This document shows, in pieces, positions 1-64,000 of a DNA stretch of 64,000 nt. The stretch is from Pseudonocardia autotrophica. GTDB lineage: Bacteria > Actinomycetota > Actinomycetes > Mycobacteriales > Pseudonocardiaceae. Below the pieces are notes generated by a model. The model was not told where the DNA came from, searched no databases, and saw nothing but the letters and a program-made list of their open reading frames with translations. Both the position numbers and the translations under genes were made by a program. Position 1 is the first letter of the stretch, and each line of letters begins with the position of its first letter. The stretch spans positions 6,882,001 through 6,946,000 of the forward strand of contig NZ_AP018920.1 of NCBI RefSeq assembly GCF_003945385.1. The letters are read 5' to 3'.

Positions 1-1
1 G

Positions 2-40
2 CGGGTCCGGGTGAAGGTCACCGGAACGAAGGAGTCGTGA
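2..40 (+). CDS. C-terminal tail of an upstream gene (partial)
   Basis: The last twelve codons of a frame entering from the left read RVRVKVTGTKES and stop at TGA 38-40. The stop overlaps the ATG of the next gene (TGATG), which suggests translational coupling. Basic, valine-rich tails like this occur in the DUF6286/Asp23-type proteins found beside AmaP, but too little is visible to assign a family. Confidence 0.45.
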   Translation, partial: RVRVKVTGTKES

Positions 41-639
41 TGGCCGCCGCGAACCCCCCGGCCCGCCTCAACCGGAGCCTGCTGCTGCTGATCGGCCTCG
101 TGCTGCTGATCGCGGGCGCGGCCGGGCTGGCGTTCGGCAGCGGATCGCTGCGGTCGCTGCTGCCCGGGCTCGATCCGTCCGCCCCGCTGCTGCCCGGCGC
201 GCTCGACCCGCCGGCCTGGGTGCCGTGGGTGACGCTGGCGGCGGCCGTCGTCGTCGGGCTGCTGGCGCTGCGCTGGCTGCTGGCCCAGGCCCGGCGCCGG
301 CCGCGGACCTCGGACTGGACACTGCCCGCCGCGCAGGTCGCCGGCCGCGACGCCGGGATCACCCGGCTGCACTCCGATCACGCCGCCGCCGCGCTCGCCG
401 CCGACGTCGAGTCCTACGACGGGGTCCAGCGGGCCGCCGCGGTGCTCGTCGGCGACCGGACCCGGCCGGTAGTGCACCTCGACGTCACCGCGGAGACCGG
501 GGCCGACCTGGCCACGCTGCGGGACCTGATCGACGACCACGCACTGCCCCGGCTGCTCTCCGCGCTCGGCGCCGAGGGCGGGCGGACCGAGCTGGTGCTG
601 CGGCTGGTGGAGCCGAAGCGGACCTCGCGCGTCGGCTAG
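40..639 (+). CDS. AmaP-like alkaline shock membrane anchor protein
   Basis: A 199-residue protein with two hydrophobic segments near the N-terminus (about residues 13-33 and 65-85) and a soluble C-terminal half. The half contains VHLDVTAETGADLATL and a short alpha-helical region, as in actinobacterial AmaP proteins that anchor Asp23/Gls24 proteins at the membrane. ATG 40 is preferred over GTG 37 because AAGGAG at 29-34 is well spaced for it. The start overlaps the preceding stop, so it is probably the last gene of an alkaline-shock operon lying mostly outside the window. Its stop shares the CTAG at 636-639 with the convergent gene. The family call rests on topology and a weak motif. Confidence 0.6.
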   Translation: MAAANPPARLNRSLLLLIGLVLLIAGAAGLAFGSGSLRSLLPGLDPSAPLLPGALDPPAWVPWVTLAAAVVVGLLALRWLLAQARRRPRTSDWTLPAAQVAGRDAGITRLHSDHAAAALAADVESYDGVQRAAAVLVGDRTRPVVHLDVTAETGADLATLRDLIDDHALPRLLSALGAEGGRTELVLRLVEPKRTSRVG

Positions 640-1463
640 CGCGAACCGTCCACGAAGGTCCCGGCGATCCGCAGGCCGCTGCCGCCCGCGATCCGCAGCA
701 GCCCGGCCAACGCGATCACCAGCCCGGCCATCTCGCAGGTCTCCTCGGCGCCGGCCAGCAGGTTGTAGCCGAACGCGTGCACGTCGCCGGTCTGCTCGAA
801 CACCGCACCACCGACGGCTTCCAGGCCCACCGCGCCGAACAGGAACACCGCCGCACCGGCGATCACGATCCAGCTGCCCGGGCGACGCAGCAGCATCGGC
901 AGGCAGAGCACCGCGACGATCAGGACCAGCACCGATGCCGGGATGATCCAGGCGTAGGTCAGCAGGCCGCTGGTCCCGAACGTGGTGTGGATGATCCAGC
1001 CGATCTGCTCGTGGTTCGCGGCGGTCTCGTCCATCGCGACGACCGCGCAGGCCAGGCTCAGCAGGATCCACCGCCAGCGCTCCCGGCGCACCGAGTTCGC
1101 CGCGATCAGCGCGAGGACCGCGGCGTTCGCCAGGTGCACCGCCGAGCTGAACCAGGTGGAGATGTTCAGCTCGTTGCCGAGCCGGATCGGTGCCGGGATC
1201 TCGAACCCGGGGCGGCCGATCCCGTACACGGCGGCTCCGAAGTGGGCGATCGCGAGCAGCGCCGCGATCACCCCGGCGACGGTCACCACCCGGGACGGCC
1301 GCAGCAGGGCCAGGTGCGGCGCCCCGACCGGCGGCTGCGCCGCCGGGGACGGCTCGGCGGGCGCGGGGGCCCGGGCACCCGCCTCGCGGTCGTCGAACCG
1401 CGGGATCACCTCGGTCGCCGGGTCCTCGTCGGCGCTGCGCGCCAGGTGGTGCTGGGCGGTCAT
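636..1463 (-). CDS. Multi-pass membrane protein of unknown function
   Basis: A 275-residue protein with a Pro/Ala-rich cytoplasmic N-terminus of about 55 residues, followed by roughly six transmembrane segments. Conserved-looking polar patches lie between or inside the helices (MDETAANHEQIG, and GAEETCEMAG before the last helix). Such acidic/His residues within a membrane bundle could bind metal or heme, but I recognise no family. The gene is convergent with the AmaP-like gene and shares the CTAG stop overlap with it. The 200 bp upstream (1464-1664) hold no further gene and no motif I can name. Confidence 0.7.
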   Translation of the reverse strand: MTAQHHLARSADEDPATEVIPRFDDREAGARAPAPAEPSPAAQPPVGAPHLALLRPSRVVTVAGVIAALLAIAHFGAAVYGIGRPGFEIPAPIRLGNELNISTWFSSAVHLANAAVLALIAANSVRRERWRWILLSLACAVVAMDETAANHEQIGWIIHTTFGTSGLLTYAWIIPASVLVLIVAVLCLPMLLRRPGSWIVIAGAAVFLFGAVGLEAVGGAVFEQTGDVHAFGYNLLAGAEETCEMAGLVIALAGLLRIAGGSGLRIAGTFVDGSR

Positions 1464-1664
1464 GTCCCCTCCTTCTGCGCGGCCGGGGGAGTCGGCCCGC
1501 CGCCGCGTCCGGGTGGCTCCGCGTCGTTCGGGGAACGGGAGGCGCAGGACAGGCGTCGGGACGTCGGCCGTCAGGTGACTGCAAGGTAAACGAGCGTCCG
1601 CCCGGCAGGAAACGCGGTATCGGTCCGCAACGCAACGATCACCCCGGGTGGGGCCCCCTGCCGG

Positions 1665-2609
1665 TCACGACCAGGGGCGGGCCGAGCGGGCCGTCCAGTA
1701 CCGCTCGGCAGGCTCGGCCAGCGCGGCCAGCTCGTCGGCGGCCCCGGCCGGGACCGTCCACCGCGCACCGTCGACATTGCTGCCGAGCTGTGCGGTGTCC
1801 ACCGGCCCCAGCAGCACCCGCCACGCCCACGGATTGGCCAGCGCCACGGCGACGGCCAGCTGGTCCACCGGCACGCCGAACCGATCGGCGAGCGCGACGG
1901 CGGCGGGATCTCCGCCCGGAGCCAGCCTGCCGTTCGCGAACACCTCCTTGAGGATCACCAGGGCACCGGTGCCTGCCGCCTCGGCGAGCGCGGGCCCGGC
2001 CGAGGGCTCGAGCGGATTCCAGGTGGACTGGAACGAGGTGAACAGCGGCTCGCCGTCCACCCGCACCTCCAGCGCGCGGCGTACCGCGTCGGCCTGCGCG
2101 GGACCGGAGGTGGAGATCCCGATCCGGACGCCGCGCTCGCGCAGGTGCGCGAGCGCGCGGTGCACCCTGGTGTCGTCGAGCACGCCGGTGTCCAGCGTCG
2201 CCGAGTGCACGTGGTAGATCCCGAGCCGGTCACCGAGCAGCTCGCCGGTCAGCGCGTACTGCTCGGTGAAGGCGTCCAGCGAGTGGTCCTTGATCTCGTG
2301 GCGCTCCGCATCCATCCGCCAGCCGCCGACGTAGCGGTATCCCCACTTGGACCCGATCTCGACGTCGTCGATCTCCGGGTGGGCGGCCAGCCAGCCGGCC
2401 AGGAACTCCTCGGCGCGCCCGTAGGAGCGCGCGACGTCGAGGTAGCGGACGCCCGCCGCGTAGCCGGCGTCGAGCAGCTCGTGGGTGCGTGTCCGCAGGG
2501 TCTCGACGTCGCGGACGGCGCCGAGCCGCTCCGCGCGGCCGGAGGTGATGTAGGCGGGGCGGGCGATGGCGGCCAGACCGAGGCCGAGCCGGGACGCGGA
2601 GGCGGACAT
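1665..2609 (-). CDS. Aldo/keto reductase
   Basis: A 314-residue NADP(H)-dependent TIM-barrel oxidoreductase. The AKR tetrad is visible: Asp and Tyr in YLDVARSYGRAEEF, Lys in IGSKWGY, and His in IYHVHSA. The C-terminal half carries the cofactor-binding region (VILKEVFANGRL, LLGPVDTAQLGSN). The ATG at 2607-2609 (MSASASRLG) fits the family N-terminus; an in-frame upstream extension to 2705 is low-complexity and would run into the divergent chrB-like gene. The physiological carbonyl substrate is unknown. Confidence 0.85.
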   Translation of the reverse strand: MSASASRLGLGLAAIARPAYITSGRAERLGAVRDVETLRTRTHELLDAGYAAGVRYLDVARSYGRAEEFLAGWLAAHPEIDDVEIGSKWGYRYVGGWRMDAERHEIKDHSLDAFTEQYALTGELLGDRLGIYHVHSATLDTGVLDDTRVHRALAHLRERGVRIGISTSGPAQADAVRRALEVRVDGEPLFTSFQSTWNPLEPSAGPALAEAAGTGALVILKEVFANGRLAPGGDPAAVALADRFGVPVDQLAVAVALANPWAWRVLLGPVDTAQLGSNVDGARWTVPAGAADELAALAEPAERYWTARSARPWS

Positions 2610-2698
2610 GGGGACAGCCTGCCGTTCCGGGCCCGGAGCTGCCACCGGCGATGAAACACCTGTTGCATGTGCTTGACCCCGCCCGTAACGTCGCTCCC

Positions 2699-3253
2699 AT
2701 GCCAACCGAGGGCTGGGTCCTGCTGCTCGCCCAGTTGCCGGCCTCGCCGTCGAGTCCGCGGGTGACGCTGTGGCGGCGCGCCAGGGCCGCCGGCGCCGTC
2801 GGCCTGCAGAACGGCGCGTGGGTGCTGCCCGCCACCGACACCCACCGGGAGTTCTTCGACGGCCTGGCCGGCTACGTCCGGGAACACGGCGGCTCCGCGT
2901 ACGCGATGGAGACCGTCGCCCGCGACGACGACGGGATCGTCGCCCGGTTCCGCGCCGAGCGCGCCAAGGAGTTCGCCGAGTTCGCCGAGCGCACCGGCGC
3001 GCTGCTGGCCGAGCTGGAGAAGGAGTCGGCGCGCGACAACTTCTCCTTCGCCGAACTGGAGGAGAACGAGCAGGACATCGACCGGCTCACCGGCTGGCTG
3101 GCCAAGATCACGGCCCGGGACTTCTTCCCGGACGAACGACTCAAGGACGCCGAGGCCATGCTGGACCGCTGTCGCCGGTCGATGGAGGCCTTCACCGCGG
3201 CCGTCTACCGCGCCGAGGGTGTCGCGCCGGACCTGCCGCCGCGCGAGGAATGA
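2699..3253 (+). CDS. ChrB-like (N-terminal domain) protein
   Basis: A 184-residue protein beginning MPTEGWVLLLAQLPASPSS with RVTLWRRARAAGAVGLQNGAWVLP, characteristic of the ChrB N-terminal, PaaX-like winged-helix domain found with chromate-resistance genes. A helical, acidic second half follows. ATG 2699 is chosen over an earlier ATG at 2651 because the family alignment begins here. Its stop overlaps the ATG of the P-type ATPase (ATGA at 3250-3253), so the two are probably translated together. ChrA, the usual chromate exporter, is absent. A regulatory or sensory role for the ATPase is inference. Confidence 0.75.
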   Translation: MPTEGWVLLLAQLPASPSSPRVTLWRRARAAGAVGLQNGAWVLPATDTHREFFDGLAGYVREHGGSAYAMETVARDDDGIVARFRAERAKEFAEFAERTGALLAELEKESARDNFSFAELEENEQDIDRLTGWLAKITARDFFPDERLKDAEAMLDRCRRSMEAFTAAVYRAEGVAPDLPPREE

Positions 3254-5784
3254 GCGCGCACTCCGCGACCGCACACTCGGTCGTGGAGGATCTCGGAACC
3301 GACCCGGTGGCCGGACTGGACGACACCGAGGCCGCCGCCCGGCTCGCCGAGCACGGACCCAACCGGTGGGTCGTCCCCCGCCGGGTCACCTTCCGGCAGG
3401 TGCTCGCGGACGAGATCACCGAGCCGATGATGGTGCTGCTGGTCGCGGTGGCGGTGCTCTACGGCCTCTGGGGCCGCCTGGAGGACACCGTCGCCATCGT
3501 CGCGATCATCGTCGTGGTGGTGCTGGTCGAGGTGTTCGCCGAGTTCCGTGCGAAGTCGGTGATCGCCGCACTGGGGACACTGACCGCCCCGACCACACCG
3601 GTGCTGCGCGCCGGCCGCACCCGCTCGGTCCCGACCGAGGACCTGGTGCCCGGCGACGTGCTCCCACTGGCGGCCGGCGCCCGGATCGCCGCGGACGTCC
3701 GGCTCACCGAGACCTGGGGCCTGCGGATCGACGAGTCCGCGCTGACCGGCGAGTCGGTGGCCGCCGCCAAGGACGCCCGGCGGGTGCTCGACGAGGCAGT
3801 TCCGCTCGGCGACCGCGCCAATCTGGCGTTCGCCGGTACCACCGTCGTCGCCGGGCGGGCCCGCGGTGTCGTCGTCGCCACCGGGACCTCGACCGAGCTG
3901 GGTGCGATCACCGGTCTGATCGTCGCCGGGCGACCACCGCGCACCCCGCTGCAGCAGGCCATGCGGGACCTGTCGAAGGCGCTCGCGACGCTGGCGATCG
4001 GGTTCAGCGTGCTGGTCCCACTGATCGGTGTGCTGGGCGGGCAGCCGTGGCGGGACATGGTGCTGACCGGGTTGACGCTCGCGTTCGCGACCGTCCCCGA
4101 GGAACTCCCGATCATCATCAGCCTGGTGCTGGGGCTCGGCGCGCACCGGCTGTCCCGGCGCCGCGGGCTGGTCCGCAGGCTGCGCGCCGCCGAGACCCTC
4201 GGCGCGGTCACCGTCATCGCGACCGACAAGACCGGCACGCTGACCGAGAACCGGATGGCGGTCGACCACGCGGAACCGGTGGCCGGCACCACTGACGAGC
4301 TGCTCGCCGCCGGCGCCGCCTGCACCGAGGCGACCCCGGAACCCGACGGTGGCTGGGCAGGCGACCCGACCGATGTCGCGTTCCTGGTCGCGGCCCGCGA
4401 CCGCGGTCTGCCACCGGCGCCGGAACCGGTGCGCCGGTTCGCCTTCGATCCGGTCCGCGAATCGATGACGGTGGTGCTGGCGGACCACCGGGTCGTCACC
4501 ACCGGGGCCCCGGAGTCGGTGCTCGCCCGCTGCCGGGTGGCGGATCCGGCGGTACTCGCCCGCGCGGAGCAGCTCGCAGCCATGGGCCTGCGGGTGATCG
4601 CGGTCGCGACCCGGACGGCCACCGAGCTCCCCGGCCGGGTCGAGGACGCCGAGCGGGACCTGGAGCTCACCGGGCTCGTCGCGCTGTCCGACCCACCCCG
4701 GCCCGGAGCGGCCGGCGCGATCGACGCGGCGCACCGCGCCGGCATCCGGGTGCTGATGGTGACCGGCGACCATCCGGCGTGCGCCCGAGCGGTCGCCGCG
4801 CAGGTCGGGATCCCCGGTGCCGAGCTGCTCACCGGCCCGGAGCTGGACCTGCTCGGCGACGACGACCTCGCCGCCGCCCTCACCCGGGTGACGCTGTTCG
4901 CCCGGGTGACCCCCGCCCACAAGCTGCGGCTGGTCACCGCGCTGCAGGACGGCGGGGAGGTCGTCGCGGTCACCGGGGACGGGGTGAACGACGCCCCGGC
5001 GCTGGCCCGCGCCGACGTCGGCGTCGCGATGGGGTCGTCGGGCACCGACGTCGCCCGGGACGCCGCCGATCTGGTCCTCGCCGACGACGACGTCTCCACC
5101 CTCACCCGCGCACTGCGCGAGGGCCGCACGCTGCACGACAACCTGCGCAAGGGCGTGAAGTACTACCTGGCCTGCAAGGCGGGCCTGGTGGCGACGGCCG
5201 CGGCCGGGGTCGCCGCCGGCCTGCCGATCCCGTTCGCGCCGATCCAGATCGTCGTCCTGGAGATGTACATGGACGTCGCGGGCACGGCGACCTTCGCCGC
5301 CGAGCGCAGCGAGCGCGACGCGATGGACCGGCGGCCACGGGGCAGGTCGGAGCGCTTCCTCGACCGGCCGCTGGTGGCCGATCTGCTGGCCGGCGGCGCC
5401 TCGCTGTTCGCCGCGGTCGGCGGGCTCTACCTGGTCTCGTCGTACACCGGGACGGACACCGCGACCGCACAGACACTCGCCTTCGTGGGCTGGATGTCGG
5501 GCTACCTCGCGCTGGCCTGGGTGATGCGGACCGAACGCACGCCGCTGCTGCGGGCCGGGCTGTTCTCGAACCGGTTCCTGCCACTGTGGACGATGGTGAC
5601 GGCGGCGTCGCTGGCCATGGTCATGACGGTGCCCCCGCTGCGGGCGGCGCTGCGGCTGGTGCCGCTGACCGGCGCCCAGTGGCTCACGGCGGTGCTGGTG
5701 CCGGTGCTCGCGGTGTCCTGGATCGAGGTGCGCAAGACGCTGCGCGCGCGGCGCCCGGCCGATCGTGCTACACCACCTTCGTGA
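3250..5784 (+). CDS. P-type cation-transporting ATPase
   Basis: An 844-residue P2-type ATPase. An N-terminal cation-ATPase domain is followed by TM1-2, the actuator loop with TGES (Thr166), TM4 with the PEELP ion-binding motif, the phosphorylation site DKTGTLT (Asp326), the nucleotide domain, and the hinge GDGVNDAPAL (about residue 576). A C-terminal membrane bundle closes the protein. This architecture is that of Ca2+/Mg2+-type transporters rather than the heavy-metal P1B class, since there are no N-terminal CXXC domains and no CPC motif. It is coupled to the ChrB-like gene upstream (ATGA) and to the hydrolase downstream (GTGA). The transported ion cannot be determined. Confidence 0.9.
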   Translation: MSAHSATAHSVVEDLGTDPVAGLDDTEAAARLAEHGPNRWVVPRRVTFRQVLADEITEPMMVLLVAVAVLYGLWGRLEDTVAIVAIIVVVVLVEVFAEFRAKSVIAALGTLTAPTTPVLRAGRTRSVPTEDLVPGDVLPLAAGARIAADVRLTETWGLRIDESALTGESVAAAKDARRVLDEAVPLGDRANLAFAGTTVVAGRARGVVVATGTSTELGAITGLIVAGRPPRTPLQQAMRDLSKALATLAIGFSVLVPLIGVLGGQPWRDMVLTGLTLAFATVPEELPIIISLVLGLGAHRLSRRRGLVRRLRAAETLGAVTVIATDKTGTLTENRMAVDHAEPVAGTTDELLAAGAACTEATPEPDGGWAGDPTDVAFLVAARDRGLPPAPEPVRRFAFDPVRESMTVVLADHRVVTTGAPESVLARCRVADPAVLARAEQLAAMGLRVIAVATRTATELPGRVEDAERDLELTGLVALSDPPRPGAAGAIDAAHRAGIRVLMVTGDHPACARAVAAQVGIPGAELLTGPELDLLGDDDLAAALTRVTLFARVTPAHKLRLVTALQDGGEVVAVTGDGVNDAPALARADVGVAMGSSGTDVARDAADLVLADDDVSTLTRALREGRTLHDNLRKGVKYYLACKAGLVATAAAGVAAGLPIPFAPIQIVVLEMYMDVAGTATFAAERSERDAMDRRPRGRSERFLDRPLVADLLAGGASLFAAVGGLYLVSSYTGTDTATAQTLAFVGWMSGYLALAWVMRTERTPLLRAGLFSNRFLPLWTMVTAASLAMVMTVPPLRAALRLVPLTGAQWLTAVLVPVLAVSWIEVRKTLRARRPADRATPPS

Positions 5785-6527
5785 CTACCGCCCCGGTCCT
5801 GTCCCGGTCGGCCCCCGAGCCGCCGCGCACCGTCACCGTCGGGGAGCACCCCGACCAGGTCCTCGATCTGTGGCCGGACGGGGAGCCCGGACGCCCGCTG
5901 GTCGCGCTCGTGCACGGCGGGTTCTGGCGGCCCCGGTTCGACCGGGTGCACCTGCGACCGATGGCGGGCGCGCTCAACGAGGCGGGCTGGCCGGTGGCCT
6001 CGCTGGAGTACCGGCGGATCCCCGGCGACCCGGCGGCGACGGTCGCCGACGTGCTGGCCGGGCTGCGCGCGGCACACGAGCACTCCGGCCCGGTCGTCGC
6101 GGTCGGCCACTCCGCGGGCGGGCACCTGGTGCTGCACGCGGCCGCAACCGAGCCCGGCCTGGTCCACGGAACCGTCGCGCTGGCACCGGTCGCCGATCTC
6201 GCGCTCGCCGACGACCGCGATCTGGGCGACGGCGCGGTGCGCGAGTACCTGGGCGGGCCGGCGGCGGAGCATCCGGAGCTGGACCCGGCGCTGCGACCGA
6301 CGCCGCCAGGGCCGGTGACGATCGTGCACGGCGACACCGACGACCGCGTCCCGCTCGCGATCTCGGAGTCCTACCTGGCTCGGCATCCGGGCACCCGGCT
6401 GGTGGTCCTGCCCGGGGTGGAGCACTTCGGCGTCGTCGATCCGCAGTCGGACGCCTGGGCCGCAGTGGCAGCCGAGATCGCGACGTTCGGGACATCTCCG
6501 CCGGGACCGCTAGCCTCCGGCGGGTGA
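5781..6527 (+). CDS. Alpha/beta hydrolase
   Basis: A 248-residue alpha/beta hydrolase. The oxyanion motif HGGFW comes near residue 45, the nucleophile elbow is GHSAGGH, the acidic residue lies in HGDTDDRV and the catalytic His in GVEHF. HGGFW plus GHSAGGH resembles small esterases and arylformamidase-like enzymes. The GTG start at 5781 overlaps the ATPase stop (GTGA). The next gene's start overlaps its stop in turn, so it sits in the middle of a four-gene coupled unit. The substrate is unknown. Confidence 0.85.
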   Translation: MTTAPVLSRSAPEPPRTVTVGEHPDQVLDLWPDGEPGRPLVALVHGGFWRPRFDRVHLRPMAGALNEAGWPVASLEYRRIPGDPAATVADVLAGLRAAHEHSGPVVAVGHSAGGHLVLHAAATEPGLVHGTVALAPVADLALADDRDLGDGAVREYLGGPAAEHPELDPALRPTPPGPVTIVHGDTDDRVPLAISESYLARHPGTRLVVLPGVEHFGVVDPQSDAWAAVAAEIATFGTSPPGPLASGG

Positions 6528-6988
6528 ATGCGCCCGGGGAGCCACCCCGCCACCAGCTCGCGATGACCGTCCTGATGACCCCGGACATGGCCAACTTCTC
6601 CGGCAACGTGCACGGCGGGTCGATCCTCAAGCTGCTCGATCAGGTCGCGTTCAGCTGCGCGAGCCGCTGGGCCCAGACCTACGTCGTGACGCTGTCGGTG
6701 GACCGGGTCCGCTTCCGCGAGCCGATCTACATCGGGGAGCTGGTGACGTTCCAGGCCTCGGTCAACCACACCGGCCGCAGCTCGATGGAGGTCGGGATCC
6801 GGGTGGCCACCGAGAACATCACCGAGCACACCCGGCGGCACGCGATCAGCTGCTACTTCACGATGGTCGCGATGGACGAGGACCGCCGCCCGGTGCCGGT
6901 ACCGGAGCTGGTCCCCGGCACCGACGAGGAGCGTCGGCGCTGGAGCGACGCCCGGGCCCGGCGCGACCGGCGCCGATCGGCGGGCTGA
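6524..6988 (+). CDS. Acyl-CoA thioesterase (hotdog fold)
   Basis: A 154-residue hotdog protein of the acyl-CoA thioesterase (YciA/Acot) family. It has the hallmark GNVHGGSILKLLDQVAF segment early, followed by VTLSVDRVRFREPIYIGELV and YFTMVAMDEDRRPVPVPEL. It would hydrolyse fatty acyl-CoA to free acid and CoA. The GTG start overlaps the hydrolase stop (GTGA). It is the last gene of the ChrB-like/ATPase unit and is followed by a strong palindromic terminator. Confidence 0.88.
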   Translation: MNAPGEPPRHQLAMTVLMTPDMANFSGNVHGGSILKLLDQVAFSCASRWAQTYVVTLSVDRVRFREPIYIGELVTFQASVNHTGRSSMEVGIRVATENITEHTRRHAISCYFTMVAMDEDRRPVPVPELVPGTDEERRRWSDARARRDRRRSAG

Positions 6989-7021
6989 ACCGGCCCCTGC
7001 CCACCGCCCCCGGACACGGCA

Positions 7022-7055
7022 GTGCCCCCGTCGACCGGCCGGTCGACGGGGGCAC
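7022..7055. terminator. Bidirectional terminator, perfect 34-bp palindrome
   Basis: Two 17-bp arms (7022-7038 and 7039-7055) are exactly complementary with no spacer, the centre being CCGG. It lies between the stop of the thioesterase gene (6988) and the stop of the convergent secreted-protein gene (7068), where a shared terminator is expected. There is no long T-tract, as is usual in GC-rich actinobacteria. Confidence 0.7.
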
Positions 7056-7067
7056 GACGAGAGACGA

Positions 7068-7463
7068 TCAGCCGATCGAGTCGCCGGCGCCGGCCTCCTG
7101 CGCGCAGGCGTCGGACTGGTCGGTGACCGAGTCGCCCGACTTCGTCTTCGCGTCGCCGCCGAGGCCCAGGGCACCGGTCAGGCCGTTGAGCAGCGCGCCG
7201 CTCTCGACCGGGACCTGCCCGCCGAGCACGTTCACCGGGATGTTGTTGTTGCAGACCTGGATCGGCACGTTGATGTTGTTGCCGTTCAGGGCGCCGACCA
7301 GACCGCCGTCGGCGCTCTTGTCGATCGCGCCGCCGTCGTGCGAGCCGTGGTGCTTCGCGTCCTTCGAGCTCTCGGCGGCGTAGTCACCGGCGAACGCCAG
7401 CGGGCTGACCGCGAGCAGGGTGGCGGCGGACGCCGCGACGATGATTCCGGCCTTCTTCAGCAC
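7068..7463 (-). CDS. Chaplin-like small secreted protein (paralogue 1)
   Basis: A 131-residue protein with a clear Sec signal peptide (MLKKAGIIVAASAATLLAV, cleavage near AFA-GD). The mature region contains GNNINVPIQVCNNN and NVLGGQVPV, resembling the beta-strand, Asn/Val-rich chaplin repeat. Two Cys flank the region (VCNNN and SDACAQ). A second copy of the gene lies directly upstream. Start is GTG 7463 with RBS CAGGAG. Chaplins are surface-active amyloid proteins that coat aerial hyphae; assignment to that role is inference because the match to the canonical repeat is partial. A conserved promoter and hairpin precede it. Confidence 0.7.
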   Translation of the reverse strand: MLKKAGIIVAASAATLLAVSPLAFAGDYAAESSKDAKHHGSHDGGAIDKSADGGLVGALNGNNINVPIQVCNNNIPVNVLGGQVPVESGALLNGLTGALGLGGDAKTKSGDSVTDQSDACAQEAGAGDSIG

Positions 7464-7519
7464 AGTTTTCTTCTCCTGATGAGTCTCGAGCCCGTGCGAA
7501 GACGGCCCCGGTTACCTGC

Positions 7520-7552
7520 CGGCACGCTGACAAAACGGGGGAGCCCGTGCCG
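7520..7552 (-). promoter_or_regulatory. Conserved leader inverted repeat of paralogue 1
   Basis: Arms CGGCACG (7520-7526) and CGTGCCG (7546-7552) flank a 19-base loop. On the gene strand it lies about 57-89 bases before the GTG. The whole block, including loop bases GGCTCCCCC and TTTTGTCAG, recurs before paralogue 2, so it is probably functional: an mRNA hairpin or a protein-binding operator. Confidence 0.55.
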
Positions 7553-7625
7553 ACTGCGCTGCAATCTATCCACCGGACACCCCGGAAACAATTTCGTTGA
7601 CCCCATCGAGTGGCGATATCACTGT

Positions 7626-7639
7626 GCGTATGGTTACTC
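7626..7639 (-). promoter_or_regulatory. Conserved promoter-like element of paralogue 1
   Basis: On the gene strand this reads GAGTAACCATACGC, identical to 8298-8311 upstream of paralogue 2 and at nearly the same distance from the start codon (163 versus 159 bases). Further matches follow in both copies (AGT, ATAT, CGATGG). A GTAAC core is known in binding sites of chaplin-controlling regulators such as BldN-type sigma factors and MtrA; which protein binds here is not shown. Apart from this element and the hairpin, the gene-free stretch 7464-7785 holds only the paralogue 2 terminator. Confidence 0.55.
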
Positions 7640-7732
7640 CCACGATACGGTTGTCCGGAAATCGGGCGAACCGCCCGCGATTCCGGGATCCGCACACACA
7701 GCGTGTCCGGCGAGGGGCTCGGAAACACGAAA

Positions 7733-7764
7733 GTGCCCCGGGGCCGCGTACGGTCCCGGGGCAC
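7733..7764 (-). terminator. Hairpin terminator after paralogue 2
   Basis: Arms GTGCCCCGGG (7733-7742) and CCCGGGGCAC (7755-7764) are perfectly complementary around a 12-base loop, about 20 bases past the stop of the gene ending at 7786. Confidence 0.6.
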
Positions 7765-7785
7765 CCCCGGCGATCTCAGGGACGA

Positions 7786-8139
7786 TCAGTTGTCGATCGA
7801 GTCCCCGGCGCCGGCCTCCTGCGCGCAGGTGTCCGACTGGTCGGTGGCCGAGTCGCCCGAGCGCGCCTGGCCCTCGCCCGCGATGCCGGCGGCACCGGTC
7901 AGACCGTTGGCGGCGGCCGCGTCCTCGACCGGAACCTGGACACCCAGCACGTTGACCGGGACGTTGTTGTTGCAGGCCTGGACCGGCACCTGGGCGTTGT
8001 TGCCGTTCACGCCCGCGACGACACCCTTGGCGTCCTTGTCGATCACGTTGCCGTCGTTGCCGGCGAACGCGAGCGGGGTCAGCGCGAGCAGGCCCGCGGC
8101 GGACGCGGCGACGACGAGGCCGGCCTTCTTCTTCAGCAC
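7786..8139 (-). CDS. Chaplin-like small secreted protein (paralogue 2)
   Basis: A 117-residue secreted protein with signal peptide MLKKKAGLVVAASAAGLLAL. It is closely related to the downstream gene: GNNAQVPVQACNNNVPVNVL corresponds to the paralogue's repeat region, and both end in a near-identical CAQEAGAGDSI tail with two Cys in the same places. It lacks the His/Ser-rich insert (KHHGSHDGG) of paralogue 1. Start is GTG 8139 with an AGGAG RBS. The two genes are separate transcription units, since each has its own promoter element, leader hairpin and terminator. This suggests a recent tandem duplication. Confidence 0.7.
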   Translation of the reverse strand: MLKKKAGLVVAASAAGLLALTPLAFAGNDGNVIDKDAKGVVAGVNGNNAQVPVQACNNNVPVNVLGVQVPVEDAAAANGLTGAAGIAGEGQARSGDSATDQSDTCAQEAGAGDSIDN

Positions 8140-8190
8140 AGTTCTTCTCCTGATGAGTTACGGGACGCGGATCCGCGGTCCCGGCACCTG

Positions 8191-8226
8191 CCGGCACGCT
8201 GACAAAAAAGGGGGAGCCCGTGCCGG
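8191..8226 (-). promoter_or_regulatory. Conserved leader inverted repeat of paralogue 2
   Basis: Arms CCGGCACG (8191-8198) and CGTGCCGG (8219-8226) with a 20-base loop, 52-87 bases before the GTG at 8139. It is the same element as at 7520-7552. Confidence 0.55.
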
Positions 8227-8297
8227 CTGCAAACAAGGTAACGGCCGGAATCGTCGCCATCAAACTCGGCAACACCATCGTGCCCGCATATTACTCA

Positions 8298-8311
8298 GCG
8301 TATGGTTACTC
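8298..8311 (-). promoter_or_regulatory. Conserved promoter-like element of paralogue 2
   Basis: Gene-strand sequence GAGTAACCATACGC, identical over 14 bases to 7626-7639. The remainder of the gene-free stretch up to the lrp-type gene (8312-8489) holds nothing I recognise. Confidence 0.55.
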
Positions 8312-8489
8312 ACCTTTTCGGTGCAGATCGCCGGGTACCACTTTCTGCACGTCGGACGGGCCGGACGGGTCCGGGTCGAGCCCGAGATGGCGCAGGTACC
8401 GGGCAGCCGAACGGACGACGGCGGCGTGCGGCAGATGTATCGGCTGCATCGCTCCACCTCCTGCACGCGGGTATCCGTCCCGGCGGGCC

Positions 8490-8942
8490 TCACACGGGCA
8501 GCGGCCGGTCCTCGACGACGCTCTTCATCACCAGGGTCGAGCTGAGCCGCTGCACGCCGGGCAGCGCGGCGAGCCGGTCGTCGTAGAGCTTCTGGAACGC
8601 GGACAGGTCCCGGGTGATCACCCGGAGCAGGTAATCGGGATCGCCGAACAGGCGCTGCGCCTGCACGACGTTCGCGATGCCCGCGACGGCCGCCTCGAAG
8701 GCGGTGACGGTGTCCCGGTCGGCGTCGCGCATGGTGACGAAGACCAGCGAGTCGAAGCCCAGGCCGAGCACGCCGGGATCGAGATGTGCCCGGTAGCCGG
8801 CGATCGCGCCGGACTCCTCCAACGCACGGAGCCGACGGTGACACGGCGACACGCTGAGCCGGACCCGCTCGGCCAGCTCGGTGACGGTGATCCGGCCGTC
8901 ACGCTGCAGCTCGGCAAGAATCTTCCGGTCGATGGCGTCCAC
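8490..8942 (-). CDS. Lrp/AsnC family transcriptional regulator
   Basis: A 150-residue regulator. The N-terminal AsnC-type helix-turn-helix starts DAIDRKILAELQRDGRITVTE, with recognition-helix region RVRLSVSPCHRRLRALE. A C-terminal RAM/ACT-like ligand-binding domain follows, with GDPDYLLRV typical of the family. Start GTG 8942 matches the family N-terminus; the upstream extension is not Lrp-like. It diverges from a LysE-type exporter, the classic pairing in which the Lrp protein senses an amino acid and controls its efflux. Confidence 0.9.
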   Translation of the reverse strand: MDAIDRKILAELQRDGRITVTELAERVRLSVSPCHRRLRALEESGAIAGYRAHLDPGVLGLGFDSLVFVTMRDADRDTVTAFEAAVAGIANVVQAQRLFGDPDYLLRVITRDLSAFQKLYDDRLAALPGVQRLSSTLVMKSVVEDRPLPV

Positions 8943-9051
8943 AGCGAGAATTCTCCCCCGCCGAGGCCCGCACCGCGCAATCTTGGAAACACCTTCCGGC
9001 CCGGCCGCCATAGCGTTCCCCCCAGGACGTACGAGTGGGGAGGAGATGGAC

Positions 9052-9681
9052 ATGGCGGTGCAGGCGGTCGTCGCGTTCTGGGGGCTGTCGCTGCTGCTGG
9101 TGCTCACCCCCGGCGCGGACTGGGCGTACGTGATCGGGGCGGGCCTGGCGCAGCGGACCGTGCTGCCCGCGGTGGCCGGACTGCTCGCCGGGCACCTGGC
9201 ACTGACCGGGGCGGTCGCCGCCGGGGTCGCCGCGCTGGTCGCGGGCTCCCCGGCCACGCTGACCGTGCTCACCGGGGTCGGCGCCGCCTACCTGATCTGG
9301 CTGGGGCTGACCGGGCTGGCCCGCCCGGCCGGCACGGTCCCCGGTACCGGCGCCGAAGCCGTGCCCGGTACCGGCGCGTGGCTGCGGCAGGCCGCGAAGG
9401 GCGCCGGGACCAGCGGGCTGAACCCGAAGGCCCTGCTGTTGTTCCTCACGCTGCTGCCCCGGTTCACCGACCCGTCCGGCGCCTGGCCGGTGGGCGGGCA
9501 GATCCTGCTGCTCGGCGCGGTCCACGTCGCCTGCTGCGGTGTCGTCTACCTCGCGGTCGGGATCGGCTCGCGACGGCTCCTGGCGGCCCGCCCCGCCTGG
9601 ACCCGCGTGGTGTCGCGGGTCTCCGGCGGGGCGATGGTCGCGATCGGTGCCGGGCTGCTCGTCGGGCAGCTCGCGCTCTGA
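9052..9681 (+). CDS. LysE/RhtB family amino acid exporter
   Basis: A 209-residue membrane protein with about six hydrophobic segments and the LysE-family motifs LLVLTPGADWAYV near the N-terminus and GTSGLNPKALLLFLTLLPRF in the middle. The family exports amino acids or their analogues by proton exchange. ATG 9052 is preferred to ATG 9046 because GGGGAGGAG sits too close to the latter. Divergent from the Lrp-type regulator, which probably controls it. The exported compound is not predictable. Confidence 0.9.
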   Translation: MAVQAVVAFWGLSLLLVLTPGADWAYVIGAGLAQRTVLPAVAGLLAGHLALTGAVAAGVAALVAGSPATLTVLTGVGAAYLIWLGLTGLARPAGTVPGTGAEAVPGTGAWLRQAAKGAGTSGLNPKALLLFLTLLPRFTDPSGAWPVGGQILLLGAVHVACCGVVYLAVGIGSRRLLAARPAWTRVVSRVSGGAMVAIGAGLLVGQLAL

Positions 9682-9719
9682 ACGGTGCCGTCCCCGTCCG
9701 GTCCGGCCCGGCCCGGCCC

Positions 9720-10295
9720 TCAGATCGAGCCCTGCTCCACCGGGCCGATGAAGGAACCGGGCCGGGTCGCGCCGTCCTGACGCTGCACCGGGCCACCGCG
9801 CCACGGCAGGGTCTGCGATGTCGTCTCGTCGGGCGCGGTGACCACGACCTCGGTGGGCGTCCAGTCCCCGCCGGACAGCGTGGTGATGGTCGTGATCCCG
9901 GTGCCGCCGGGCTGCAGCGTGATCGCGGTCGGCTCCTCCGCCGAGCGCGGCAGCGAGTACGACGGCCCGAAGGTCGGGTCGTCCGGTCCGCGCAGGTCGA
10001 CCCCGCCGAAGCCGGTCATCGTGCAGGGCTGATCGGAGGTGTTCCGCCAGGCCAGGACCGTCCGCTGCTGTCCCTCACCGGTGGGCTCGTTGACGGTGGC
10101 GGTGAGGACCGCGTCGGTGCAGCGGGCCGCCGCGGCGGCCTGGTCGGCGGATCCGGCCGCCTCCTCCGGGGCCGCCTGCGCGGGCGGTGCGGCCATCTCC
10201 CCGGCCGCCGACGGGGCCGGGTCGCCGCCACAACCGGCGAGCAGCAGGCCGGCGGCGAACAGCCCGGCCACGAACGGTGCGCGTGTGGTTCCCAT
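9720..10295 (-). CDS. DUF4232-type secreted lipoprotein
   Basis: A 191-residue lipoprotein with signal peptide and lipobox LLLAGC. An Ala/Pro-rich linker precedes a DUF4232-like domain (CTDAVLTATV, RTVLAWRNTSDQPCTMTGFG, ending in a beta-rich segment with GGDWTPTEVVV). Start ATG 10295 is chosen because the signal peptide follows at once. DUF4232 proteins are common actinobacterial extracytoplasmic proteins of unknown role. Neighbours offer no clue. Confidence 0.8.
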   Translation of the reverse strand: MGTTRAPFVAGLFAAGLLLAGCGGDPAPSAAGEMAAPPAQAAPEEAAGSADQAAAAARCTDAVLTATVNEPTGEGQQRTVLAWRNTSDQPCTMTGFGGVDLRGPDDPTFGPSYSLPRSAEEPTAITLQPGGTGITTITTLSGGDWTPTEVVVTAPDETTSQTLPWRGGPVQRQDGATRPGSFIGPVEQGSI

Positions 10296-10421
10296 GTGGA
10301 CACCCTCGCGGCGACGACGGGACCGCGCGCGGCGGAGCGGTGACCAGCACCCGTCCGTGGGTAGGACGGCTCGGCCCGGTCGACCGGCGACCCCTACCCC
10401 CGCACCGCGACGCATCCCGGG

Positions 10422-11792
10422 TCATCGGGTGAGCGTCGGCCGCCCCGGCAGCAGCCGCGCCGCCGCGACCACCAGCAGTGCTGCGACCGCCACCACCCCG
10501 TAGGCGGTCCCGACCGGATCGACCGAGGCCGCGGTCAGAAAGCCGACGAGTGTCACCCCTGCGGAGGCGAAGAGCTGGACGACGATGAACAGCGCGGCGG
10601 TGCCCTGCGCCATCGACTCCCGGGGCAGGACCCGGTACAGCCCGGCGAAGGTCGGGGCGGCGACGGCACCGAAGCCGAGCCCGAGCAGGAACACCACGGC
10701 GAGTACCGCGGCCGCCGGCCAGCGGGCGTGCCCGGCCAGGATCAGGATCGCCGCCGCCGCGGTGACCGACGCGCCGCCGCGGACCAGGATCCGCGGGCCG
10801 GTCGTGTCGCTGACCCGCCCGGACGACGTCATCGAGATCATCAGCCCCAGCCCGAGCACCGCGACCGGGAACGCCTGCCATCCCGGCCCGAGACCGATGC
10901 TCCGCACGGCGAGGGCCGGCAGCACGGTGAGCTGTGTGTACATCACCAGCCCCACGGCGCTCATCACACCGAGCGCCGCCGCGAACGACGGGATCCGCAG
11001 CAACCGCACGTCCAGCAGCGGGGCGGGTGCGCGCAGCGCGTGCCGGACGTAGCCGGCCAGCAGTGCGAGCCCCAGCAGCACACAGACGGCGACGGTCGGC
11101 GCACCGCTGCCGGCGCCCGCCCGGTTCAACCCGAGCAGCAGCAGCACGAATCCCGGTGGCAGCAGGAGCAGGCCGCGGACGTCGACCGCGGCGCGGTCAC
11201 CGGTCGAGCGCGTCCCCGGGACCAGCCGCCAGGCACCGAGCCCCACCAGCACCGCGAGCGGGACGTTCAGCCAGAAGATCCACGGCCACGCGCCGGCCCC
11301 GACCAGCGCACCGCCGATCAGCGGACCGGCCACCGGCCCGACGTTGATCACCAGCGAGACCAGCCCCATCACCCGGCCGAGAGCGTCCGCGGGGGTCACC
11401 AGGCCGACGACCGCGATCGCGGCCGGCTCCAGCAGGCCACCCGACAGCCCCTGCACCGCCCGGAACACCACCAGACTGTTCAGGTCCCAGGCGAAGCCGC
11501 ACAGCAGCGAGCTCAGGGCGAAACCGACCAGGGCCGCCTGCAGCAGCCGGGCCGGACCCCAACGCGCCGACAGCCACCCGACCAGCGGGACCGCGGCGGA
11601 CGCGGCCACCAGGTAGACGACGGTGATCCAGACGACGCCGGAGATCGGAGCGCCGAGCTCGGCCCCGAGCGCCTCCAGTGTCGAGGTGACCGTCGTCCCG
11701 GTGAGCACGGCCATGAACGCCGCGAGCGCCATCGAGACGAGCACCCTGTGGGTACCCGGGCCGTCGACGGCCCGCACCGAACCAGTTGTCAT
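10422..11792 (-). CDS. MFS drug-efflux transporter (DHA2 type)
   Basis: A 456-residue major facilitator superfamily permease with about fourteen hydrophobic segments. DHA2-like signatures are present: WITVVYLVAASAAVPLVGWL in the first helices and the loop LSARWGPARLL. It probably exports toxic compounds by proton antiport. Start is ATG 11792. The promoter TTGAAC (11823-11828), 17-bp spacer, TAGCTT (11800-11805) lies just before it, giving a nearly leaderless mRNA. A palindrome in that spacer and the divergent TetR gene indicate repression by that TetR protein. Confidence 0.88.
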   Translation of the reverse strand: MTTGSVRAVDGPGTHRVLVSMALAAFMAVLTGTTVTSTLEALGAELGAPISGVVWITVVYLVAASAAVPLVGWLSARWGPARLLQAALVGFALSSLLCGFAWDLNSLVVFRAVQGLSGGLLEPAAIAVVGLVTPADALGRVMGLVSLVINVGPVAGPLIGGALVGAGAWPWIFWLNVPLAVLVGLGAWRLVPGTRSTGDRAAVDVRGLLLLPPGFVLLLLGLNRAGAGSGAPTVAVCVLLGLALLAGYVRHALRAPAPLLDVRLLRIPSFAAALGVMSAVGLVMYTQLTVLPALAVRSIGLGPGWQAFPVAVLGLGLMISMTSSGRVSDTTGPRILVRGGASVTAAAAILILAGHARWPAAAVLAVVFLLGLGFGAVAAPTFAGLYRVLPRESMAQGTAALFIVVQLFASAGVTLVGFLTAASVDPVGTAYGVVAVAALLVVAAARLLPGRPTLTR

Positions 11793-11799
11793 GCTCGGC

Positions 11800-11828
11800 A
11801 AGCTACTAAACGGTGTAGTAAAGTTCAA
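11800..11828 (-). promoter_or_regulatory. MFS promoter with TetR-type operator
   Basis: Minus-strand -35 TTGAAC (11828-11823) and -10 TAGCTT (11805-11800) are spaced by 17 bp. The inverted repeat TACTA-N7-TAGTA (11804-11820) fills the spacer, an ideal place for a repressor. The divergent TetR-family gene begins 35 bp away. Confidence 0.6.
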
Positions 11829-11862
11829 TGCCGTTCAAGTAGAGCGTTGCTAGGCTGCGTAC

Positions 11863-12537
11863 GTGGGGACGACGGACATCGAGGCCGCGGCGGCACCGGC
11901 GGTACCGCCGGTGCGCAAACGCGACAAGCGGCGCGCCATCCTCGACGCCGCCGGGCCCGTCTTCGGCGAGGCCGGCTACGAACGGGCGAGCGTCGACGCG
12001 ATCGCCGGCGCCGCGGGGGTGTCGAAGCCGACCGTCTACTCCTACTTCGGCGGCAAGGAGCAGCTGTTCCGGGAGACGATGGCCGATATCGCCCGGCAGG
12101 TGAACGAGGTCTCCTACCAGCACGTCGTCGCGCTGGACCTGCATCCCGACCGGTTCCGGGCGGGGCTGGGCGAGCTCGGCGTCGCGCTCACCCGGTGCCA
12201 GCGCGACGGGTGCGCCGGTTCGCTGTCCCGGCTGGTGCTCGCCGAGAGCCGGCGCGATCCCGCAGTGTTCGAGGAGGTCCGCCGGGCCGGGTTCGGCCCC
12301 ATCCGGGAGGCACTCGCCGGCCGGCTCGCCCGGCTCGGCAACGCCGGCCTGCTGCACATCGACGACGCCGACGTCGCCGCCCAGCACTTCATCGCGCTCA
12401 CCCAGGCACAGCTCCCCGAGCTGACCGCCGGTGGCTCCGCCGACGCCGACGACACGCTCGTCGCGGCGGCGGTAGCACTCGGGGTGGAGGCGTTCCTCCG
12501 CGCGTACGCACCCCGGGCGGAGGATTCCGCCCGCTGA
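11863..12537 (+). CDS. TetR/AcrR family transcriptional regulator
   Basis: A 224-residue regulator with an N-terminal TetR DNA-binding domain (KRRAILDAAGPVFGEAGYER, VSKPTVYSYFGGKEQLFRE) and a C-terminal ligand domain of the AcrR type. A -10-like TAGGCT at 11851-11856 ends six bases before the GTG, so the mRNA is probably leaderless. It is divergent from the MFS exporter and likely represses it, and perhaps itself, through the palindrome at 11804-11820. Confidence 0.9.
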   Translation: MGTTDIEAAAAPAVPPVRKRDKRRAILDAAGPVFGEAGYERASVDAIAGAAGVSKPTVYSYFGGKEQLFRETMADIARQVNEVSYQHVVALDLHPDRFRAGLGELGVALTRCQRDGCAGSLSRLVLAESRRDPAVFEEVRRAGFGPIREALAGRLARLGNAGLLHIDDADVAAQHFIALTQAQLPELTAGGSADADDTLVAAAVALGVEAFLRAYAPRAEDSAR

Positions 12538-12546
12538 CCCGGCCCG

Positions 12547-13107
12547 TCAGTTCGCGCCGAGCCGGATCTCGTCGTTCCGGACCTCGGCCGCGGTGACGCT
12601 CACCCGGTCCCGGGTTCCGATCTGCACCGAGTAGCGCTCGGAGCAGGGCAGACCGGCCACGGTGAACGGGAAGTCACAGCCGCCGGAACCGGAGCGTCCG
12701 GCCTGCAGACCTCCGACGCCGACGACCACACCGCCGGCATTCCGGACGACCACCGCCGCACCCTCGGCGATGTCGTGGTGCCGGCCCTGGGCGACGCAGC
12801 GGTCACCACCGTGCTCCGCCGACGCCGGTGCGGTGGCGTCACCGACGACGGTCATCCGTCCGGTCATCGTGCTCTCCGCGGCGGACAGCGCGACGGCGCC
12901 GGTCACGACGAGGAGCAGCGTCGAGACCCCGAGCAGGATCCGCCGGGCCTTCGACGTGCCGGGCATCTCCGGCGGTGTCTGGGACACGGCGACGGCGTGC
13001 CGATCGCTGTGCCGGTACCGCTGCCACATCCGGAACCGGGCCCACTCGTCGCGTTCCTGCTGCGTCATCGGCTCCCAGGCCGGCCTGTCCACGTCCTCGA
13101 CCTCCAC
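12547..13107 (-). CDS. Single-pass membrane protein, unknown function
   Basis: A 186-residue protein. A charged cytoplasmic N-terminus (QQERDEWARFRMWQRYRHSD) precedes one transmembrane helix at about residues 58-78 and a Gly/Val-rich extracytoplasmic part with three Cys that could form a disulfide. I recognise no domain. It lies 10 bp from the stop of the convergent TetR gene. Confidence 0.6.
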   Translation of the reverse strand: MEVEDVDRPAWEPMTQQERDEWARFRMWQRYRHSDRHAVAVSQTPPEMPGTSKARRILLGVSTLLLVVTGAVALSAAESTMTGRMTVVGDATAPASAEHGGDRCVAQGRHHDIAEGAAVVVRNAGGVVVGVGGLQAGRSGSGGCDFPFTVAGLPCSERYSVQIGTRDRVSVTAAEVRNDEIRLGAN

Positions 13108-13207
13108 CGTCCGGACGAGCCCTCCGTGAGCTGTTCAGACGTCCTGTCGAGTACGGCCGTCGGCGCGTTTCCGCTTTTCATCAACTCTGATGAGGCCCGG
13201 GGCACCG

Positions 13208-13897
13208 TCAGAAGCTGGTCAGCGCCGATACCGTCGCGGCGATCGTGACCGTGTTGAACACGAACGCGATCACCCCGTTCGCCGAGACGGTCCGGCGCAT
13301 CTCGCGCGAGAGCACGGTGACGTCGGTGGTGCCGAACGTCGTCATCACCGAGACCGCGAAGTAGACGTAGTCCGCCCACTCCGGTTCGGCGTCGCCGGGG
13401 AACCGCAGGGCGGTGCGGTCCTCGACGATGTCGTCCGCGTGGAAGGCGACCGCGAACGAGACGAGCACGCACACCCACCCGACGACGATGAGCGCGACCG
13501 CCACCGCGATCCGGACCGGATCGGGCAGGCTGCCGCCGCCGTGGCCGGGCAGCCAGAGCACCGCGACCGCCAACGCGGTCGCCACGATGAAGATCGAGAC
13601 ACCCGGGCCGGGAGCGGTGCCCAGCACGTAGCGCTCCAGAACCGTCCCCCGGCTCTCCCGGCGCGCCCAGTCGTGGATCTGGGCCGGCGTCGCCGTCACG
13701 AAGGTCGTGGTCGTCAGCACCAGGTAGACGCTCAGGTAGACGAGCAGGACCAGCACCCAGCCATCGACGAGCGCAAGTCTCGTGTCCAGTGCACTCAGGA
13801 CCGCGACCAGCGTGCCTCCCCCGAGCAGGGCGACCACCGAGCTCACCCCCGAGCGCCGCCACTCGGGCAACCAGAGCCGGGCCATCCGCTCCGACAT
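13208..13897 (-). CDS. DUF1345 family membrane protein
   Basis: A 229-residue integral membrane protein with about five hydrophobic segments. It has the DUF1345 features [10 protein letters not shown] after the second helix pair, [42 protein letters not shown], and a final helix; the stretch before TTFGTTDV resembles an ion-channel pore loop. Function is not established for the family. The 219 bp between it and the divergent esterase gene (13898-14116) contain no gene. Confidence 0.8.
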
Positions 13898-14116
13898 CGT
13901 GCTGCCTCCTCCCGCCGGCCCGAGGAGGTGCCTCCCGTGGCCGAAACGCGTTCCGGAACGCTAGCCCCTGTGTCGAGGACCGCCGGACCGGTGGGACCGG
14001 GTGGAGGACCCCGGCTTGACCGTGCCGTCGCGGCACGGTCTGTACTGGCCCCCGACGAGGACAGGAGCGAACACAGTGGTCACATCGGACCGGAACGGAG
14101 CGGGGTGGCAGCCGGT

Positions 14117-15115
14117 ATGAGTCGACGGCGGATCGCAGGCCGGCTGGCGGCCGTGTTCGCGGGCGCGCTGGTGCTGGTGGGTGTCGTCGCCGGTACCGCC
14201 GCGGCACGGAATCCGGGCGCCGGGACCGACCACCTCAGCAGCTACTCCAGCGCCGAGGGCCACCTGGCCTATCAGGTGCACGTGCCGCCGTCCTGGCGGC
14301 CCGACCGGTCGATGCCGGTGATGGTGGCGATCCACGGCTGCGGCATGACCGGCTACGGGCTGAACTCGATGAAGTCGATGACCCGGTTCGACGATCTCGC
14401 CGACCGGGAGGGCTTCCTCGTCGTCTATCCGACCCAGTCGTTGCTGCGCAACGGGTTCCTCTGCTGGAACTCGCTGTCCCCGGACCACCAGGACCGGGAC
14501 CGGGGCGAGCCCGAGCTGATCGCCGGAGCCATCCGGCAGGTCGTCGAGAGGTACGGCGCCGATCCCACCCGGGTGCACGTCGCCGGCGCGTCCTCCGGCG
14601 CCGGAACCGCCGTGATCCTCGCGGCCACCTACCCGGACCTGATCGCGACCGCGACCTCGGTCGCGGGCGGCGAGTACCGCTTCCACCGGGCCGAGCACGA
14701 CCTGGACACCGTCACCCCCGTCGACACCGCGTACCTCGCACTGGAGGCGATGGGACCGCGCGCCCGGCAGGTCCCGCTGATCGTCGTGCAGGGCGACCAG
14801 GACGACGTCGTGCCGCCGTTCATGGCCGAACGCCTGGTGCGCCAGTGGCTGGTGCTCGGCGCGCTCATCGAGACCGGGCAGCCCGACGTCGACACCACGC
14901 CCGACGAGGTCGAACGCGTCGAACCGCCCGGCGCGTACCCCTACACCCGCACCAGCCACCGGGTCCCCGGACAGGCGAGCATCGACTCCTACCTGGTCGA
15001 GGGCATGGGGCACACGTGGTCCGGGCCGCGGGCGTCGGGGACCTTCACCGACCGGGCCGGGCCCGACCTGACGTCGATCATCTGGGAGTTCGCGTCGGAG
15101 CGGCCGCTGCGCTGA
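14117..15115 (+). CDS. Secreted PHB-depolymerase-like esterase
   Basis: A 332-residue secreted hydrolase of the PHB depolymerase/LpqC esterase family. It has a signal peptide (RRRIAGRLAAVFAGALVLVG, cleavage near AAA-R) and oxyanion region IHGCGMTGYG. The lipase box is AGASSGAGTA with nucleophile Ser, the acidic residue is in GDQDDVVPP and the His in GMGHTW. It would cleave polyester or aryl-ester substrates outside the cell. ATG 14117 is used because the signal peptide follows; a longer in-frame extension is low-complexity. Confidence 0.85.
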   Translation: MSRRRIAGRLAAVFAGALVLVGVVAGTAAARNPGAGTDHLSSYSSAEGHLAYQVHVPPSWRPDRSMPVMVAIHGCGMTGYGLNSMKSMTRFDDLADREGFLVVYPTQSLLRNGFLCWNSLSPDHQDRDRGEPELIAGAIRQVVERYGADPTRVHVAGASSGAGTAVILAATYPDLIATATSVAGGEYRFHRAEHDLDTVTPVDTAYLALEAMGPRARQVPLIVVQGDQDDVVPPFMAERLVRQWLVLGALIETGQPDVDTTPDEVERVEPPGAYPYTRTSHRVPGQASIDSYLVEGMGHTWSGPRASGTFTDRAGPDLTSIIWEFASERPLR

Positions 15116-15135
15116 TGCGGCGACCGCCCGGCCTC

Positions 15136-15170
15136 GCACGTTGAACGTGCTGGACCGTCCGGCCTACTGT
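15136..15170 (+). promoter_or_regulatory. Promoter with 15-bp palindromic operator for amino-acid ABC genes
   Basis: GCACGTT-G-AACGTGC (15136-15150) is a perfect palindrome. Inside it lies TTGAAC (15141-15146), which is 18 bp from TACTGT (15165-15170), a good actinobacterial -35/-10 pair. A repressor bound here would occlude the -35 box. The binding protein is not identifiable nearby. Confidence 0.6.
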
Positions 15171-15230
15171 TCCCTGATCTTGCGGGGGTGTCGCAACCCG
15201 TCCCCCTGTTCCACCGCAGAAGGAGACCTC

Positions 15231-15980
15231 GTGCGCCGCACGTTCCTGGCCATGGCCGCCGCACTACTGGCCCTCACCACCCTCGTCGGCTGCAGCGCCG
15301 GCTCGGACACACTGCGGATCGGCACCGAGGGCACCTACAGCCCGTTCAGCTTCCAGGGCCCGGACGGCGAGCTCACCGGCTACGACGTCGAGGTCGCCCG
15401 CGCCGTGGGCGGCAAGCTCGGCCGCGAGGTCGAGTTCGTGCAGACCCCGTGGGACTCGATCTTCGCCGCGCTGGAGTCCCAGCGCATCGACCTCGTCGCC
15501 AACCAGGTCACGATCAACGACGAGCGGAAGGCGCGCTACGACCTCTCCACCCCGTACACCGTGTCCGAGGGCGTGATCGTCACCCGCGCCGACGACACCG
15601 CCATCAGCACCCTCGCCGACCTGCAGGGCCGCACCACCGCGCAGTCCGCGACCAGCAACTGGGCCGAGGTCGCCCGCGGCGCCGGAGCGAACGTCGAAGC
15701 GGTCGAGGGCTTCGTGCAGGCCGTGCGGCTGCTCAAGGACGGCCGGGTCGACGCCACCGTCAACGACACCCTCGCCGTCGGCGAGTACGAGAAGACCACC
15801 GGCGACCGCGGGGTGAAGGTCGCCGGCACCACCGGCGACACCAGCGAGCAGGCGTTCGCCGCGCGCAAGGACAGCGGGCTGATCGCCGAGGTCGACCGCG
15901 CACTGGCCGAGCTGAAGGCCGACGGCACGCTGGAGCAGCTGTCGGAGAAGTACTTCGGCGCGGACGTCAGCGGCCGGTAG
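15231..15980 (+). CDS. Polar amino acid ABC transporter, substrate-binding lipoprotein
   Basis: A 249-residue family 3 solute-binding protein. The lipoprotein signal peptide ends in the lipobox region TTLVGC, and the mature part starts LRIGTEGTYSPFSFQGPDGELTGYDVEVARA, the standard SBP_bac_3 opening. FAALESQRIDLVANQVTI and the C-terminal LSEKYFG are also typical. GTG 15231 has AAGGAG upstream. It is followed directly by its permease and ATPase. Ligand class is polar amino acid or cystine-like, not further resolvable. Confidence 0.92.
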   Translation: MRRTFLAMAAALLALTTLVGCSAGSDTLRIGTEGTYSPFSFQGPDGELTGYDVEVARAVGGKLGREVEFVQTPWDSIFAALESQRIDLVANQVTINDERKARYDLSTPYTVSEGVIVTRADDTAISTLADLQGRTTAQSATSNWAEVARGAGANVEAVEGFVQAVRLLKDGRVDATVNDTLAVGEYEKTTGDRGVKVAGTTGDTSEQAFAARKDSGLIAEVDRALAELKADGTLEQLSEKYFGADVSGR

Positions 15981-16649
15981 ATGGATCCCGACACCTGGGA
16001 GCTGATCGGCCGCAACCTGTGGCCGATGCTGAAGGCCACGGTCACCATGACCATCCCGCTGACGGCGATCAGCTTCGTCATCGGCCTCGCACTGGCGCTG
16101 CTGCTGGCGTTGGCCCGGATCTCCTCGATCGCACCGCTGTCCTGGGCGGCCCGCGTCTACATCTCGATCATCCGCGGCACGCCGCTGCTGGTGCAGCTGT
16201 TCATCGTGTTCTACGCGCTGCCGGATCTCGGCCTCGTGATCGACCCGTTCCCGGCGGCGATCATCGCGTTCAGCCTCAACGTCGGCGGCTACGCGGCCGA
16301 GGTGATCCGGGCGGCGATCCTCAGCATCCCGAAGGGGCAGTGGGAGGCCGCGCAGACCATCGGGATGGGGTACACCACCACGCTGCGGCGGGTGATCCTC
16401 CCGCAGGCCGCGCGGACCGCCGTCCCCCCGCTGTCGAACACGCTCATCTCGCTGGTCAAGGACACGTCGCTGGCCTCGACCATCCTGGTGACCGAGCTGC
16501 TGCGGGTGGCGCAGCTGGCGGCGGCGCCCACCTTCGACTTCTTCGCCCTCTACGGTGTCGCCGCGGTGTACTACTGGGTCCTCTGCCTGCTGCTGTCCTC
16601 GGTGCAGGTCCGGGTGGAGACACGGCTGGAGAGGTACGTGGCGCGATGA
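15981..16649 (+). CDS. Polar amino acid ABC transporter, permease
   Basis: A 222-residue His/Glu/Gln/cystine-type permease. It has an N-terminal MKATVTMTIPLTAISFVIG-like membrane segment and the EAA loop EAAQTIGMGYTTTLRRVILPQA that contacts the ATPase. LSNTLISLVKDTSLAS is typical of the family. The ATG directly follows the stop of the binding protein. A permease homodimer is expected as no second permease is present. Confidence 0.92.
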   Translation: MDPDTWELIGRNLWPMLKATVTMTIPLTAISFVIGLALALLLALARISSIAPLSWAARVYISIIRGTPLLVQLFIVFYALPDLGLVIDPFPAAIIAFSLNVGGYAAEVIRAAILSIPKGQWEAAQTIGMGYTTTLRRVILPQAARTAVPPLSNTLISLVKDTSLASTILVTELLRVAQLAAAPTFDFFALYGVAAVYYWVLCLLLSSVQVRVETRLERYVAR

Positions 16650-17398
16650 GCGACCTGCTGAGGGTGCAGGGCCTGCAGAAGTCCTTCGGGACGCTCCAGG
16701 TTCTGCGCGACATCTCGTTCGCGGTGCCTGCCGGGACCGTCACCGCGGTGATCGGGCCGTCCGGCTCGGGCAAGACGACGGTGCTGCGCTCGCTGAACGC
16801 CCTCGACCGTCCCGACGCCGGAGTGATCGGCATCGGCGACGTCACCGTCGACTTCGCCGGGCCCATCGACCGGGCGACGCTGGCCCGCTTCCGCGCCCAG
16901 ACCGCGATGGTGTTCCAGGCGCACAACCTGTTCCCGCACCGCACGGTGCTGCAGAACATCGTCGAGGGTCCGATCGTCGTCCAGAAGCGCCCCCGCGAGG
17001 AGGCCGTCGACGACGCCCGGCGGCTGCTCGAGCAGGTGGGCCTGGCGGAGAAGGCCGACCAGTACCCGTACCAGCTCTCCGGCGGCCAGCAGCAACGGGT
17101 GGGAATCGCCCGGGCGCTGGCCCTGGAGCCGGAACTGATGCTGTTCGACGAACCCACGTCGGCGCTCGATCCCGAGCTCGTCGGCGACGTACTGCGGGTG
17201 ATCAAGGACCTGGCGGCCACCGGCCGGACGATGGTCCTCGTGACCCACGAGATCCGGTTCGCCCAGCAGGTGGCCGACCAGGTGCTGTTCGTCGACGGCG
17301 GCGTGGTCGCGGAGTCCGGGCCGCCGTCGCGGGTGCTCGTGGAGCCGGAACGGGCCCGCACCCGGCAGTTCCTGAGCCGGATCCTGGACCCGATCTGA
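16646..17398 (+). CDS. Polar amino acid ABC transporter, ATP-binding protein
   Basis: A 250-residue ABC ATPase with Walker A GPSGSGKTT, Q-loop QAHNLFPH, signature LSGGQQQR, Walker B LMLFDEPTSALD and switch His in VTHE. Its ATG overlaps the permease stop (ATGA). It ends only 12 bp from the stop of the convergent adenosine kinase gene, with no clear terminator between, so some transcriptional read-through into antisense of the methyl-cycle operon is possible. Confidence 0.93.
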   Translation: MSDLLRVQGLQKSFGTLQVLRDISFAVPAGTVTAVIGPSGSGKTTVLRSLNALDRPDAGVIGIGDVTVDFAGPIDRATLARFRAQTAMVFQAHNLFPHRTVLQNIVEGPIVVQKRPREEAVDDARRLLEQVGLAEKADQYPYQLSGGQQQRVGIARALALEPELMLFDEPTSALDPELVGDVLRVIKDLAATGRTMVLVTHEIRFAQQVADQVLFVDGGVVAESGPPSRVLVEPERARTRQFLSRILDPI

Positions 17399-17410
17399 CC
17401 CCGAGACGGT

Positions 17411-18418
17411 TCAGCCGGCGCTCACGGTGCTGGTGCGGCCGTACTGCAGGACCGGCGCGATCTCGGTGACCGCGTCGTCGCCGTAGGCGTCGGCGAGCCG
17501 GGGCAGATCGGCCTCCGAGATCGACCATTCCTGGGCGCCCTCGGTCTCGATGACCAGCACGGCGACGAGCGCGCCGAGCTGTGCCGCCCGCTCGGGGGTG
17601 AGGCCGGCGTCGATCCCGGACAGGAAACCGGCCCGGAAACCGTCGCCGACCCCGGTGGGATCGAGCACCTCCCGGGCCGGGACGGCCGGGATCCGCAGCT
17701 CGAGCCCGTCCCGGTCGGCGATCTCGACGCCCGCCCGGCCGAGGGTGGTGACCCGCAGCCCGACCCGGCGGGTGATCTCCTCGGCCGACCAGCGGGTCCG
17801 TTCCCGGAGCAGCTGCCACTCGTACTCGTTGGTGAACAGGTAGCGGGCGCCGTCGATCAGTTCCCGGCACTGCTGACCGTCGAGGCGGGGCAGCTGCTGG
17901 GAGGGATCGGCGGCGAAGTCGACACCCAGCGAACGGGCCTGCCGGGTGTGGGTGATCATGGCGTCCGGGTCGCAGGCGCCGATCAGGATCAGCGAGATCT
18001 CGTGCCGGGCGTGCACCGGGGCGATGGTGATGGTCTTCGACTCGCTCATCGCGCCCGGATGGAACGAGGCGATCTGACACTCGTCGGCATCGGTCGTGCA
18101 GGTGAATCGGCCGGTGTGTGCGGACTCGACGACCAGCACCTCGTCGCAGATCACGCGGTTCTCCTCGAGCCGCCGGCGGTAGTCGTCGAAGTCGGCCCCG
18201 ACCGCGCCGAGCAGCAGCGGGCGTCGTCCGAGCAGGCCCATCCCGTAGGCGATGTTGGCGGCCACGCCGCCGCGGTGCACGACGAGCTGGTCGACGAGGA
18301 AGCTGAGCGAGAGCCGGTCGAGCTTGCCGATGAGGATGTGGTCGGCGAACCGGCCGGGGAATCTCATGAGGTGGTCGGTGGCGATCGACCCGGACACGGC
18401 GATGGTGCCGATGGTCAT
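17411..18418 (-). CDS. adoK: Adenosine kinase
   Basis: A 335-residue PfkB-family kinase. The N-terminus (VSGSIATDHLMRFPGRFADH) and body (FTCTTDADECQIASFHPGAMSE, FAADPSQQLPRL, YLFTNEYEW) follow the mycobacterial adenosine kinase closely. The PfkB signature DPTGVGDGFRAGFLSG carries the catalytic Asp. It phosphorylates adenosine to AMP. As the last gene of the methyl-cycle operon it removes the adenosine made by AhcY and so pulls SAH hydrolysis forward. It is 14 bp downstream of purU. Confidence 0.93.
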   Translation of the reverse strand: MTIGTIAVSGSIATDHLMRFPGRFADHILIGKLDRLSLSFLVDQLVVHRGGVAANIAYGMGLLGRRPLLLGAVGADFDDYRRRLEENRVICDEVLVVESAHTGRFTCTTDADECQIASFHPGAMSESKTITIAPVHARHEISLILIGACDPDAMITHTRQARSLGVDFAADPSQQLPRLDGQQCRELIDGARYLFTNEYEWQLLRERTRWSAEEITRRVGLRVTTLGRAGVEIADRDGLELRIPAVPAREVLDPTGVGDGFRAGFLSGIDAGLTPERAAQLGALVAVLVIETEGAQEWSISEADLPRLADAYGDDAVTEIAPVLQYGRTSTVSAG

Positions 18419-18432
18419 GGTGGATGCTCCTG

Positions 18433-19350
18433 TCAGAAGACGACGGTGGTGCGCCCGTCGACGAGGACGCGGTCGTCGCAGTGCCAGGCCACGGCGCGGG
18501 CCAGGACGGTCCGTTCGATGTCGGCGCCGCGGCGGGTGAGCTCGGCGACGGTGGCGCGGTGGTCGACCCGGACCACGTCCTGCTCGATGATCGGGCCCTC
18601 GTCGAGGTCCTCGGTGGCGTAGTGCGCGGTGGCGCCGATCAGCTTGACCCCGCGCTCCTTGGCACGGCTGTAGGGACCGGCGCCGGCGAAGGCAGGCAGG
18701 AAGGAGTGGTGAATGTTGATCACCGGTGCGCCGACGGAGTGCAGGAAGTTCGCGGAGAGGATCTGCATGTAGCGGGCCAGCACCACGAGCTCGGTGCCGC
18801 AGCCGCGCACCAGCTCCAGCTGCCTGCGCTCGGCATCCTCCTTCGCCTGCGGTCCCCGGCCGACCGGGATGTGGGTGAAGGGGACGCCGAACGCGCGGAC
18901 GTCGTCGGCGAGATCCGGATGGTTGGAGACGACCTGGACCACGTCGATCGGGAGCTCGCCGCGGCGGGTCCGCCACAGCAGGTCCAGCAGGCAGTGGTCG
19001 TGCCGCGACGCGAAGACCGCGGTGCGGGTGCGCGCGGCGACCGGCCGGAAGCTGTAGTCCGCGCCGAGCGGGCGCGCGACCTCCACCGCGAAGGCGTGCT
19101 CGAGCGCGGGCAGCTGCGCCGCGAGGTCGTAGAGGTGGAAGACGATCCGCAGGAAGAACCGCCCCCCGGAGGGGCCGGTGGTGTCCTGATCGGACTGGAC
19201 GATGTTGGCCGCGTGCTCGGCGAGGAAGCTCGACACGCGGGCGACGACGCCCGGGCGGTCGATACAGGTGACGACCAGCCGGGCCAGTTCGTCCGGGTTC
19301 TCGGTCGGAGCGGTCCGTGGCGACACGGCACGGCTCTGGACGGCAGTCAT
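18433..19350 (-). CDS. purU: Formyltetrahydrofolate deformylase
   Basis: A 305-residue enzyme with an N-terminal ACT domain (LVVTCIDRPGVVARVSSFLAEHAANIVQSDQD) and a C-terminal formyl-transferase fold. The catalytic Asn-His appears in INIHHSFLPAF, followed by GVKLIGATAHY and DEGPIIEQD with the catalytic Asp. It hydrolyses 10-formyl-THF to THF and formate. In this operon it could balance one-carbon folate pools or release carbon oxidised from methyl groups. It lies 9 bp downstream of ahcY. Confidence 0.93.
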   Translation of the reverse strand: MTAVQSRAVSPRTAPTENPDELARLVVTCIDRPGVVARVSSFLAEHAANIVQSDQDTTGPSGGRFFLRIVFHLYDLAAQLPALEHAFAVEVARPLGADYSFRPVAARTRTAVFASRHDHCLLDLLWRTRRGELPIDVVQVVSNHPDLADDVRAFGVPFTHIPVGRGPQAKEDAERRQLELVRGCGTELVVLARYMQILSANFLHSVGAPVINIHHSFLPAFAGAGPYSRAKERGVKLIGATAHYATEDLDEGPIIEQDVVRVDHRATVAELTRRGADIERTVLARAVAWHCDDRVLVDGRTTVVF

Positions 19351-19359
19351 GCGTGCCTC

Positions 19360-20844
19360 TCAGTAGCGGTAGTGCTCGGGCTTGTACGGGCCCTCGACGT
19401 CGACACCGATGTACTCGGCCTGGTCCTTGGACAGCGTGGTCAGTTCCCCGCCCAGTGCCAGCACGTGCACCTTCGCGACCTTCTCGTCGAGGTGCTTCGG
19501 GAGCCGGTAGACGTCCTTGTTGTACTCGTCGTGCTTGGTGAACAGCTCGATCTGGGCGATCGTCTGGTTCGCGAACGAGTTCGACATCACGAACGACGGG
19601 TGCCCGGTCGCGTTGCCCAGGTTCATCAGCCGCCCCTCGGACAGCACCAGGATCGTGTGCCCGTCCGGGAAGATCCACTCATCGACCTGCGGCTTGATGT
19701 TGACCTTGTTGATGCCCGGGATCCGGCCCAGCCCGGCCATGTCGATCTCGTTGTCGAAATGACCGACGTTGCACAGGATCGCCTGGTGCTTCATCTTCGC
19801 CATCAGCTCGGTGGTGATGATGTCCTTGTTCCCCGTCGTGGTCACCACCACGTCCGCCGAACCGATGACGTCCTCCACCCGGGCCACCTGGAAGCCCTCC
19901 AGCAACGCCTGCAACGCACAGATCGGGTCGATCTCCGACACGATCACCCGCGCACCCTGACCCGCCAGGGCCTCCGCACAGCCCTTACCGACGTCGCCGT
20001 AACCGGCCACCACCGCGACCTTGCCGCCGATCAGCACATCGGTGGCGCGGTTCAACCCGTCGAGCAACGAGTGCCGGATGCCGTACTTGTTGTCGAACTT
20101 CGACTTCGTCACCGAGTCGTTCACATTGATCGCCGGGAACAACAACTTGCCCTGCTCAGCCAGCTGGTAGAGCCGGTTCACCCCGGTCGTGGTCTCCTCG
20201 GTGACCCCACGGATGTCGGAGTTGATCGTCGTCCAGCGCTTCGGGTCCTCGGCCAGGCTGCGCCGCAGCGTGTCGAACACCACCCGCTCCTCGTCCGAGA
20301 CGCTCAGGTCGTCATCGGCGAAGCTCGGCACCACACCGGTCTGCTCGAACTCCACACCCTTGTGCACCAGCAGCGTCGCGTCACCACCGTCGTCGAGGAT
20401 CATGTTCGGCCCCACGACGTTGCCGGCCTCATCGGTGAACTTGAACAGCTGCTCGGTGCACCACCAGTAGTCCTCGAGCGACTCGCCCTTCCAGGCGAAC
20501 ACCGGCACACCCGCCGGCTTCTCCGGCGTGCCGTGCGGACCGACCACCGTCGCCGCCGCCGAATCATCCTGGGTGGAGAAGATGTTGCACGACACCCACC
20601 GCACATCAGCCCCCAGGCTGACCAGGGTCTCGATCAACACCGCGGTCTGGGTCGTCATGTGCAGCGAGCCCGCGATCCGGGCACCGTGCAACGGCTTGGC
20701 CTCAGCATACTCCCGACGCAGGTCCATCAGACCCGGCATCTCGTTCTCGGCCAGCCGGATGTCCTTACGCCCGGCCTCGTGCCCGCCGATGTCGGCGATC
20801 GCGAAGTCGAGCCCGCCACGGTTCTGCAGCTTCGGGTGGCTCAT
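19360..20844 (-). CDS. ahcY: Adenosylhomocysteinase (SAH hydrolase)
   Basis: A 494-residue NAD-dependent enzyme converting SAH to homocysteine and adenosine. It has [19 protein letters not shown], the substrate site around [16 protein letters not shown], the NAD-binding GYGDVGKG and the conserved C-terminus ending KPEHYRY. Length matches the actinobacterial form with its insertion near residue 150. ATG 20844 overlaps the metK stop (ATGA). It removes the inhibitory product of SAM-dependent methylation in this operon. Confidence 0.96.
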
Positions 20845-22091
20845 CGGACACCTCCGGCGAGCGCGGGGGTGGCGTCCGTGGCGCGGCCGGCGGCGGCGCG
20901 CAGCGACTCGGCCCGATCGGTGCGCTCCCACGGCAGGTCCACATCGGTCCGGCCGAAGTGGCCGTACGCCGAGGTCGCCGCATAGATCGGCCGGCGCAGG
21001 TCGAGGTAGTCGCGGAACGCCGCCGGGCGCAGGTCGAAGTGTTCGGCCACCAGCTCCTCGATCAGCTTCCGGTCGACCGTCTCCGAGCCGAAGGTCTCGA
21101 CCAGCACCGACACCGGCCGGGCCACCCCGATCGCGTAGGCGACCTGGACCTCGGCCCGGCCCGCCAGGCCGGCCGCGACCAGGTTCTTCGCCACGTAGCG
21201 GGCCGCGTACGCCGCCGACCTGTCCACCTTGGACGGGTCCTTGCCGGAGAAGGCCCCGCCGCCGTGCCGGGCGAAGCCGCCGTAGGTGTCGACGATGATC
21301 TTGCGTCCGGTCAGTCCGGCGTCGCCGACCGGACCGCCGATCACGAACCGCCCGGTCGGGTTGACCAGCAGCTCCGCGCGCAGCGTCGCGGCGTCGTAGA
21401 GCTCGGCGGGCAGCACCGGGACCACGACGTGCTCCCAGATGTCGGAACGGATCTGCTCGGTCGTGACGTCCTCGGCGTGCTGGGTGGAGACCAGCACCCG
21501 CTCCACCGCGACCGGGCGACCGCCCCGGTAGCGGACCGACACCTGGGTCTTCCCGTCCGGCCGCAGATAGGGCAGCGTGCCGTCCTTGCGAACCTCGGAG
21601 AGCCTGCGCGACAAGCGATGTGCCAGCGCGATCGGGGTCGGCATGAGCTCCGGGGTCTCGTCGCAGGCGTAACCGAACATCATCCCCTGGTCGCCGGCGC
21701 CGGCCTGGTCCAGCTCGTCGTCGGAGGTCCGCCCACGGTGCTCGTGCGCCTCGTCGACCCCCTGGGCGATGTCCGGGGACTGCTTGTCCAGCGCGACCAG
21801 CACCGCACAGTTGTGCCCGTCGAAACCGAAGTCACCGCGGTCGTAGCCGATCCGGTTCACCGTGTCCCGGACGATGCCGGTGTAGTCCACGGTCGCCGTG
21901 GTCGTGATCTCCCCGGCCAGCACCACCATCCCGGTGGTGATCAGGGTTTCGCAGGCCACCCGGGCCTCCGGATCCTCGGCGAGGATCGCGTCCAGCACGG
22001 CGTCGGAGATCGCGTCGGCCATCTTGTCGGGATGGCCCTCGGTCACCGACTCGGAGGTGAACAGGAAGTCGTGGTCGTCGGACGAGGTCAT
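20841..22091 (-). CDS. metK: S-adenosylmethionine synthetase
   Basis: A 416-residue enzyme making SAM from methionine and ATP. Motifs are [20 protein letters not shown] at the N-terminus, [12 protein letters not shown], and the P-loop-like [19 protein letters not shown]. Full family length. ATG 22091 overlaps the stop of the methionine synthase gene; its own stop overlaps ahcY. A typical genome has a housekeeping metK elsewhere, so this may be a pathway-dedicated copy, but that cannot be judged from the window. Confidence 0.95.
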
Positions 22092-23251
22092 CGTCTCAGG
22101 TCTCCTCGGTGCTCGGAGGGGGTGTCGTCGGAGGTCACGGCCGGTACCGGCACCGGCGGACCGTGATCGGGTTCGGGTTCGGGGTCGGGGCGCGTCGCCG
22201 GGAGGCCGGCGTCGTCGGGCGGGAGTGCACGGGCGGGACCGGCGGTGCCGGTGAGCTCGTCGCGTACCAGCCGGGTCCCGGCGACCATCGCGTGCAGCTT
22301 CGCCCTGGCGATCGGGCCGGGAAGGTGCCGCAGCCCGCAGTCCGGATTGATCACCAGGCGCTCCGCGGGGAACAGCTCCAGCGCCCGGCGGATGCGGCCG
22401 GCGACGAGCTCGGGGCTCTCCACCCGCCGGCTCTTCACGTCGATCACGCCCAGCCCGACGCCGCGGTCCCAGCCCTGCTCGGCGACGATCGGCAGGTCAC
22501 CGAGGCCCTTGCGGCCGAACTCCAGCACCAGGTGGTCCACCGAGGCGTCCAGCACCGCGGGGAACAGGAAGTCGTAGTGCCCCTCCCAGGAGGGCCGGGC
22601 GTAGCGGTTGCCGTAACAGACGTGCAGCCCCCACTCGGCGGGCACACCCGCGGTGACGACGTTGATCGCCTCCACCGCGAGCCCCACCTCGTCCGGGTAG
22701 CCGGCCAGGAACGGCTCGTCGATCTGCAGGTGGGTGGCGCCCCGCGCGAGGAGCGCGTGCGCCTCGGCACCGAGCAGCCGGGCGATCGCCAGCACCAGCT
22801 CGCGGCGGTCCGGGTAGGCGTCGTTGCGGACGTGGCGGGCCAGCGAGAACGGGCCGGTGAAGGAGAACTTCACCGGGCGCTCGGTCTGCGCCGCGGTGAA
22901 CCCGAAGTCGTCGGCCAGGCCGAGCGAGGTCGCCTCGGACGGAGCCGGCAGCGGCGTGCCGACGCGCACGTCGTAGTAGTCGAAGTAGAAGTCCTTCGTG
23001 GTCCGCGGGATCTCCATCCCGGAGATCCGGGCGAGCAGGTAGTCCAGGTCGTTGTCCCGGCGCAGCTCGCCGTCGGAGACGATGTCGATCCCGGCGAGCT
23101 CCTGGTCGCGCAGTGCGGCCTTGATCGCCGTCTCGTGCACGTCGAGCAGCTGGGCCCGGCTCATCCGGCCCCGGCAGTACTCGGTCTTCAGCCGCTCCAT
23201 CCAGTCCGGGACCGGATAGGAGCCCACCACCGATGTCCGCAGCACGGCCAT
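22088..23251 (-). CDS. Short cobalamin-independent methionine synthase (MetE C-terminal type)
   Basis: A 387-residue protein matching only the catalytic C-terminal barrel of MetE, which is about 750 residues when full length. A zinc site is present: His210 and Cys212 in LHVCYGN, Glu244 in LVLEF, Cys305 in INPDCGL. It probably transfers a methyl group from 5-methyl-THF, or another donor, to homocysteine. Position between the methyltransferase and metK supports methionine regeneration. Core-only MetE proteins elsewhere can use corrinoid proteins or other donors, so the donor is uncertain. Confidence 0.82.
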
Positions 23252-24762
23252 CAGTCCCTGGCCTGCGCGGTCATCGTCACGATGTTTCCGCCGCCCGCAC
23301 GGTGCCGGAACCGTTCGTAGCGGACGTCGAACCCGCGTCGCCGGCCCACGTGCGCGAGCAACGGGCCGTTCACCCAGTTGACGACCGAACCGTCGTACTT
23401 CCCCGGGCCCCGGAAGTGCGTGCGGTACCCCTCGATCTCGGTGACGAACAGGTCGTGGCAGACCAGCCGCCCGTAGGGGTGCAGCAGCCGCAGGCTGTCC
23501 ACGAAGCTCTGCAGCGCACCGTTGTTCACGTGCATCCGGACGTCGGCGCCGGACTCCAGCAGCGGCCGCAGCAGCTCACCACCCAGGTCGGTCCCGCCGC
23601 CCAGGTCGTAGGTGTCCAGCCCGGCCAGCGGGACGTAGCGCTCGTCCAGCCGCACCGCGGCCCAGGCCCGTCGCCAGAAGTCGACCGCGGCGCCGGTGTC
23701 CGGGAACCGGTCCGGCATCGCGTCGGCGAGCAGCGACGGCCCGAGCCGGAGCAGCCGGTGCACGACGTCGGGCAGCCGGTCGATCCCGATCCCGATCGAC
23801 CCGGCCAGCTCGGCCGCGTCGGCGGCGCAGAGCTGCGCCCTGATCTCGACCTGGTAGGTACGCCCGCCCAGCTGAGCCACCTCGTCGGTGGGCAGGTTGT
23901 CGTAGACGTTCGACACGTAGACGAGGAAGATCTTGTACTTGAGAAAGCCGAGCGCGGTGCACGGCCGGGTCGCGTCCAGGGTGAACGAGCTGACCTGCTC
24001 GGCGTGCTCGGCCACCGCCTGCCTGGCCAGTTCCAGCACGTGCGCCGAGTAGTCGCACATCAGGTAGTGGAGCCGGCGGTAGTAGTCGCTCCCCCGTTCC
24101 TGGTCGAGCCGGGCGAACTCGTCCAGGAACACCTTCGCCTGACCGCCGTTGCCGACCCCGATCTCCAGCACGTACAGCTCGTCGGGCAGCGCCTGAGCGG
24201 TGACGAGACGGTCCCACACCCCGAACAGCTCCAGGATGAGCTCGCGGGCGGCCTCGGTGTTGCGGGCGTCGCTCTCCCCGCCGGGCAGCGCCTGCTCGTA
24301 CCCGCGGCCGGTGGACTTCTCCCAGAGCTCGAGGGCCGACCAGTAGAGCGCGTTGAAGTCCCACACGCAGCTGCGGCTGCCCGGCCCCCAGTCCTCCAGC
24401 GGGAGGTCGTCGCCGGTGGCCGAGAGCGCCGCCGCGGTCAGCTCGTGCAGCTCCTCGGGGCGGACCGAGCCCGAGCGGCGCAGGTCCACGGCGATCTCCA
24501 GGTCGTCGTCGCGGACACCGAGCGGTTCCGGCGGCGGCAGGCCGCCGGTGTCGGGCGTGGCCTGACCGATCCGCCGGGACTGCACGACGCCGCGGAAGTT
24601 GTCCCGGTACTGCACCCAGTCGGCGACCACCCGTACCCGGCTGAGGTCGACGTCGCTGGCGGTCACCGCGTCGAGAACGGGGAGCACCGCGTCGTTCAGG
24701 TTCACCGCGCGGGCCCCGCGGAGCCTGCTGTGTGGTCGGACGTCCAGTAGCACGGCGCTCAC
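23251..24762 (-). CDS. SAM-dependent methyltransferase of unknown target
   Basis: A 503-residue protein. A class I SAM-binding motif I is at residues 198-206 (VLEIGVGNG), with the acidic motif II-like residue about 30 residues later in YLMCDYSAHVLELARQ. That spacing and a long insertion recall MidA/NDUFAF7-type methyltransferases, but similarity is distant. An N-terminal domain of about 130 residues has no family I can name; WDFNALYWSALELWEKSTG precedes the core. GTG 24762 overlaps the metF stop and its stop shares one base with the next ATG. As the only methyl consumer in a complete SAM-cycle operon it is the likely reason the operon exists. Confidence 0.7.
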   Translation of the reverse strand: MSAVLLDVRPHSRLRGARAVNLNDAVLPVLDAVTASDVDLSRVRVVADWVQYRDNFRGVVQSRRIGQATPDTGGLPPPEPLGVRDDDLEIAVDLRRSGSVRPEELHELTAAALSATGDDLPLEDWGPGSRSCVWDFNALYWSALELWEKSTGRGYEQALPGGESDARNTEAARELILELFGVWDRLVTAQALPDELYVLEIGVGNGGQAKVFLDEFARLDQERGSDYYRRLHYLMCDYSAHVLELARQAVAEHAEQVSSFTLDATRPCTALGFLKYKIFLVYVSNVYDNLPTDEVAQLGGRTYQVEIRAQLCAADAAELAGSIGIGIDRLPDVVHRLLRLGPSLLADAMPDRFPDTGAAVDFWRRAWAAVRLDERYVPLAGLDTYDLGGGTDLGGELLRPLLESGADVRMHVNNGALQSFVDSLRLLHPYGRLVCHDLFVTEIEGYRTHFRGPGKYDGSVVNWVNGPLLAHVGRRRGFDVRYERFRHRAGGGNIVTMTAQARD

Positions 24763-25706
24763 CTTCCGGATACGACGACGGGTCGGTCGGGCTCGCACGG
24801 CACGGGCCCGAGCCCGGCGCGATCGAGGATCTCCGGCACACCGCGTTCGAAGCCGAACGCCATCACGTGTGCTCCGGACACCCCCGGGATGTCGGGTAGC
24901 TGCTGCAGCGTCTCCACGCACAGCCGGATGCCCTCCTCGGCGACCCGGCCCGGCAGCACCCCGCGCAGGCGCTTCTCCACCGCGGGGGGCACCGAGATGC
25001 CGGGGACCCCGGTACGCAGGAACTCCAGCATCCGCAGCGACCGGATCGGGCCCACCCCGGGCAGCACCGCACACCGCGGCGGCACCCCGAGATCGACCAG
25101 CTCGGCCATCCACCGCCGCAGCGGCTCGACGTCGAACACGTACTGCGTCTGGACGAACTCGGCCCCCGCCGCGACCTTCTTCGCCAGCCGCCGGGCCCGG
25201 AATCCGGCCGGCGGCGCGAACGGGTTCTCCACCGCCCCGATCAGCCAGCCCGGGTTCGCCGAGAGCGGCTCCCCGGAGAGCAGCACGCCGTCGTCCCGCA
25301 TCGCGCGGGCGATCCCGATCGCCTGCACCGCGTCGACGTCGAACACCGGCCTGCTCTCCGGGTGGTCGCCGAACCGGGGGTGGTCGCCGGTCAGCAGCAG
25401 TACCTGCGGCACGCCCAGCGCACCGGCGGCGAGCAGGTCGGACTGCAGGGCCATCCGGTTCCGGTCCCGGCAGGTCAGCTGCATGACGGGCGACAGGCCG
25501 GCCCGTCCGGCGATGACCGCGCCACCGAGGCTGGACATCCGGACCCGCGCGCCCTGGTTGTCGGTGATGTTGACGGCGTCCACCCAGCCGGACAGCAACC
25601 GGGCCCGGTGCAGGAAGTCCTCGGTGTCCGCGCCGCGGGGCGGTCCGAGCTCGGCCGTCAGGGCGAACCGCCCCGCGGCCAGCGCCGCACGCAGTCCGCC
25701 GCTCAT
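24759..25706 (-). CDS. metF: Methylenetetrahydrofolate reductase
   Basis: A 315-residue MTHFR barrel (FALTAELGPPRGADTEDFLHRA, VNITDNQGARVRMSSL, LTCRDRNRMALQSDLL, LLLTGDHPRFGDHP, GAEFVQTQYVFDVE). It interconverts methylene-THF and 5-methyl-THF using FAD. It is coupled by ATGA overlap to the MetV-like gene before it and by GTGA to the methyltransferase after it. Paired MetV/MetF proteins occur in acetogens and some other bacteria, where MetV is a required partner. In this operon MetF most simply supplies the methyl donor for the short methionine synthase. Confidence 0.88.
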   Translation of the reverse strand: MSGGLRAALAAGRFALTAELGPPRGADTEDFLHRARLLSGWVDAVNITDNQGARVRMSSLGGAVIAGRAGLSPVMQLTCRDRNRMALQSDLLAAGALGVPQVLLLTGDHPRFGDHPESRPVFDVDAVQAIGIARAMRDDGVLLSGEPLSANPGWLIGAVENPFAPPAGFRARRLAKKVAAGAEFVQTQYVFDVEPLRRWMAELVDLGVPPRCAVLPGVGPIRSLRMLEFLRTGVPGISVPPAVEKRLRGVLPGRVAEEGIRLCVETLQQLPDIPGVSGAHVMAFGFERGVPEILDRAGLGPVPCEPDRPVVVSGR

Positions 25707-26221
25707 CGCGGGGTCACACCGAGCTGACGGTGCAGCAGCGGACCCGGGTCCGCCGGGGGCGTCTCGTGCCCCTGCCAGTGGTTCACCCATGCGCTGCGGC
25801 CCCATTCCCGGTGGTCCGCCGGGTGGTGCAGCAGATCCAGGTCGCCGGTGTGCCCGTTGGCCTCCGCACGCTCGTAGGCCTGCACCCAGACGCACCGCAG
25901 GCTCGGATGCACCTCGCACATCCCGGTCGGTGACACCCCGCCGCACGGGCCGTTGCGCAGCTCCTTCGGGCAGGTCATCGGGCAGGTGTAGCCGGTCGTC
26001 GGCAGGGCGCACTGGCCACACATCCGGCAGCCGAACAGCTGCTCCTTCGTCACCCGCTCGGTCGCGGTGAACAGCCGGTACCCCCACGGCGTGCGTTCCA
26101 GGAGTGCGCCCAGCCGGGCCCATACGGCGTTGCGCCGCAGCAGCCGATTCGATCGGTAGCCACCCGAGCCGGGGATCCGCGGCCGGAAGGGCCTCGGCCA
26201 GGAAAACCGTTCGGTCTCCAT
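25703..26221 (-). CDS. MetV-like MTHFR C-terminal-domain protein
   Basis: A 172-residue protein whose centre is a Cys-rich segment (FGCRMCGQCALPTTGYTC, then PMTCPKELRNGPCGG), the hallmark of the MTHFR C-terminal/MetV domain that binds metal or an Fe-S cluster. First gene of the methyl-cycle operon. ATG 26221 is chosen for its RBS (GGGAG); an upstream in-frame extension would cover a leader hairpin. Expected to form a complex with the adjacent MetF and deliver electrons or stabilise it, by analogy with acetogens. Confidence 0.8.
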   Translation of the reverse strand: METERFSWPRPFRPRIPGSGGYRSNRLLRRNAVWARLGALLERTPWGYRLFTATERVTKEQLFGCRMCGQCALPTTGYTCPMTCPKELRNGPCGGVSPTGMCEVHPSLRCVWVQAYERAEANGHTGDLDLLHHPADHREWGRSAWVNHWQGHETPPADPGPLLHRQLGVTPR

Positions 26222-26257
26222 ATCGCACTCCCTTCGGACACCGTTGCTCGACGAGAA

Positions 26258-26292
26258 CGCATCCGGTCTTCCACAGGAATTGCCGGAATGCG
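26258..26292 (-). promoter_or_regulatory. Leader hairpin before the methyl-cycle operon
   Basis: On the minus strand an outer stem (CGCAT and CCGG pairing with CCGG and ATGCG, one bulged T) encloses an inner TTCC/GGAA stem with a TGT triloop. It ends 37 bases before the first ATG and is outside any gene. It may be an attenuator, an RNA-binding site or a 5'-end stabiliser. Confidence 0.4.
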
Positions 26293-26496
26293 ATGTGAAG
26301 TAGCCTGACACGTCATCCGGTCGTCGGTCATCGGGTCGATCGCCAGAACATCCGGGCCCGGGACTGTCGTCCTACACAACGTGCTCCGACCCCCTGGATC
26401 GAGGCACGATCCGGCCGACATGTGGCACCGCACTACTCGACATCGGTACTTTTTGTGTCATATCACAGTCGATTTCAATGGACGGCGAAACGGTCG

Positions 26497-26526
26497 TTGC
26501 CTCCCGCCTCGGGATGGCCCTACTGT
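26497..26526 (+). promoter_or_regulatory. Leaderless promoter of the PucR-type regulator
   Basis: TTGCCT (26497-26502), an 18-bp spacer and TACTGT (26521-26526), with the ATG only six bases after the -10. Transcription would start at or next to the A of ATG. The same TACTGT -10 with 18-bp spacing appears before the amino-acid ABC operon. Confidence 0.55.
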
Positions 26527-26532
26527 GCTGAC

Positions 26533-27939
26533 ATGGCAGCAGCGGACTCGACACCGAGCCGCACCGAGCACCCGTCTCCCGATGCCGCCGGTCGACCGGA
26601 AATCGCGGAGAAGCTGCTCCGGCTGCGCCGGTTCGTCGCGATGTGCAGCCACCTGTCGGCGGCCGCCGCCCAGCAGAACGATCTCGATGCGATCGTCGGC
26701 CTGCTCGCCTCGGCCACCGGCTCATCGGTCGCGGTGCTCGATCGCGGGCTGGAGGTACTCGCCGAGGCGGGCCCCTGCACCGCCACCGAGATCCTGGCGA
26801 TCGCGCGGGACCACGCGGGGACGGCCGGGTTCAGCCGGATCCTCTCGGCGGCCGCGCGCAACCGGCGCGCGCTGCAGGTTCCGGGGCACCGGCAGGAGAC
26901 ACCGGTGGGCGTCGCACCCGTCTCGGTCGGCAAGGATCTGGCCGGTTACCTGCTGTCCACCGCGGAGCGGGACGGGCCGAACGACACCGGGCTCGGCGAG
27001 GACCTGATGCTGCTGGCCGGCGAGCACGCCGCGATGGTCTGCGGGGTGCTGCTGGGCCGGGACCTGGTGGTCACGGCCGCAGCCGGGCGGGCCCGCCGCG
27101 AACTGGTCGAGGGCCTGCTGCTGGCCCGCGACATCGACCGCGGCGAAGCGACGCAGTGGGCCCAGCACCTGGGTTACGACGAGGCGCTTCCGCATGCGGT
27201 CACCGTGGTACCGCTGCCCCGCGACTCCGATGCCCCGGCCACCGCGGCGATCGTCGAGCAGGTGCTCGGCGCGCTCGCCCCGGAGGCCATCCTCGCGGTC
27301 CGGGCCGACGAGGTGGTCGCGGTCCTGCCCGGTCCCGGCGCGAGCACCACCGCCCGGCCCCCCGGTGCACCACCTCCGAGCGGCACGAAACCGGACGGCG
27401 CGACCTCCGGGACCGCCCTCCCGGCCGCGGTCGCCCGGGCACTGGAGCTGACCGAGGGGCTCGTCGAGGAACTGCACCGGCGCGGCGTGGCGGTTCCCGC
27501 GATCGGGATCGGCAACGAGTGCCGGGCGGCCGCGCAGGTCGCCCGCTCGTACTCGGAGGCCCGCCGGGCACTCACCGCGGGCCTGCGATCACCCGTCCCG
27601 GGCGCGGTGGTGCCGTTCGCCGAGCTGGGGGTGCACCGGCTGCTGTTGCAGTTCCCGGACCCGGCCGAGCTGCGCCGGTTCGGCGACGAGGTGCTCGGGC
27701 AGCTCTTCGCGGACGGCTCCTCGACCGGCGCGGACCTGCTGACGACGCTGTCGGTGTACTTCGAGGAGAACAGCAGCCCGAGCCGCACCGCGCGCCGGCT
27801 GCACGTCCATCCGAACACCGTCGCCTACCGGCTGCGCCGGGTCGAGGAGATCACCGGTCTGCGCCTCGACCTGCACCGGGACCGGTTGATGGCCGAGATC
27901 GCGGTCGAGATCATCGAAGGGTCGAGGTACGGATCATGA
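26533..27939 (+). CDS. PucR/CdaR-type transcriptional regulator
   Basis: A 468-residue regulator with an N-terminal sensory region and a central CdaR/GGDEF-like domain. The C-terminal helix-turn-helix of the PucR type reads SPSRTARRLHVHPNTVAYRL, followed by RVEEITGLRLDLHRDR. It is divergent from the methyl-cycle operon and cotranscribed by ATGA overlap with the fused homocysteine methyltransferase/MTHFR. This makes it the obvious candidate regulator of the whole locus. The ligand is unknown. ATG 26533 fits a leaderless promoter. Confidence 0.87.
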   Translation: MAAADSTPSRTEHPSPDAAGRPEIAEKLLRLRRFVAMCSHLSAAAAQQNDLDAIVGLLASATGSSVAVLDRGLEVLAEAGPCTATEILAIARDHAGTAGFSRILSAAARNRRALQVPGHRQETPVGVAPVSVGKDLAGYLLSTAERDGPNDTGLGEDLMLLAGEHAAMVCGVLLGRDLVVTAAAGRARRELVEGLLLARDIDRGEATQWAQHLGYDEALPHAVTVVPLPRDSDAPATAAIVEQVLGALAPEAILAVRADEVVAVLPGPGASTTARPPGAPPPSGTKPDGATSGTALPAAVARALELTEGLVEELHRRGVAVPAIGIGNECRAAAQVARSYSEARRALTAGLRSPVPGAVVPFAELGVHRLLLQFPDPAELRRFGDEVLGQLFADGSSTGADLLTTLSVYFEENSSPSRTARRLHVHPNTVAYRLRRVEEITGLRLDLHRDRLMAEIAVEIIEGSRYGS

Positions 27940-29744
27940 GCCTGACGGTCTCCGAGTTCCGGGCGATGGTGAGCGGCCGCGTGCTGGTCTGCGACGGCGC
28001 GATGGGCACCATGCTGCACGCCGCGGGCAACGCCCTCGACCAGTCACTGCCCGCACTGTCCTGCTCGGACCCGGATCTGGTCCGGGCGGTGCACGCCCGC
28101 TACGTCGACGCCGGGGTGGACATCGTCCAGTCCAACACCTTCGGTGCCAACCGGCTGCGGCTGCACGAGTTCGGCCTCGCCGACCGGCTCGGCGAGATCA
28201 ACCGCGACGCGGTGCGGATCGCCAGGGAGGCCGCCGGCGCCCGGCCCGGGGTACTGGTGGCGGGATCGGTGTCCCCCGCGGTGAGCGTCCAGCAGCGCAG
28301 ACGGGTCTCCGCGTCGGCCCGCACCGACGCGGTGACCGAGCAGCTGGGGTTGCTCGACGGGGCCGGAGTCGACCTGATCGTCCTGGAGACCTTCGGACAC
28401 CTGGACGAGCTGCTCGAGGCCGCCCGGATCGCGGTCGAGGAGACCGACCTACCGGTGATCGCCCAGGCCACGTTCGGCCCGGACGGTCGCACGCTGAGCG
28501 GCCACCCGGCCCGCGACGTGGCGCACGCGCTCGGTGAGATCGAGGTCGCGGCGATCGGGACGAACTGCACGCTCGGCCCGCGGCACATGCTCGACGTGGT
28601 GCGGGAACTGTGCGAGCACACCGACCTGCCGGTGACCGGCCAGCCCAATGCCGGGTTGCCGCGCCGGACCGGGCCGGCCCGGTTCGAGTACGACATCGAC
28701 GCCGAGTACCTCGTGCGCTACGTCGGGCAGCTGGTCGAGGTGGGGGCCCGGGTCGTCGGCGGATGCTGCGGGACCACACCGACCCAGCTCGCCGGTGTCG
28801 TCGAGCTCGTCCGGGAACGCCAGGCACGCCGGCGGACGACGGTGACCGGCACCGTCCCCGCCGCACCGGCGCCGGCGCCCGCCGTCCGGGACCCGGGCCA
28901 CAGCGACCTGCTGGCGGTCGAGCTGACCCCGGACGACCGGGGAGGCACCGAACAGGCCGTCGACGCCGCGCGCCGGCTGCACGAGCACGGGGTGAACCTG
29001 ATCTCGGTCGGCGCGGGAGGCGGGGTGCGCGCCCGGCTCAGCCCGGTCGACCTCGCGCTGCACCTGCACCAGCGGCTCGGGGTGGACACCGTGGCCACGG
29101 TGTCCACCTGGGACCGCACGATCATGGCCCTGCAGGCCGACCTGCTCGGGGCGCACGCGCTCGGCATGCACCGGATCGTCTGCGAGACCGGCAATCCACC
29201 GCTGGTCGGTGACTACCCGCACGTGGACGGCATCTGGGACGTCGACTCGATCGGCCTGATCGAACTGCTCACCGGGCTCAACGACGGCACCGACTTCTAC
29301 GGGCTCCCGCTGCCGACCCGCACCACCTTCGAGATCGGCGCGCGGATCAACCCGGGCGGCCGGGACCTGGCCGCCGCGGCCGCCCGGGCCCGGGACAAGA
29401 TCGCGGCCGGCGCCCAGTTCCTGATCACCCGGCCGGTCTACGCGGTGGAGGACCTGGAGCGGCTGCTGGAACAGATCGGTGAGCCGCTCCCTCCGGTGCT
29501 GGTCTCGATCCGCCCGCTGAGCGGGTTCGCCGAGGCCGAGTACCTGACCCACGAGGTACCCGACGTGCACGTCCCGCCCCGGGTGCTGGATCTGTTGGAC
29601 CGGGCCGGGAGCGGTGGGCAGCGGGTCGGCCTGGAGCTGGCCACCGAGCTGGCGCAGCAGGTCCGTCCGCTGGCCGGCGGCCTGGTCGTGGTGCCCAACG
29701 GGGATCCGGTGGACACCGTCCTGGCGGTGGCCGGAGAGCGCTGA
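27936..29744 (+). CDS. Fused homocysteine S-methyltransferase / methylenetetrahydrofolate reductase
   Basis: A 602-residue two-domain enzyme. Residues about 1-300 are a homocysteine S-methyltransferase barrel (LVCDGAMGTMLHAAG) with zinc Cys in GTNCTLGP and GGCCGTTP. Residues about 320-602 are a MetF-like barrel (VSTWDRTIMALQADLLGAHA, FEIGARINPGG, GAQFLITRPVYAVEDLERLL). The same fusion is known as YitJ in Bacillus, where it couples methyl-folate production to methionine synthesis. It duplicates both activities of the divergent operon. A Pro/Ala linker joins the domains. Confidence 0.9.
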   Translation: MSLTVSEFRAMVSGRVLVCDGAMGTMLHAAGNALDQSLPALSCSDPDLVRAVHARYVDAGVDIVQSNTFGANRLRLHEFGLADRLGEINRDAVRIAREAAGARPGVLVAGSVSPAVSVQQRRRVSASARTDAVTEQLGLLDGAGVDLIVLETFGHLDELLEAARIAVEETDLPVIAQATFGPDGRTLSGHPARDVAHALGEIEVAAIGTNCTLGPRHMLDVVRELCEHTDLPVTGQPNAGLPRRTGPARFEYDIDAEYLVRYVGQLVEVGARVVGGCCGTTPTQLAGVVELVRERQARRRTTVTGTVPAAPAPAPAVRDPGHSDLLAVELTPDDRGGTEQAVDAARRLHEHGVNLISVGAGGGVRARLSPVDLALHLHQRLGVDTVATVSTWDRTIMALQADLLGAHALGMHRIVCETGNPPLVGDYPHVDGIWDVDSIGLIELLTGLNDGTDFYGLPLPTRTTFEIGARINPGGRDLAAAAARARDKIAAGAQFLITRPVYAVEDLERLLEQIGEPLPPVLVSIRPLSGFAEAEYLTHEVPDVHVPPRVLDLLDRAGSGGQRVGLELATELAQQVRPLAGGLVVVPNGDPVDTVLAVAGER

Positions 29745-29755
29745 TCCCGGCCCCC

Positions 29756-29787
29756 TCGAGCGGCCCGTCACGTCGAGCGGCCCGTCA
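29756..29787. repeat. 15-bp direct repeat at a convergent gene junction
   Basis: TCGAGCGGCCCGTCA occurs twice (29756-29770 and 29773-29787), the second copy covering the stop codon of the next minus-strand gene. It probably arose by local duplication. It marks the boundary between the methyl-cycle locus and the catabolic island. Confidence 0.6.
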
Positions 29788-30591
29788 TCGGGCGGGGCCG
29801 AAGTAGTAGTCGTGCGCCGCGTGGTGGATCCGCTCGCGGACCGCCGGATCGGGCACGATCCGGGCGAACGACGCCAGCTCGGCCGCGTAGCCGGTGGGTT
29901 CGCGGGCCCCGACGAACGGGGCGTCGCTTCCCCAGAACACCCGGTCCGGCCCGGCCCGGGAGATCAGCTCCGCAGCAGTACCGACGAGCCGCTCCGCGGC
30001 CGGCCGGAAGCGGTACCCGGCGGACAGCTTGACCCGCACCCGTCCGGTGTCCAGCGCGCGCAGCAGTGCCTCGCCGCCCGGCGTCCGGTAGCCGAGTTCG
30101 GGATGCGGGTCGCCGAAGTGGTCCACGACGACCGGCACCCCGTGCCCGCACAGCCCGGCCAGCACCGGAGCCAGACGATCGCGTTCCACGTTGAGCTCGA
30201 CGTGCATGCCCAGATCGGCGACCGTGTCCAGCACCCGCCGGTAGCCCGGATCGGCCGGGTCCGGGAGCTCGGCGCGCCTGCGCCACTGGAACCGGATCCC
30301 GGCGACGCCGGCGGCGGTGCACCGGGCACGCAGCTCCGCCGGATCCGTGCCGGGACCGGCCGTCACCGTGCCCCGCAGCCTCGGGTTCCGGCGGAGTGCG
30401 GCCACCGTGTAGGCGTCGTCGGCGAGCAGGCTCATCGCGGAGACGACCCCGTGGGTCACCCCGTGCCGCTGCATCAGCGTCTCGAACTCCTCGACCGGCA
30501 GGGCGCGCTCGGGCACCGTCCACGCGTGCGCGGCCATCGGCAGCGCCCCGGTGAACAGGTGCACGTGCGTGTCGACGAGCACCGGGCTCAT
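29785..30591 (-). CDS. Amidohydrolase-superfamily enzyme (PF04909 type)
   Basis: A 268-residue TIM-barrel metal-dependent hydrolase. The N-terminal metal motif is VDTHVHLF, with VVDHFGDPH in the middle and the late Asp in WGSDAPFVG. This subfamily includes lactone hydrolases such as 2-pyrone-4,6-dicarboxylate lactonase and ACMSD-like decarboxylases in aromatic catabolism. ATG 30591 overlaps the stop of a second, related amidohydrolase. It ends the minus-strand operon of the island. Substrate unknown. Confidence 0.82.
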   Translation of the reverse strand: MSPVLVDTHVHLFTGALPMAAHAWTVPERALPVEEFETLMQRHGVTHGVVSAMSLLADDAYTVAALRRNPRLRGTVTAGPGTDPAELRARCTAAGVAGIRFQWRRRAELPDPADPGYRRVLDTVADLGMHVELNVERDRLAPVLAGLCGHGVPVVVDHFGDPHPELGYRTPGGEALLRALDTGRVRVKLSAGYRFRPAAERLVGTAAELISRAGPDRVFWGSDAPFVGAREPTGYAAELASFARIVPDPAVRERIHHAAHDYYFGPAR

Positions 30592-31424
30592 CCCGCCGTC
30601 GCCGGCCGGAGGCCGTAGAGCCGGGCCGCGGTGCCGCCGAGCACCGCGGTGGCGTCGGCCGCGGAGAGCCCGGCGACCGCGCGCCGCGCGGTCGCGACCA
30701 TGCCGGCGTACTCGCCGCGGGTCTGGGTGACGTCCGAGCCCCACAGCACCCGGCTCGCACCGAACCGCGCGACCGACCAGTCCACCGGGCGGGCCGGGTC
30801 GTCGAACCGGGCCAGGTTCAACGTGGTGATCTTGACGTGCACCTGCTCGTGATCGGTCAGCGCGAGCAACGGTTCGGCCCCGGCCGGCGGCCCGGTCACG
30901 TCCACCGCGGCGATGTGGTCCAGCACGACCGGGACGCCGGGCACCGCGTCGAGCACTGCGGGCAGCCCGCGCAGCACCTCCGCGGAGTTCCACCGGTAGA
31001 TGTGCAGGCACATCGACAATCCGGTGTCCGCCGCGGCGGCCCAGACCGCGCGGGCCTCGGGTCCCGCGAACCAGCCGGTCCCGGCCGGGCCGCCGTGCTG
31101 ATCGCCGCCGGGGGCGGTGAGCCGGATCGCGACCGCACCGCGCTCGGCCAGCCGGTGCACGGTGCCTACCGCGTCCGGGGCCTGCCCGTCGATCACGCAC
31201 ATCGCCCGCACCCGGTCCGGGTGCCGGGCGGCGGCATCGAGCACGTAGCTGTTGTCGAAGCCGTACACATGTGCCCGCTGCACCGCGATCGCGGCATCGG
31301 CTCCGTTGTCCCGCAACGCTTCCAGTAGCCGTTCGACGGGCATCAGGGCGTTCGGCGACGCGCCGGGAAGGTGCGGGTAGCCCGGCTCGTCGGTGACCAG
31401 GTGGGCATGCGCATCGATGAGCAC
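30588..31424 (-). CDS. Amidohydrolase-superfamily enzyme (PF04909 type)
   Basis: A 278-residue barrel hydrolase with IDAHAHLV at the N-terminus, VVLDHIAAVDV near residue 170 and WGSDVTQTRG near residue 235. Related to its downstream neighbour at family level but clearly divergent, so two steps or two subunits are possible. Lactonase, hydrolase or decarboxylase activity on a ring-cleavage product is a reasonable guess. ATG 31424; 24 bp separate it from the lipocalin-like gene. Confidence 0.82.
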   Translation of the reverse strand: MLIDAHAHLVTDEPGYPHLPGASPNALMPVERLLEALRDNGADAAIAVQRAHVYGFDNSYVLDAAARHPDRVRAMCVIDGQAPDAVGTVHRLAERGAVAIRLTAPGGDQHGGPAGTGWFAGPEARAVWAAAADTGLSMCLHIYRWNSAEVLRGLPAVLDAVPGVPVVLDHIAAVDVTGPPAGAEPLLALTDHEQVHVKITTLNLARFDDPARPVDWSVARFGASRVLWGSDVTQTRGEYAGMVATARRAVAGLSAADATAVLGGTAARLYGLRPATAG

Positions 31425-31448
31425 CTCGTCGATCCTCTCTCTGACGGG

Positions 31449-31868
31449 TCAGCTGCGGCGACGCCAGCGCAGCACCGGCGTCGGTGCCGGGCCGGGCTCC
31501 GCGACCCGCAGCACCAGGTCGGTGCCGGTCAGCTCGACCCGCCGGACGAGCGTGGTGCCGATCCAGTTGGGGTGGATGCAGGCCTCGACGTGGTGGGATA
31601 CCCGGTCGCCGTGCCAGGTGTAGCGGCCGGAGTAGCCGCCGTAGGCGCGGACCGCGGCGAGCTTCTCGGCATCGGTGGTGAACCGCCAGTTCGCGGTCGC
31701 GGGCGCGGGCCGGTCCCCGGCCATGTAGTGCACGGCCAGGTCACCGGCCGCGGTGTAGATCAGCCGCCCGAGCGGCTCCCGGCCGAGCGGGAAGCGCTCG
31801 CCCGGTTCGGCGTCCGGTACCTCGTAGCCGACCAGCTCCCAGGCTCCGACGAGCGGACAGCCGGTCAC
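31449..31868 (-). CDS. Lipocalin-like domain protein
   Basis: A 139-residue beta-barrel-type protein: LVGAWELVGYEVPDAEPGE opens the domain, then GRLIYTAAGDLAVHYMAGDRP, typical of the lipocalin-like PF13924 family. No signal peptide, so it is cytoplasmic. Members sit in many catabolic and secondary-metabolite clusters as small-molecule binders or isomerase-like enzymes. GTG 31868 overlaps the aldolase stop (GTGA). Confidence 0.75.
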   Translation of the reverse strand: MTGCPLVGAWELVGYEVPDAEPGERFPLGREPLGRLIYTAAGDLAVHYMAGDRPAPATANWRFTTDAEKLAAVRAYGGYSGRYTWHGDRVSHHVEACIHPNWIGTTLVRRVELTGTDLVLRVAEPGPAPTPVLRWRRRS

Positions 31869-32644
31869 CGGGTCCCCCGCAATCCGGCACGCACTCCACC
31901 GACCAGCGCGTCGGCGGCCCTGGCGAGCAGGGTCGCGTCGTTGCCGATCACCACGAAGCCGTGTCCCAGCTCGGCGGCCCGCAGCGCACCGTCCACACCG
32001 GCGCTCGCCGCCCCGCACGGTTTCCCGGCGGCCGCGGCGGCGGCCCGGCCGGTGTCCAGCAGCGCGCGCACGGCAGGTTCGCCGGCGCCGAGCCCGAGCG
32101 ACAACGCCAGGTCCCCGGCGCCGAGGAAGACCGCGTCCACCCCGTCCACCGCCAGGATCTCCGGCGCCGCCTCGATCGCCTCCGCGCTCTCCAGCTGCGG
32201 GATGCACAGCACCTGCTCGTTGCCGAACCGGGTGTACTCCGCCCGGGACAGCAGGCCCCAGCGCCCGGCCCGGCTGGTCCCGCCGGCGCCCCGCGCACCG
32301 TGCGGCGGGAACCGCATCGCGGACACCACCGCGCGGGCCTGCTCGGCGTCGTCCACGTGCGGGACCAGGATCCCGCAGGCACCGGAGTCGAGCACCCGGC
32401 CGATCGTGGCGGGTTCGTGGCCGGGCACCCGGACCAGCGGGGTCATCCCGTACGCGCGGGCCAGCACGATCATCCCGGCGGCGGTCTGCAGGTCGAGCGG
32501 GGCGTGTTCGAGGTCGATGACCACGAAGTCGATCCCGACCGCGGCCATGATCTCCACGCTCTCGGTGGTGGCCAGCTTGATCCAGGCCCCGACCGCGGGG
32601 GCGCCCGGTTCCCGGCCGGTGAGCGCGCCGGGCAGGTCAGCCAC
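31865..32644 (-). CDS. HpcH/HpaI-family aldolase
   Basis: A 259-residue class II pyruvate-type aldolase. Characteristic segments are VVIDLEHAPLDLQTA with the catalytic His, MTPLVRVPGHEPATIGRVLD, GILVPHVDDAEQA, CIPQLES with the metal Glu, and VFLGAGDLALSLGL with the metal Asp. The family cleaves 4-hydroxy-2-oxoacids to pyruvate or oxaloacetate-type products plus an aldehyde, a typical last step of aromatic ring degradation. It overlaps the cupin gene by 8 bp and the lipocalin-like gene by 4 bp. Confidence 0.87.
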   Translation of the reverse strand: MADLPGALTGREPGAPAVGAWIKLATTESVEIMAAVGIDFVVIDLEHAPLDLQTAAGMIVLARAYGMTPLVRVPGHEPATIGRVLDSGACGILVPHVDDAEQARAVVSAMRFPPHGARGAGGTSRAGRWGLLSRAEYTRFGNEQVLCIPQLESAEAIEAAPEILAVDGVDAVFLGAGDLALSLGLGAGEPAVRALLDTGRAAAAAAGKPCGAASAGVDGALRAAELGHGFVVIGNDATLLARAADALVGGVRAGLRGTR

Positions 32645-33566
32645 CGGACACCCACTCCGGGGCCGGGTACTCGTCGGCGTTGCGGACCCATCCGGGCTTG
32701 GCCGAGAAGTCGGCCCGCGGCGGGCTGAAGATGTCGATCAGCTGGTGCTCTCCGTCGCCGATCGCCCGGCTGGTGTGCTCGGTCGGCGGCGGGATGATCG
32801 CCACGCCGGGGCTGCCGATCTCGGCGTGCACGTCCGGCCGCCACTGGGAGAGCTTCGCCGTCCACGGGGTCCGGACGTGATGCACGTAGTCCCCGGCCAC
32901 GGTCAGCGAGCACTGCTCGAAGTCGTCGTGGTGGTGCGGGGAGAGCCGGTCCGGGTCACGGGGCCCGTGCTTCGGGTCGCCGAAGTTCACCATGAACGCG
33001 CTGGACCGGAAGATCCGCCCGAACCGGTCCGGCGAGACCGGGTGGTCGGCGTTGCGGTACACCCGGATCCGTGGCCCACCGACCGGGTCCGGCCACGGCT
33101 CCGGCCGGGCCACCCTGGGGTGCGGCTCCCGGTAGCTCTCCGCGTTGTGGCAGCGCGGCAGCAGATCGGCGGCCCGGACGTCGAACAGCCGGACCAGATC
33201 GAGGTCGCCGGCCGCGGTGAGGTCGCTCCCCCCGGCCGGCACGATCGCGATCCCGCGGCCGGCCAGCTCGGCGGCGCCCGCGGTGTCGTGACCGATCCGG
33301 ACGTTCCCTCCGTCGTGCGGGACGACGACCAGGTACTCGTGCCGCTGCAGCTCGGCCGGCCGGGCCAGCGGGTCGCCGGCGACGGCCCGGGTGTAGGCCA
33401 GCACGAAGTTCTGCCCGCGGACATTCCAGGTGCGGCTGCCCGCCTCGCTCACCTCGGACGGCGCCAGGTCGTCCAGCGCGAACGCCTGGAACTCGGCGAC
33501 CGGCTCGTCGGACCGGGTCGCGGTACCCCCGGGCAGCGTCGCCCGGGGGTCGGTGGGGCTGTACAC
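32637..33566 (-). CDS. Cupin-domain protein
   Basis: A 309-residue protein with a C-terminal cupin. PHHHDDFEQCSLTVAGDYVH carries the His/Glu metal ligands of motif 1 and PPPTEHTSRAIGDGEHQLID the second-motif His. An N-terminal half, with VLAYTRAVAGDP and HEYLVVVPHDGGNVRIG, may be a second, degenerate cupin. It could be a dioxygenase or an isomerase; the family does not decide. GTG 33566 has AGGAA upstream. Confidence 0.72.
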   Translation of the reverse strand: MYSPTDPRATLPGGTATRSDEPVAEFQAFALDDLAPSEVSEAGSRTWNVRGQNFVLAYTRAVAGDPLARPAELQRHEYLVVVPHDGGNVRIGHDTAGAAELAGRGIAIVPAGGSDLTAAGDLDLVRLFDVRAADLLPRCHNAESYREPHPRVARPEPWPDPVGGPRIRVYRNADHPVSPDRFGRIFRSSAFMVNFGDPKHGPRDPDRLSPHHHDDFEQCSLTVAGDYVHHVRTPWTAKLSQWRPDVHAEIGSPGVAIIPPPTEHTSRAIGDGEHQLIDIFSPPRADFSAKPGWVRNADEYPAPEWVSGG

Positions 33567-33589
33567 GACGTTCCTCCGTCTCGTGGCGG

Positions 33590-34483
33590 TCAGCGGTCCA
33601 GGCCGAGCAGGTACGACGGGTTGTCCCGGACGATCATCCCCAGGTCCTTCTCCGGCAGCCCCAGGTCGAGCAGCGCCCCGCCCACCCGGATGAAGGAGTC
33701 GACCGGCATCGGACGGCCGTGCTGGCCGAGGTCGGAGGCCAGCACGGTGTGCTCCGGCCCGATCGCCGAGATCCACTCCATCAGCTGTTCCGGCCCGCCC
33801 TTGGCCTGCGCCACCTCGGGGTCGTACATCGCGGTCTCGTGCTCGATGTAGGCGCCGAGCGCGGTGAACTCGCGGCACTGCTGCGGGTCCGAGCCGATCA
33901 CGAAGTTGGGATGGCTGAGCACCATCCGGCTCACGCCGAGCTCGGCGGCCGTGCCGAAGACCAGCCGGACGTCGTCCGGCGCGAGGTGCCCGGCGGAGAG
34001 CAGCGCATCGGCCTCGACGATCAGCTCGATCACCCGGCGGGCCTGCGGCAGCAGTGCGCCGGAGGCGTCCCGGACATCGGTCCGGCTACTGCTCAACGGG
34101 ATCGTCGGCGTCGGGAAACCACCACCGGAGTTGTGGTGATCGATGTGCGCCGAGGACGAGATCGTCGGGAACCAGACGCATCGCCCGCCCATCCGCAGGC
34201 TCAGCTCGACGGCGTACGGGTTGATGCCGCCGACGAACTGGTTCAGCGCGATCCCGCCGTAGACCTGCGTGGACAGCCCACTCAGCTGTTCGCGCACCGC
34301 CAGCAGGTCCATCACCGTGTTGTGGTGGTGCGACTTGGCCAGCAGCGCACGCATCCCGAGCCGGGCACCGTCCCGGGCCGCCTCGACGTGGTCGAACCGG
34401 CGGGGCAACGGATTGGGCCCGGAATGACAGTGCAGGTCGACGAGCCCGTGCAGGACCCGTTCGATCGCGGTGGCTCCGGTCAT
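33590..34483 (-). CDS. DUF6282-type metal-dependent hydrolase
   Basis: A 297-residue amidohydrolase-like protein. Metal-ligand motifs are DLHCHSGPNP near the N-terminus, AKSHHHNTV, HIDHHNSGGG, LSHPNF and a late ASDLGQHGRP, resembling DUF6282 proteins. ATG 34483 is preferred to GTG 34489 because GGGGAG would overlap the latter. It is the first gene of the minus-strand operon and diverges from the IpdB-like gene. Probably hydrolyses a cyclic amide, imide or lactone, which is inference. Confidence 0.75.
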   Translation of the reverse strand: MTGATAIERVLHGLVDLHCHSGPNPLPRRFDHVEAARDGARLGMRALLAKSHHHNTVMDLLAVREQLSGLSTQVYGGIALNQFVGGINPYAVELSLRMGGRCVWFPTISSSAHIDHHNSGGGFPTPTIPLSSSRTDVRDASGALLPQARRVIELIVEADALLSAGHLAPDDVRLVFGTAAELGVSRMVLSHPNFVIGSDPQQCREFTALGAYIEHETAMYDPEVAQAKGGPEQLMEWISAIGPEHTVLASDLGQHGRPMPVDSFIRVGGALLDLGLPEKDLGMIVRDNPSYLLGLDR

Positions 34484-34504
34484 CGACACTCCCCATCCGC
34501 AGCG

Positions 34505-34535
34505 TGTTGTAACAACAATCGGACGTAGTGTACGT
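34505..34535. promoter_or_regulatory. Two adjacent palindromes in the divergent promoter region
   Basis: TGTTGT-A-ACAACA (34505-34517) and ACGTA-GTG-TACGT (34523-34535) are both perfect. The motif AATCGGAC (34517-34524) bridges them. The region serves the DUF6282 operon on one side and the IpdB-like operon on the other, so a shared regulator is likely. Confidence 0.6.
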
Positions 34536-34591
34536 TAATCGTGAACTCACGGGTGTGCAAGGGTTGCCGCCGCAGGAGAGTGGGAGGCGCC

Positions 34592-35392
34592 GTGTCGGGC
34601 GAGACCTACAGCTGGGCCGAGATGATGGCCATCTCGATCGCCCACGAGATGAGCGACGGTGAGTTCGGCTCGGTGGGCGCCGCGTCGCACATCCCCGCAG
34701 CCGGCCTGCGGCTGGCCCAACTCACCCACGCCCCGAACCTCACCTTCTTCTGCGGTGGCAGCGGGGCGTCCAACCCGAAGATCCGGCGGCTCACCGAGTC
34801 CTCGGCCGACTACCGGAACCTGGTCACCAGCGAGTACCACTACAGCCTGGACGACGTCGTCGACTTCGAGACCGCCATCCGGTTCGACTTCGCCTTCCTC
34901 GGCGGCCTGCAGATCGACAAGTTCGGCAACCTGAACATGGCGATGATCGGGGACTGGGAGAACCCGAAGGTGCGCGGGCCCGGAACGATCGGGCTGGTCT
35001 TCTCCGGCGGTTTCAAGTCCAGCTTCATCTACACCGAGCACCACACCCCGCGGGTGTTCGTGGACCGGGTGGACTTCGTCAGCGGCGCCGGCTGGCTGGA
35101 CGGCGGCGACTCGCGCAGCAAGGTGTTCCGGCCCGAGTCCTCCGGGCCGCGGCGGGTCTTCACCCCGCTCGGGGTGTTCGACTTCGAGCCGGAGTCCAAG
35201 CACATGCGCCTCGCGCGGCTGCACCCGTGGACGACCGTCGAGCAGGTGCAGGAGGCCACCGGGTTCGACCTGCCGGTAGCCGACGACCTGCAGGTCGTCG
35301 AGCCGCCGAGCGCCGAGGACCTGCACCTGCTGCGCACCGAGGTCGACACCGACGGCGTGCTCCGCCGGTACGGCGCGGTCGGTGGTCGATGA
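34592..35392 (+). CDS. IpdB-like CoA-transferase-fold beta subunit
   Basis: A 266-residue family I CoA-transferase-type subunit. GEFGSVGAASHIPAAGLRLA, RVFVDRVDFVSGAGW, TPLGVFDFEPESKHMRLARL with HPWTTVEQVQEATGFDL, and ELHLL-like DLHLLRTEVD correspond to mycobacterial IpdB, a subunit of a ring-opening hydrolase in cholesterol ring C/D breakdown. GTG 34592 is preceded by GGGAGG. Its presumed partner is the alpha subunit at 38619. Either CoA transfer or C-C bond hydrolysis of a cyclic beta-diketone CoA ester is possible. Confidence 0.8.
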   Translation: MSGETYSWAEMMAISIAHEMSDGEFGSVGAASHIPAAGLRLAQLTHAPNLTFFCGGSGASNPKIRRLTESSADYRNLVTSEYHYSLDDVVDFETAIRFDFAFLGGLQIDKFGNLNMAMIGDWENPKVRGPGTIGLVFSGGFKSSFIYTEHHTPRVFVDRVDFVSGAGWLDGGDSRSKVFRPESSGPRRVFTPLGVFDFEPESKHMRLARLHPWTTVEQVQEATGFDLPVADDLQVVEPPSAEDLHLLRTEVDTDGVLRRYGAVGGR

Positions 35393-36228
35393 CCCTGCAC
35401 AGCCGCTACGTCGTCGCCGACGGGATCCGCACGCACTACCTCGAGGCGGGGGACGGGCCCGTCCTGCTCCTGCTGCACGGCGGGGAGTACGGCGCAGCCG
35501 CCGAGCTGACCTGGGCGGACTGCATCCCGCACTGGTCCGGCCGGTACCGCGTGCTGGCGCCGGATCTCGTCGGCTTCGGTCGCAGCAGCAAGATCCGCGA
35601 CTTCGCGGGCGGGCAGCGCAGGCTGATGATCGCGCAGGTGTCGGCGCTGCTGCGCACCCTGGACGTGGACGCGGTGCACGCCGTCGGGACGTCGCTGAGC
35701 GCGCGGATGCTGCTGGACATGGCCGCCCGGGACCGGGCGGCGTGGCCGCTGCGCACCGTGGTCGCCGCGGGCATCGGGCTCGCACCGCCGGTCGCGGCGG
35801 GCCGGGAGGTCCTGGAGACCTTCGACGGGACCCTGGACGGGCTGCGCCCGTCGATGGCGGTGCTCTTCCACGATCCGGCCTACCGCGACGACGAGGACCT
35901 GCTCCGGCGCAGGCACGAGATCGCCGCCCTGCCCGGCGCCTGGGAGACCGGGGCCGCCGCCGCACTGCGTTCCCCCGCCCGGTCCGGCACCGAAGGGCGC
36001 CCACAGGTCCGGGCGCCGCGCCGGGACTACGGTGCGATCACGCTGCCGGTGCAGCTCGTCCGCGGCGAGCACGACGCGCTCGTCCCGGACGACACCTGGC
36101 AGGAGCTGGCCGGTCGGATCCCGGAGGCCAGGGCGTGCACCGTCCCCGGTGCCGGGCACTATCCGCAGATCGAACGGCCCGCCGAGTTCGCCGCGGCCGT
36201 CACCGGGTTCCTGGACGGCGCGACGTGA
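35389..36228 (+). CDS. Alpha/beta hydrolase (meta-cleavage-product hydrolase-like)
   Basis: A 279-residue alpha/beta hydrolase with LLLLHGGEYGAAAELTW, the elbow VGTSLSARM (G-T-S-L-S), the acidic residue in RGEHDALVPDD and the catalytic His in GAGHYPQIERP. Overall it resembles hydrolases that cleave C-C bonds of ring-fission products in aromatic degradation. The elbow's second residue after Ser is Ser rather than Gly, a mild departure. ATG 35389 overlaps the IpdB-like stop (ATGA). Confidence 0.8.
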   Translation: MTLHSRYVVADGIRTHYLEAGDGPVLLLLHGGEYGAAAELTWADCIPHWSGRYRVLAPDLVGFGRSSKIRDFAGGQRRLMIAQVSALLRTLDVDAVHAVGTSLSARMLLDMAARDRAAWPLRTVVAAGIGLAPPVAAGREVLETFDGTLDGLRPSMAVLFHDPAYRDDEDLLRRRHEIAALPGAWETGAAAALRSPARSGTEGRPQVRAPRRDYGAITLPVQLVRGEHDALVPDDTWQELAGRIPEARACTVPGAGHYPQIERPAEFAAAVTGFLDGAT

Positions 36229-36998
36229 CCGGCCCCCGCGTCCACCTGGAACGGACCGGTGGATCCGGGCCACGGGTACTGCTGCTGCACGGCGCCGGCG
36301 CCACCGCCGCGGTCTGGGCGCCGACGCTCGCCGAGATCGCCCGGCGCCGCGCCCGCTGGGAGGTACTGACCGTCGACCTGCCCGGCCACGGCCGGTCCGA
36401 CCGGCTGCCGGACTACCACCACGCGCACTACGCCGCGGCGGTCGCGCGAGCGATACCCCCTGGGCGGCGGATCGACCTGGTCGTCGGGCACTCGCTCGGC
36501 GGGCTGGTCGCGCTGAGCCTGGCCGACGGCACACACGGGATCGAGGTCGGCGCGGCCGCGGTGCTCGCCGTCCGGGTCGGCTGGGCGGAGGAGGAGCTCG
36601 CCGCCCGCGCCGGCCGGGCCGCCCGCGCACCCCGGGTCTTCCCCGCTCCGGAGCCGGCACGCAGCCGGTTCGCACTGGTCAGCGGCATCTCCGCGGATGC
36701 GGACACCGCATTGCTGGACACCGGCGTCCTGGCCTGCGACGGCGGCTACCAGCTCGCCGTCGACCGGCGGACCGCCGCCGATCCGCCGGCCGACGCCGAC
36801 GAACTGGCCCGGGTCGCCGCACGGGTGACCGGGCCCGTCCGGCTCGCCTGCGGCGGTGCCGATCCGGGCGTCCGGCCGGACGAGATGAGCGCGACGCTCG
36901 GGCACCCGGTGCAGGTCGTGCCGGGAGCCGGGCACCACCTGCACGTCGAGCACCCGGCGTTCGTCGTCGACCTGATCGAGAACGCACTCCCCGCCTGA
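36225..36998 (+). CDS. Alpha/beta hydrolase
   Basis: A 257-residue hydrolase: LLLHGAGATAAVWAPTLAEI, LTVDLPGHGRSDRL, the elbow VVGHSLGGLVALS, the acidic position in CGGADPGVRPDE and the catalytic His in GAGHHLHVEHP. GTG 36225 overlaps the preceding hydrolase stop. Two different hydrolases in tandem suggest successive steps (ester or lactone opening, then C-C cleavage) or two substrates. Function not further resolvable. Confidence 0.82.
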   Translation: MTGPRVHLERTGGSGPRVLLLHGAGATAAVWAPTLAEIARRRARWEVLTVDLPGHGRSDRLPDYHHAHYAAAVARAIPPGRRIDLVVGHSLGGLVALSLADGTHGIEVGAAAVLAVRVGWAEEELAARAGRAARAPRVFPAPEPARSRFALVSGISADADTALLDTGVLACDGGYQLAVDRRTAADPPADADELARVAARVTGPVRLACGGADPGVRPDEMSATLGHPVQVVPGAGHHLHVEHPAFVVDLIENALPA

Positions 36999-37026
36999 GC
37001 CCCCTCCTGACCGATCCGGAGCCGCC

Positions 37027-38622
37027 ATGCGCATCGAGAACCTCCTGCGGCAGAACGCGGTACGCCGCCCCGACCGACCGGCCGTCATCACCGACGAGGC
37101 CGAGCTGACCTGGTCCGAACTGGACACCGCGACCGACCGGCTGGCGCACGCGTTGATCGACCGCGGCTGTCGCGAGCAGGAGCGGATCGCGCTCGTCCTG
37201 GCCAACGACCACCGGGTCGTCGTCGCCTACCACGGCCTGTGGAAGGCCAACCTGGTCACCGTCGGCGTCAACCCGAAGCTCACCACGACCGAGATGCGCC
37301 GCATCCTGGTGCACTCCGGCGCCTCCGTGGTCATCTGCGACTCGGCGACCGCGGTGGAGGCCGCCGCCGGTGCCCCGGCGGTCCGGCGGATCGTCACCGT
37401 CGGCCCGGTGGACGCCGGCGACACGGACGTACCCGTCGAGTCCTTCGACGAGCTGGTCGCCTCCGGTGCCGACGGGCCGGTCCCCGGCGAGTGCGGTGGG
37501 GTCAGTGTCTTCAGCGGCGCCGACCTGCGCTCGCTGCGCTACACCAGCGGCACCACCGGGGCGGCGAAGGGCTGCATGGCCACCCACGACCAGCAGCTGG
37601 CCAGCACCGCGAACTACCTGTGCGAGGTCGACGTCCCCCGTGGCGGGCCCACCTGGATCTCGATGCCGCTGAGCCTCGGGGTCGGTGCGTCGTTCGTGAC
37701 CACCACCGCCTACCTGGGTGTCCCGTTGCTGCTGCGCAAGCGGTTCGACGCGGCGGCCTTCGTCGACGACGTCGAGCGGTACGGGGTGACACACGCGTTC
37801 CTGGTGCCGACGATGCTGGTCGACCTGGTCGCGGCGCTCCCGGGACTCGCCGCGGGCCGCGCCCGGACGCTCTCGCTGATCGGCTACGGCGGCGCGGCGA
37901 CCTCGTGGAACCTGATCCGTTCCCTGGTCGAGGCGCTCGACGTGCGGCTGTACCACGCGTTCGGTGCCACCGAGGCCGGCGGTTTCGCCGCCCTGCTCAC
38001 CCCGGACGACCACGACCGGCTGCTCGCCGACCGGCCGACCTCGATCGTGCCGGTGGGCCGGCCCGCCGCGTTCGCCGAGGTGCAGCTGGTCGACGCCGAC
38101 GACCGGGTGGTCGCACCGCGCGAGGTCGGCGAGATGCGGATCCGAGCGGCGAGCGTGTTCTCCGGGTACTGGAGCCAGCCGGAGGCCACCCGGGCGGTGC
38201 TGCGGGACGGCTGGCTGCGCCTGGGCGACATGGCCTGGCGCGACGAGCACGGCTACATCTATCTCGCCGACCGGGCGCAGGGCGTGATCCGCTCCGGGGC
38301 GCAGAACGTCTACGCCGGTGAGGTGGAGGCGGTGCTGCAGAGCTGCCCCGGGGTGCACCGGGCCGCGGTGCTCGGGGTGCCGGACGAGCGGTACGGCGAG
38401 TCGGTGAAGGCCCTGGTGCAGCGCACCGAGGGCAGCGAGGTGACCGCACAGCAGGTGATCGAGCACTGTGCCGGTCAGCTGTCCGCCTACAAGCGTCCCC
38501 GGGAGGTCGAGTTCGTCGACTCCCTGCCGGTGGACGAGGGCGGCAAGATCAGAAGAGCTGAGCTGTCGAGCGGCACGGGCCTGGCCCTGCTCGGCACCGC
38601 GACGAAGGAGTCCGGACGGTGA
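37027..38622 (+). CDS. Acyl-CoA synthetase (AMP-forming, ANL family)
   Basis: A 531-residue adenylate-forming enzyme. P-loop YTSGTTGAAKG starts at residue 172, followed by HAFGATEAGGF (A5), WLRLGDMAWRDEHGYIYLAD with the A7 Asp, the hinge region and GGKIRRAEL with the A10 Lys. It activates a carboxylic acid to its CoA thioester through an acyl-AMP. It lies between the alpha/beta hydrolases and the IpdA-like subunit, so it probably makes the CoA ester on which the IpdAB-like pair acts. Stop overlaps the next GTG. Confidence 0.88.
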   Translation: MRIENLLRQNAVRRPDRPAVITDEAELTWSELDTATDRLAHALIDRGCREQERIALVLANDHRVVVAYHGLWKANLVTVGVNPKLTTTEMRRILVHSGASVVICDSATAVEAAAGAPAVRRIVTVGPVDAGDTDVPVESFDELVASGADGPVPGECGGVSVFSGADLRSLRYTSGTTGAAKGCMATHDQQLASTANYLCEVDVPRGGPTWISMPLSLGVGASFVTTTAYLGVPLLLRKRFDAAAFVDDVERYGVTHAFLVPTMLVDLVAALPGLAAGRARTLSLIGYGGAATSWNLIRSLVEALDVRLYHAFGATEAGGFAALLTPDDHDRLLADRPTSIVPVGRPAAFAEVQLVDADDRVVAPREVGEMRIRAASVFSGYWSQPEATRAVLRDGWLRLGDMAWRDEHGYIYLADRAQGVIRSGAQNVYAGEVEAVLQSCPGVHRAAVLGVPDERYGESVKALVQRTEGSEVTAQQVIEHCAGQLSAYKRPREVEFVDSLPVDEGGKIRRAELSSGTGLALLGTATKESGR

Positions 38623-39512
38623 GCGTGGACGCGAGCACGAGCAAGGTGACCACCCCCGAGGAGGCGGTCGCCGACATCGGGGACGGCGCCACCATCGCCC
38701 TCGGCGGGGTGCACTCGCACAACAGCCCGATGGCACTGGTGAACGCGCTGATCCGGCGCGGGGTGCGCGATCTCGAGCTGATCCCCACCCCCAGCGCCGG
38801 CGCACCGGTCGACATGCTGATCGCGGCCGGTTGCGTGCGGAAGCTGCACGTGTCCTACGTCGGGCTGGAGTTCCTCGGGCTGGCCCCGAACTTCCGCCGG
38901 GCCGCGCAGGAGAAGTCGATCGAGATCATCGAGGCGGACGAGGCCTGGGTCGTCTACGGCTTCCGGGCCGGGGCGAGCAAGCTGCCGTTCGTCGCGCTCC
39001 CCCCGCTCTACGAGGGCACCGACCTGCCCAAGGTCAACCCGATGATCCGGACCACCACCGACCCCTACACCGGGCGGACGGTCACCACGATCCCCGCGCT
39101 GCGCGCGGACTTCGGGCTGTTCCACGCGCAGGTCTCCGACCGCAAGGGCAACGTGCAGATCTTCGGTCAGCGCCGGTTCGAGGACGTGATGGCCAAGGCC
39201 AGCGACCACGTCATCGTCTCGACCGACGAGGTGCTCGACGAGTACGCGCCGTCCCCGGACCCGCGGATCGTGTCCATGCCCGGCGCGATCGTGGAGAAGG
39301 TGGCGCACGCGCCGTACGGGGCGCATCCGCTGTCCTCGCCGGGGCACTACGGCTACGACCGCGAACAGCTCGTCGAGTACCGGGATCGCGCGGTCGCCGG
39401 CGAGACCGCCGGCTACCTCGACACCTACGTGCACGGGGTACGGGACCACGCGGAGTACCTGGAGCAGCGCGGGGTCGGCAGGCTGCTCGGCCTGCGCCAG
39501 ACCTTCCGCTGA
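38619..39512 (+). CDS. IpdA-like CoA-transferase-fold alpha subunit
   Basis: A 297-residue alpha subunit: EAVADIGDGATIALGGVHSHNSPMA at the N-terminus, IIEADEAWVVYGFRAGA, FGLFHAQVSDRKGNVQI, and APYGAHPLSSPGHYGYDRE near the end. The order matches mycobacterial IpdA, and Glu108 in ADEAW falls where I believe the catalytic Glu of IpdA lies. It pairs with the beta subunit at 34592, an unusual 3.2-kb separation for two subunits. GTG 38619 overlaps the ligase stop. Confidence 0.8.
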   Translation: MSVDASTSKVTTPEEAVADIGDGATIALGGVHSHNSPMALVNALIRRGVRDLELIPTPSAGAPVDMLIAAGCVRKLHVSYVGLEFLGLAPNFRRAAQEKSIEIIEADEAWVVYGFRAGASKLPFVALPPLYEGTDLPKVNPMIRTTTDPYTGRTVTTIPALRADFGLFHAQVSDRKGNVQIFGQRRFEDVMAKASDHVIVSTDEVLDEYAPSPDPRIVSMPGAIVEKVAHAPYGAHPLSSPGHYGYDREQLVEYRDRAVAGETAGYLDTYVHGVRDHAEYLEQRGVGRLLGLRQTFR

Positions 39513-39515
39513 GCC

Positions 39516-39552
39516 GGCACGGCCCCTTCCGGGATCCGGAGGGGGCCATGCC
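39516..39552. terminator. Bidirectional hairpin terminator
   Basis: Arms 39516-39530 and 39538-39552 pair over 15 bases with two mismatches around a 7-base loop, between the convergent stops of the IpdA-like gene and the aldo/keto reductase. Confidence 0.6.
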
Positions 39553-39559
39553 GCCGGGC

Positions 39560-40561
39560 TCACCAGGAGTAGGCCTCCGGGGCGGGGCCCGGCCCGGGGA
39601 AGATCGCGTCCAGCCGGGCCAGCACCTCGTCGCCGAGGTGCACGTCGAAGGCGCCGGTCGCCTCGACGAGCTGATCGACGGTGCGCGGGCCGATGATCGT
39701 CGCGGAGACCCCGGGGCGGGCCAGCAGCCAGGCCACGGCCACGTCGGCGGGCTTCGCGCCGAGCTCGTCGCAGAGATCCTCGTAGGCCTGCACCGCGTCG
39801 CGGTGCCGATCCAGCTTGGCCAGCCGCTTGCCCCGGTGGGTGGCGATCCGGGCGCCGGGCAGCGGCCCGCCCATGGTCTGCTCGCGTTCCTTCCGGAGGA
39901 TCCCGCCGAGCAGCCCGGCATCCAGCGGCGACCAGGGCATCATGCCGACGCCGTAGTGCGCACAGGCGGGCAGCACCTCCAGCTCCGCGGTGCGTTCGAG
40001 CAGGTTGTAGATGGTCTGCTCGCTGACCAGGCCGGGCCTGCCCCGGCGGGCGGCGGCCTCCTGACCGGCGGCGATGTGCCATCCGGGGTGGTTGGAGGAG
40101 CCCACGTAGACGATCTTCCCCTGCGTCTTGAGCAGGTCCATCGCCTCCCAGATCTCCTCCCACGGCGTGGTCCGGTCGATGTGGTGCATCTGGTAGAGGT
40201 CGATGTGGTCCACGCCGAGCCTGCGCAGCGACGCCTCGCAGGCCCGCCGGATGTGCAGTGCGGAGAGGCCCGAGTTGTTCGGCCACTCGGCCATCTGGCC
40301 GTAGAGCTTGGTGGCCAGCACCGTCCGGTCCCGGCGCCCGGCACCGCCGGCAAGCCAGGTCCCGATGATCTGCTCGGTGTACCCCTCGCCGAAGCGCCAG
40401 CCGTACACGTCACCGGTGTCGATGACGTTGATCCCCAGGTCCAGCGCCCGGTCCATGATCGCCGCCGCGTCCTCCGGGGTGGTCTGGGTACCGAAGTTGT
40501 CGGTGCCCAGGACCAGGCGGCTGACGGTCAGCCCGCTGCGGCCGAGATGGGTGTACTCCAC
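39560..40561 (-). CDS. Aldo/keto reductase
   Basis: A 333-residue AKR of the potassium-channel-beta/YakC type. It has YTHLGRSGLTVSRLVLGTDNFG, NVIDTGDVYGWRFGE with catalytic Asp and Tyr, TVLATKLYG with Lys, and DLYQMHHID with His. The cofactor loop is ATIIGPRTVDQL. It probably reduces or oxidises a carbonyl/alcohol intermediate. GTG 40561 has GAGGAG upstream. It diverges from the aldehyde dehydrogenase operon across a region holding four tandem repeats. Confidence 0.87.
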   Translation of the reverse strand: MEYTHLGRSGLTVSRLVLGTDNFGTQTTPEDAAAIMDRALDLGINVIDTGDVYGWRFGEGYTEQIIGTWLAGGAGRRDRTVLATKLYGQMAEWPNNSGLSALHIRRACEASLRRLGVDHIDLYQMHHIDRTTPWEEIWEAMDLLKTQGKIVYVGSSNHPGWHIAAGQEAAARRGRPGLVSEQTIYNLLERTAELEVLPACAHYGVGMMPWSPLDAGLLGGILRKEREQTMGGPLPGARIATHRGKRLAKLDRHRDAVQAYEDLCDELGAKPADVAVAWLLARPGVSATIIGPRTVDQLVEATGAFDVHLGDEVLARLDAIFPGPGPAPEAYSW

Positions 40562-40570
40562 GGGATCTCC

Positions 40571-40618
40571 TCAACAGCTGTCTCAACAACTGTGTCGACA
40601 ACTCTGTCAACAACTATC
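40571..40618. repeat. Four tandem 12-bp repeats in the divergent promoter region
   Basis: Units start at 40571 (TCAACAGCTGTC), 40583 (TCAACAACTGTG), 40595 (TCGACAACTCTG) and 40607 (TCAACAACTATC). Consensus is TCAACAACTGTS with no gaps. They begin 10 bp from the aldo/keto reductase start codon and end at TATCGGAC (40615-40622), a motif found at other island promoters. Probably an array of regulator half-sites (ACAAC). Confidence 0.7.
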
Positions 40619-40754
40619 GGACTTTACGTCCCATATCTAATGCATCGCATGGTAGCGTCGCAGCGCTTCCCACGTAAGAGCGCTCGCTCGTTCGCACCGG
40701 ACCGCGCCGCCCCGCCAGGGCCGTCGGCGCCCGGCGCCGCCCAGAGGAGGTCCG

Positions 40755-42284
40755 ATGACCGAGCACCCGGCCGTACCCGACCGGCACACCTACATCGACG
40801 GCCGGCTGCGCGACGGCGGCGGCCCGCCGATCCCCGATCTGCACCCGGGCGACGGCAGCGTGATCACCACGGTGCCGGGCACCGCCCCGGCGCTGCTCGA
40901 CGACGCGATCGCCGGTGCGCTCGCCGCACAGCCCGGCTGGGCCCGGACCGGCCCGCACGAGCGGGCCCGCATCCTGCGCGACGCGGCGGGCCTGCTGGAG
41001 TCCGGTGCCGACCGGCTGGTCCGGCTGATCACCCTGGACAACGGCAAGACCCTCGCCGAGGCGCGCGGCGACGTGCTGGTCGCGGCCACCCACCTGCGCA
41101 GCGCCGCGAACTGGGCGACCGGCCTGGAGGGCTCCACCCTGCCCGCCGACGGCAGCACCCTGAAGCTGACCCTGCGCGATCCGGTCGGCCTGGTCGCCGC
41201 GATCATCCCGTTCAACGCGACCCTGATGTTCGCCGCGCAGAAGGCCGGCCCCGCGCTGGCCGCGGGCAACGCGATCGTGCTCAAGGCCCCCGAGCAGAGC
41301 CCGCTGGCCGCACCGGCGCTGGCCGAGTTGCTCTCCGCCGCCGGCCTGCCGGACGGCCTGCTGCAGGTCGTGCAGGGAGCGGGCGACGTGGGCCGGGCGC
41401 TGGTCACCCATCCCGCCGTCACCATGGTCTCCTTCACCGGCAGCACCGAGGTCGGCCGGCAGGTGATGCGGGACGCCGCCGACGGCATGAAGCGCACCCT
41501 GCTGGAGCTGGGCGGCAAGTCGGCCAACATCGTCTACGCCGACGCCGACCTGGACTCCGCGGTGCACGCCGCGGTCGGCGGGATCTTCCGCAACGCCGGG
41601 CAGCGCTGCTTCTCCGGCTCCCGGCTGCTGGTGCAGAGCTCCGTGGCCGACGAGGTGACCGAGCGGATCGCCCGGATCGCCGGCGCGATCCGGGTGGGCG
41701 ACCCGTTCGACCCGGCCAGCGACCTGGGTTGCCTGATCTCCCGGCAGCAGGAGCAACGGGTGCAGCGGATGATCGACGACGCCGTCGCCGCAGGCGCCAC
41801 GGCACGGGCCGGCGGCAGCAGACCCGCCGACGTGCACCCGGACGGTGCCTTCCTGGCGCCCACCGTGCTGGACTTCCGGGACCTCGATCCCCCGGCGGGC
41901 GCCGGGCCGTCGATCATCCGGGACGAGGCGTTCGGGCCGGTGCTCACCGTGCAGAGCTTCGACACCGTCGAACGCGCCGTCGAGCTGGCCAACGACTCAC
42001 CGTTCGGCCTGGTCGGCGGGTGCTGGACCCGGGACCTCGAACGTGCGCTGCACACCGCGCGCGCGGTCCGCGCCGGATACTTCTGGATCAACTCCTACGG
42101 CGCGCTCGCCCCGGACGCCCCGATCGGCGGCGTCGGCCTGTCCGGCGTCGGCCGGGAGCTCGGCCGGATCGGCCACGAGGCCTACACCGAGCTCCGGACG
42201 GTCGTCGTGGACACCGCACCGCAGGCAGCACATCGCTGGTACGCCGAACCCGCCGCAGCCACCGCACCGGAGGAGCCGAGATGA
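40755..42284 (+). CDS. Aldehyde dehydrogenase
   Basis: A 509-residue NAD(P)-dependent aldehyde dehydrogenase. Substrate site FNATLMFAAQKAGPALAAGN, FTGSTEVGRQVM for cofactor binding, the catalytic Glu251 in LELGGKSANIVY and the nucleophile Cys285 in NAGQRCFSGSR are all intact. C-terminal region RAGYFWINSYGAL fits. It likely oxidises an aldehyde arising from ring or side-chain cleavage. ATG 40755 has AGGAGG upstream. Its stop overlaps the ATG of the alcohol dehydrogenase, so alcohol to acid oxidation is a natural two-step reading. Confidence 0.92.
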   Translation: MTEHPAVPDRHTYIDGRLRDGGGPPIPDLHPGDGSVITTVPGTAPALLDDAIAGALAAQPGWARTGPHERARILRDAAGLLESGADRLVRLITLDNGKTLAEARGDVLVAATHLRSAANWATGLEGSTLPADGSTLKLTLRDPVGLVAAIIPFNATLMFAAQKAGPALAAGNAIVLKAPEQSPLAAPALAELLSAAGLPDGLLQVVQGAGDVGRALVTHPAVTMVSFTGSTEVGRQVMRDAADGMKRTLLELGGKSANIVYADADLDSAVHAAVGGIFRNAGQRCFSGSRLLVQSSVADEVTERIARIAGAIRVGDPFDPASDLGCLISRQQEQRVQRMIDDAVAAGATARAGGSRPADVHPDGAFLAPTVLDFRDLDPPAGAGPSIIRDEAFGPVLTVQSFDTVERAVELANDSPFGLVGGCWTRDLERALHTARAVRAGYFWINSYGALAPDAPIGGVGLSGVGRELGRIGHEAYTELRTVVVDTAPQAAHRWYAEPAAATAPEEPR

Positions 42285-43381
42285 CAGACACCTATCGCGC
42301 CGCCGTCGTCCGCCGGGCGCACGAACCGATCGCGGTGGAGACCGTCCCGCTGCGCGATCCGGTGCGCGACGAGGTGGCGATCGAGGTGACCGCCTGCGGG
42401 CTGTGCCACAGCGACGTGCACTTCATGCACGGCACCTCGGGGACCGACTTCCCGTACGTGGTGGGCCACGAGGTCACCGGCCGGGTCGCGGCACTCGGCC
42501 CACAGGCCGGGGACGGCATCGGGGCCGGCCTCGGGATCGGGGACACCGTCGTGGTCGCCCCGATGGTGGCCTGCGGCCGGTGCAGGCACTGCACGGCCGG
42601 GCATCCCACCCGGTGCGCGGCCCGGCTCCTGCGCCGCCCGCCGATCCCGCTCGCCGACGGCGTGTCGGGCACCCCGGTACTCGGTGTCGGCGGGTTGGCC
42701 GAGCGGACGATCGTGCCGGCGGCCAACGTGGTCCCGATCGACCCGCGGGTGCCGCCGGAGATCGCCGCGCTGCTGGGCTGCGGCGTGCCGAGCGGCTACG
42801 GCGCCGCGGTGCACACCGCCGAGGTCGGCCCGTCCGACGACGTGGTGGTGATCGGCTGCGGCGCGGTCGGCCTGGCCGCCGTCGCCGGGGCCTCCGCAGC
42901 GGGGGCCGAGCGGATCATCGCGCTCGACGTGCAGGCCGGGAAGCTGGAGCCGGCGACCGCGTTCGGGGCGACGCACACGGTGGACGCCGGGGCCGCCGAC
43001 CCGGTGGAGGCGGTCCGCCGGATCACCGGGGGCCGCGGCGCCGACGTGGTGCTCGACGCGGTCGGCGGTCCGCGCACGCTCGACCTGGCGCTGAAGGTCC
43101 GGGCGGTGGGCTCCCGGCTGGTGGTGGTGGGTGCACCGAAGGTCGGCGACACCGTCGAGCTGGGCCTGCGCGAGCTGTTCCTGACCGGCGGTTCGCTGCG
43201 GGTGTCGATCTGGGGCGACTGCGACGCGCACCGCGACCTGCCGATGCTCGCGCGCCGCTACCTGGACGGCGAGCTGCCGCTCGAGCGCTATCTCACCGGC
43301 AGCTACCCGCTGGCCGACGCCCAGAGCGGCTTCGACGAGCTGCTCGCCGGACGCGCCCTGCGCAGCGTCGTCACGCCGTGA
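42281..43381 (+). CDS. Zinc-dependent alcohol dehydrogenase
   Basis: A 366-residue medium-chain dehydrogenase. Catalytic zinc ligands lie in ACGLCHSDVHF and VVGHEVTG. The structural zinc has CGRCRHCTAGHPTRC with four Cys. The Rossmann motif is VVVIGCGAVGLAAVAG, and the conserved Asp of NAD-preferring enzymes is in IIALDVQAGK. It probably converts an alcohol to the aldehyde used by the preceding enzyme. ATGA overlap with that gene. A strong hairpin terminator follows. Confidence 0.92.
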   Translation: MTDTYRAAVVRRAHEPIAVETVPLRDPVRDEVAIEVTACGLCHSDVHFMHGTSGTDFPYVVGHEVTGRVAALGPQAGDGIGAGLGIGDTVVVAPMVACGRCRHCTAGHPTRCAARLLRRPPIPLADGVSGTPVLGVGGLAERTIVPAANVVPIDPRVPPEIAALLGCGVPSGYGAAVHTAEVGPSDDVVVIGCGAVGLAAVAGASAAGAERIIALDVQAGKLEPATAFGATHTVDAGAADPVEAVRRITGGRGADVVLDAVGGPRTLDLALKVRAVGSRLVVVGAPKVGDTVELGLRELFLTGGSLRVSIWGDCDAHRDLPMLARRYLDGELPLERYLTGSYPLADAQSGFDELLAGRALRSVVTP

Positions 43382-43415
43382 CCTGCTGACATCCGCCCGG
43401 CCCGGCGGGCAACGA

Positions 43416-43448
43416 GCGGCGCCACCGGACGACCTCCGGTGGCGCCGC
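43416..43448 (+). terminator. Hairpin terminator after the alcohol dehydrogenase gene
   Basis: A 14-bp perfect stem (43416-43429 with 43435-43448) and the loop CGACC, 35 bases after the stop codon. Confidence 0.72.
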
Positions 43449-43500
43449 CGACCCCTGCCCGCAGCGGGCCGGCCGTTGTGTCGCCGCCCGCGGGTGATCG

Positions 43501-43542
43501 GTTGACAACACCCCTTTTCAGGCCGCACTATCCGTACGGATA
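43501..43542 (+). promoter_or_regulatory. Promoter and operator of the VOC-monooxygenase operon
   Basis: TTGACA (43502-43507), an 18-bp spacer and CACTAT (43526-43531) form a promoter. GTTGACAAC, a palindrome, covers the -35 box. A perfect 14-bp palindrome TATCCGTACGGATA (43529-43542) covers the end of the -10 box and the expected start site. Further down, GTCCAATAATCG (43554-43565) is shared with the ABC operon upstream region. Confidence 0.6.
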
Positions 43543-43577
43543 CCGGGCTCACTGTCCAATAATCGAGAAGAGGCATC

Positions 43578-44087
43578 ATGGCCGACACCGTCGCCTCGGA
43601 ACTGCAGGCCCCGCGCTCGCTGAACCACATCGCGTACCCGACGTGGGACTCGCAACGGACGCACGACTTCTACACACGGGTACTGCGGTGCCCGCTGATC
43701 GCCGCGATCCGGCAGGAGGAGGTGCCCTCCAGCGGGGCGAAGACCCCGTTCCTGCACACCTTCTTCGGGCTCGGCGACGGCAGCGCGATCGCGTTCTTCG
43801 AGGTCGACGGCCTGCCCGCGTACGAACCGGACGCGGTGCCGTCCTGGATCCGGCACCTCGCGCTCAACATCGACTCGATGGAGGAGCTGCTGGCCTGGAA
43901 GACGCACTTCGAGACCGAGGGGGTCGAGGTCAACGGGATCGTCGATCACGACGGCGTCTGGGAGTCGCTCTACGTCTTCGATCCCAACGGCGTCCGGATC
44001 GAGCTCACCCTGCAGACCCGCGAGCTCACCGAGCAGGACGCCCACGAGGGGGCTGCCAACCTGCACGCCTGGAACCAGCGCGGGTGA
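43578..44087 (+). CDS. VOC-fold protein (glyoxalase/extradiol dioxygenase superfamily)
   Basis: A 169-residue single VOC domain. Candidate metal ligands are His in LNHIAYPTWD, His in IRHLALNIDS and Glu in GVRIELTLQTREL, with FFEVDGLPAYE between. It might be a ring-cleaving dioxygenase, an isomerase or a glyoxalase. Its position at the head of an operon with a flavin monooxygenase favours action on a hydroxylated aromatic. ATG 43578 has GAAGAGG upstream. Confidence 0.78.
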   Translation: MADTVASELQAPRSLNHIAYPTWDSQRTHDFYTRVLRCPLIAAIRQEEVPSSGAKTPFLHTFFGLGDGSAIAFFEVDGLPAYEPDAVPSWIRHLALNIDSMEELLAWKTHFETEGVEVNGIVDHDGVWESLYVFDPNGVRIELTLQTRELTEQDAHEGAANLHAWNQRG

Positions 44088-44097
44088 GGGGCCGCAC

Positions 44098-45225
44098 GTG
44101 CTGATCCGCGAACTGCTCGGAATCCCGATGCCCGCCGGGCAACGTCTGGACATCAACTCCGGCGTGGCCAGGCTCAGCGGCAAGATCTGGGCCACCCTCT
44201 GGCGGGACGACCGCCGCACCCCGACCACCGCCGTGCTGATCGTGCACCCGGCGTCGAACTTCCTCGGCCACTACGCACTGTCCGATCTCGCCGAACGCGG
44301 CGTCGCCGCGGTCGGCCTGTGCACCCGTTACGTCGGGAACGACTCCGCACTGATCATGGAGAACTGCGTTCTGGACATCGGTGCCGCGATCGCCCACCTG
44401 CACCGGCTCGGGTACTCCGAGATCGTGCTGGTCGGCAACTCCGGTGGCGGCGGATTGGCCGCGCTGTACCAGGAGCAGGCCGAGAACCCGACGATCACCG
44501 AGACCCCGGCCGGCGACCCGGTCGATCTCGCCGGCGCCGGGCTGATCCCGGCCGACCGGTTGGTCATGGCGATGGCCCACCCGGGGCGGGCGACCGTGTA
44601 CACCGAGGGACTCGATCCCGCGATCGTCGACGAACAGGACCCGTTCGGCCGGGACCCCGGGCTGGACATGTTCGACCCGCAGCACGGGCCGCCGTACCCG
44701 GCGGAGTTCGTGCAGCGCTACCGGGCCGCGCAGATCGCCCGCAACGAGCGGATCTCCGGGTGGGCGTTCGAGCGGCTCACCCAGCTCACGAAGCTGGACC
44801 GCCCGGGCCCGGACGACCTGCCGTTCGTCGTCCACGGGACGGCCGCCGACCTGCGGTTCACCGATCTCACGCTGGATCCGTCGGACCGCCGCGCCGGAAC
44901 GTTGTGGGGCGATCCGTGGACCGCCAACACCCAGCCGGCATCGCTGGGGCACCTGACCAGCCTGCGGTCCTGGCTCAGCCAGTGGAGCCACACGCACAGC
45001 CGGGCGAACGCCTACCAGCGACTGCGCGGGGTGAGCGCCCCGGTGATGGTGGTGTACGGCTCCGCCGACTGTGCCGCATTCCCCAGCCACGCCCGTGGGA
45101 TGTACGACGCGGTCCGGCACGACCGGCGTGAGCTGGTCGAGATCGCCGGCGCGGACCACTACTTCCAGGGCACCCCCGAGCTGGCCGCACGCATGTGCGA
45201 CCACATCGTCGAGTGGAGTACCTGA
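44098..45225 (+). CDS. Alpha/beta hydrolase
   Basis: A 375-residue alpha/beta hydrolase with LIVHPASNFLGHYALSDL, the elbow VGNSGGGGLAALYQEQ, a long cap region and C-terminal VYGSADCAAFPSHA and GADHYFQGTPEL with the acidic residue and His. It resembles hydrolases that sit beside flavin monooxygenases in aromatic clusters. GTG 44098 follows the VOC gene by 10 bp, and its stop shares an A with the monooxygenase ATG. Confidence 0.78.
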   Translation: MLIRELLGIPMPAGQRLDINSGVARLSGKIWATLWRDDRRTPTTAVLIVHPASNFLGHYALSDLAERGVAAVGLCTRYVGNDSALIMENCVLDIGAAIAHLHRLGYSEIVLVGNSGGGGLAALYQEQAENPTITETPAGDPVDLAGAGLIPADRLVMAMAHPGRATVYTEGLDPAIVDEQDPFGRDPGLDMFDPQHGPPYPAEFVQRYRAAQIARNERISGWAFERLTQLTKLDRPGPDDLPFVVHGTAADLRFTDLTLDPSDRRAGTLWGDPWTANTQPASLGHLTSLRSWLSQWSHTHSRANAYQRLRGVSAPVMVVYGSADCAAFPSHARGMYDAVRHDRRELVEIAGADHYFQGTPELAARMCDHIVEWST

Positions 45226-46493
45226 TGAGCACCGCACGGGGGCGCGCGAGCGGCACCGGCAGCAGCACCGGCAGCGGCAGCGGCAGCGGCACGGATACCG
45301 ACACCGAGGTCGCCGTCGTCGGTGCGGGGCCGGTCGGGCTGACCGCGGCGCTGGCGCTGGCCAGGGCCGGGATCGGGGTCACCGTCTTCGAGTCCGAGCC
45401 CGAGCTCAGCACCGAGTGGCGGGCGTCGACGTTCCACCCGCCGACCGTCGAGATCGCCCGGCACCTGGGCATCGCGGACGCGATGCTCGCCGCCGGACTG
45501 ATCGCACCGCGCTACCAGGTCCGGGACCGGACGGACGGGTTGATCGCCGAGTTCGACTTCGGTGCGCTCGGCGACGAGACCGAGTACCCGTTCCGGCTGC
45601 AGCTCGAGCAGTACAAGTACACCCAGATCCTGCGGGACACACTCGCCGCCGAACATCCCGATGTGACCATCCGGATGGGCCGCGGGATCAGCGACCTGCG
45701 CGACGCCGGCGACCACGTGGTGCTGCAGTCCGGGCCGCACCGGAGCACCGCTCGCTGGGCGCTGGCGACCGACGGGGCGCGCAGCACAGTTCGCAAGGTG
45801 CTCGACTGCCCGTTCGAGGGGCTCACCTACGAGCACCGCTATCTGGTGCTGTCCATCGACTACCCGATCGACACGCTGCTGCCGGGGATCTGCGACGTCA
45901 ATTACATCTCCGACCCGGTGGAGCATCTGCTGGTGCTGCGGGTGCCGGACGTGTGGCGGGTGGTCGTCTCGGTGCCGCCGGAGGTGAGCAGCGAGGAGGC
46001 CGTCTCCGACTCCTACGTCGGGCAGCGGCTGCGGACGCTGCTCGGCGACCAGCCCGATCTGGTGCTGCTCGAACGCAAGACCTATGCGGTGCACCAGCGG
46101 GTGGTGGACAGCTTCCGGCACGGCCGGGTGCTGCTGCTCGGCGATGCGGCGCACATCAACAGCCCGATGGGCGGGATGGGCCTGAACAGCGGGATCCACG
46201 ACGCGTTCGACCTGTCCGTGCAGCTCACCGGCCACCTCCGCGGCGAGCTCGACGAGAGCGTGCTGGACCTGTGGGCCACCCGGCGGCGCAAGGCTGCGGT
46301 GGAGACGGTCCAGGAGATCACCCACCGGACCACGACCGCGCTGGCCGAGTCGGACGAGCACCAGCGGCGCCGCTTCCAGCAGCAGATGTCCGACATCGCC
46401 GCGGATCCGCGGCGGGCGAAGGCCTGGATGATGGACGCGGCGATGATCTCCAACGCGCGGGCCTACGACCTGCCTGCCCGGAACGGGACCTGA
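45225..46493 (+). CDS. FAD-dependent monooxygenase (class A, PHBH/UbiH type)
   Basis: A 422-residue single-component flavoprotein hydroxylase. The FAD-binding VVGAGPVGLTAALALARAG starts near residue 30, the ATDGARSTVRK (DG) motif lies in the middle, and the GD motif is LLGDAAHINSPMGGMGLN. It would hydroxylate an aromatic or heteroaromatic ring with NAD(P)H and O2. About 25 residues of Ser/Gly/Thr repeats precede the FAD motif, an unusual flexible N-terminus. ATG 45225 overlaps the previous stop. Confidence 0.88.
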   Translation: MSTARGRASGTGSSTGSGSGSGTDTDTEVAVVGAGPVGLTAALALARAGIGVTVFESEPELSTEWRASTFHPPTVEIARHLGIADAMLAAGLIAPRYQVRDRTDGLIAEFDFGALGDETEYPFRLQLEQYKYTQILRDTLAAEHPDVTIRMGRGISDLRDAGDHVVLQSGPHRSTARWALATDGARSTVRKVLDCPFEGLTYEHRYLVLSIDYPIDTLLPGICDVNYISDPVEHLLVLRVPDVWRVVVSVPPEVSSEEAVSDSYVGQRLRTLLGDQPDLVLLERKTYAVHQRVVDSFRHGRVLLLGDAAHINSPMGGMGLNSGIHDAFDLSVQLTGHLRGELDESVLDLWATRRRKAAVETVQEITHRTTTALAESDEHQRRRFQQQMSDIAADPRRAKAWMMDAAMISNARAYDLPARNGT

Positions 46494-46500
46494 TCCTCCG

Positions 46501-47661
46501 ATGGACTTCGCACTCACTGTCGAGGATCGCGACATCCGGGACACCGTCCGCCGGTTCGTGCAACGTGAGCTGTTGCCGCGCGAGCCGGAGTTCCTGCGGC
46601 GCGAGCGCTCCGGCGAGCCCGGCCTGCCGCACGACGAGCTGGCCGAGCTGCAGCGCAAGGCCCGTGAGTTCGGGTTCTGGGGGCTCGCCACCCCTGCCGA
46701 GTGGGGCGGGATGGACCTTCCGGCGATGCTGCAGTCGCTGGTCACGACGGAGCTGGCGACGACCTGCGTGCCGTTCCGGTTCGGCGGGGCCGCGGACAAC
46801 ATCCTGTTCGCCGCCACGCCCGCCCAGCAGGAGGCCTACCTGCGCCCCACCATCGAGGGCGTGCGGCGCGGCTGCTTCGCGCTGACCGAGCCGGGCGCGG
46901 GCTCCGACGCCCGGGCGATCAGCACCACCGCCCGCCGGGACGGCGCCGACTGGCTGATCAACGGCCAGAAGACCTTCATCACCGGTGGCCACGAGGCCGA
47001 CTACGCCATCGTCTTCGCCGTCGCCGAACCGGGGATCACCGCGTTCCTGATCGACCGCGAGCAGGGATGGACCTCCAGCCCGATCCCCACGATGGGCAGC
47101 TGGCACGAGCCGGCGACGCTGTTCCTCGACGACGTCCGGGTGCCGGACTCGGCGGTCCTCGGCGAGGTCGGCACGGGCTTCGAGCTGGCGATGCGCTGGA
47201 TCGGCAAGGGCAGGCACACGATCGCCGCGCAGTGCGTCGGGATCGCGACCCGATGCCTGCAGATGGCCGTGAGCTACGCGAACACCCGGGAGACCTTCGG
47301 CCGGACGATCGGCTCCAACCAGGGCATCGGCTGGATGCTCGCCGACTCCGAGACCGAGCTGGAAGCCGGCCGCTGGCTGGCACTGCGGGCGGCGTGGGAC
47401 GCCGACCGGGGGGCCGACGCCCGGCACGCCGCGGCCCTCGCCAAGCTGTACTGCACCGGGATGGTGGGCCGGGTGGTGGATCGTGCACTCCAGATCCACG
47501 GCGGCCTGGGCTACACCAGGGAGCTCCCACTGGAGTGGTGGTACCGGTCGGTACGCGTGATGCGGATCTTCGAGGGCACCGACGAGATGCAACGAATGAT
47601 CATCTCCCGCGACCTCCTTCGCGGGCACTCCCGGATCGGAGGCCACCTTGCCCACCCATGA
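46501..47661 (+). CDS. Acyl-CoA dehydrogenase
   Basis: A 386-residue FAD-dependent acyl-CoA dehydrogenase. CFALTEPGAGSDARAI and WLINGQKTFITGG form the FAD/substrate sites, and RETFGRTIGSNQGIGWMLAD and IHGGLGYTRELPLEWWYR are typical; Glu in RIFEGTDEMQR may be the catalytic base. It introduces a double bond alpha,beta to a CoA thioester. It heads a module with a CoA ligase, two hydratase-like proteins and an amidohydrolase. Confidence 0.92.
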   Translation: MDFALTVEDRDIRDTVRRFVQRELLPREPEFLRRERSGEPGLPHDELAELQRKAREFGFWGLATPAEWGGMDLPAMLQSLVTTELATTCVPFRFGGAADNILFAATPAQQEAYLRPTIEGVRRGCFALTEPGAGSDARAISTTARRDGADWLINGQKTFITGGHEADYAIVFAVAEPGITAFLIDREQGWTSSPIPTMGSWHEPATLFLDDVRVPDSAVLGEVGTGFELAMRWIGKGRHTIAAQCVGIATRCLQMAVSYANTRETFGRTIGSNQGIGWMLADSETELEAGRWLALRAAWDADRGADARHAAALAKLYCTGMVGRVVDRALQIHGGLGYTRELPLEWWYRSVRVMRIFEGTDEMQRMIISRDLLRGHSRIGGHLAHP

Positions 47662-47668
47662 GAGTCCG

Positions 47669-49282
47669 ATGAGCGTGTCCGCGGCCCTGCGGGCGGCGGG
47701 CGACGCCGCGGACGGCCGCATCGCCGTGTCCCACGGCGACGTGCGGATCAGTTACGCCGAGCTGCACGCGCGCGCCGACCGGGTCGCCGGGACGCTCGCC
47801 GCGCGCGGCGTCGGCCTCGGGGACACCGTGGCGATCGCCCTCTACAACGGGGTCGAGTACCTGGAGACGGTGCTCGCCGCCTTCCGGATCGGCGCGGTCC
47901 CGGTCAACATCAACTACCGGTACCGCGAACCCGAGCTGGCCTACGTGCTCGATCACGTGGAGGCCGTGGCGCTGGTGCACGACGAGAGCCTGACCGAGCG
48001 CGTCGGCGGGGTCGCCGGCTCGCTGCCGAAACTGACCGCGGTGCTGCGGACCGGCGACTCCGCGGCCGGCACCGCGGCGTCCTACGCGGACGCCGCGGCG
48101 GGCGGGGAGCCGGTCACCGCCGTCGACGAGACCGGGTTCGAGCACGGGATCATCCTGCTCACCGGGGGAACCACCGGCCGACCGAAGGGCGTGATCTGGG
48201 ACCGCACCGGCCTGCTCGGCATCCTCGGCTCGGTCTTCCGCCAGCAGGGCATCGCCGCCCCGGCCGATCCGGCGGAGGTCCGGGCCGCGGTCGCCGGGCT
48301 GCGCGAGCGGGACGCCGTCCCGGTGGTGCTGCCGATGTCGCCGCTGATGCACGGGACCGGCTTCTTCCACGCGATGCGCACGCTGCTCGGCGGCGGCACC
48401 GTCTGCTTCTGCACCTCGCACTCGCTGGACGCACACGAGGTCTGGCAGGTGGTGGGCCGTGAGCGGGCCACCGAGATGGTGATCGTCGGCGACGCGTTCG
48501 GCAGGCCGCTGGTGGACGCGCTCGGCGAGCAACGCGCGACCGGCACCCCGTACGACATCTCCAGCATGCGCCGGATCACCAGCTCCGGAGTGGCCTGGAG
48601 CGTCGATGTCAAACGCTCCCTGCTCGCCGAGGGGTCGATGACGCTGGTGGACAACATCTCCGCGTCCGAGGGCGGTCCGTTCGGGGTCGCCGAGGCGAGC
48701 CGCGATGCCGACCTGGCAGACGGCCGGTTCGATCTGGCACCGGTGGCCAGGGTGCTCGACGAACAGGACCGCGACGTCGAGCCGGGCAGCGGCCGGGTGG
48801 GTGTGCTGGCCAGCGCCGGCCCGCAGCCGGTCGGCTACCTGCGTGATCCGGAGCGCACCGCGCGCACCTGGCGGGTGATCGACGGGGTGCGTTACGCGGT
48901 CCCCGGCGACCTGGCCTCACTCGACGCCGACGGCAAGCTGATCCTGCTCGGCCGGGGCGACGGCGTGATCAACACCGGTGGCGAGAAGGTCTTCCCGGAG
49001 GAGGTCGAGCAGGCGCTGGTCGCGCACCCTGCCGTCACCGACGCCGTCGTCATCGGCATGCCGGACCCGCGCTGGGGCCAGGAGGTCACCGCGCTGGTGG
49101 CCGGCGAGCTCAGCGGGCACTCCGACGAGGCACTGATCTCGCACCTGGACGCCCGGCTCGCCCGCTACAAGCATCCCCGCACGCTGATCCGTATCGACGC
49201 GGTGCCACGCACCCCGGCGGGCAAGGTCGACCGCACCCGGGCGAAGCAGCTCGCCACCCGGAACCAGGAGGAGAACAGATGA
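47669..49282 (+). CDS. Acyl-CoA synthetase (AMP-forming)
   Basis: A 537-residue ANL ligase with the P-loop LLTGGTTGRPKGVIWD, the A5 region SASEGG, YAVPGDLASLDADGKLILLGR and GGEKVFPEEVEQAL, and C-terminal PRTPAGKVDRTRAKQLA with the catalytic Lys. It makes a CoA thioester, presumably the substrate of the adjacent dehydrogenase. ATG 47669 lies 8 bp after the dehydrogenase stop. It differs from the ligase at 37027, so two acids are probably activated in this island. Confidence 0.9.
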   Translation: MSVSAALRAAGDAADGRIAVSHGDVRISYAELHARADRVAGTLAARGVGLGDTVAIALYNGVEYLETVLAAFRIGAVPVNINYRYREPELAYVLDHVEAVALVHDESLTERVGGVAGSLPKLTAVLRTGDSAAGTAASYADAAAGGEPVTAVDETGFEHGIILLTGGTTGRPKGVIWDRTGLLGILGSVFRQQGIAAPADPAEVRAAVAGLRERDAVPVVLPMSPLMHGTGFFHAMRTLLGGGTVCFCTSHSLDAHEVWQVVGRERATEMVIVGDAFGRPLVDALGEQRATGTPYDISSMRRITSSGVAWSVDVKRSLLAEGSMTLVDNISASEGGPFGVAEASRDADLADGRFDLAPVARVLDEQDRDVEPGSGRVGVLASAGPQPVGYLRDPERTARTWRVIDGVRYAVPGDLASLDADGKLILLGRGDGVINTGGEKVFPEEVEQALVAHPAVTDAVVIGMPDPRWGQEVTALVAGELSGHSDEALISHLDARLARYKHPRTLIRIDAVPRTPAGKVDRTRAKQLATRNQEENR

Positions 49283-49704
49283 CCCAGCGGAGCTTCCCGA
49301 TCGAACGGGGGCACGTGCTGGCGTTCGCCAGGGCGCTCGGCGCCGAGCCCGACGGCGGCGTGCCGCCGACCTTCCCGATCGCCTATGCCCACTTCGACCC
49401 GGACTGGCCCCTGCGGATGCGACCGGGACAGCCGTGGCAGGGCTCCGGCGCCGGCCCGGGCGGTGCCGGAGCCGGCGGTGGCGGGCTGCACGCCGAGCAG
49501 GAGTTCACCTACTACCGCCCGCTGCAGGTCGGCGAGACCCTGGTCCCGAGCAAGCGGGACGGGCGGACCTGGAGCAAGGAGGGCCGTTCCGGAGTGCTGG
49601 ACTTCACCGAGCGGCACACCGACTTCCACGACGCCGACGGCGAGCTGGTCGCCCGCGCCACCGCGGTGACCGTCCGCACCCGTCCGGCGGAGGGCTCGGC
49701 ATGA
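49279..49704 (+). CDS. MaoC-like N-terminal hotdog dehydratase subunit
   Basis: A 141-residue hotdog protein (FPIERGHVLAFARALGAEPD, PPTFPIAYAHFDPDW, LHAEQEFTYYRPLQVGETL), matching the FAS1/MaoC N-terminal half-domain. A Gly-rich loop (GSGAGPGGAGAGGG) interrupts it. It lacks the hydratase catalytic D-H motif, which the next gene carries, so the two likely form a heterodimeric enoyl-CoA hydratase. ATGA overlaps on both sides. Confidence 0.82.
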   Translation: MTQRSFPIERGHVLAFARALGAEPDGGVPPTFPIAYAHFDPDWPLRMRPGQPWQGSGAGPGGAGAGGGGLHAEQEFTYYRPLQVGETLVPSKRDGRTWSKEGRSGVLDFTERHTDFHDADGELVARATAVTVRTRPAEGSA

Positions 49705-50132
49705 GCGCCGCGCCGGTCGCCGTGACCGTCGGCGAGGAGCGGACCGAGGTCGTCGTCGAGAACCTCCGGCGGACCCAGATCGTGATGTACGCCGGAGCCG
49801 GCGGGGACTTCAACCCGCTGCACACCGACGAGCCCTTCGCCACGCAGGTCGCGGGCCACCCGACGGTGATGTCGCACGGGATGCTGGTGATGGGGCTGGC
49901 CGGGCAGGTGCTCGTCGACTGGTTCGGCACCGCGAACGTGCGCCGCTACCGCGCCCGGTTCCAGGCCCCGACCTGGCCCGGCGACACCCTCACGGTGACC
50001 GCACGGATCGACGAGGTGCGGGCCGAGGGCGACGAGCAGCTCGCCGAGGTCACACTGACCACCACCAACCAGGACGGACGAGCCGTGCTCGGCGGCTCGG
50101 CCACCGTCGTCACGGCCGGGGAGGCGACATGA
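49701..50132 (+). CDS. MaoC-like hydratase catalytic subunit
   Basis: A 143-residue hotdog protein with the hydratase-2 motif GDFNPLHTDEPFA containing the catalytic Asp and His, then HPTVMSHGMLVMGLAGQ. It hydrates enoyl-CoA to the 3-hydroxyacyl-CoA. Coupled to the N-terminal-type partner upstream and to the amidohydrolase downstream by ATGA overlaps. Confidence 0.88.
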   Translation: MSAAPVAVTVGEERTEVVVENLRRTQIVMYAGAGGDFNPLHTDEPFATQVAGHPTVMSHGMLVMGLAGQVLVDWFGTANVRRYRARFQAPTWPGDTLTVTARIDEVRAEGDEQLAEVTLTTTNQDGRAVLGGSATVVTAGEAT

Positions 50133-51025
50133 CCCGCAGGATCGACCCCGATGCCGTCGACGCGATCGACGTGCACACCCACGTGCAGCTCTCGGTCGCC
50201 GAGGCGTCCGCGCCCGACCGGTCGGAGAGCTTCGACGCGATGGCGAAGTACTTCAAGACGGACAAGGTCACCCGCTTCACCGTGCCGATGCTGGCCGAGT
50301 ACTACCGCGCCAGGCGGATGGCGGCGGTCGTGTTCACCGTGGACTCGGCGCACCAGACCGGCCGGGAGCCGAACCCGCCCAACGAGGAGATCGCCGACCT
50401 GGCCGCGGAGCACTCCGACGTGCTGATCCCGTTCGCCAGCATCGACCCGCACCGCGGCGCGGCAGGTGTCCGGGCGGCCCGCAGCCTGATCACCGAGCAC
50501 GGGGTGCAGGGCTTCAAGTTCCACCCGACGTCACAGGGCTTCTTCCCGAACGACCGGATGGCCTATCCGCTCTACGAGGTGCTGCAGGAACACGGGATGG
50601 TCGCGTTGTTCCACACCGGGCACACCGGCGCAGGCGCCGGGCAGCGCGGTGGCGGCGGGCTGCGGCTCAAGTACTCGACCCCGATGGCCGTCGACGACGT
50701 CGCGGTGGACTTCCCGGACCTGAAGATCGTGCTGGCGCACCCGTCGTTCCCCTGGCAGGACGAAGCCCTGTCGGTCGCCATGCACAAGCCGAACGTCTAC
50801 ATCGACCTGTCCGGCTGGTCTCCGAAGTACTTCCCGCCGCAGCTGGTGCAGTACGCGAACACCCTGCTCAAGGACAAGATGCTGTTCGGATCGGACTTCC
50901 CGATGATCACTCCGGAGCGCTGGCTGGAGGACTTCGCCGCGGCCGGCTTCCGGGACGAGGTCCGGCCGAAGATCCTCAAGGAGAACGCGGTGCGACTGTT
51001 CGGCCTCGCCGCGGAGACCGGCTGA
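50129..51025 (+). CDS. Amidohydrolase-superfamily enzyme
   Basis: A 298-residue PF04909 barrel hydrolase. Metal motif AIDVHTHVQLSV, the middle segment GFKFHPTSQGFFPND, ALFHTGHTGAG, VLAHPSFPWQDEAL and the late Asp in LFGSDFPMITPERW are complete. Enzymes of this kind cleave beta-ketoacyl-CoA in actinobacterial hydroxycinnamate degradation (CouO/PhdB type), and here it follows a ligase, a dehydrogenase and hydratases. A similar side-chain-shortening role is plausible but unproven. Confidence 0.82.
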   Translation: MTRRIDPDAVDAIDVHTHVQLSVAEASAPDRSESFDAMAKYFKTDKVTRFTVPMLAEYYRARRMAAVVFTVDSAHQTGREPNPPNEEIADLAAEHSDVLIPFASIDPHRGAAGVRAARSLITEHGVQGFKFHPTSQGFFPNDRMAYPLYEVLQEHGMVALFHTGHTGAGAGQRGGGGLRLKYSTPMAVDDVAVDFPDLKIVLAHPSFPWQDEALSVAMHKPNVYIDLSGWSPKYFPPQLVQYANTLLKDKMLFGSDFPMITPERWLEDFAAAGFRDEVRPKILKENAVRLFGLAAETG

Positions 51026-51035
51026 GGAGGTGCTG

Positions 51036-52550
51036 ATGCCCGGGACAGGATTCGATCGCACGGTCGACGTCGTCGTGCTGGGGCTCGGTGACGCGGGCGC
51101 GGTCGCCGCGGTGACCGCGCACGACGCCGGCGCACAGGTGCTGGTGCTGGAGAAACAGACCGCCGAGCGGCATCGGCCGAACAGCCGGTACGCGGCGGGC
51201 TTCTTCCTGGTGCCCAACGACATCGACGCCGCGTGCCGCTATCTGACGGCGTCCTATGCGGTGTCCGGGGAAGACACGGCCGTCGAGCCGGAACTGATCC
51301 GGACGTGGGCGGTCGAGACCGCGGCGAACCCGGCCTGGCTGACCGCGCAGGGCGGCGAGTACAGCGTCCTGGACCTGCACGGCGAGCACGACGCGCTGCC
51401 CGACCACGGCTCGGTCACGGTGCACCGGGTGCTGCCCTCCGAGCGGGCGGCCCGCTGGCCGGGCTGCCCGCTGTTCGGTCTGCTCCGCTCGCTCGTCGAC
51501 GAACGCGGGATCGAGGTCCGGTTCGGCGCCGCGGCGACCGGACTGATCACCGGCCCGGACGGCGACGTGCTCGGCGTCCGGGTCGACGACGGCGGGCGCG
51601 AGCAGCGGATCGGAGCCCGGCGCGGCGTGGTGCTGGCGGTCGGCGGGTTCGAGGGCGATCCGGCTCTGCAACGCCAGTTCCTGCCGGTTCCCCGGGCCTG
51701 GTTCTACGGCAGCCAGGACAACACCGGCGACGGGATCCGGATGGCCCAGCAGGTCGGCGCCGAACTGTGGCACATGAACGTCTGGCCGGGGCACTTCGTC
51801 GCCCGGTTCCCCGGCAACGGCTACACCGGGGGGACCGGGATCGACGTCTGGGGCACCGGACGGTTCGGGCCCGACCCGGACCGCGCGGTCAACCCGGGAG
51901 CGGTGTTCGTCGACGGCGCCGGGCAGCGGTTCCTGGCCGAGCCGGGCCGTCAGCACGCCGCGCACCTGGAGCTGCTCGGGATGGACGCGCAGCGGCTCTC
52001 GCATCCGCGGATCCCCACCTGGTGGATCTTCGACGAGCGGCGCTTCGACAAGGGCCCGCTGGTCCCCACCTACTCCGGCCCGGCCGGCCCGGTGCAGGAC
52101 TACACCTGGAGCTGTGACAACGTCGCCGAGCTGGAGCGCGGCTGGATCCGGAGCGCCGCAACGCTGCACGAGCTGGCCGGTCTCTGCGGCGTCGACGCGG
52201 AAGCGCTGACCGAGTCGGTGCGGCGCTACAACGCCTCCTGCGCCGCGGGCCGGGACGAGGAGTTCGGACGTGCACCCTCGACCCTGGTCCCCCTCGACGG
52301 ACGGCGCTTCTTCGCGGTGCCCTTGTACCCGGGCGGTTCGCACACCGTCGGCGGACCACGCCGGGACGCGGGCGCCCGGGTGCGCGGCGTCGGCGGCACC
52401 CCGGTCGGGAACCTGTACTCGGCAGGCGAGCTGGGCTCGATACACGGGCTGCTCTACCCGGCGGGCGGTGCCAGTCTCGCCGAGTGCATGGCGTTCGGCC
52501 GGATCGCCGGAGCGGCCGCCGCCGCCGCCGACCGGACGTGCGCATCGTGA
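51036..52550 (+). CDS. FAD-dependent dehydrogenase (KstD/fumarate-reductase-like)
   Basis: A 504-residue flavoprotein of the FAD_binding_2 family. The N-terminal Rossmann motif is VVVLGLGDAGAVAAVTAHDA, GVVLAVGGFEGDPAL lies in the middle and GNLYSAGELGSIHGLLYPAG binds FAD near the C-terminus, as in 3-ketosteroid dehydrogenases and related enzymes. It could oxidise or reduce a C-C bond of a cyclic intermediate. ATG 51036 is chosen because GAGGAGG precedes it; GTG 51030 is too close. Confidence 0.85.
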   Translation: MPGTGFDRTVDVVVLGLGDAGAVAAVTAHDAGAQVLVLEKQTAERHRPNSRYAAGFFLVPNDIDAACRYLTASYAVSGEDTAVEPELIRTWAVETAANPAWLTAQGGEYSVLDLHGEHDALPDHGSVTVHRVLPSERAARWPGCPLFGLLRSLVDERGIEVRFGAAATGLITGPDGDVLGVRVDDGGREQRIGARRGVVLAVGGFEGDPALQRQFLPVPRAWFYGSQDNTGDGIRMAQQVGAELWHMNVWPGHFVARFPGNGYTGGTGIDVWGTGRFGPDPDRAVNPGAVFVDGAGQRFLAEPGRQHAAHLELLGMDAQRLSHPRIPTWWIFDERRFDKGPLVPTYSGPAGPVQDYTWSCDNVAELERGWIRSAATLHELAGLCGVDAEALTESVRRYNASCAAGRDEEFGRAPSTLVPLDGRRFFAVPLYPGGSHTVGGPRRDAGARVRGVGGTPVGNLYSAGELGSIHGLLYPAGGASLAECMAFGRIAGAAAAAADRTCAS

Positions 52551-52569
52551 GCGGGCGGATGCCGAGCGA

Positions 52570-52591
52570 TAGGGTGACGACCCTCCGTCAC
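52570..52591 (+). promoter_or_regulatory. Probable operator/promoter of the IclR gene
   Basis: The perfect inverted repeat GTGACG-N6-CGTCAC (52574-52591) overlaps a -10-like TAGGGT (52570-52575). It lies 54 bases before the IclR start and could serve autoregulation. A matching -35 box is not clear. Confidence 0.45.
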
Positions 52592-52644
52592 GCCCGGCGG
52601 ACAGGAGCCGGTGGTCACAGCCTAGGTCGGGGAAGGTGTCGCAG

Positions 52645-53349
52645 ATGAGCGCGGAGGTGCGGGACGGCGACGGGCCGGCACAGAGCGGTTCGCTGACCCT
52701 CGATCGTGGGCTGCGACTGCTGGAGCTGCTGGCGAACGAGGACCGCGAGATGACGGTCGCCGAGCTGGCGACCTCGCTCGGGGTGCACCGGCAGGCCGTC
52801 TACCGGCTGCTCACCACCTTGCGCGCGCACCGGCTGGTGGCCGAGGGCAGCTCCGGCCGGTACCGGCTGGGCCTGGGCGTGATGCAGCTGGCCCGGCAGG
52901 CCAATCCGGAGCTGCGCCGGGCGACGGCACCGCATCTGCGCCGGCTCGCGCAGGAGCTGGAGGTCACCGCGCAGTGTGTCGTCGCCGAGGGCGACGACGC
53001 GGTCGCGCTGTCCGTCTTCGAGCCGCCCGCCTCGGTCTTCCACCTGTCCCAGCACAGCGGTGCCCGGCATCCGCTGGCCCAGGGCGCGAGCGGCCTGGCG
53101 ATCCTGATGGCCCGCAAGCCGCGGACCTCGGATCCGGACGCCGTGCGGGACGCCAGGGAGGCCGGTTACGCGGTCTCCCGCGGGCGGCTCACCGCGGGAG
53201 CGGTGGGGATCGCGGTCCCTCTGTTCGACGGGGACGGGCACTCCCTCGACGCCGCCATCGGCGTCGTCTCGATGGGCGACGTGGACGTCGAGCACGTCGC
53301 CGGCCGGTTGCTGGACACCGCCCGGCTGATCGCCGACGGCGGCATCTGA
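52645..53349 (+). CDS. IclR family transcriptional regulator
   Basis: A 234-residue regulator. The N-terminal winged helix-turn-helix reads LTLDRGLRLLELLANEDREM, then ELATSLGVHRQAVYRLLTTL; the C-terminal effector domain has the IclR pattern HPLAQGASGLAILM and GAVGIAVPLFDGDG. ATG 52645 is preferred to GTG 52636 for RBS spacing (GGAAGG). IclR proteins commonly control aromatic catabolism, so it is the leading candidate regulator of the island. Confidence 0.9.
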   Translation: MSAEVRDGDGPAQSGSLTLDRGLRLLELLANEDREMTVAELATSLGVHRQAVYRLLTTLRAHRLVAEGSSGRYRLGLGVMQLARQANPELRRATAPHLRRLAQELEVTAQCVVAEGDDAVALSVFEPPASVFHLSQHSGARHPLAQGASGLAILMARKPRTSDPDAVRDAREAGYAVSRGRLTAGAVGIAVPLFDGDGHSLDAAIGVVSMGDVDVEHVAGRLLDTARLIADGGI

Positions 53350-53714
53350 CCGCTCGGCCACATCTCGCCGCAGGCGCCCGGGAACGACGGCCGCCCGCGG
53401 CCCGCGGCGCCGTGCCCCGACGTGCACCGACGCCCTCCACCGCTGCCCCACCGATCCGCGGCCCGGCGAGTACGCCGCGGCCCGGCGGTGGGGCAGCGGC
53501 GTCTCCGCCCGGGGGCGCCCGATCGTTCCACGGCCGCACGGCATCCGCGCTGCGCAGCAGCGTTTGCTGCCGGTCCGCACCTTGACGTGGACCACACCAC
53601 GGTGCACGATAAGTGTCAGTAAACGAACAGAAAGTCCAATAATCGGACGATCGCCGCGACCAGCATCCCCCTCTGCGGCTGCGTCACCACCGCCCAGCGT
53701 CGGACGGAGCGACG
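53350..53714 (+). promoter_or_regulatory. Upstream region of the dipeptide-type ABC operon
   Basis: 365 bp without a gene. The first 220 bp are GC-rich and hold nothing I recognise. The last part is AT-richer. It contains a possible -35 TTGACG (53582-53587) and the quasi-palindrome GTCCAATAATCGGAC (53634-53648), whose first 12 bases recur at 43554-43565 and whose AATCGGAC recurs at 34517-34524. Confidence 0.5.
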
Positions 53715-54662
53715 ATGAACTCACGGATGGTCATCCGCCGGATCGGTGGAGGCCTACTCGTTCTCTGGCTCGTCTCACTGCTGACCTTCCTGATGGTCCA
53801 GCTGATCCCCGGAGACCCGGCAGAGGTGATCGCGGGCGACAACGCCTCGGTCGCCGACGTCGACCGGATCCGCGCACAGCTGGGCCTGGACCGTCCGGTG
53901 TACGAGCAGTACCTGTCCTGGCTCGGCGGAGTCCTGCAAGGGGACCTCGGCAACTCGCTGTTCACCAACCAGCCCGTCACCCAGGCGATCCTCGACGTGG
54001 CACCGCCGACCCTGGCCCTCACGCTCACCGCGATCATCCTGGCCCTGCTGCTCGGTGTCGGCGCCGGCGTGATCGCCGGTCTGCGCCAGGGCAGCTGGAT
54101 CGACCGCGCGGTCTCCACCCTGGCGACCCTCGGTATCGCGATGCCCAGCTTCTGGGTGGCGATGCTGCTGGTGTCGGTCTTCGCGCTGACCCTGCGATGG
54201 CTGCCCGCCACCACCTACGTCCCGCTCGACCGGGGCTTCGGCACCTGGCTCTCGCACATCCTGATCCCGGCGACCGCGCTCGGTCTGGCCACCGCCGCCG
54301 AGCTGGCCCGGCACACCCGCGGCTGCGTCGCGGACGTCCTCGCGCGGCCCTACATCCGCACCGCCCGGGCCCGCGGGGCCTCGACGCCGCACCTGATCGG
54401 CAGGCACGTCCTGCGCAACGCGGCGATCCCGGTGGTCACCGTGCTCGGCCTGCAGACCAGCCGGCTGATCGGCGGCACGATCGTGATCGAGGCCGTGGTC
54501 GGCATCTCCGGTCTCGGCTCGCTGGCGGTCAACTCGGTCCTGCAACGCGACTACCCGGTGATCCAGGGCTACGTGCTGTTCTGCGCGCTGGTCGTGGTGG
54601 TCGTGAACCTCGTCGTCGACCTGGCCTACGGCTGGATCAACCCGAAGGTGAGAGCCGCATGA
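53715..54662 (+). CDS. Dipeptide/oligopeptide-type ABC transporter permease (DppB-like)
   Basis: A 315-residue permease with six hydrophobic segments. The N-terminal LLTFLMVQLIPGDPAEVIAG, RIRAQLGLDRPVYEQYLSWL, and the EAA loop region ARGASTPHLIGRHVLRNAAIPV are typical of DppB/NikB. Forms the membrane channel with the next gene's product. Such transporters import peptides, nickel, or small acids and aromatic conjugates in catabolic clusters. RBS GACGGAG precedes ATG 53715. Confidence 0.92.
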   Translation: MNSRMVIRRIGGGLLVLWLVSLLTFLMVQLIPGDPAEVIAGDNASVADVDRIRAQLGLDRPVYEQYLSWLGGVLQGDLGNSLFTNQPVTQAILDVAPPTLALTLTAIILALLLGVGAGVIAGLRQGSWIDRAVSTLATLGIAMPSFWVAMLLVSVFALTLRWLPATTYVPLDRGFGTWLSHILIPATALGLATAAELARHTRGCVADVLARPYIRTARARGASTPHLIGRHVLRNAAIPVVTVLGLQTSRLIGGTIVIEAVVGISGLGSLAVNSVLQRDYPVIQGYVLFCALVVVVVNLVVDLAYGWINPKVRAA

Positions 54663-55588
54663 ATCCTCCCCCCGAGCCTCGGACGATGGAGCCGGCCGGG
54701 CAGCCGGCCGCCCGGGTGGATCCCGCTGCGACCCCGCCGCCGCGCAGCCCGAGGCGCCGGAACCGGGTGCTGCGCGCCGTGGTCGGGCGACCGGCGAGCG
54801 CCGCCTCGGTCGGCGTCGTCGCGCTGCTGGTCGTACTCGCGATCATCGGGCCGCTCGTCGCCCCGCACGACCCGGACGCCCAGAACCTGGCCAACCGGTT
54901 CGCCGACCCGAGCTGGACCCACCTGTTCGGAACCGACGACTTCGGCCGCGACGTGCTCAGCCGGATCATCACCGCGTCCCGGATCACCATCATCGCCCCG
55001 CTGATCTCGGTCGGGATCGCGGTCGCGATCGGGCTGCCGCTGGGCCTGCTGGCGGCGATCCGCGGTGGCTGGGTGGACGCCGTCACCGGGCGGCTCGCCG
55101 ACACCGTGCTGGCGCTGCCCGCGCTGGTGGGTGCGCTGGCGATCGTCGCGGTGCTCGGGCCGGGCCTGGTCAACACCATGATCGCGGTCGGGATCATCTT
55201 CACCCCGACGATGTTCCGGATCGTCCGCGGCGCCGCACTCGCGGTGACCGAGGAGACCTTCGTGCAGTCGGCGACGGCGATCGGATCCTCGCAACGCCGG
55301 ATCCTGGCCGTCCACGTGCTGCCGAACATCGCGGCGCCGGTCATGGTCCAGGTGACCATCCTGATGGGGGTGGCACTGCTCGTCGAGGCGAGCCTGAGCT
55401 TCCTCGGGCTCGGCGTACAGCCCCCGGACGCGAGCTGGGGATCGATGCTCAAGGCGGCCTACGCCAGCCAGTTCGACGCGCCCTACGCGGTCATCCCGCC
55501 CGGCGTGGCGATGGTGCTGACCGTGCTGTCGTTCAACACGATCGGCGACGCGATCCGCGACGCCGTCGGGATCCGGAGGCGGATGTGA
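54659..55588 (+). CDS. Dipeptide/oligopeptide-type ABC transporter permease (DppC-like)
   Basis: A 309-residue permease with a Pro-rich cytoplasmic N-terminus (about 40 residues), six membrane segments, the DppC opening HLFGTDDFGRDVLSRII and the EAA loop SATAIGSSQRRILAVHVLPN. It ends in LSFLGLGVQPPDASWGSML and a final helix. ATGA overlap with DppB-like gene. Confidence 0.92.
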   Translation: MNPPPEPRTMEPAGQPAARVDPAATPPPRSPRRRNRVLRAVVGRPASAASVGVVALLVVLAIIGPLVAPHDPDAQNLANRFADPSWTHLFGTDDFGRDVLSRIITASRITIIAPLISVGIAVAIGLPLGLLAAIRGGWVDAVTGRLADTVLALPALVGALAIVAVLGPGLVNTMIAVGIIFTPTMFRIVRGAALAVTEETFVQSATAIGSSQRRILAVHVLPNIAAPVMVQVTILMGVALLVEASLSFLGLGVQPPDASWGSMLKAAYASQFDAPYAVIPPGVAMVLTVLSFNTIGDAIRDAVGIRRRM

Positions 55589-56607
55589 CCGCACCATCGC
55601 GCCCGGCCGGGGAACCACTGCTCTCGGTCCGCGGCCTGACCATCGACCTGCCCGGCGAGCCCGGCCAGCGCGGACTCGTCGAGGACGTCACGTTCGACGT
55701 GCACCGGGGACGTTCGCTGGCCCTGATCGGCGAGTCCGGGTGCGGCAAGAGCCTGACCTCGATGGCCGTGCTGCGGCTGCTGCCGCCCGGGCTGCCGGTC
55801 CGGTCCGGCTCGGTCCACTTCGACGGCGTCGACCTGCTGCGGTGCCGCGAGCGCGAGCTGCGCTCGGTGCGCGGCGGGCCGGTCGGCATCGTCTTCCAGG
55901 AACCGATGAGCAGCCTCAACCCGACCATGACGGTCGGTGACCAGATCGCCGAGGCCCGCCGGCTACACCTGGGCGAGAGCCGGCGGACCGCGCACCTGCG
56001 CGCGGCGGAGCTGCTGGACCGGGTCGGCATCCCGAACGCCGCGCAGCGGGTCCGTTCCTACCCGCACGAGCTCAGCGGCGGGATGCAGCAGCGGGTGATG
56101 ATCGCCGGCGCGATCGCCTGCGACCCGAGGCTGGTGATCGCCGACGAGCCGACCACCGCACTGGACGTGACGATCCAGGCGGAGATCCTGCAGCTGCTGC
56201 GCGACCTGCAGCGGGACATGGACCTGGCGGTGCTGCTGGTCACCCACGATCTCGGTGTCGTCGCCGACTTCTGCGACGACGTCGTCGTGATGTACGCCGG
56301 CCACGTCGTCGAGCGGACCTCGATCGACGGGCTGTTCTACGACCCGCAGCATCCGTACTCGAGCGCGTTGCTGGCGGCCGTCCCGCAGTCCGGCAGTCCG
56401 CGCACCCGGCTGAACGTGATTCCCGGCCGGGTCCCGCCGGCGGGCCGGTTCCCGGACGGCTGCCGGTTCCGCCCGCGCTGCGGGCACGGCCTGCCCGAGC
56501 AGTGCGCGCTGCCGCAGGTCGACACCGAGCTGGAGCACGGTCACCGCACCCGGTGCGGGCGGGTCTCGGGTGGCGAACTGACTCTGGAAGGGGTGGCCCG
56601 TGTCTGA
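55585..56607 (+). CDS. Dipeptide-type ABC transporter ATP-binding protein (DppD-like)
   Basis: A 340-residue ATPase with Walker [12 protein letters not shown]-loop [20 protein letters not shown], signature LSGGMQQR, Walker [12 protein letters not shown] and the oligopeptide-transporter C-terminal segment [13 protein letters not shown], then [15 protein letters not shown] with metal-site-like Cys. GTG 55585 overlaps the permease stop (GTGA). Confidence 0.92.
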
Positions 56608-57652
56608 TCCGACGAGCCCGGATCCGGCGGTGGTCGTCCGGGCCTCCGGCCTGGTGAAGAGCTTCCCGCTGACCCGGACCCTGTTCGGCCGGCCGTTGCG
56701 GTCGGTGCACGCGGTGGACGGCGTCGATCTCACGGTGCGGGCCGGGACGACCCTCGGCCTGGTCGGTGAGTCGGGCTCCGGCAAGACGACGGTCGGCAGA
56801 TTGATCGCCCGGCTCGCCGAACCGGACACCGGCACCGTGGAGGTCTGCGGCCGCGACGTCACCCGGGTACGTGGCGCGGAGCTGAAGGAGCTCCGTTCCC
56901 GGCTCCAGTTCATCTTCCAGGACCCGTACGGCGCGCTGGACCCGACGAAGACCGTCGGGCACGCGGTCACCGAACCCCTGGTGGTGCACGGCCGGATCAG
57001 CGGCTCCGAGGCCCTCGACGCCGCGGGCCCGCTGTTGGAACGGGTCACCCTGGATCCCGAGTTCGCCCACCGGCGCCCGGACGAGCTCTCCGGCGGGCAG
57101 CGCCAGCGGGTGTGCATCGCCCGCGCGCTGGCGCTGGGTCCCGAGGTGCTGGTCGCCGACGAGCCGACCTCCGCACTCGACCTGTCCACCCGGTCGGAGA
57201 TCCTCAATCTGCTGCTCGACATCCAGCAGCACAGCGGCCAGGCGGTGCTGCTGGTCTCGCACGACTTCGCCACCGTCCGGCACCTCGCCCACCGGATCGC
57301 GGTGATGTACTTCGGCCGGATCGTCGAGGAGGGCACCGCCCAGGAGATCGCCGAGGACCCCCGGCACCCGTACACCAGGGCGCTGCTCTCGGCCGTGCCG
57401 GTGCCGAACCCGCAGCTGCAGCGGTCCCGGCGGCGCACCGTGCTGCAGGGCGACCTGCCGGACCCGGCGTCGCCGCCGTCCGGGTGCCGCTTCCGCAGCC
57501 GGTGCCCGGTCGCGATGGACGCGTGTGCGGCCGACGATCCTCCGCTGCTGGAGCTGTCGCCGACCCGGCGCGTCGCCTGCCTGCGGCACCAGCCGTCGAG
57601 CCCGGCCCCGGCCGGCATCGACGCCGCCGGGCCGGTGGAGACCCTCCGATGA
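56600..57652 (+). CDS. Dipeptide-type ABC transporter ATP-binding protein (DppF-like)
   Basis: A 350-residue ATPase. Walker A GESGSGKTTVGRL, Q-loop FQDPYGALDPTKTVGHAV, signature LSGGQRQR, Walker B ADEPTSALDLS and C-terminal oligopeptide domain HPYTRALLSAVPVPNP, CRFRSRCPVAMDAC. It overlaps the previous gene by 8 bp and the CaiB gene by ATGA, which ties the transporter to the enzymes that follow. Confidence 0.92.
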   Translation: MSDPTSPDPAVVVRASGLVKSFPLTRTLFGRPLRSVHAVDGVDLTVRAGTTLGLVGESGSGKTTVGRLIARLAEPDTGTVEVCGRDVTRVRGAELKELRSRLQFIFQDPYGALDPTKTVGHAVTEPLVVHGRISGSEALDAAGPLLERVTLDPEFAHRRPDELSGGQRQRVCIARALALGPEVLVADEPTSALDLSTRSEILNLLLDIQQHSGQAVLLVSHDFATVRHLAHRIAVMYFGRIVEEGTAQEIAEDPRHPYTRALLSAVPVPNPQLQRSRRRTVLQGDLPDPASPPSGCRFRSRCPVAMDACAADDPPLLELSPTRRVACLRHQPSSPAPAGIDAAGPVETLR

Positions 57653-59919
57653 GCGCACCGCTGGCGGGCGTCCGGGTGCTCGACCTGGGCCACCACGTCG
57701 CGGGCCCGCTGACGGCGCTGCTGCTGGCGGACCAGGGCGCCGATGTCGTGCGCGTGGCCCGGCCCGGCGCCGCAGCGGCCGATCCGTTCCTGGACCGCGG
57801 CAAGCGCCGCGTCGAGCTCGACCTGAAGGCCCCGGACGGTCTCGCCGCGGCCCGTGCGCTGGCGGCCGAGGCCGACGTGCTGGTGGAGAACTTCCGGCCG
57901 GGCGTCACCGATCGGCTCGGACTGGGCTGGGCGCAGCTGCGGGCGGCCAATCGCGGGCTCGTGTACTGCGCGATCCCCGGCTTCGGCGCGGCCGATCCGC
58001 GGGCGGGCGTGCAGGGCTGGGAGGGTGTGATCGCCGCCGCGACCGGGAACTGCCGCCCACGGGCAGGCAACGCCCCACCGGGCTGGGACCCGGACCGGCC
58101 CACCTACACCGCCGTCCCGGTCGCGTCGAACTTCGCCGCCTTCTGCAGTGCGGTCGCGATCGTGGCCGCGCTCACCGAGCGGCACCGGACCGGCCTCGGG
58201 GACCGGCTCGAGATCTCGCTCTACGCGGCCATGTTCGAGGCGATCGGCGGCTCCGGCGCGTATCCGGTCGCCACCGGGCTGCCACCGGAGCGGGCCATCT
58301 CGACTCTCGGCAGCGGCTGCTACCGCTGCGCCGACGGCCGCTACGTCCAGTTCAACCCGATCGGAGCGACCAACCGCTTCCTGCGCTGGTTCCTCGACGC
58401 CGCGGGCGTCGGGCACTGGATCGGCGAGGGGCTGGCCGACCGGGCCCGCAGCGCCGCCGATCCCGGCCCGCTGCGTGCGCGGCTGACCGGCCTGTTCGCC
58501 TCCCGGCCCGCCGCCGAGTGGGAGGAGCTGGCGGCCACCGCCGGAACACCCCTGGCGGCGGTCCGGACCACCGTCGAGTGGATGGGATCCGAGCAGGCGG
58601 TGGCCGACCGGCAGGCCGTCTCGGTGATCGACCCGATCCGTGGGCCGCTCACCGTGCCCGGTGCCGCCGTCGTGTTCGACGGCACCCCGGATCCGACCGG
58701 CCGGGCGGCCCCCGCCGCGGCCGCCGATCCCGGCGAGGTGCTGGCCGGGTGGCGGCGGCCCACCGGCGAGCAGGTCCGGGCCGGCACCCCCGCACCGCCC
58801 GCCGCCGACACCGCCGACGGCCCCTACGCCGGGCTGCGGGTGCTGGATCTGACCCAGATCCTCGCCGGTCCCAGCGCCGGACGGGTGCTCGCCGAGTTCG
58901 GCGCCGACGTCACCAAGATCAACGTCCCACAACGCCGGATCGGCGCGCACGGCGTGGTCAACCGGGGCAAGCGGACCATGCTGCTGGACGTCACGTCCGA
59001 GGCGGGCGAGCAGGTGCTCTGGCAGCTGATCGAGCAGTCCGACGTGGTCACCCACAACCTGCCGGCCGGGACGGCACAGCGCTACGGGCTCAGCCACGAG
59101 CAGCTCACCTCCCGCCGCCCGGAGCTGGTGCACGTGTCGGTGAGCTGTTACGGCGGCAGCGGCCCCTGGGCGGGCCGGCGCGGCTACGAGACCCAGGGCC
59201 AGGCGGCCACCGGTCTCGCCGAGCGCACCGGCGGTACCCACGGTCCCGCGGTGCTGGGGCCCTACAACGTGCTCGACTACGGCACCGGCATGCTCGCCGC
59301 GTTCGCGGTCGCGCTCGGGGTGTACCGCCGGGCCGGCACCGGCCGCGGTGGCGCGGGGCACGTCTCGCTGACCCGGACCGGGGTCTACCACCAGGCCCGC
59401 TACGCCGTGTCCACCGCACCGGGCGACGAACCGCGCGGCCCGGAGGCACTCGGGCTGCGCCCCGGGCACCGGTTCCACCGGGCGTCGGACCGCTGGTTGT
59501 TCGTGGCCGCCACGCCCGGCCAGGAGGACCGGCTCACCGCGCTGCTCGGCACCGGCCCGGACGGCCGGCCGGGCACGTTCGGCGGCCGGACCGCGACCGA
59601 CTGGGTGCGGCTGCTCGGCGAGTCCGGTGTCGCCGCGCACGAGGTGGTCGGTCTGGCCGAGCTGATGACCGATCCACGGGCCAGGGGCCAGGGCCTGTCG
59701 ATCACCCAGATCTCCGAGGAGGTCGGCGAGGTGGTCATGCCGGGCCCGGTCGTCCGTGCGGAACGGATCCCGGTCGGCCCCGGGCCCGCTGCCCGCCGGC
59801 CGGGGGCCGACGGCCGGGACGTCCTCACCGCGGCCGGCCTGGCCGACCGGATTTCCGAGCTCGAACGTTCCTGGGTGGTGCAGCTCGACGCCCTGCCCAC
59901 CGGCTGGGCGCACTTCTAG
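57649..59919 (+). CDS. Tandem-domain CaiB/BaiF family III CoA-transferase
   Basis: A 756-residue protein made of two CaiB/BaiF domains joined around residue 385. Each begins with the family pattern (GVRVLDLGHHVAGPLTALLLA and GLRVLDLTQILAGPSAGRVL). The second half keeps an apparent catalytic Asp in YNVLDYGTGMLAAFA; in the first half the aligned position (VASNFAAFCSA) is Ser, so that half may be inactive or structural. CaiB enzymes move CoA between acids. Most members are single-domain dimers, so this is a fused pseudo-heterodimer. Coupled to the transporter by ATGA. Confidence 0.85.
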   Translation: MSAPLAGVRVLDLGHHVAGPLTALLLADQGADVVRVARPGAAAADPFLDRGKRRVELDLKAPDGLAAARALAAEADVLVENFRPGVTDRLGLGWAQLRAANRGLVYCAIPGFGAADPRAGVQGWEGVIAAATGNCRPRAGNAPPGWDPDRPTYTAVPVASNFAAFCSAVAIVAALTERHRTGLGDRLEISLYAAMFEAIGGSGAYPVATGLPPERAISTLGSGCYRCADGRYVQFNPIGATNRFLRWFLDAAGVGHWIGEGLADRARSAADPGPLRARLTGLFASRPAAEWEELAATAGTPLAAVRTTVEWMGSEQAVADRQAVSVIDPIRGPLTVPGAAVVFDGTPDPTGRAAPAAAADPGEVLAGWRRPTGEQVRAGTPAPPAADTADGPYAGLRVLDLTQILAGPSAGRVLAEFGADVTKINVPQRRIGAHGVVNRGKRTMLLDVTSEAGEQVLWQLIEQSDVVTHNLPAGTAQRYGLSHEQLTSRRPELVHVSVSCYGGSGPWAGRRGYETQGQAATGLAERTGGTHGPAVLGPYNVLDYGTGMLAAFAVALGVYRRAGTGRGGAGHVSLTRTGVYHQARYAVSTAPGDEPRGPEALGLRPGHRFHRASDRWLFVAATPGQEDRLTALLGTGPDGRPGTFGGRTATDWVRLLGESGVAAHEVVGLAELMTDPRARGQGLSITQISEEVGEVVMPGPVVRAERIPVGPGPAARRPGADGRDVLTAAGLADRISELERSWVVQLDALPTGWAHF

Positions 59920-59941
59920 CCCGGCCCCCGAAAGGAGACAC

Positions 59942-61168
59942 ATGCACGTCGACCTGCTCATCAAGGGCGGACACGTCCTCGATCCCGGCCGCTCGATCGA
60001 CCGGCGCACCGACATCGCGATCGCCGACGGCCGGATCGCGGCGATCGGTGACGATCTCCCGACCGACGGCGTCGCCCGGGTCGTCGAGGTGCGGGCCCCC
60101 GGGCAGTACGTGGTTCCCGGCCTGCTCGACATCCACACCCACGTCGCCCACGGTGCGATCACCCCCGGCGTCGGGATGGAGGGCTGCGATCCGGACACCA
60201 TCGGGGTCCGGTCCGGGGTGACCACCGTGCTCGACGCCGGCTCCGTCGGCGTGGCCAACATCGGCGTCTTCTCGGCGTACATCCAGCCGCGGGCCCGGAC
60301 CAGGGTGATCCCGTACCTCAACATCGGCAGCTACGCCCACACCATGCCGACCATGGTGGACGTCAACGCGCTCACCGAGATCGATCCGGACGCGATCGGC
60401 CGCTGCGTCACGGCCAACCCCGGCCTGGTGCAGGGCATCAAGGTCCGGCTGGTCGGGCCGCTGATGGCCGAGCACGGCAAGGAGATCCTGGGCCGCAGCA
60501 GGCAGGTGGCCCAGGAGCACGGGGTCCCGCTGATGGTGCACATCGGCGACCTGTCCGCCCGTCGCCGCCCGGATCCGCACCTGCTCACCCCGGTGACCCG
60601 GTACGCGATCGAACAGCTCGCCCCGGGGGACGTGCTGACCCACCTGTGCACGCCCAACCACGGCGGCGTGCTCGGTGCCGACGACCTGATGCTGCCGCTG
60701 CTGACCGAGGCCCGCGAGCGCGGCGTGGTGCTGGACGCCGCGCTGGGCCGTGGGAACTTCGGGTTCGACGTGGCCCGCAGGCAGCGCGACGCCGGGCTGG
60801 CGCCGGACACCGTGTCCAGCGACCTGACCGCGATGGGCGAGTCGTTCCAGAGCCTGATGGAGTGCATGGCGAAGTTCATGGCCGTCGGCTACTCGCTGAC
60901 CGAGGTCGTCCGGATGACCACCACGGACGCGGCGGCGGCGATCGGCAAGTCCGACGAGCTCGGCGCGATCGAGGTCGGCCGGGAGGCCGACCTCACGATC
61001 CTGGAGGTCGTCGACGGCGACTTCGAGTTCGTGGACACCGCAGGCGACACCTTCCCCGGCGCGCACGGCCTGCGGCCGGTGCAGACCGTGCGCGCCGGCG
61101 AGCTGATCGCGCCCCACTGGGGACCGCACCCGTGGGGCTGGCTGCCGGCCGGAGCGGAGCGGTCATGA
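59942..61168 (+). CDS. Amidohydrolase/deacetylase-type metallohydrolase
   Basis: A 408-residue dihydroorotase-related barrel enzyme. The N-terminal beta-sandwich segment DLLIKGGHVLDPGRSID precedes metal ligands in LLDIHTHVAHG, a candidate carboxylated Lys in GIKVRL, His in LMVHIGD and LTHLCTPNH, and a late Asp in SSDLTAMG. ADLTILEV closes the sandwich. It would hydrolyse a C-N bond of a cyclic amide or an N-acyl group. ATG 59942 has AAAGGAG. Coupled to the NHL gene by ATGA. Confidence 0.86.
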   Translation: MHVDLLIKGGHVLDPGRSIDRRTDIAIADGRIAAIGDDLPTDGVARVVEVRAPGQYVVPGLLDIHTHVAHGAITPGVGMEGCDPDTIGVRSGVTTVLDAGSVGVANIGVFSAYIQPRARTRVIPYLNIGSYAHTMPTMVDVNALTEIDPDAIGRCVTANPGLVQGIKVRLVGPLMAEHGKEILGRSRQVAQEHGVPLMVHIGDLSARRRPDPHLLTPVTRYAIEQLAPGDVLTHLCTPNHGGVLGADDLMLPLLTEARERGVVLDAALGRGNFGFDVARRQRDAGLAPDTVSSDLTAMGESFQSLMECMAKFMAVGYSLTEVVRMTTTDAAAAIGKSDELGAIEVGREADLTILEVVDGDFEFVDTAGDTFPGAHGLRPVQTVRAGELIAPHWGPHPWGWLPAGAERS

Positions 61169-62151
61169 TCGCCGGCTGGCGCGCGGACCCGCGCTGGGCG
61201 GGGCGGCCTGCGGGGCCGGCCTACACCGACGTCACCGACACCGACACCGATGCCGACGACCACGTCTACCTGCTGACCCGCTCCGACGGGCAGGTCATCG
61301 TGCGCGATCCGGAGGGCGGGTTCGTCCGCAGCTGGGGCCGGGGCATGTTCACCACCCCGCACGGATTGACCGTCGGCCCGGACGGCTCGGTGTACTGCGT
61401 GGACGCCGGCGACCACACCGTCCGCCGGTTCACCCCGACCGGCGAGCTGCTGGCGGTCATCGGCACCGCGGGCACCCCGTCCGACACCGGGTACACGAGC
61501 GACCGGCCGGTCCGGGTGCACAGCGTCGAGCGGGTCCGGTATCCGGGCGACCCGTTCAACCGGTGCACCGCGCTCGCCGTGGCACCGAACGGGGAGCTCT
61601 ACGTCGCCGACGGCTACGGCAACTGCCGGGTGCATCGTTTCACCGCGGACGGTGAGCTGATCGGGTCCTGGGGCTCGGTCGGCACCGGTCCCGGCGAGTT
61701 CCACCTGCCGCACGGGATCGACATCGGTCCGGACGCGCGGGTGTACGTCGCGGACCGGGAGAACGACCGGATCCAGATCTTCTCCCCCGACGGGGAGTTC
61801 CTCGAGCAGTGGACGGATCTGCAGCGGCCGTGCGACCTGGTGGTCGGCCGGGACGGCACGGTGTCCGTCGTCGAGCTGTGGCGACCCGCGGGTACCCGCT
61901 CGTTCGTGCACGGGGAGGTGACCGAGGACCTCCCGTCCCGGTTGTCCGTGCTCGACGCGCAGGGCAGGCCGCAGACGCGCGGGCACGGCTCGTTCATCGC
62001 GCCGCACGGCATCGCCCGCGACTCCACCGGCGCGCTCTACGTCGCCGAGGTGACCCACAGCTTCGCGATCGCCACCGGGCGGGTCGGCCCCGAGTACGCC
62101 GACCAGCTCTTCACCCGACTCATCCCGACCTTCGACGAGGAGACCCCATGA
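61165..62151 (+). CDS. NHL-repeat beta-propeller protein
   Basis: A 328-residue protein of about six NHL repeats (for example FTTPHGLTVGPDGSVYCVDA, FHLPHGIDIGPDARVYVADR, FIAPHGIARDSTGALYVAEV). It resembles peptidyl-alpha-hydroxyglycine lyases and serum-paraoxonase-like propellers. No signal peptide, so it is cytoplasmic. It may be a lactonase, lyase or binding protein. The unusual TDTDTDADD stretch near residue 22 is acidic. ATGA overlaps with both neighbours. Confidence 0.78.
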   Translation: MIAGWRADPRWAGRPAGPAYTDVTDTDTDADDHVYLLTRSDGQVIVRDPEGGFVRSWGRGMFTTPHGLTVGPDGSVYCVDAGDHTVRRFTPTGELLAVIGTAGTPSDTGYTSDRPVRVHSVERVRYPGDPFNRCTALAVAPNGELYVADGYGNCRVHRFTADGELIGSWGSVGTGPGEFHLPHGIDIGPDARVYVADRENDRIQIFSPDGEFLEQWTDLQRPCDLVVGRDGTVSVVELWRPAGTRSFVHGEVTEDLPSRLSVLDAQGRPQTRGHGSFIAPHGIARDSTGALYVAEVTHSFAIATGRVGPEYADQLFTRLIPTFDEETP

Positions 62152-63353
62152 GGCGCGAACCCGGCCGGATTCTCACCACCCACGGCGGGAACCTGCCCCG
62201 CCCCGCCGACCTGGACGAGCTGATCGGCGACGGCGAGCCGTCGCGGGAACGGCTGCAGGAGCGGCTCCCCGGGGCCGTCGCCGAGGTCGTCGCCCAGCAG
62301 ATCGACTGCGGGCTGGACGTGATCAACGACGGGGAGTACGTCAAGGCCGCGAACATGGCGGGCTACAGCGGCTACATCCACGCCAGGGTGACCGGCTGGG
62401 AGGTGCTGGACATCGACCCGGCGATCGGGCCGAAGCGAGCCTTCGTCGCCGCCCGGGACCAGGCCGACTTCCCCGGTACCTACGAGTCCGGGCTGTGGCT
62501 GACCGGCTCCGGCGGGCCGGTCCGGCCCGGTTTCGCCACGCCCGGCGCCGCGCCGCGCCTGCCGACCACCGAGCGCGTCTGCACCGGCCCGATCCGCTAC
62601 ACCGGCCACGACGCGATCGCCGCCGACGTGGCGGCGCTGACGTCGGCGGTCGAGGGCAAGCCGGTGGACGGTTTCATCGCCGCGCTCGGCCCGCTCAGCC
62701 TCGGTGCCGGCGCGCGCAACGCGCACTACGCCGACGAGCAGGAATACATGTTCGCCGTCGCCGAGGCGCTCCGCGAGGAGTACAAGGCCGTCACCGACGC
62801 CGGCCTCGTCCTGCAGATCGACGAGCCGGAGTTCGCGACGACCTGGCAGTTCCATCCGGAGTGGACGGTCGAGGAGCTCCGCCGGTACCTGGAGTTCGCG
62901 GTGGAGGTGCTGAACCACGCGATCGCGGGGCTGCCGTCCGAGCAGATCCGGATGCACTCCTGCTGGGGCAGCGGGCACCGGCCGCACACCCAGGACATCG
63001 GGCTGGTGCACATCGCCGACCTGCTGGTGAAGGTGAACGCGGGCGCGTACGCGATCGAGTCGGGCAACGTCCGGCACGCGCACGAGTGGCGGGTCTGGCA
63101 GGACGTGAAGCTGCCGGAGGGCAAGATCCTCGCCCCCGGCGTCGTCAGCCACGCGACCGACCTGGTGGAACACCCCGAGCTGGTGGCCGAGCGGCTGGTC
63201 AACTTCGCGAGCGTGGTCGGTGCGGAGAACCTGCAGGCCGGAACCGACTGCGGCATCGGTTCGCGGGTCGGCCACGCCGAGATCGCCTGGGCGAAGCTCC
63301 GCTCGCTCGCCGAGGGTGCCGCGATCGCCGGTAAGCGTCTGCACCCGGCCTGA
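62148..63353 (+). CDS. MetE-like (cobalamin-independent methionine synthase family) protein
   Basis: A 401-residue single-barrel protein related to the MetE catalytic half and to epoxyalkane:coenzyme M transferases. Candidate zinc ligands are His and Cys in IRMHSCWGSGH and Cys in GTDCGIGSR, with LLVKVNAGAYAIESGN between. It starts ILTTHGGNLPRP, a pattern common in MetE-like proteins of catabolic clusters. It may transfer an alkyl or methyl group to a thiol, or act as a lyase. It differs from the methionine synthase at 22088. Confidence 0.75.
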   Translation: MRREPGRILTTHGGNLPRPADLDELIGDGEPSRERLQERLPGAVAEVVAQQIDCGLDVINDGEYVKAANMAGYSGYIHARVTGWEVLDIDPAIGPKRAFVAARDQADFPGTYESGLWLTGSGGPVRPGFATPGAAPRLPTTERVCTGPIRYTGHDAIAADVAALTSAVEGKPVDGFIAALGPLSLGAGARNAHYADEQEYMFAVAEALREEYKAVTDAGLVLQIDEPEFATTWQFHPEWTVEELRRYLEFAVEVLNHAIAGLPSEQIRMHSCWGSGHRPHTQDIGLVHIADLLVKVNAGAYAIESGNVRHAHEWRVWQDVKLPEGKILAPGVVSHATDLVEHPELVAERLVNFASVVGAENLQAGTDCGIGSRVGHAEIAWAKLRSLAEGAAIAGKRLHPA

Positions 63354-63406
63354 CCGGTGGTCAGGTCCCGATCCCCCGAATTCCCGCACTGGCCAATGGA
63401 GGTCAC

Positions 63407-64000
63407 GTGAGAGAGCACCGAAACCACCTTCGTCCGAGTCCCGGTCACCGACGTCCTGGTAGCCGACGCCCCGGTAGCCGGCGAGGCACGGTGTGCCGTG
63501 CGCTCGGCCTGCTGACCGTGTCCGCCCTGATCGTCGCGGGTTGCGGCGGCGGAGGCGGTGCGACGGAGCCGGGCGGCGGCGAGCACGACCCGAACGCGGT
63601 CTTCAAGTACGCGGTTCCGGGCATGCCCACCTCGTTCGATCCCCGGCAGGCCGCGCCGCTGGACCCGGTCTTCCTGGACGTGGTCTACGAGAGCCTGATC
63701 GGCCGCACCCCCGCGGGCGACATCGAGCCGGGCCTGGCCACCGAATGGGAGCTGTCCGACGACAACCGGGTCCTCGATCTCACCCTGCGCGAGGGGGTCA
63801 CCTTCACCGACGGCGCGCCGTTCGACTCGGCCGCGGTGGTCACCTCGCTCGAGGCGTTCCGCGAGTCGGGTGCGCAGAAGACCGTGCTCGCACCGCTGCA
63901 GACGGTGGAGGCGACCGGGCCGAACTCGGTCCGGCTGACCTTCGACGCCCCGTCCGGCTACATGGTCAACGCCCTGGCGGGCGAGGCGGGCATCGTCGTG
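63407..64000 (+). CDS. Family 5 extracellular solute-binding lipoprotein (3' end outside window)
   Basis: An open frame from GTG 63407 (RBS GGAGG) to the window end, 198 codons so far. It has an unusually long Arg/Pro-rich N-terminus of about 30 residues (PGSRRPGSRRG), then a hydrophobic stretch and the lipobox LIVAGC. The mature start is FKYAVPGMPTSFDPRQAAPL, then GLATEWELSDDNRVLDLTLR with EGVTFTDGAPF, typical of dipeptide/nickel-type binding proteins. It is almost certainly the binding component of the ABC transporter at 53715-57652. Confidence 0.88.
   Translation, partial: MREHRNHLRPSPGHRRPGSRRPGSRRGTVCRALGLLTVSALIVAGCGGGGGATEPGGGEHDPNAVFKYAVPGMPTSFDPRQAAPLDPVFLDVVYESLIGRTPAGDIEPGLATEWELSDDNRVLDLTLREGVTFTDGAPFDSAAVVTSLEAFRESGAQKTVLAPLQTVEATGPNSVRLTFDAPSGYMVNALAGEAGIVV

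Follow-up and report, generated by a model that had tools for sequence, protein, structure and literature searches.

In Denitratisoma oestradiolicum, genes for AhcY, AdoK, SHMT, MTHFR, methionine synthase, and MetK lie close to emtABCD, which encode the estradiol methyltransferase, and are co-induced with them; in the available text of PMC7448270, the methyltransferase is cobalamin-dependent, the methionine synthase is MetH, SHMT is part of the set, and the host is an anaerobe. Chloromethane plasmid pCMU01 carries metF2, folD, and purU as methyl-THF oxidation genes, and, as far as the available text of PMC3621897 goes, the methyl group reaches THF via the corrinoid proteins CmuA/CmuB, without MetK, AhcY, or AdoK. 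The locus described here lies in a window of 64,000 nucleotides (the whole stretch analysed) of the genome of Pseudonocardia autotrophica, a soil actinobacterium. Like the Denitratisoma locus, it groups a single methyltransferase with MetK, AhcY, AdoK, MTHFR, and an enzyme that forms methionine, and it has linked catabolic genes; SAM regeneration in a catabolic cluster is in this respect not without precedent (PMC7448270, available text). It differs by a methyltransferase of class I fold (MT), a short MetE (MetE-short), PurU, and an actinobacterial host, and among the 40 window proteins scanned no Pfam match to a B12-binding or SHMT family was found. With pCMU01, as described in the available part of PMC3621897, it shares a dedicated MTHFR and PurU next to methyl-using genes and redundant with other copies, and, at some related loci, FolD. 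The window differs from the plasmid in its SAM arm, in that no corrinoid protein was found, and in that the cassette is without FolD. No description of the cassette or of the MT family was found in the literature searched, with most subscription journals outside its scope.

The original prediction, a minus-strand operon of eight genes for MetV, MetF, MT, short MetE, MetK, AhcY, PurU, and AdoK, was borne out by family matches at 17411..26221 (Table 1). Genes were called with a codon-model script, and the presence tables used below come from tblastn. Overlaps of 1–4 bp had been claimed for most junctions, and with the starts as called they are found at four of seven: MetF/MT (4 bp), MT/MetE (1 bp), MetE/MetK (4 bp), and MetK/AhcY (4 bp). 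MetV and MetF overlap by 7 bp, and gaps of 9 and 11 bp lie between AhcY and PurU and between PurU and AdoK, respectively. Residues 6–325 of AdoK match solved adenosine kinase chains (2pkf, 4o1g, and others) at full length, as in a mycobacterial-type adenosine kinase; these chains are the M. tuberculosis enzyme. A PucR-type regulator and an HMT-MTHFR gene diverge from the operon as two genes overlapping by 4 bp. The predicted divergence and the fusion of homocysteine S-methyltransferase with MTHFR hold, and the PRK08645 match covers both domains (residues 6–595), but the fusion is limited to the second gene. The long ORF 26643–29744 is not one protein because PucR uses another reading frame, and a single PucR-HMT-MTHFR product is thereby ruled out.

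Table 1. Predicted features of the window, with the matches or properties on which their names are based.
Feature	Coordinates	Strand	Match or remark
AdoK, adenosine kinase	17411..18421	-	PF00294; solved adenosine kinases, E ~3e-115
PurU, formyl-THF deformylase	18433..19350	-	TIGR00655, 346.9 bits, above cut-off
AhcY, cassette copy	19360..20844	-	TIGR00936, 605.3 bits
MetK, cassette copy	20841..22091	-	TIGR01034, 565.5 bits
MetE-short, catalytic half of cobalamin-independent methionine synthase	22088..23251	-	Zinc ligands kept, without folate domain
MT, class I SAM-methyltransferase, 503 aa, with N-terminal extension of ~120 residues	23251..24762	-	Fold matches, predicted model
MetF (PF02219), cassette copy	24759..25709	-	Pfam, 117.2 bits
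MetV-like (DUF5981, PF12225)	25703..26221	-	Pfam, 93.8 bits
PucR-type regulator, divergent	26533..27939	+	PF13556, PF17853
HMT-MTHFR (YitJ-like)	27936..29744	+	PRK08645, 497.5 bits (cut-off 453)
Two Amidohydro_2, Lipocalin_5, HpcH_HpaI aldolase, 309-aa protein without Pfam match, DUF6282	29785..34483	-	Recur beside cassettes
CoA transferases, hydrolases, AMP-ligases, aldehyde and alcohol dehydrogenases, glyoxalase-fold protein	within 34580..52550	+	Recur beside cassettes
FAD monooxygenase, acyl-CoA dehydrogenase, MaoC-type hydratases, Amidohydro_2, FAD_binding_2 protein	within 34580..52550	+	Recur beside cassettes
Aldo-keto reductase, inside plus-strand block	39560-40561	-	
IclR-type regulator	52645..53349	+	Recurs beside cassettes
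Opp/Dpp-type importer, two permeases and two ATPases	53727..57652	+	Permeases by Pfam; ATPases named from place and similarity to ABC ATPases, without a Pfam run; recurs beside cassettes
Fused CoA-transferase III, 756 aa (marker CoAT3)	57649..59919	+	
Amidohydro_1 protein and NHL-repeat protein	59942..62151	+	Recur beside cassettes
MetE3, further MetE-like zinc protein	62148..63353	+	PF01717, 54 bits; HxC and DCG motifs
SBP_bac_5-like solute-binding protein, start, cut by window end	63491..64000	+	Matches SBP_bac_5 protein of Pseudonocardia MH-G8

MetE-short consists of the MetE catalytic domain alone. The zinc ligands are kept in 75 of 76 sequences, and a conserved insert comes after the zinc-binding Cys 212. 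All nine NCBIfam matches are below cut-off, with PRK04326 as the best (269.7 bits vs 406). The core folate-independent synthases MesA–MesD and split MetE likewise have only the catalytic domain with conserved zinc ligands, according to the available text of PMC7857596, and MetE-short differs from them by its score for PRK04326, the insert, and its MT neighbour. There is no support for a split MetE whose folate domain is a protein of its own, as the genome-wide PF08267 search gave no free partner and its single above-cut-off match is a full-length MetE frame. Counterparts of MetE3, 66–83% identical, adjoin other cassettes. Searched against the PDB, MetE3, an amidohydrolase, and the FAD_binding_2 protein gave matches at family level only.

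No match to MT was found in NCBIfam, and all its Pfam matches are under cut-off, with PF02636 (Methyltransf_28), a family assigned to some MT homologues, at 21 bits against a cut-off of 23.3. The structure predicted from 97 sequences has a pLDDT of 93.3 and supersedes an earlier prediction from 18 close sequences (pLDDT 55). Best fold matches of the predicted model are the MidA/NDUFAF7-like methyltransferases 5zu0, 5ztz, and 4g67, from which MT is set apart by its extra N-terminal part and an identity of 11%. TmtA (18.2) and Coq5 (17.9) come within 1 Z of the MidA-like top match, in effect a tie, and MT residues 1–120 are barely covered. Small-molecule methyltransferases are among the best fold matches, in a list where absence of an enzyme proves nothing. 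Searching PDB sequences with a profile of MT gave nothing significant (best E 0.32), and we know of no enzyme that could provide MT with an acceptor from catabolism. The family is large, with 2062 matches among 7999 scored candidates. There are distant MT paralogues (39% identity); on the contig around one of them, tblastn of one part found no cassette genes.

The same gene set was searched for around MT in other genomes, in the best 80 of 101 loci located by two peptide patterns. Short MetE is present in 76 of these 80 loci, MetK in 59, MetF in 55, and MetV-like in 51. Since the set recurs around MT, the gene grouping is more than chance; MT and MetE-short form a near-constant pair, the core of the module, and the cassette is best read as a horizontally spread module. 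Among 45 well-flanked loci, an MTHFR domain is present in 41, PurU or Fhs in 25 (24 of them with MetK), neither in 20, and FolD in 11. MTHFR, FolD, and PurU or Fhs occur together in 11 of 45 loci, while the window has MTHFR and PurU. The tendency of PurU and Fhs to exclude each other is weak, with p = 0.11 for n = 45 and p = 0.016 for n = 58, and these Fisher values ignore relatedness and overstate independence because the loci are related.

Elsewhere in the genome there are further MetK, AhcY, MTHFR, and PurU copies and one full-length MetE. The second MetK is 65% identical to the cassette copy, and the second AhcY is 99.66% identical over 1483 bp. MT was found in 17 of 60 relatives and in 2 of 396 genomes of the phylum, with the own genome counted in both. 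Plain housekeeping methionine and SAM metabolism, to which the mostly familiar kinds of enzymes would be suited, is rejected on the other gene copies and, with this distribution of MT, is highly improbable. The copy-number check supports the proposed dedicated SAM cycle around one methyltransferase.

Window positions 17.4–64 kb form a catabolic region of about 46 kb, with the cassette at one end. The statement that no biosynthetic genes flank it is correct as worded, but the flanks are conserved catabolic genes. Two other families supply five genomes (Acrocarpospora, Nonomuraea, Herbidospora, and two Phytohabitans) in which 19, 21, 23, 25, and 26 of 32 non-cassette window genes recur within the 40 kb fetched; for two Pseudonocardia, with 80 kb, the counts are 8 and 11; identity floors differed between these comparisons (36%, 38%, and 42%). 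CoAT3 (E<=1e-170) is present in 14 of 40 searched cassette genomes. It lies 8–17 kb from MT in at least nine of the 14, on the same contig as checked by length in six and as assumed from matching coordinates in G454, G456, and G458. Among the 60 relatives CoAT3 occurs in four, every one with MT. The cassette is thus linked to the catabolic block, and the supercluster looks built for import and breakdown of an organic compound. At a 42% floor, none of the 32 block genes was found around three cassettes (40–80 kb fetched), including those of P. dioxanivorans and P. endophytica (80 kb each). The P. thermophila stretch has one match at a 38% floor (acyl-CoA dehydrogenase, 40%) and none at 42%, a zero uninformative about the genome because CoAT3 is present on a different contig from the cassette. 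A fourth stretch (G418) also has none of the 32, on a contig of only 24 kb. As cassettes without the block exist, the compound of the block is not the sole setting of the cassette.

The SAM-cycle module is tentatively considered the methyl-handling arm of the catabolic supercluster, serving methyl disposal, a reading to which we give somewhat less than an even chance. The importer would take up a methylated compound, and zinc homocysteine methyltransferases without folate domain (MetE-short, MetE3, and perhaps the HMT part) would transfer the substrate methyl to homocysteine, yielding methionine. MetK would convert it to SAM, MT would hand the methyl onward, and AhcY with AdoK would turn SAH into homocysteine and AMP. 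The folate genes (MetVF or another MTHFR, FolD, PurU or Fhs) may take one-carbon units to formate. This flux is favoured because MetE-short is without a folate domain and MTHFR, often with PurU or Fhs, stands alongside. The reading is also backed by the joint recurrence of block and cassette, by the use of MTHFR, FolD, and PurU to oxidise methyl-THF during growth on chloromethane (PMC3621897), and by the lack of B12-binding or SHMT matches in the 40 scanned proteins of the window. The substrate as methyl source, the net direction of the folate arm, and the MT acceptor are inferred, while the direction of the SAM arm follows from known enzymology. MetK, AhcY, and AdoK run in the SAM-consuming direction; therefore the cycle is not simply reversed, as had been suggested, and incoming methyl groups would go forward through SAM. 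Of the two uses originally guessed, a single substrate methylated at high flux fits less well than the handling of methyl groups that a methylated nutrient brings in, because of the supercluster with its own importer, the folate-less MetE-short, and the frequent PurU, FolD, or Fhs. PurU is also part of ordinary folate balance. HMT-MTHFR or full-length MetE could make methionine from folate, which speaks against disposal, as do the lack of FolD in the window's cassette, the few loci with FolD, the many with neither PurU nor Fhs, and the cassettes that occur without the block.

Methylation of a pathway intermediate is a serious rival to methyl disposal. MT would here activate the imported compound, or an intermediate, by methylating it, with SAM regenerated by the cassette from the folate pool, and this is possible, if doubtful. 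Anaerobic estrogen degradation in Denitratisoma is a direct precedent with the same SAM arm (PMC7448270, available text), the catabolic setting is evident, and the fold matches to small-molecule methyltransferases agree with it; however, a scan of 40 window proteins found no SHMT or other C1-supplying gene, PurU takes C1 units away, MetE-short is without the folate domain, and the same cassette in differing flanks makes a single fixed MT substrate not obvious. It is unlikely that MT is a SAM:tetrahydrofolate methyltransferase and the module a portable pathway that oxidises methyl groups by way of SAM. A methylated compound and homocysteine would then give methionine (MetE-short, MetE3, HMT) and SAM, MT would convert SAM and THF to SAH and 5-methyl-THF, MTHFR, FolD, and PurU or Fhs would lead to formate, and AhcY with AdoK would close the loop; both the acceptor and the methyl entry are purely conjectural. 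The MT/MetE-short pairing, the nearness of MTHFR, and the occurrence of the module in varied catabolic settings that have no acceptor gene in common would follow from such an activity. No precedent for methyl transfer from SAM to THF was found in the literature searched, which mostly excluded subscription journals. Rather improbable, too, is high-flux methylation in the biosynthesis of a product that has nothing to do with the block, such as an osmolyte or specialised metabolite, with incidental linkage. Cassettes without the block and the wide occurrence of MT would suit it, but the block is again found next to the cassette in two further families, CoAT3 is confined to MT-bearing relatives, and no recurrent biosynthetic neighbour was found among the identified flank families.

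With an MT family of many relatives now tied to a catabolic supercluster that is both large and conserved, there is a concrete route to the MT substrate. If substrate methyl groups do pass via homocysteine and SAM, the locus would represent aerobic methyl use without a corrinoid protein; if MT methylates the substrate to activate it, the locus would be the aerobic parallel of estrogen methylation. Under either reading, the cassette is a natural compact SAM-regeneration module.

The cassette is an operon of eight genes on the minus strand, coded in the order MetV, MetF, a class I SAM-methyltransferase of 503 aa (MT), the catalytic half of MetE without folate domain (MetE-short), MetK, AhcY, PurU, and AdoK. 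The window has G+C content of 72.6%, and the genome size is 7.5 Mb. The genes overlap by 1–7 bp at five of the seven junctions, and 9 and 11 bp separate them at the other two. Only distant ATPase matches to the transporter next to the operon were present in the loci checked, and the supercluster therefore probably ends at 17411. In MetE-short, the zinc-binding Cys212 is followed by an insert (18 protein letters, not shown) that is strictly conserved and is missing in full-length MetE. MesD reportedly has an insertion of its own, in which a Tyr lies close to the substrate (PMC7857596).

Features of the cassette, its surroundings, and related loci
Feature	Position	Remarks
Operon, MetV to AdoK	26221 to 17411 (-)	
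AhcY of the cassette	19360-20844	
Insert of MetE-short	22575-22620	
PucR	26533-27939	divergent from operon; gene separate from HMT-MTHFR
HMT-MTHFR (homocysteine S-methyltransferase/MTHFR fusion), YitJ-like	27936-29744	divergent from operon; gene separate from PucR
ABC transporter, polar amino-acid type (named from sequence reading)	15231-17398	convergent on operon 3' end
Second AhcY	near G000:C1:6012487	own genome
PurU adjoining MTHFR-like gene	G000:C1:5090275-5091838	own genome, outside the window
Distant MT paralogue (39%)	L086:1450-2970 (-)	
Protein of about 506 aa, no Pfam match	L049:135-1664; L080; L084:6788-8308	three Geodermatophilaceae loci; directly upstream of MetV
Tiny-protein families (67 and 87 aa), no Pfam match	examples L044:8229-8432; L063:3302-3565	each in five loci; directly upstream of MetV
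Conserved four-gene group	L008:15243-20253; also L012, L026	downstream of P. dioxanivorans-type cassette
Monooxygenase cluster of presumed MH-G8	L123:6239-10602	

The cassette is not plain housekeeping: the genome has further copies of MetK, AhcY, MTHFR, and PurU and a full-length MetE. The two MetK are 65% identical. By contrast, the two AhcY share 99.6% protein and 99.66% DNA identity over 1483 bp, a sign of a putative recent gene conversion or duplication. Five MTHFR matches were found, four of them over the cut-off and two of these four outside the window; one outside copy scores 294.6 bits versus 115.9 for the cassette copy. There are seven MetE-domain matches, one of them the full-length MetE, and five PurU over the cut-off, the cassette copy included. 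The adjoining PurU and MTHFR-like genes outside the window are perhaps a second C1-oxidation set.

With the own genome counted both times, 2 of the 396 genomes from the phylum have MT, as do 17 of the 60 relatives; the nearest MT homologue among the matches listed is from Pseudonocardia sp. NPDC046786 (92%). Families are intermixed in the MT tree, with Phytohabitans within Streptosporangiaceae and Nonomuraea adjoining Pseudonocardia, and the module thus moves between lineages. Two MT copies that are nearly identical occur in Actinomycetospora sp. NBRC 106375 (L033 and L034); one of them has a full cassette and the other does not. No cassette genes were found in the 3.4 kb read around the distant paralogue. 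A search for homologues of this paralogue gave 718 matches among 7993 scored, some of them from Patulibacter, Baekduia, and Solirubrobacteraceae.

In the best 80 of 101 MT loci from other genomes, many ended by contig edges, the cassettes consist of a near-constant core and swappable parts: MetE-short 76, MetK 59, MetF 55, MetV 51, PucR 34, AdoK 32, HMT 30, PurU 27, AhcY 14, a second MetE-like family 13, FolD 11, Fhs 9, and a third MTHFR kind (MTHFR3) 8. Among the 45 well-flanked loci (at least 6.5 kb each side), MetE-short was found in 44, any MTHFR domain in 41, MetK in 34, PurU in 21, Fhs in 4, PurU or Fhs in 25, FolD in 11, and MetK together with PurU or Fhs in 24. MTHFR3 occurs with MetV or MetF in none of the 80 loci (Fisher p 2.5e-5, relatedness ignored), as if they replaced each other. 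PurU and Fhs also share no locus, with small numbers and relatedness ignored (p 0.11, n = 45; 0.016, n = 58). From sequence reading only, the four genes downstream of the P. dioxanivorans-type cassette resemble a PEP-synthase-type phosphotransferase in split form, accompanied by a 477-aa partner.

The block right of the cassette codes for amidohydrolases, an Amidohydro_1 protein, HpaI-type aldolase, CoA transferases, AMP-ligases, dehydrogenases, FAD monooxygenase, acyl-CoA dehydrogenase, MaoC-type hydratases, KSTD-like FAD protein, IclR regulator, Opp-type importer, NHL-repeat protein, a further MetE-like zinc protein (MetE3), and a fused CoA-transferase III (CoAT3). When the 32 non-cassette window genes were sought at ≥42% identity in 40 kb, Acrocarpospora corrugata had 19, Nonomuraea longispora 21, Herbidospora yilanensis 23, Phytohabitans flavus 25, and P. 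suffuscus 26 beside the cassette, with median identities of 64–73%. Stretches of 80 kb from two Pseudonocardia, presumed P. abyssalis and MH-G8, contain smaller parts, 8 and 11 of these genes, and MetE3 adjoins MT in presumed MH-G8. The 80-kb stretches from P. dioxanivorans and P. endophytica and the 40 kb from P. thermophila (CoAT3 on a different contig) have none of the 32 beside the cassette; the block is therefore not obligatory. In another setting, at loci L072, L078, and L083, Opp-like and Liv-like importers and a luciferase-like monooxygenase lie beside the cassette. At E ≤ 1e-170, 14 of 40 cassette genomes carry CoAT3, 8–17 kb from MT in nine (shared contig checked by its length for six). 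Four of the 60 relatives carry it, all with MT (p 0.005; 0.017 minus own genome; 0.056 within the genus; shared ancestry ignored). In the cluster of presumed MH-G8 there are a flavin monooxygenase with distant similarity to Baeyer-Villiger enzymes, a lactonase-like protein of the MBL fold, and members of the carboxymuconolactone-decarboxylase family. These also occur near the cassette in the presumed P. abyssalis stretch and hint at a possible cyclic substrate.

By their established enzymology, MetK, AhcY, and AdoK run the SAM arm from methionine through SAM and SAH to homocysteine and AMP. The methyl source may be a catabolic substrate, the leading reading but a little short of an even chance, because the importer and block are present, two MetE-type enzymes in the cluster have no folate domain, and PurU releases formate. 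In chloromethane-grown Methylobacterium CM4, methyl-THF is oxidised by MTHFR, FolD, and PurU (PMC3621897); PurU and MTHFR are also here, but FolD is missing from the window's cassette. Against methyl disposal, PurU and Fhs are both absent from 20 of the 45 well-flanked loci, and folate could be a source of methionine through HMT-MTHFR or the full-length MetE. Less likely, though a serious rival, is that the methyl groups come from the folate pool and MT acts on a catabolic intermediate, for which Denitratisoma is a precedent (PMC7448270). The Denitratisoma set includes SHMT, to which no match was found among the 40 window proteins scanned. A marine system uses corrinoid parts common to demethylation and methionine synthesis (PMC12478193). 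Within the catabolic-source reading, THF as the acceptor of MT is the boldest variant and improbable; if true, the cassette would be a closed methyl-oxidation loop.
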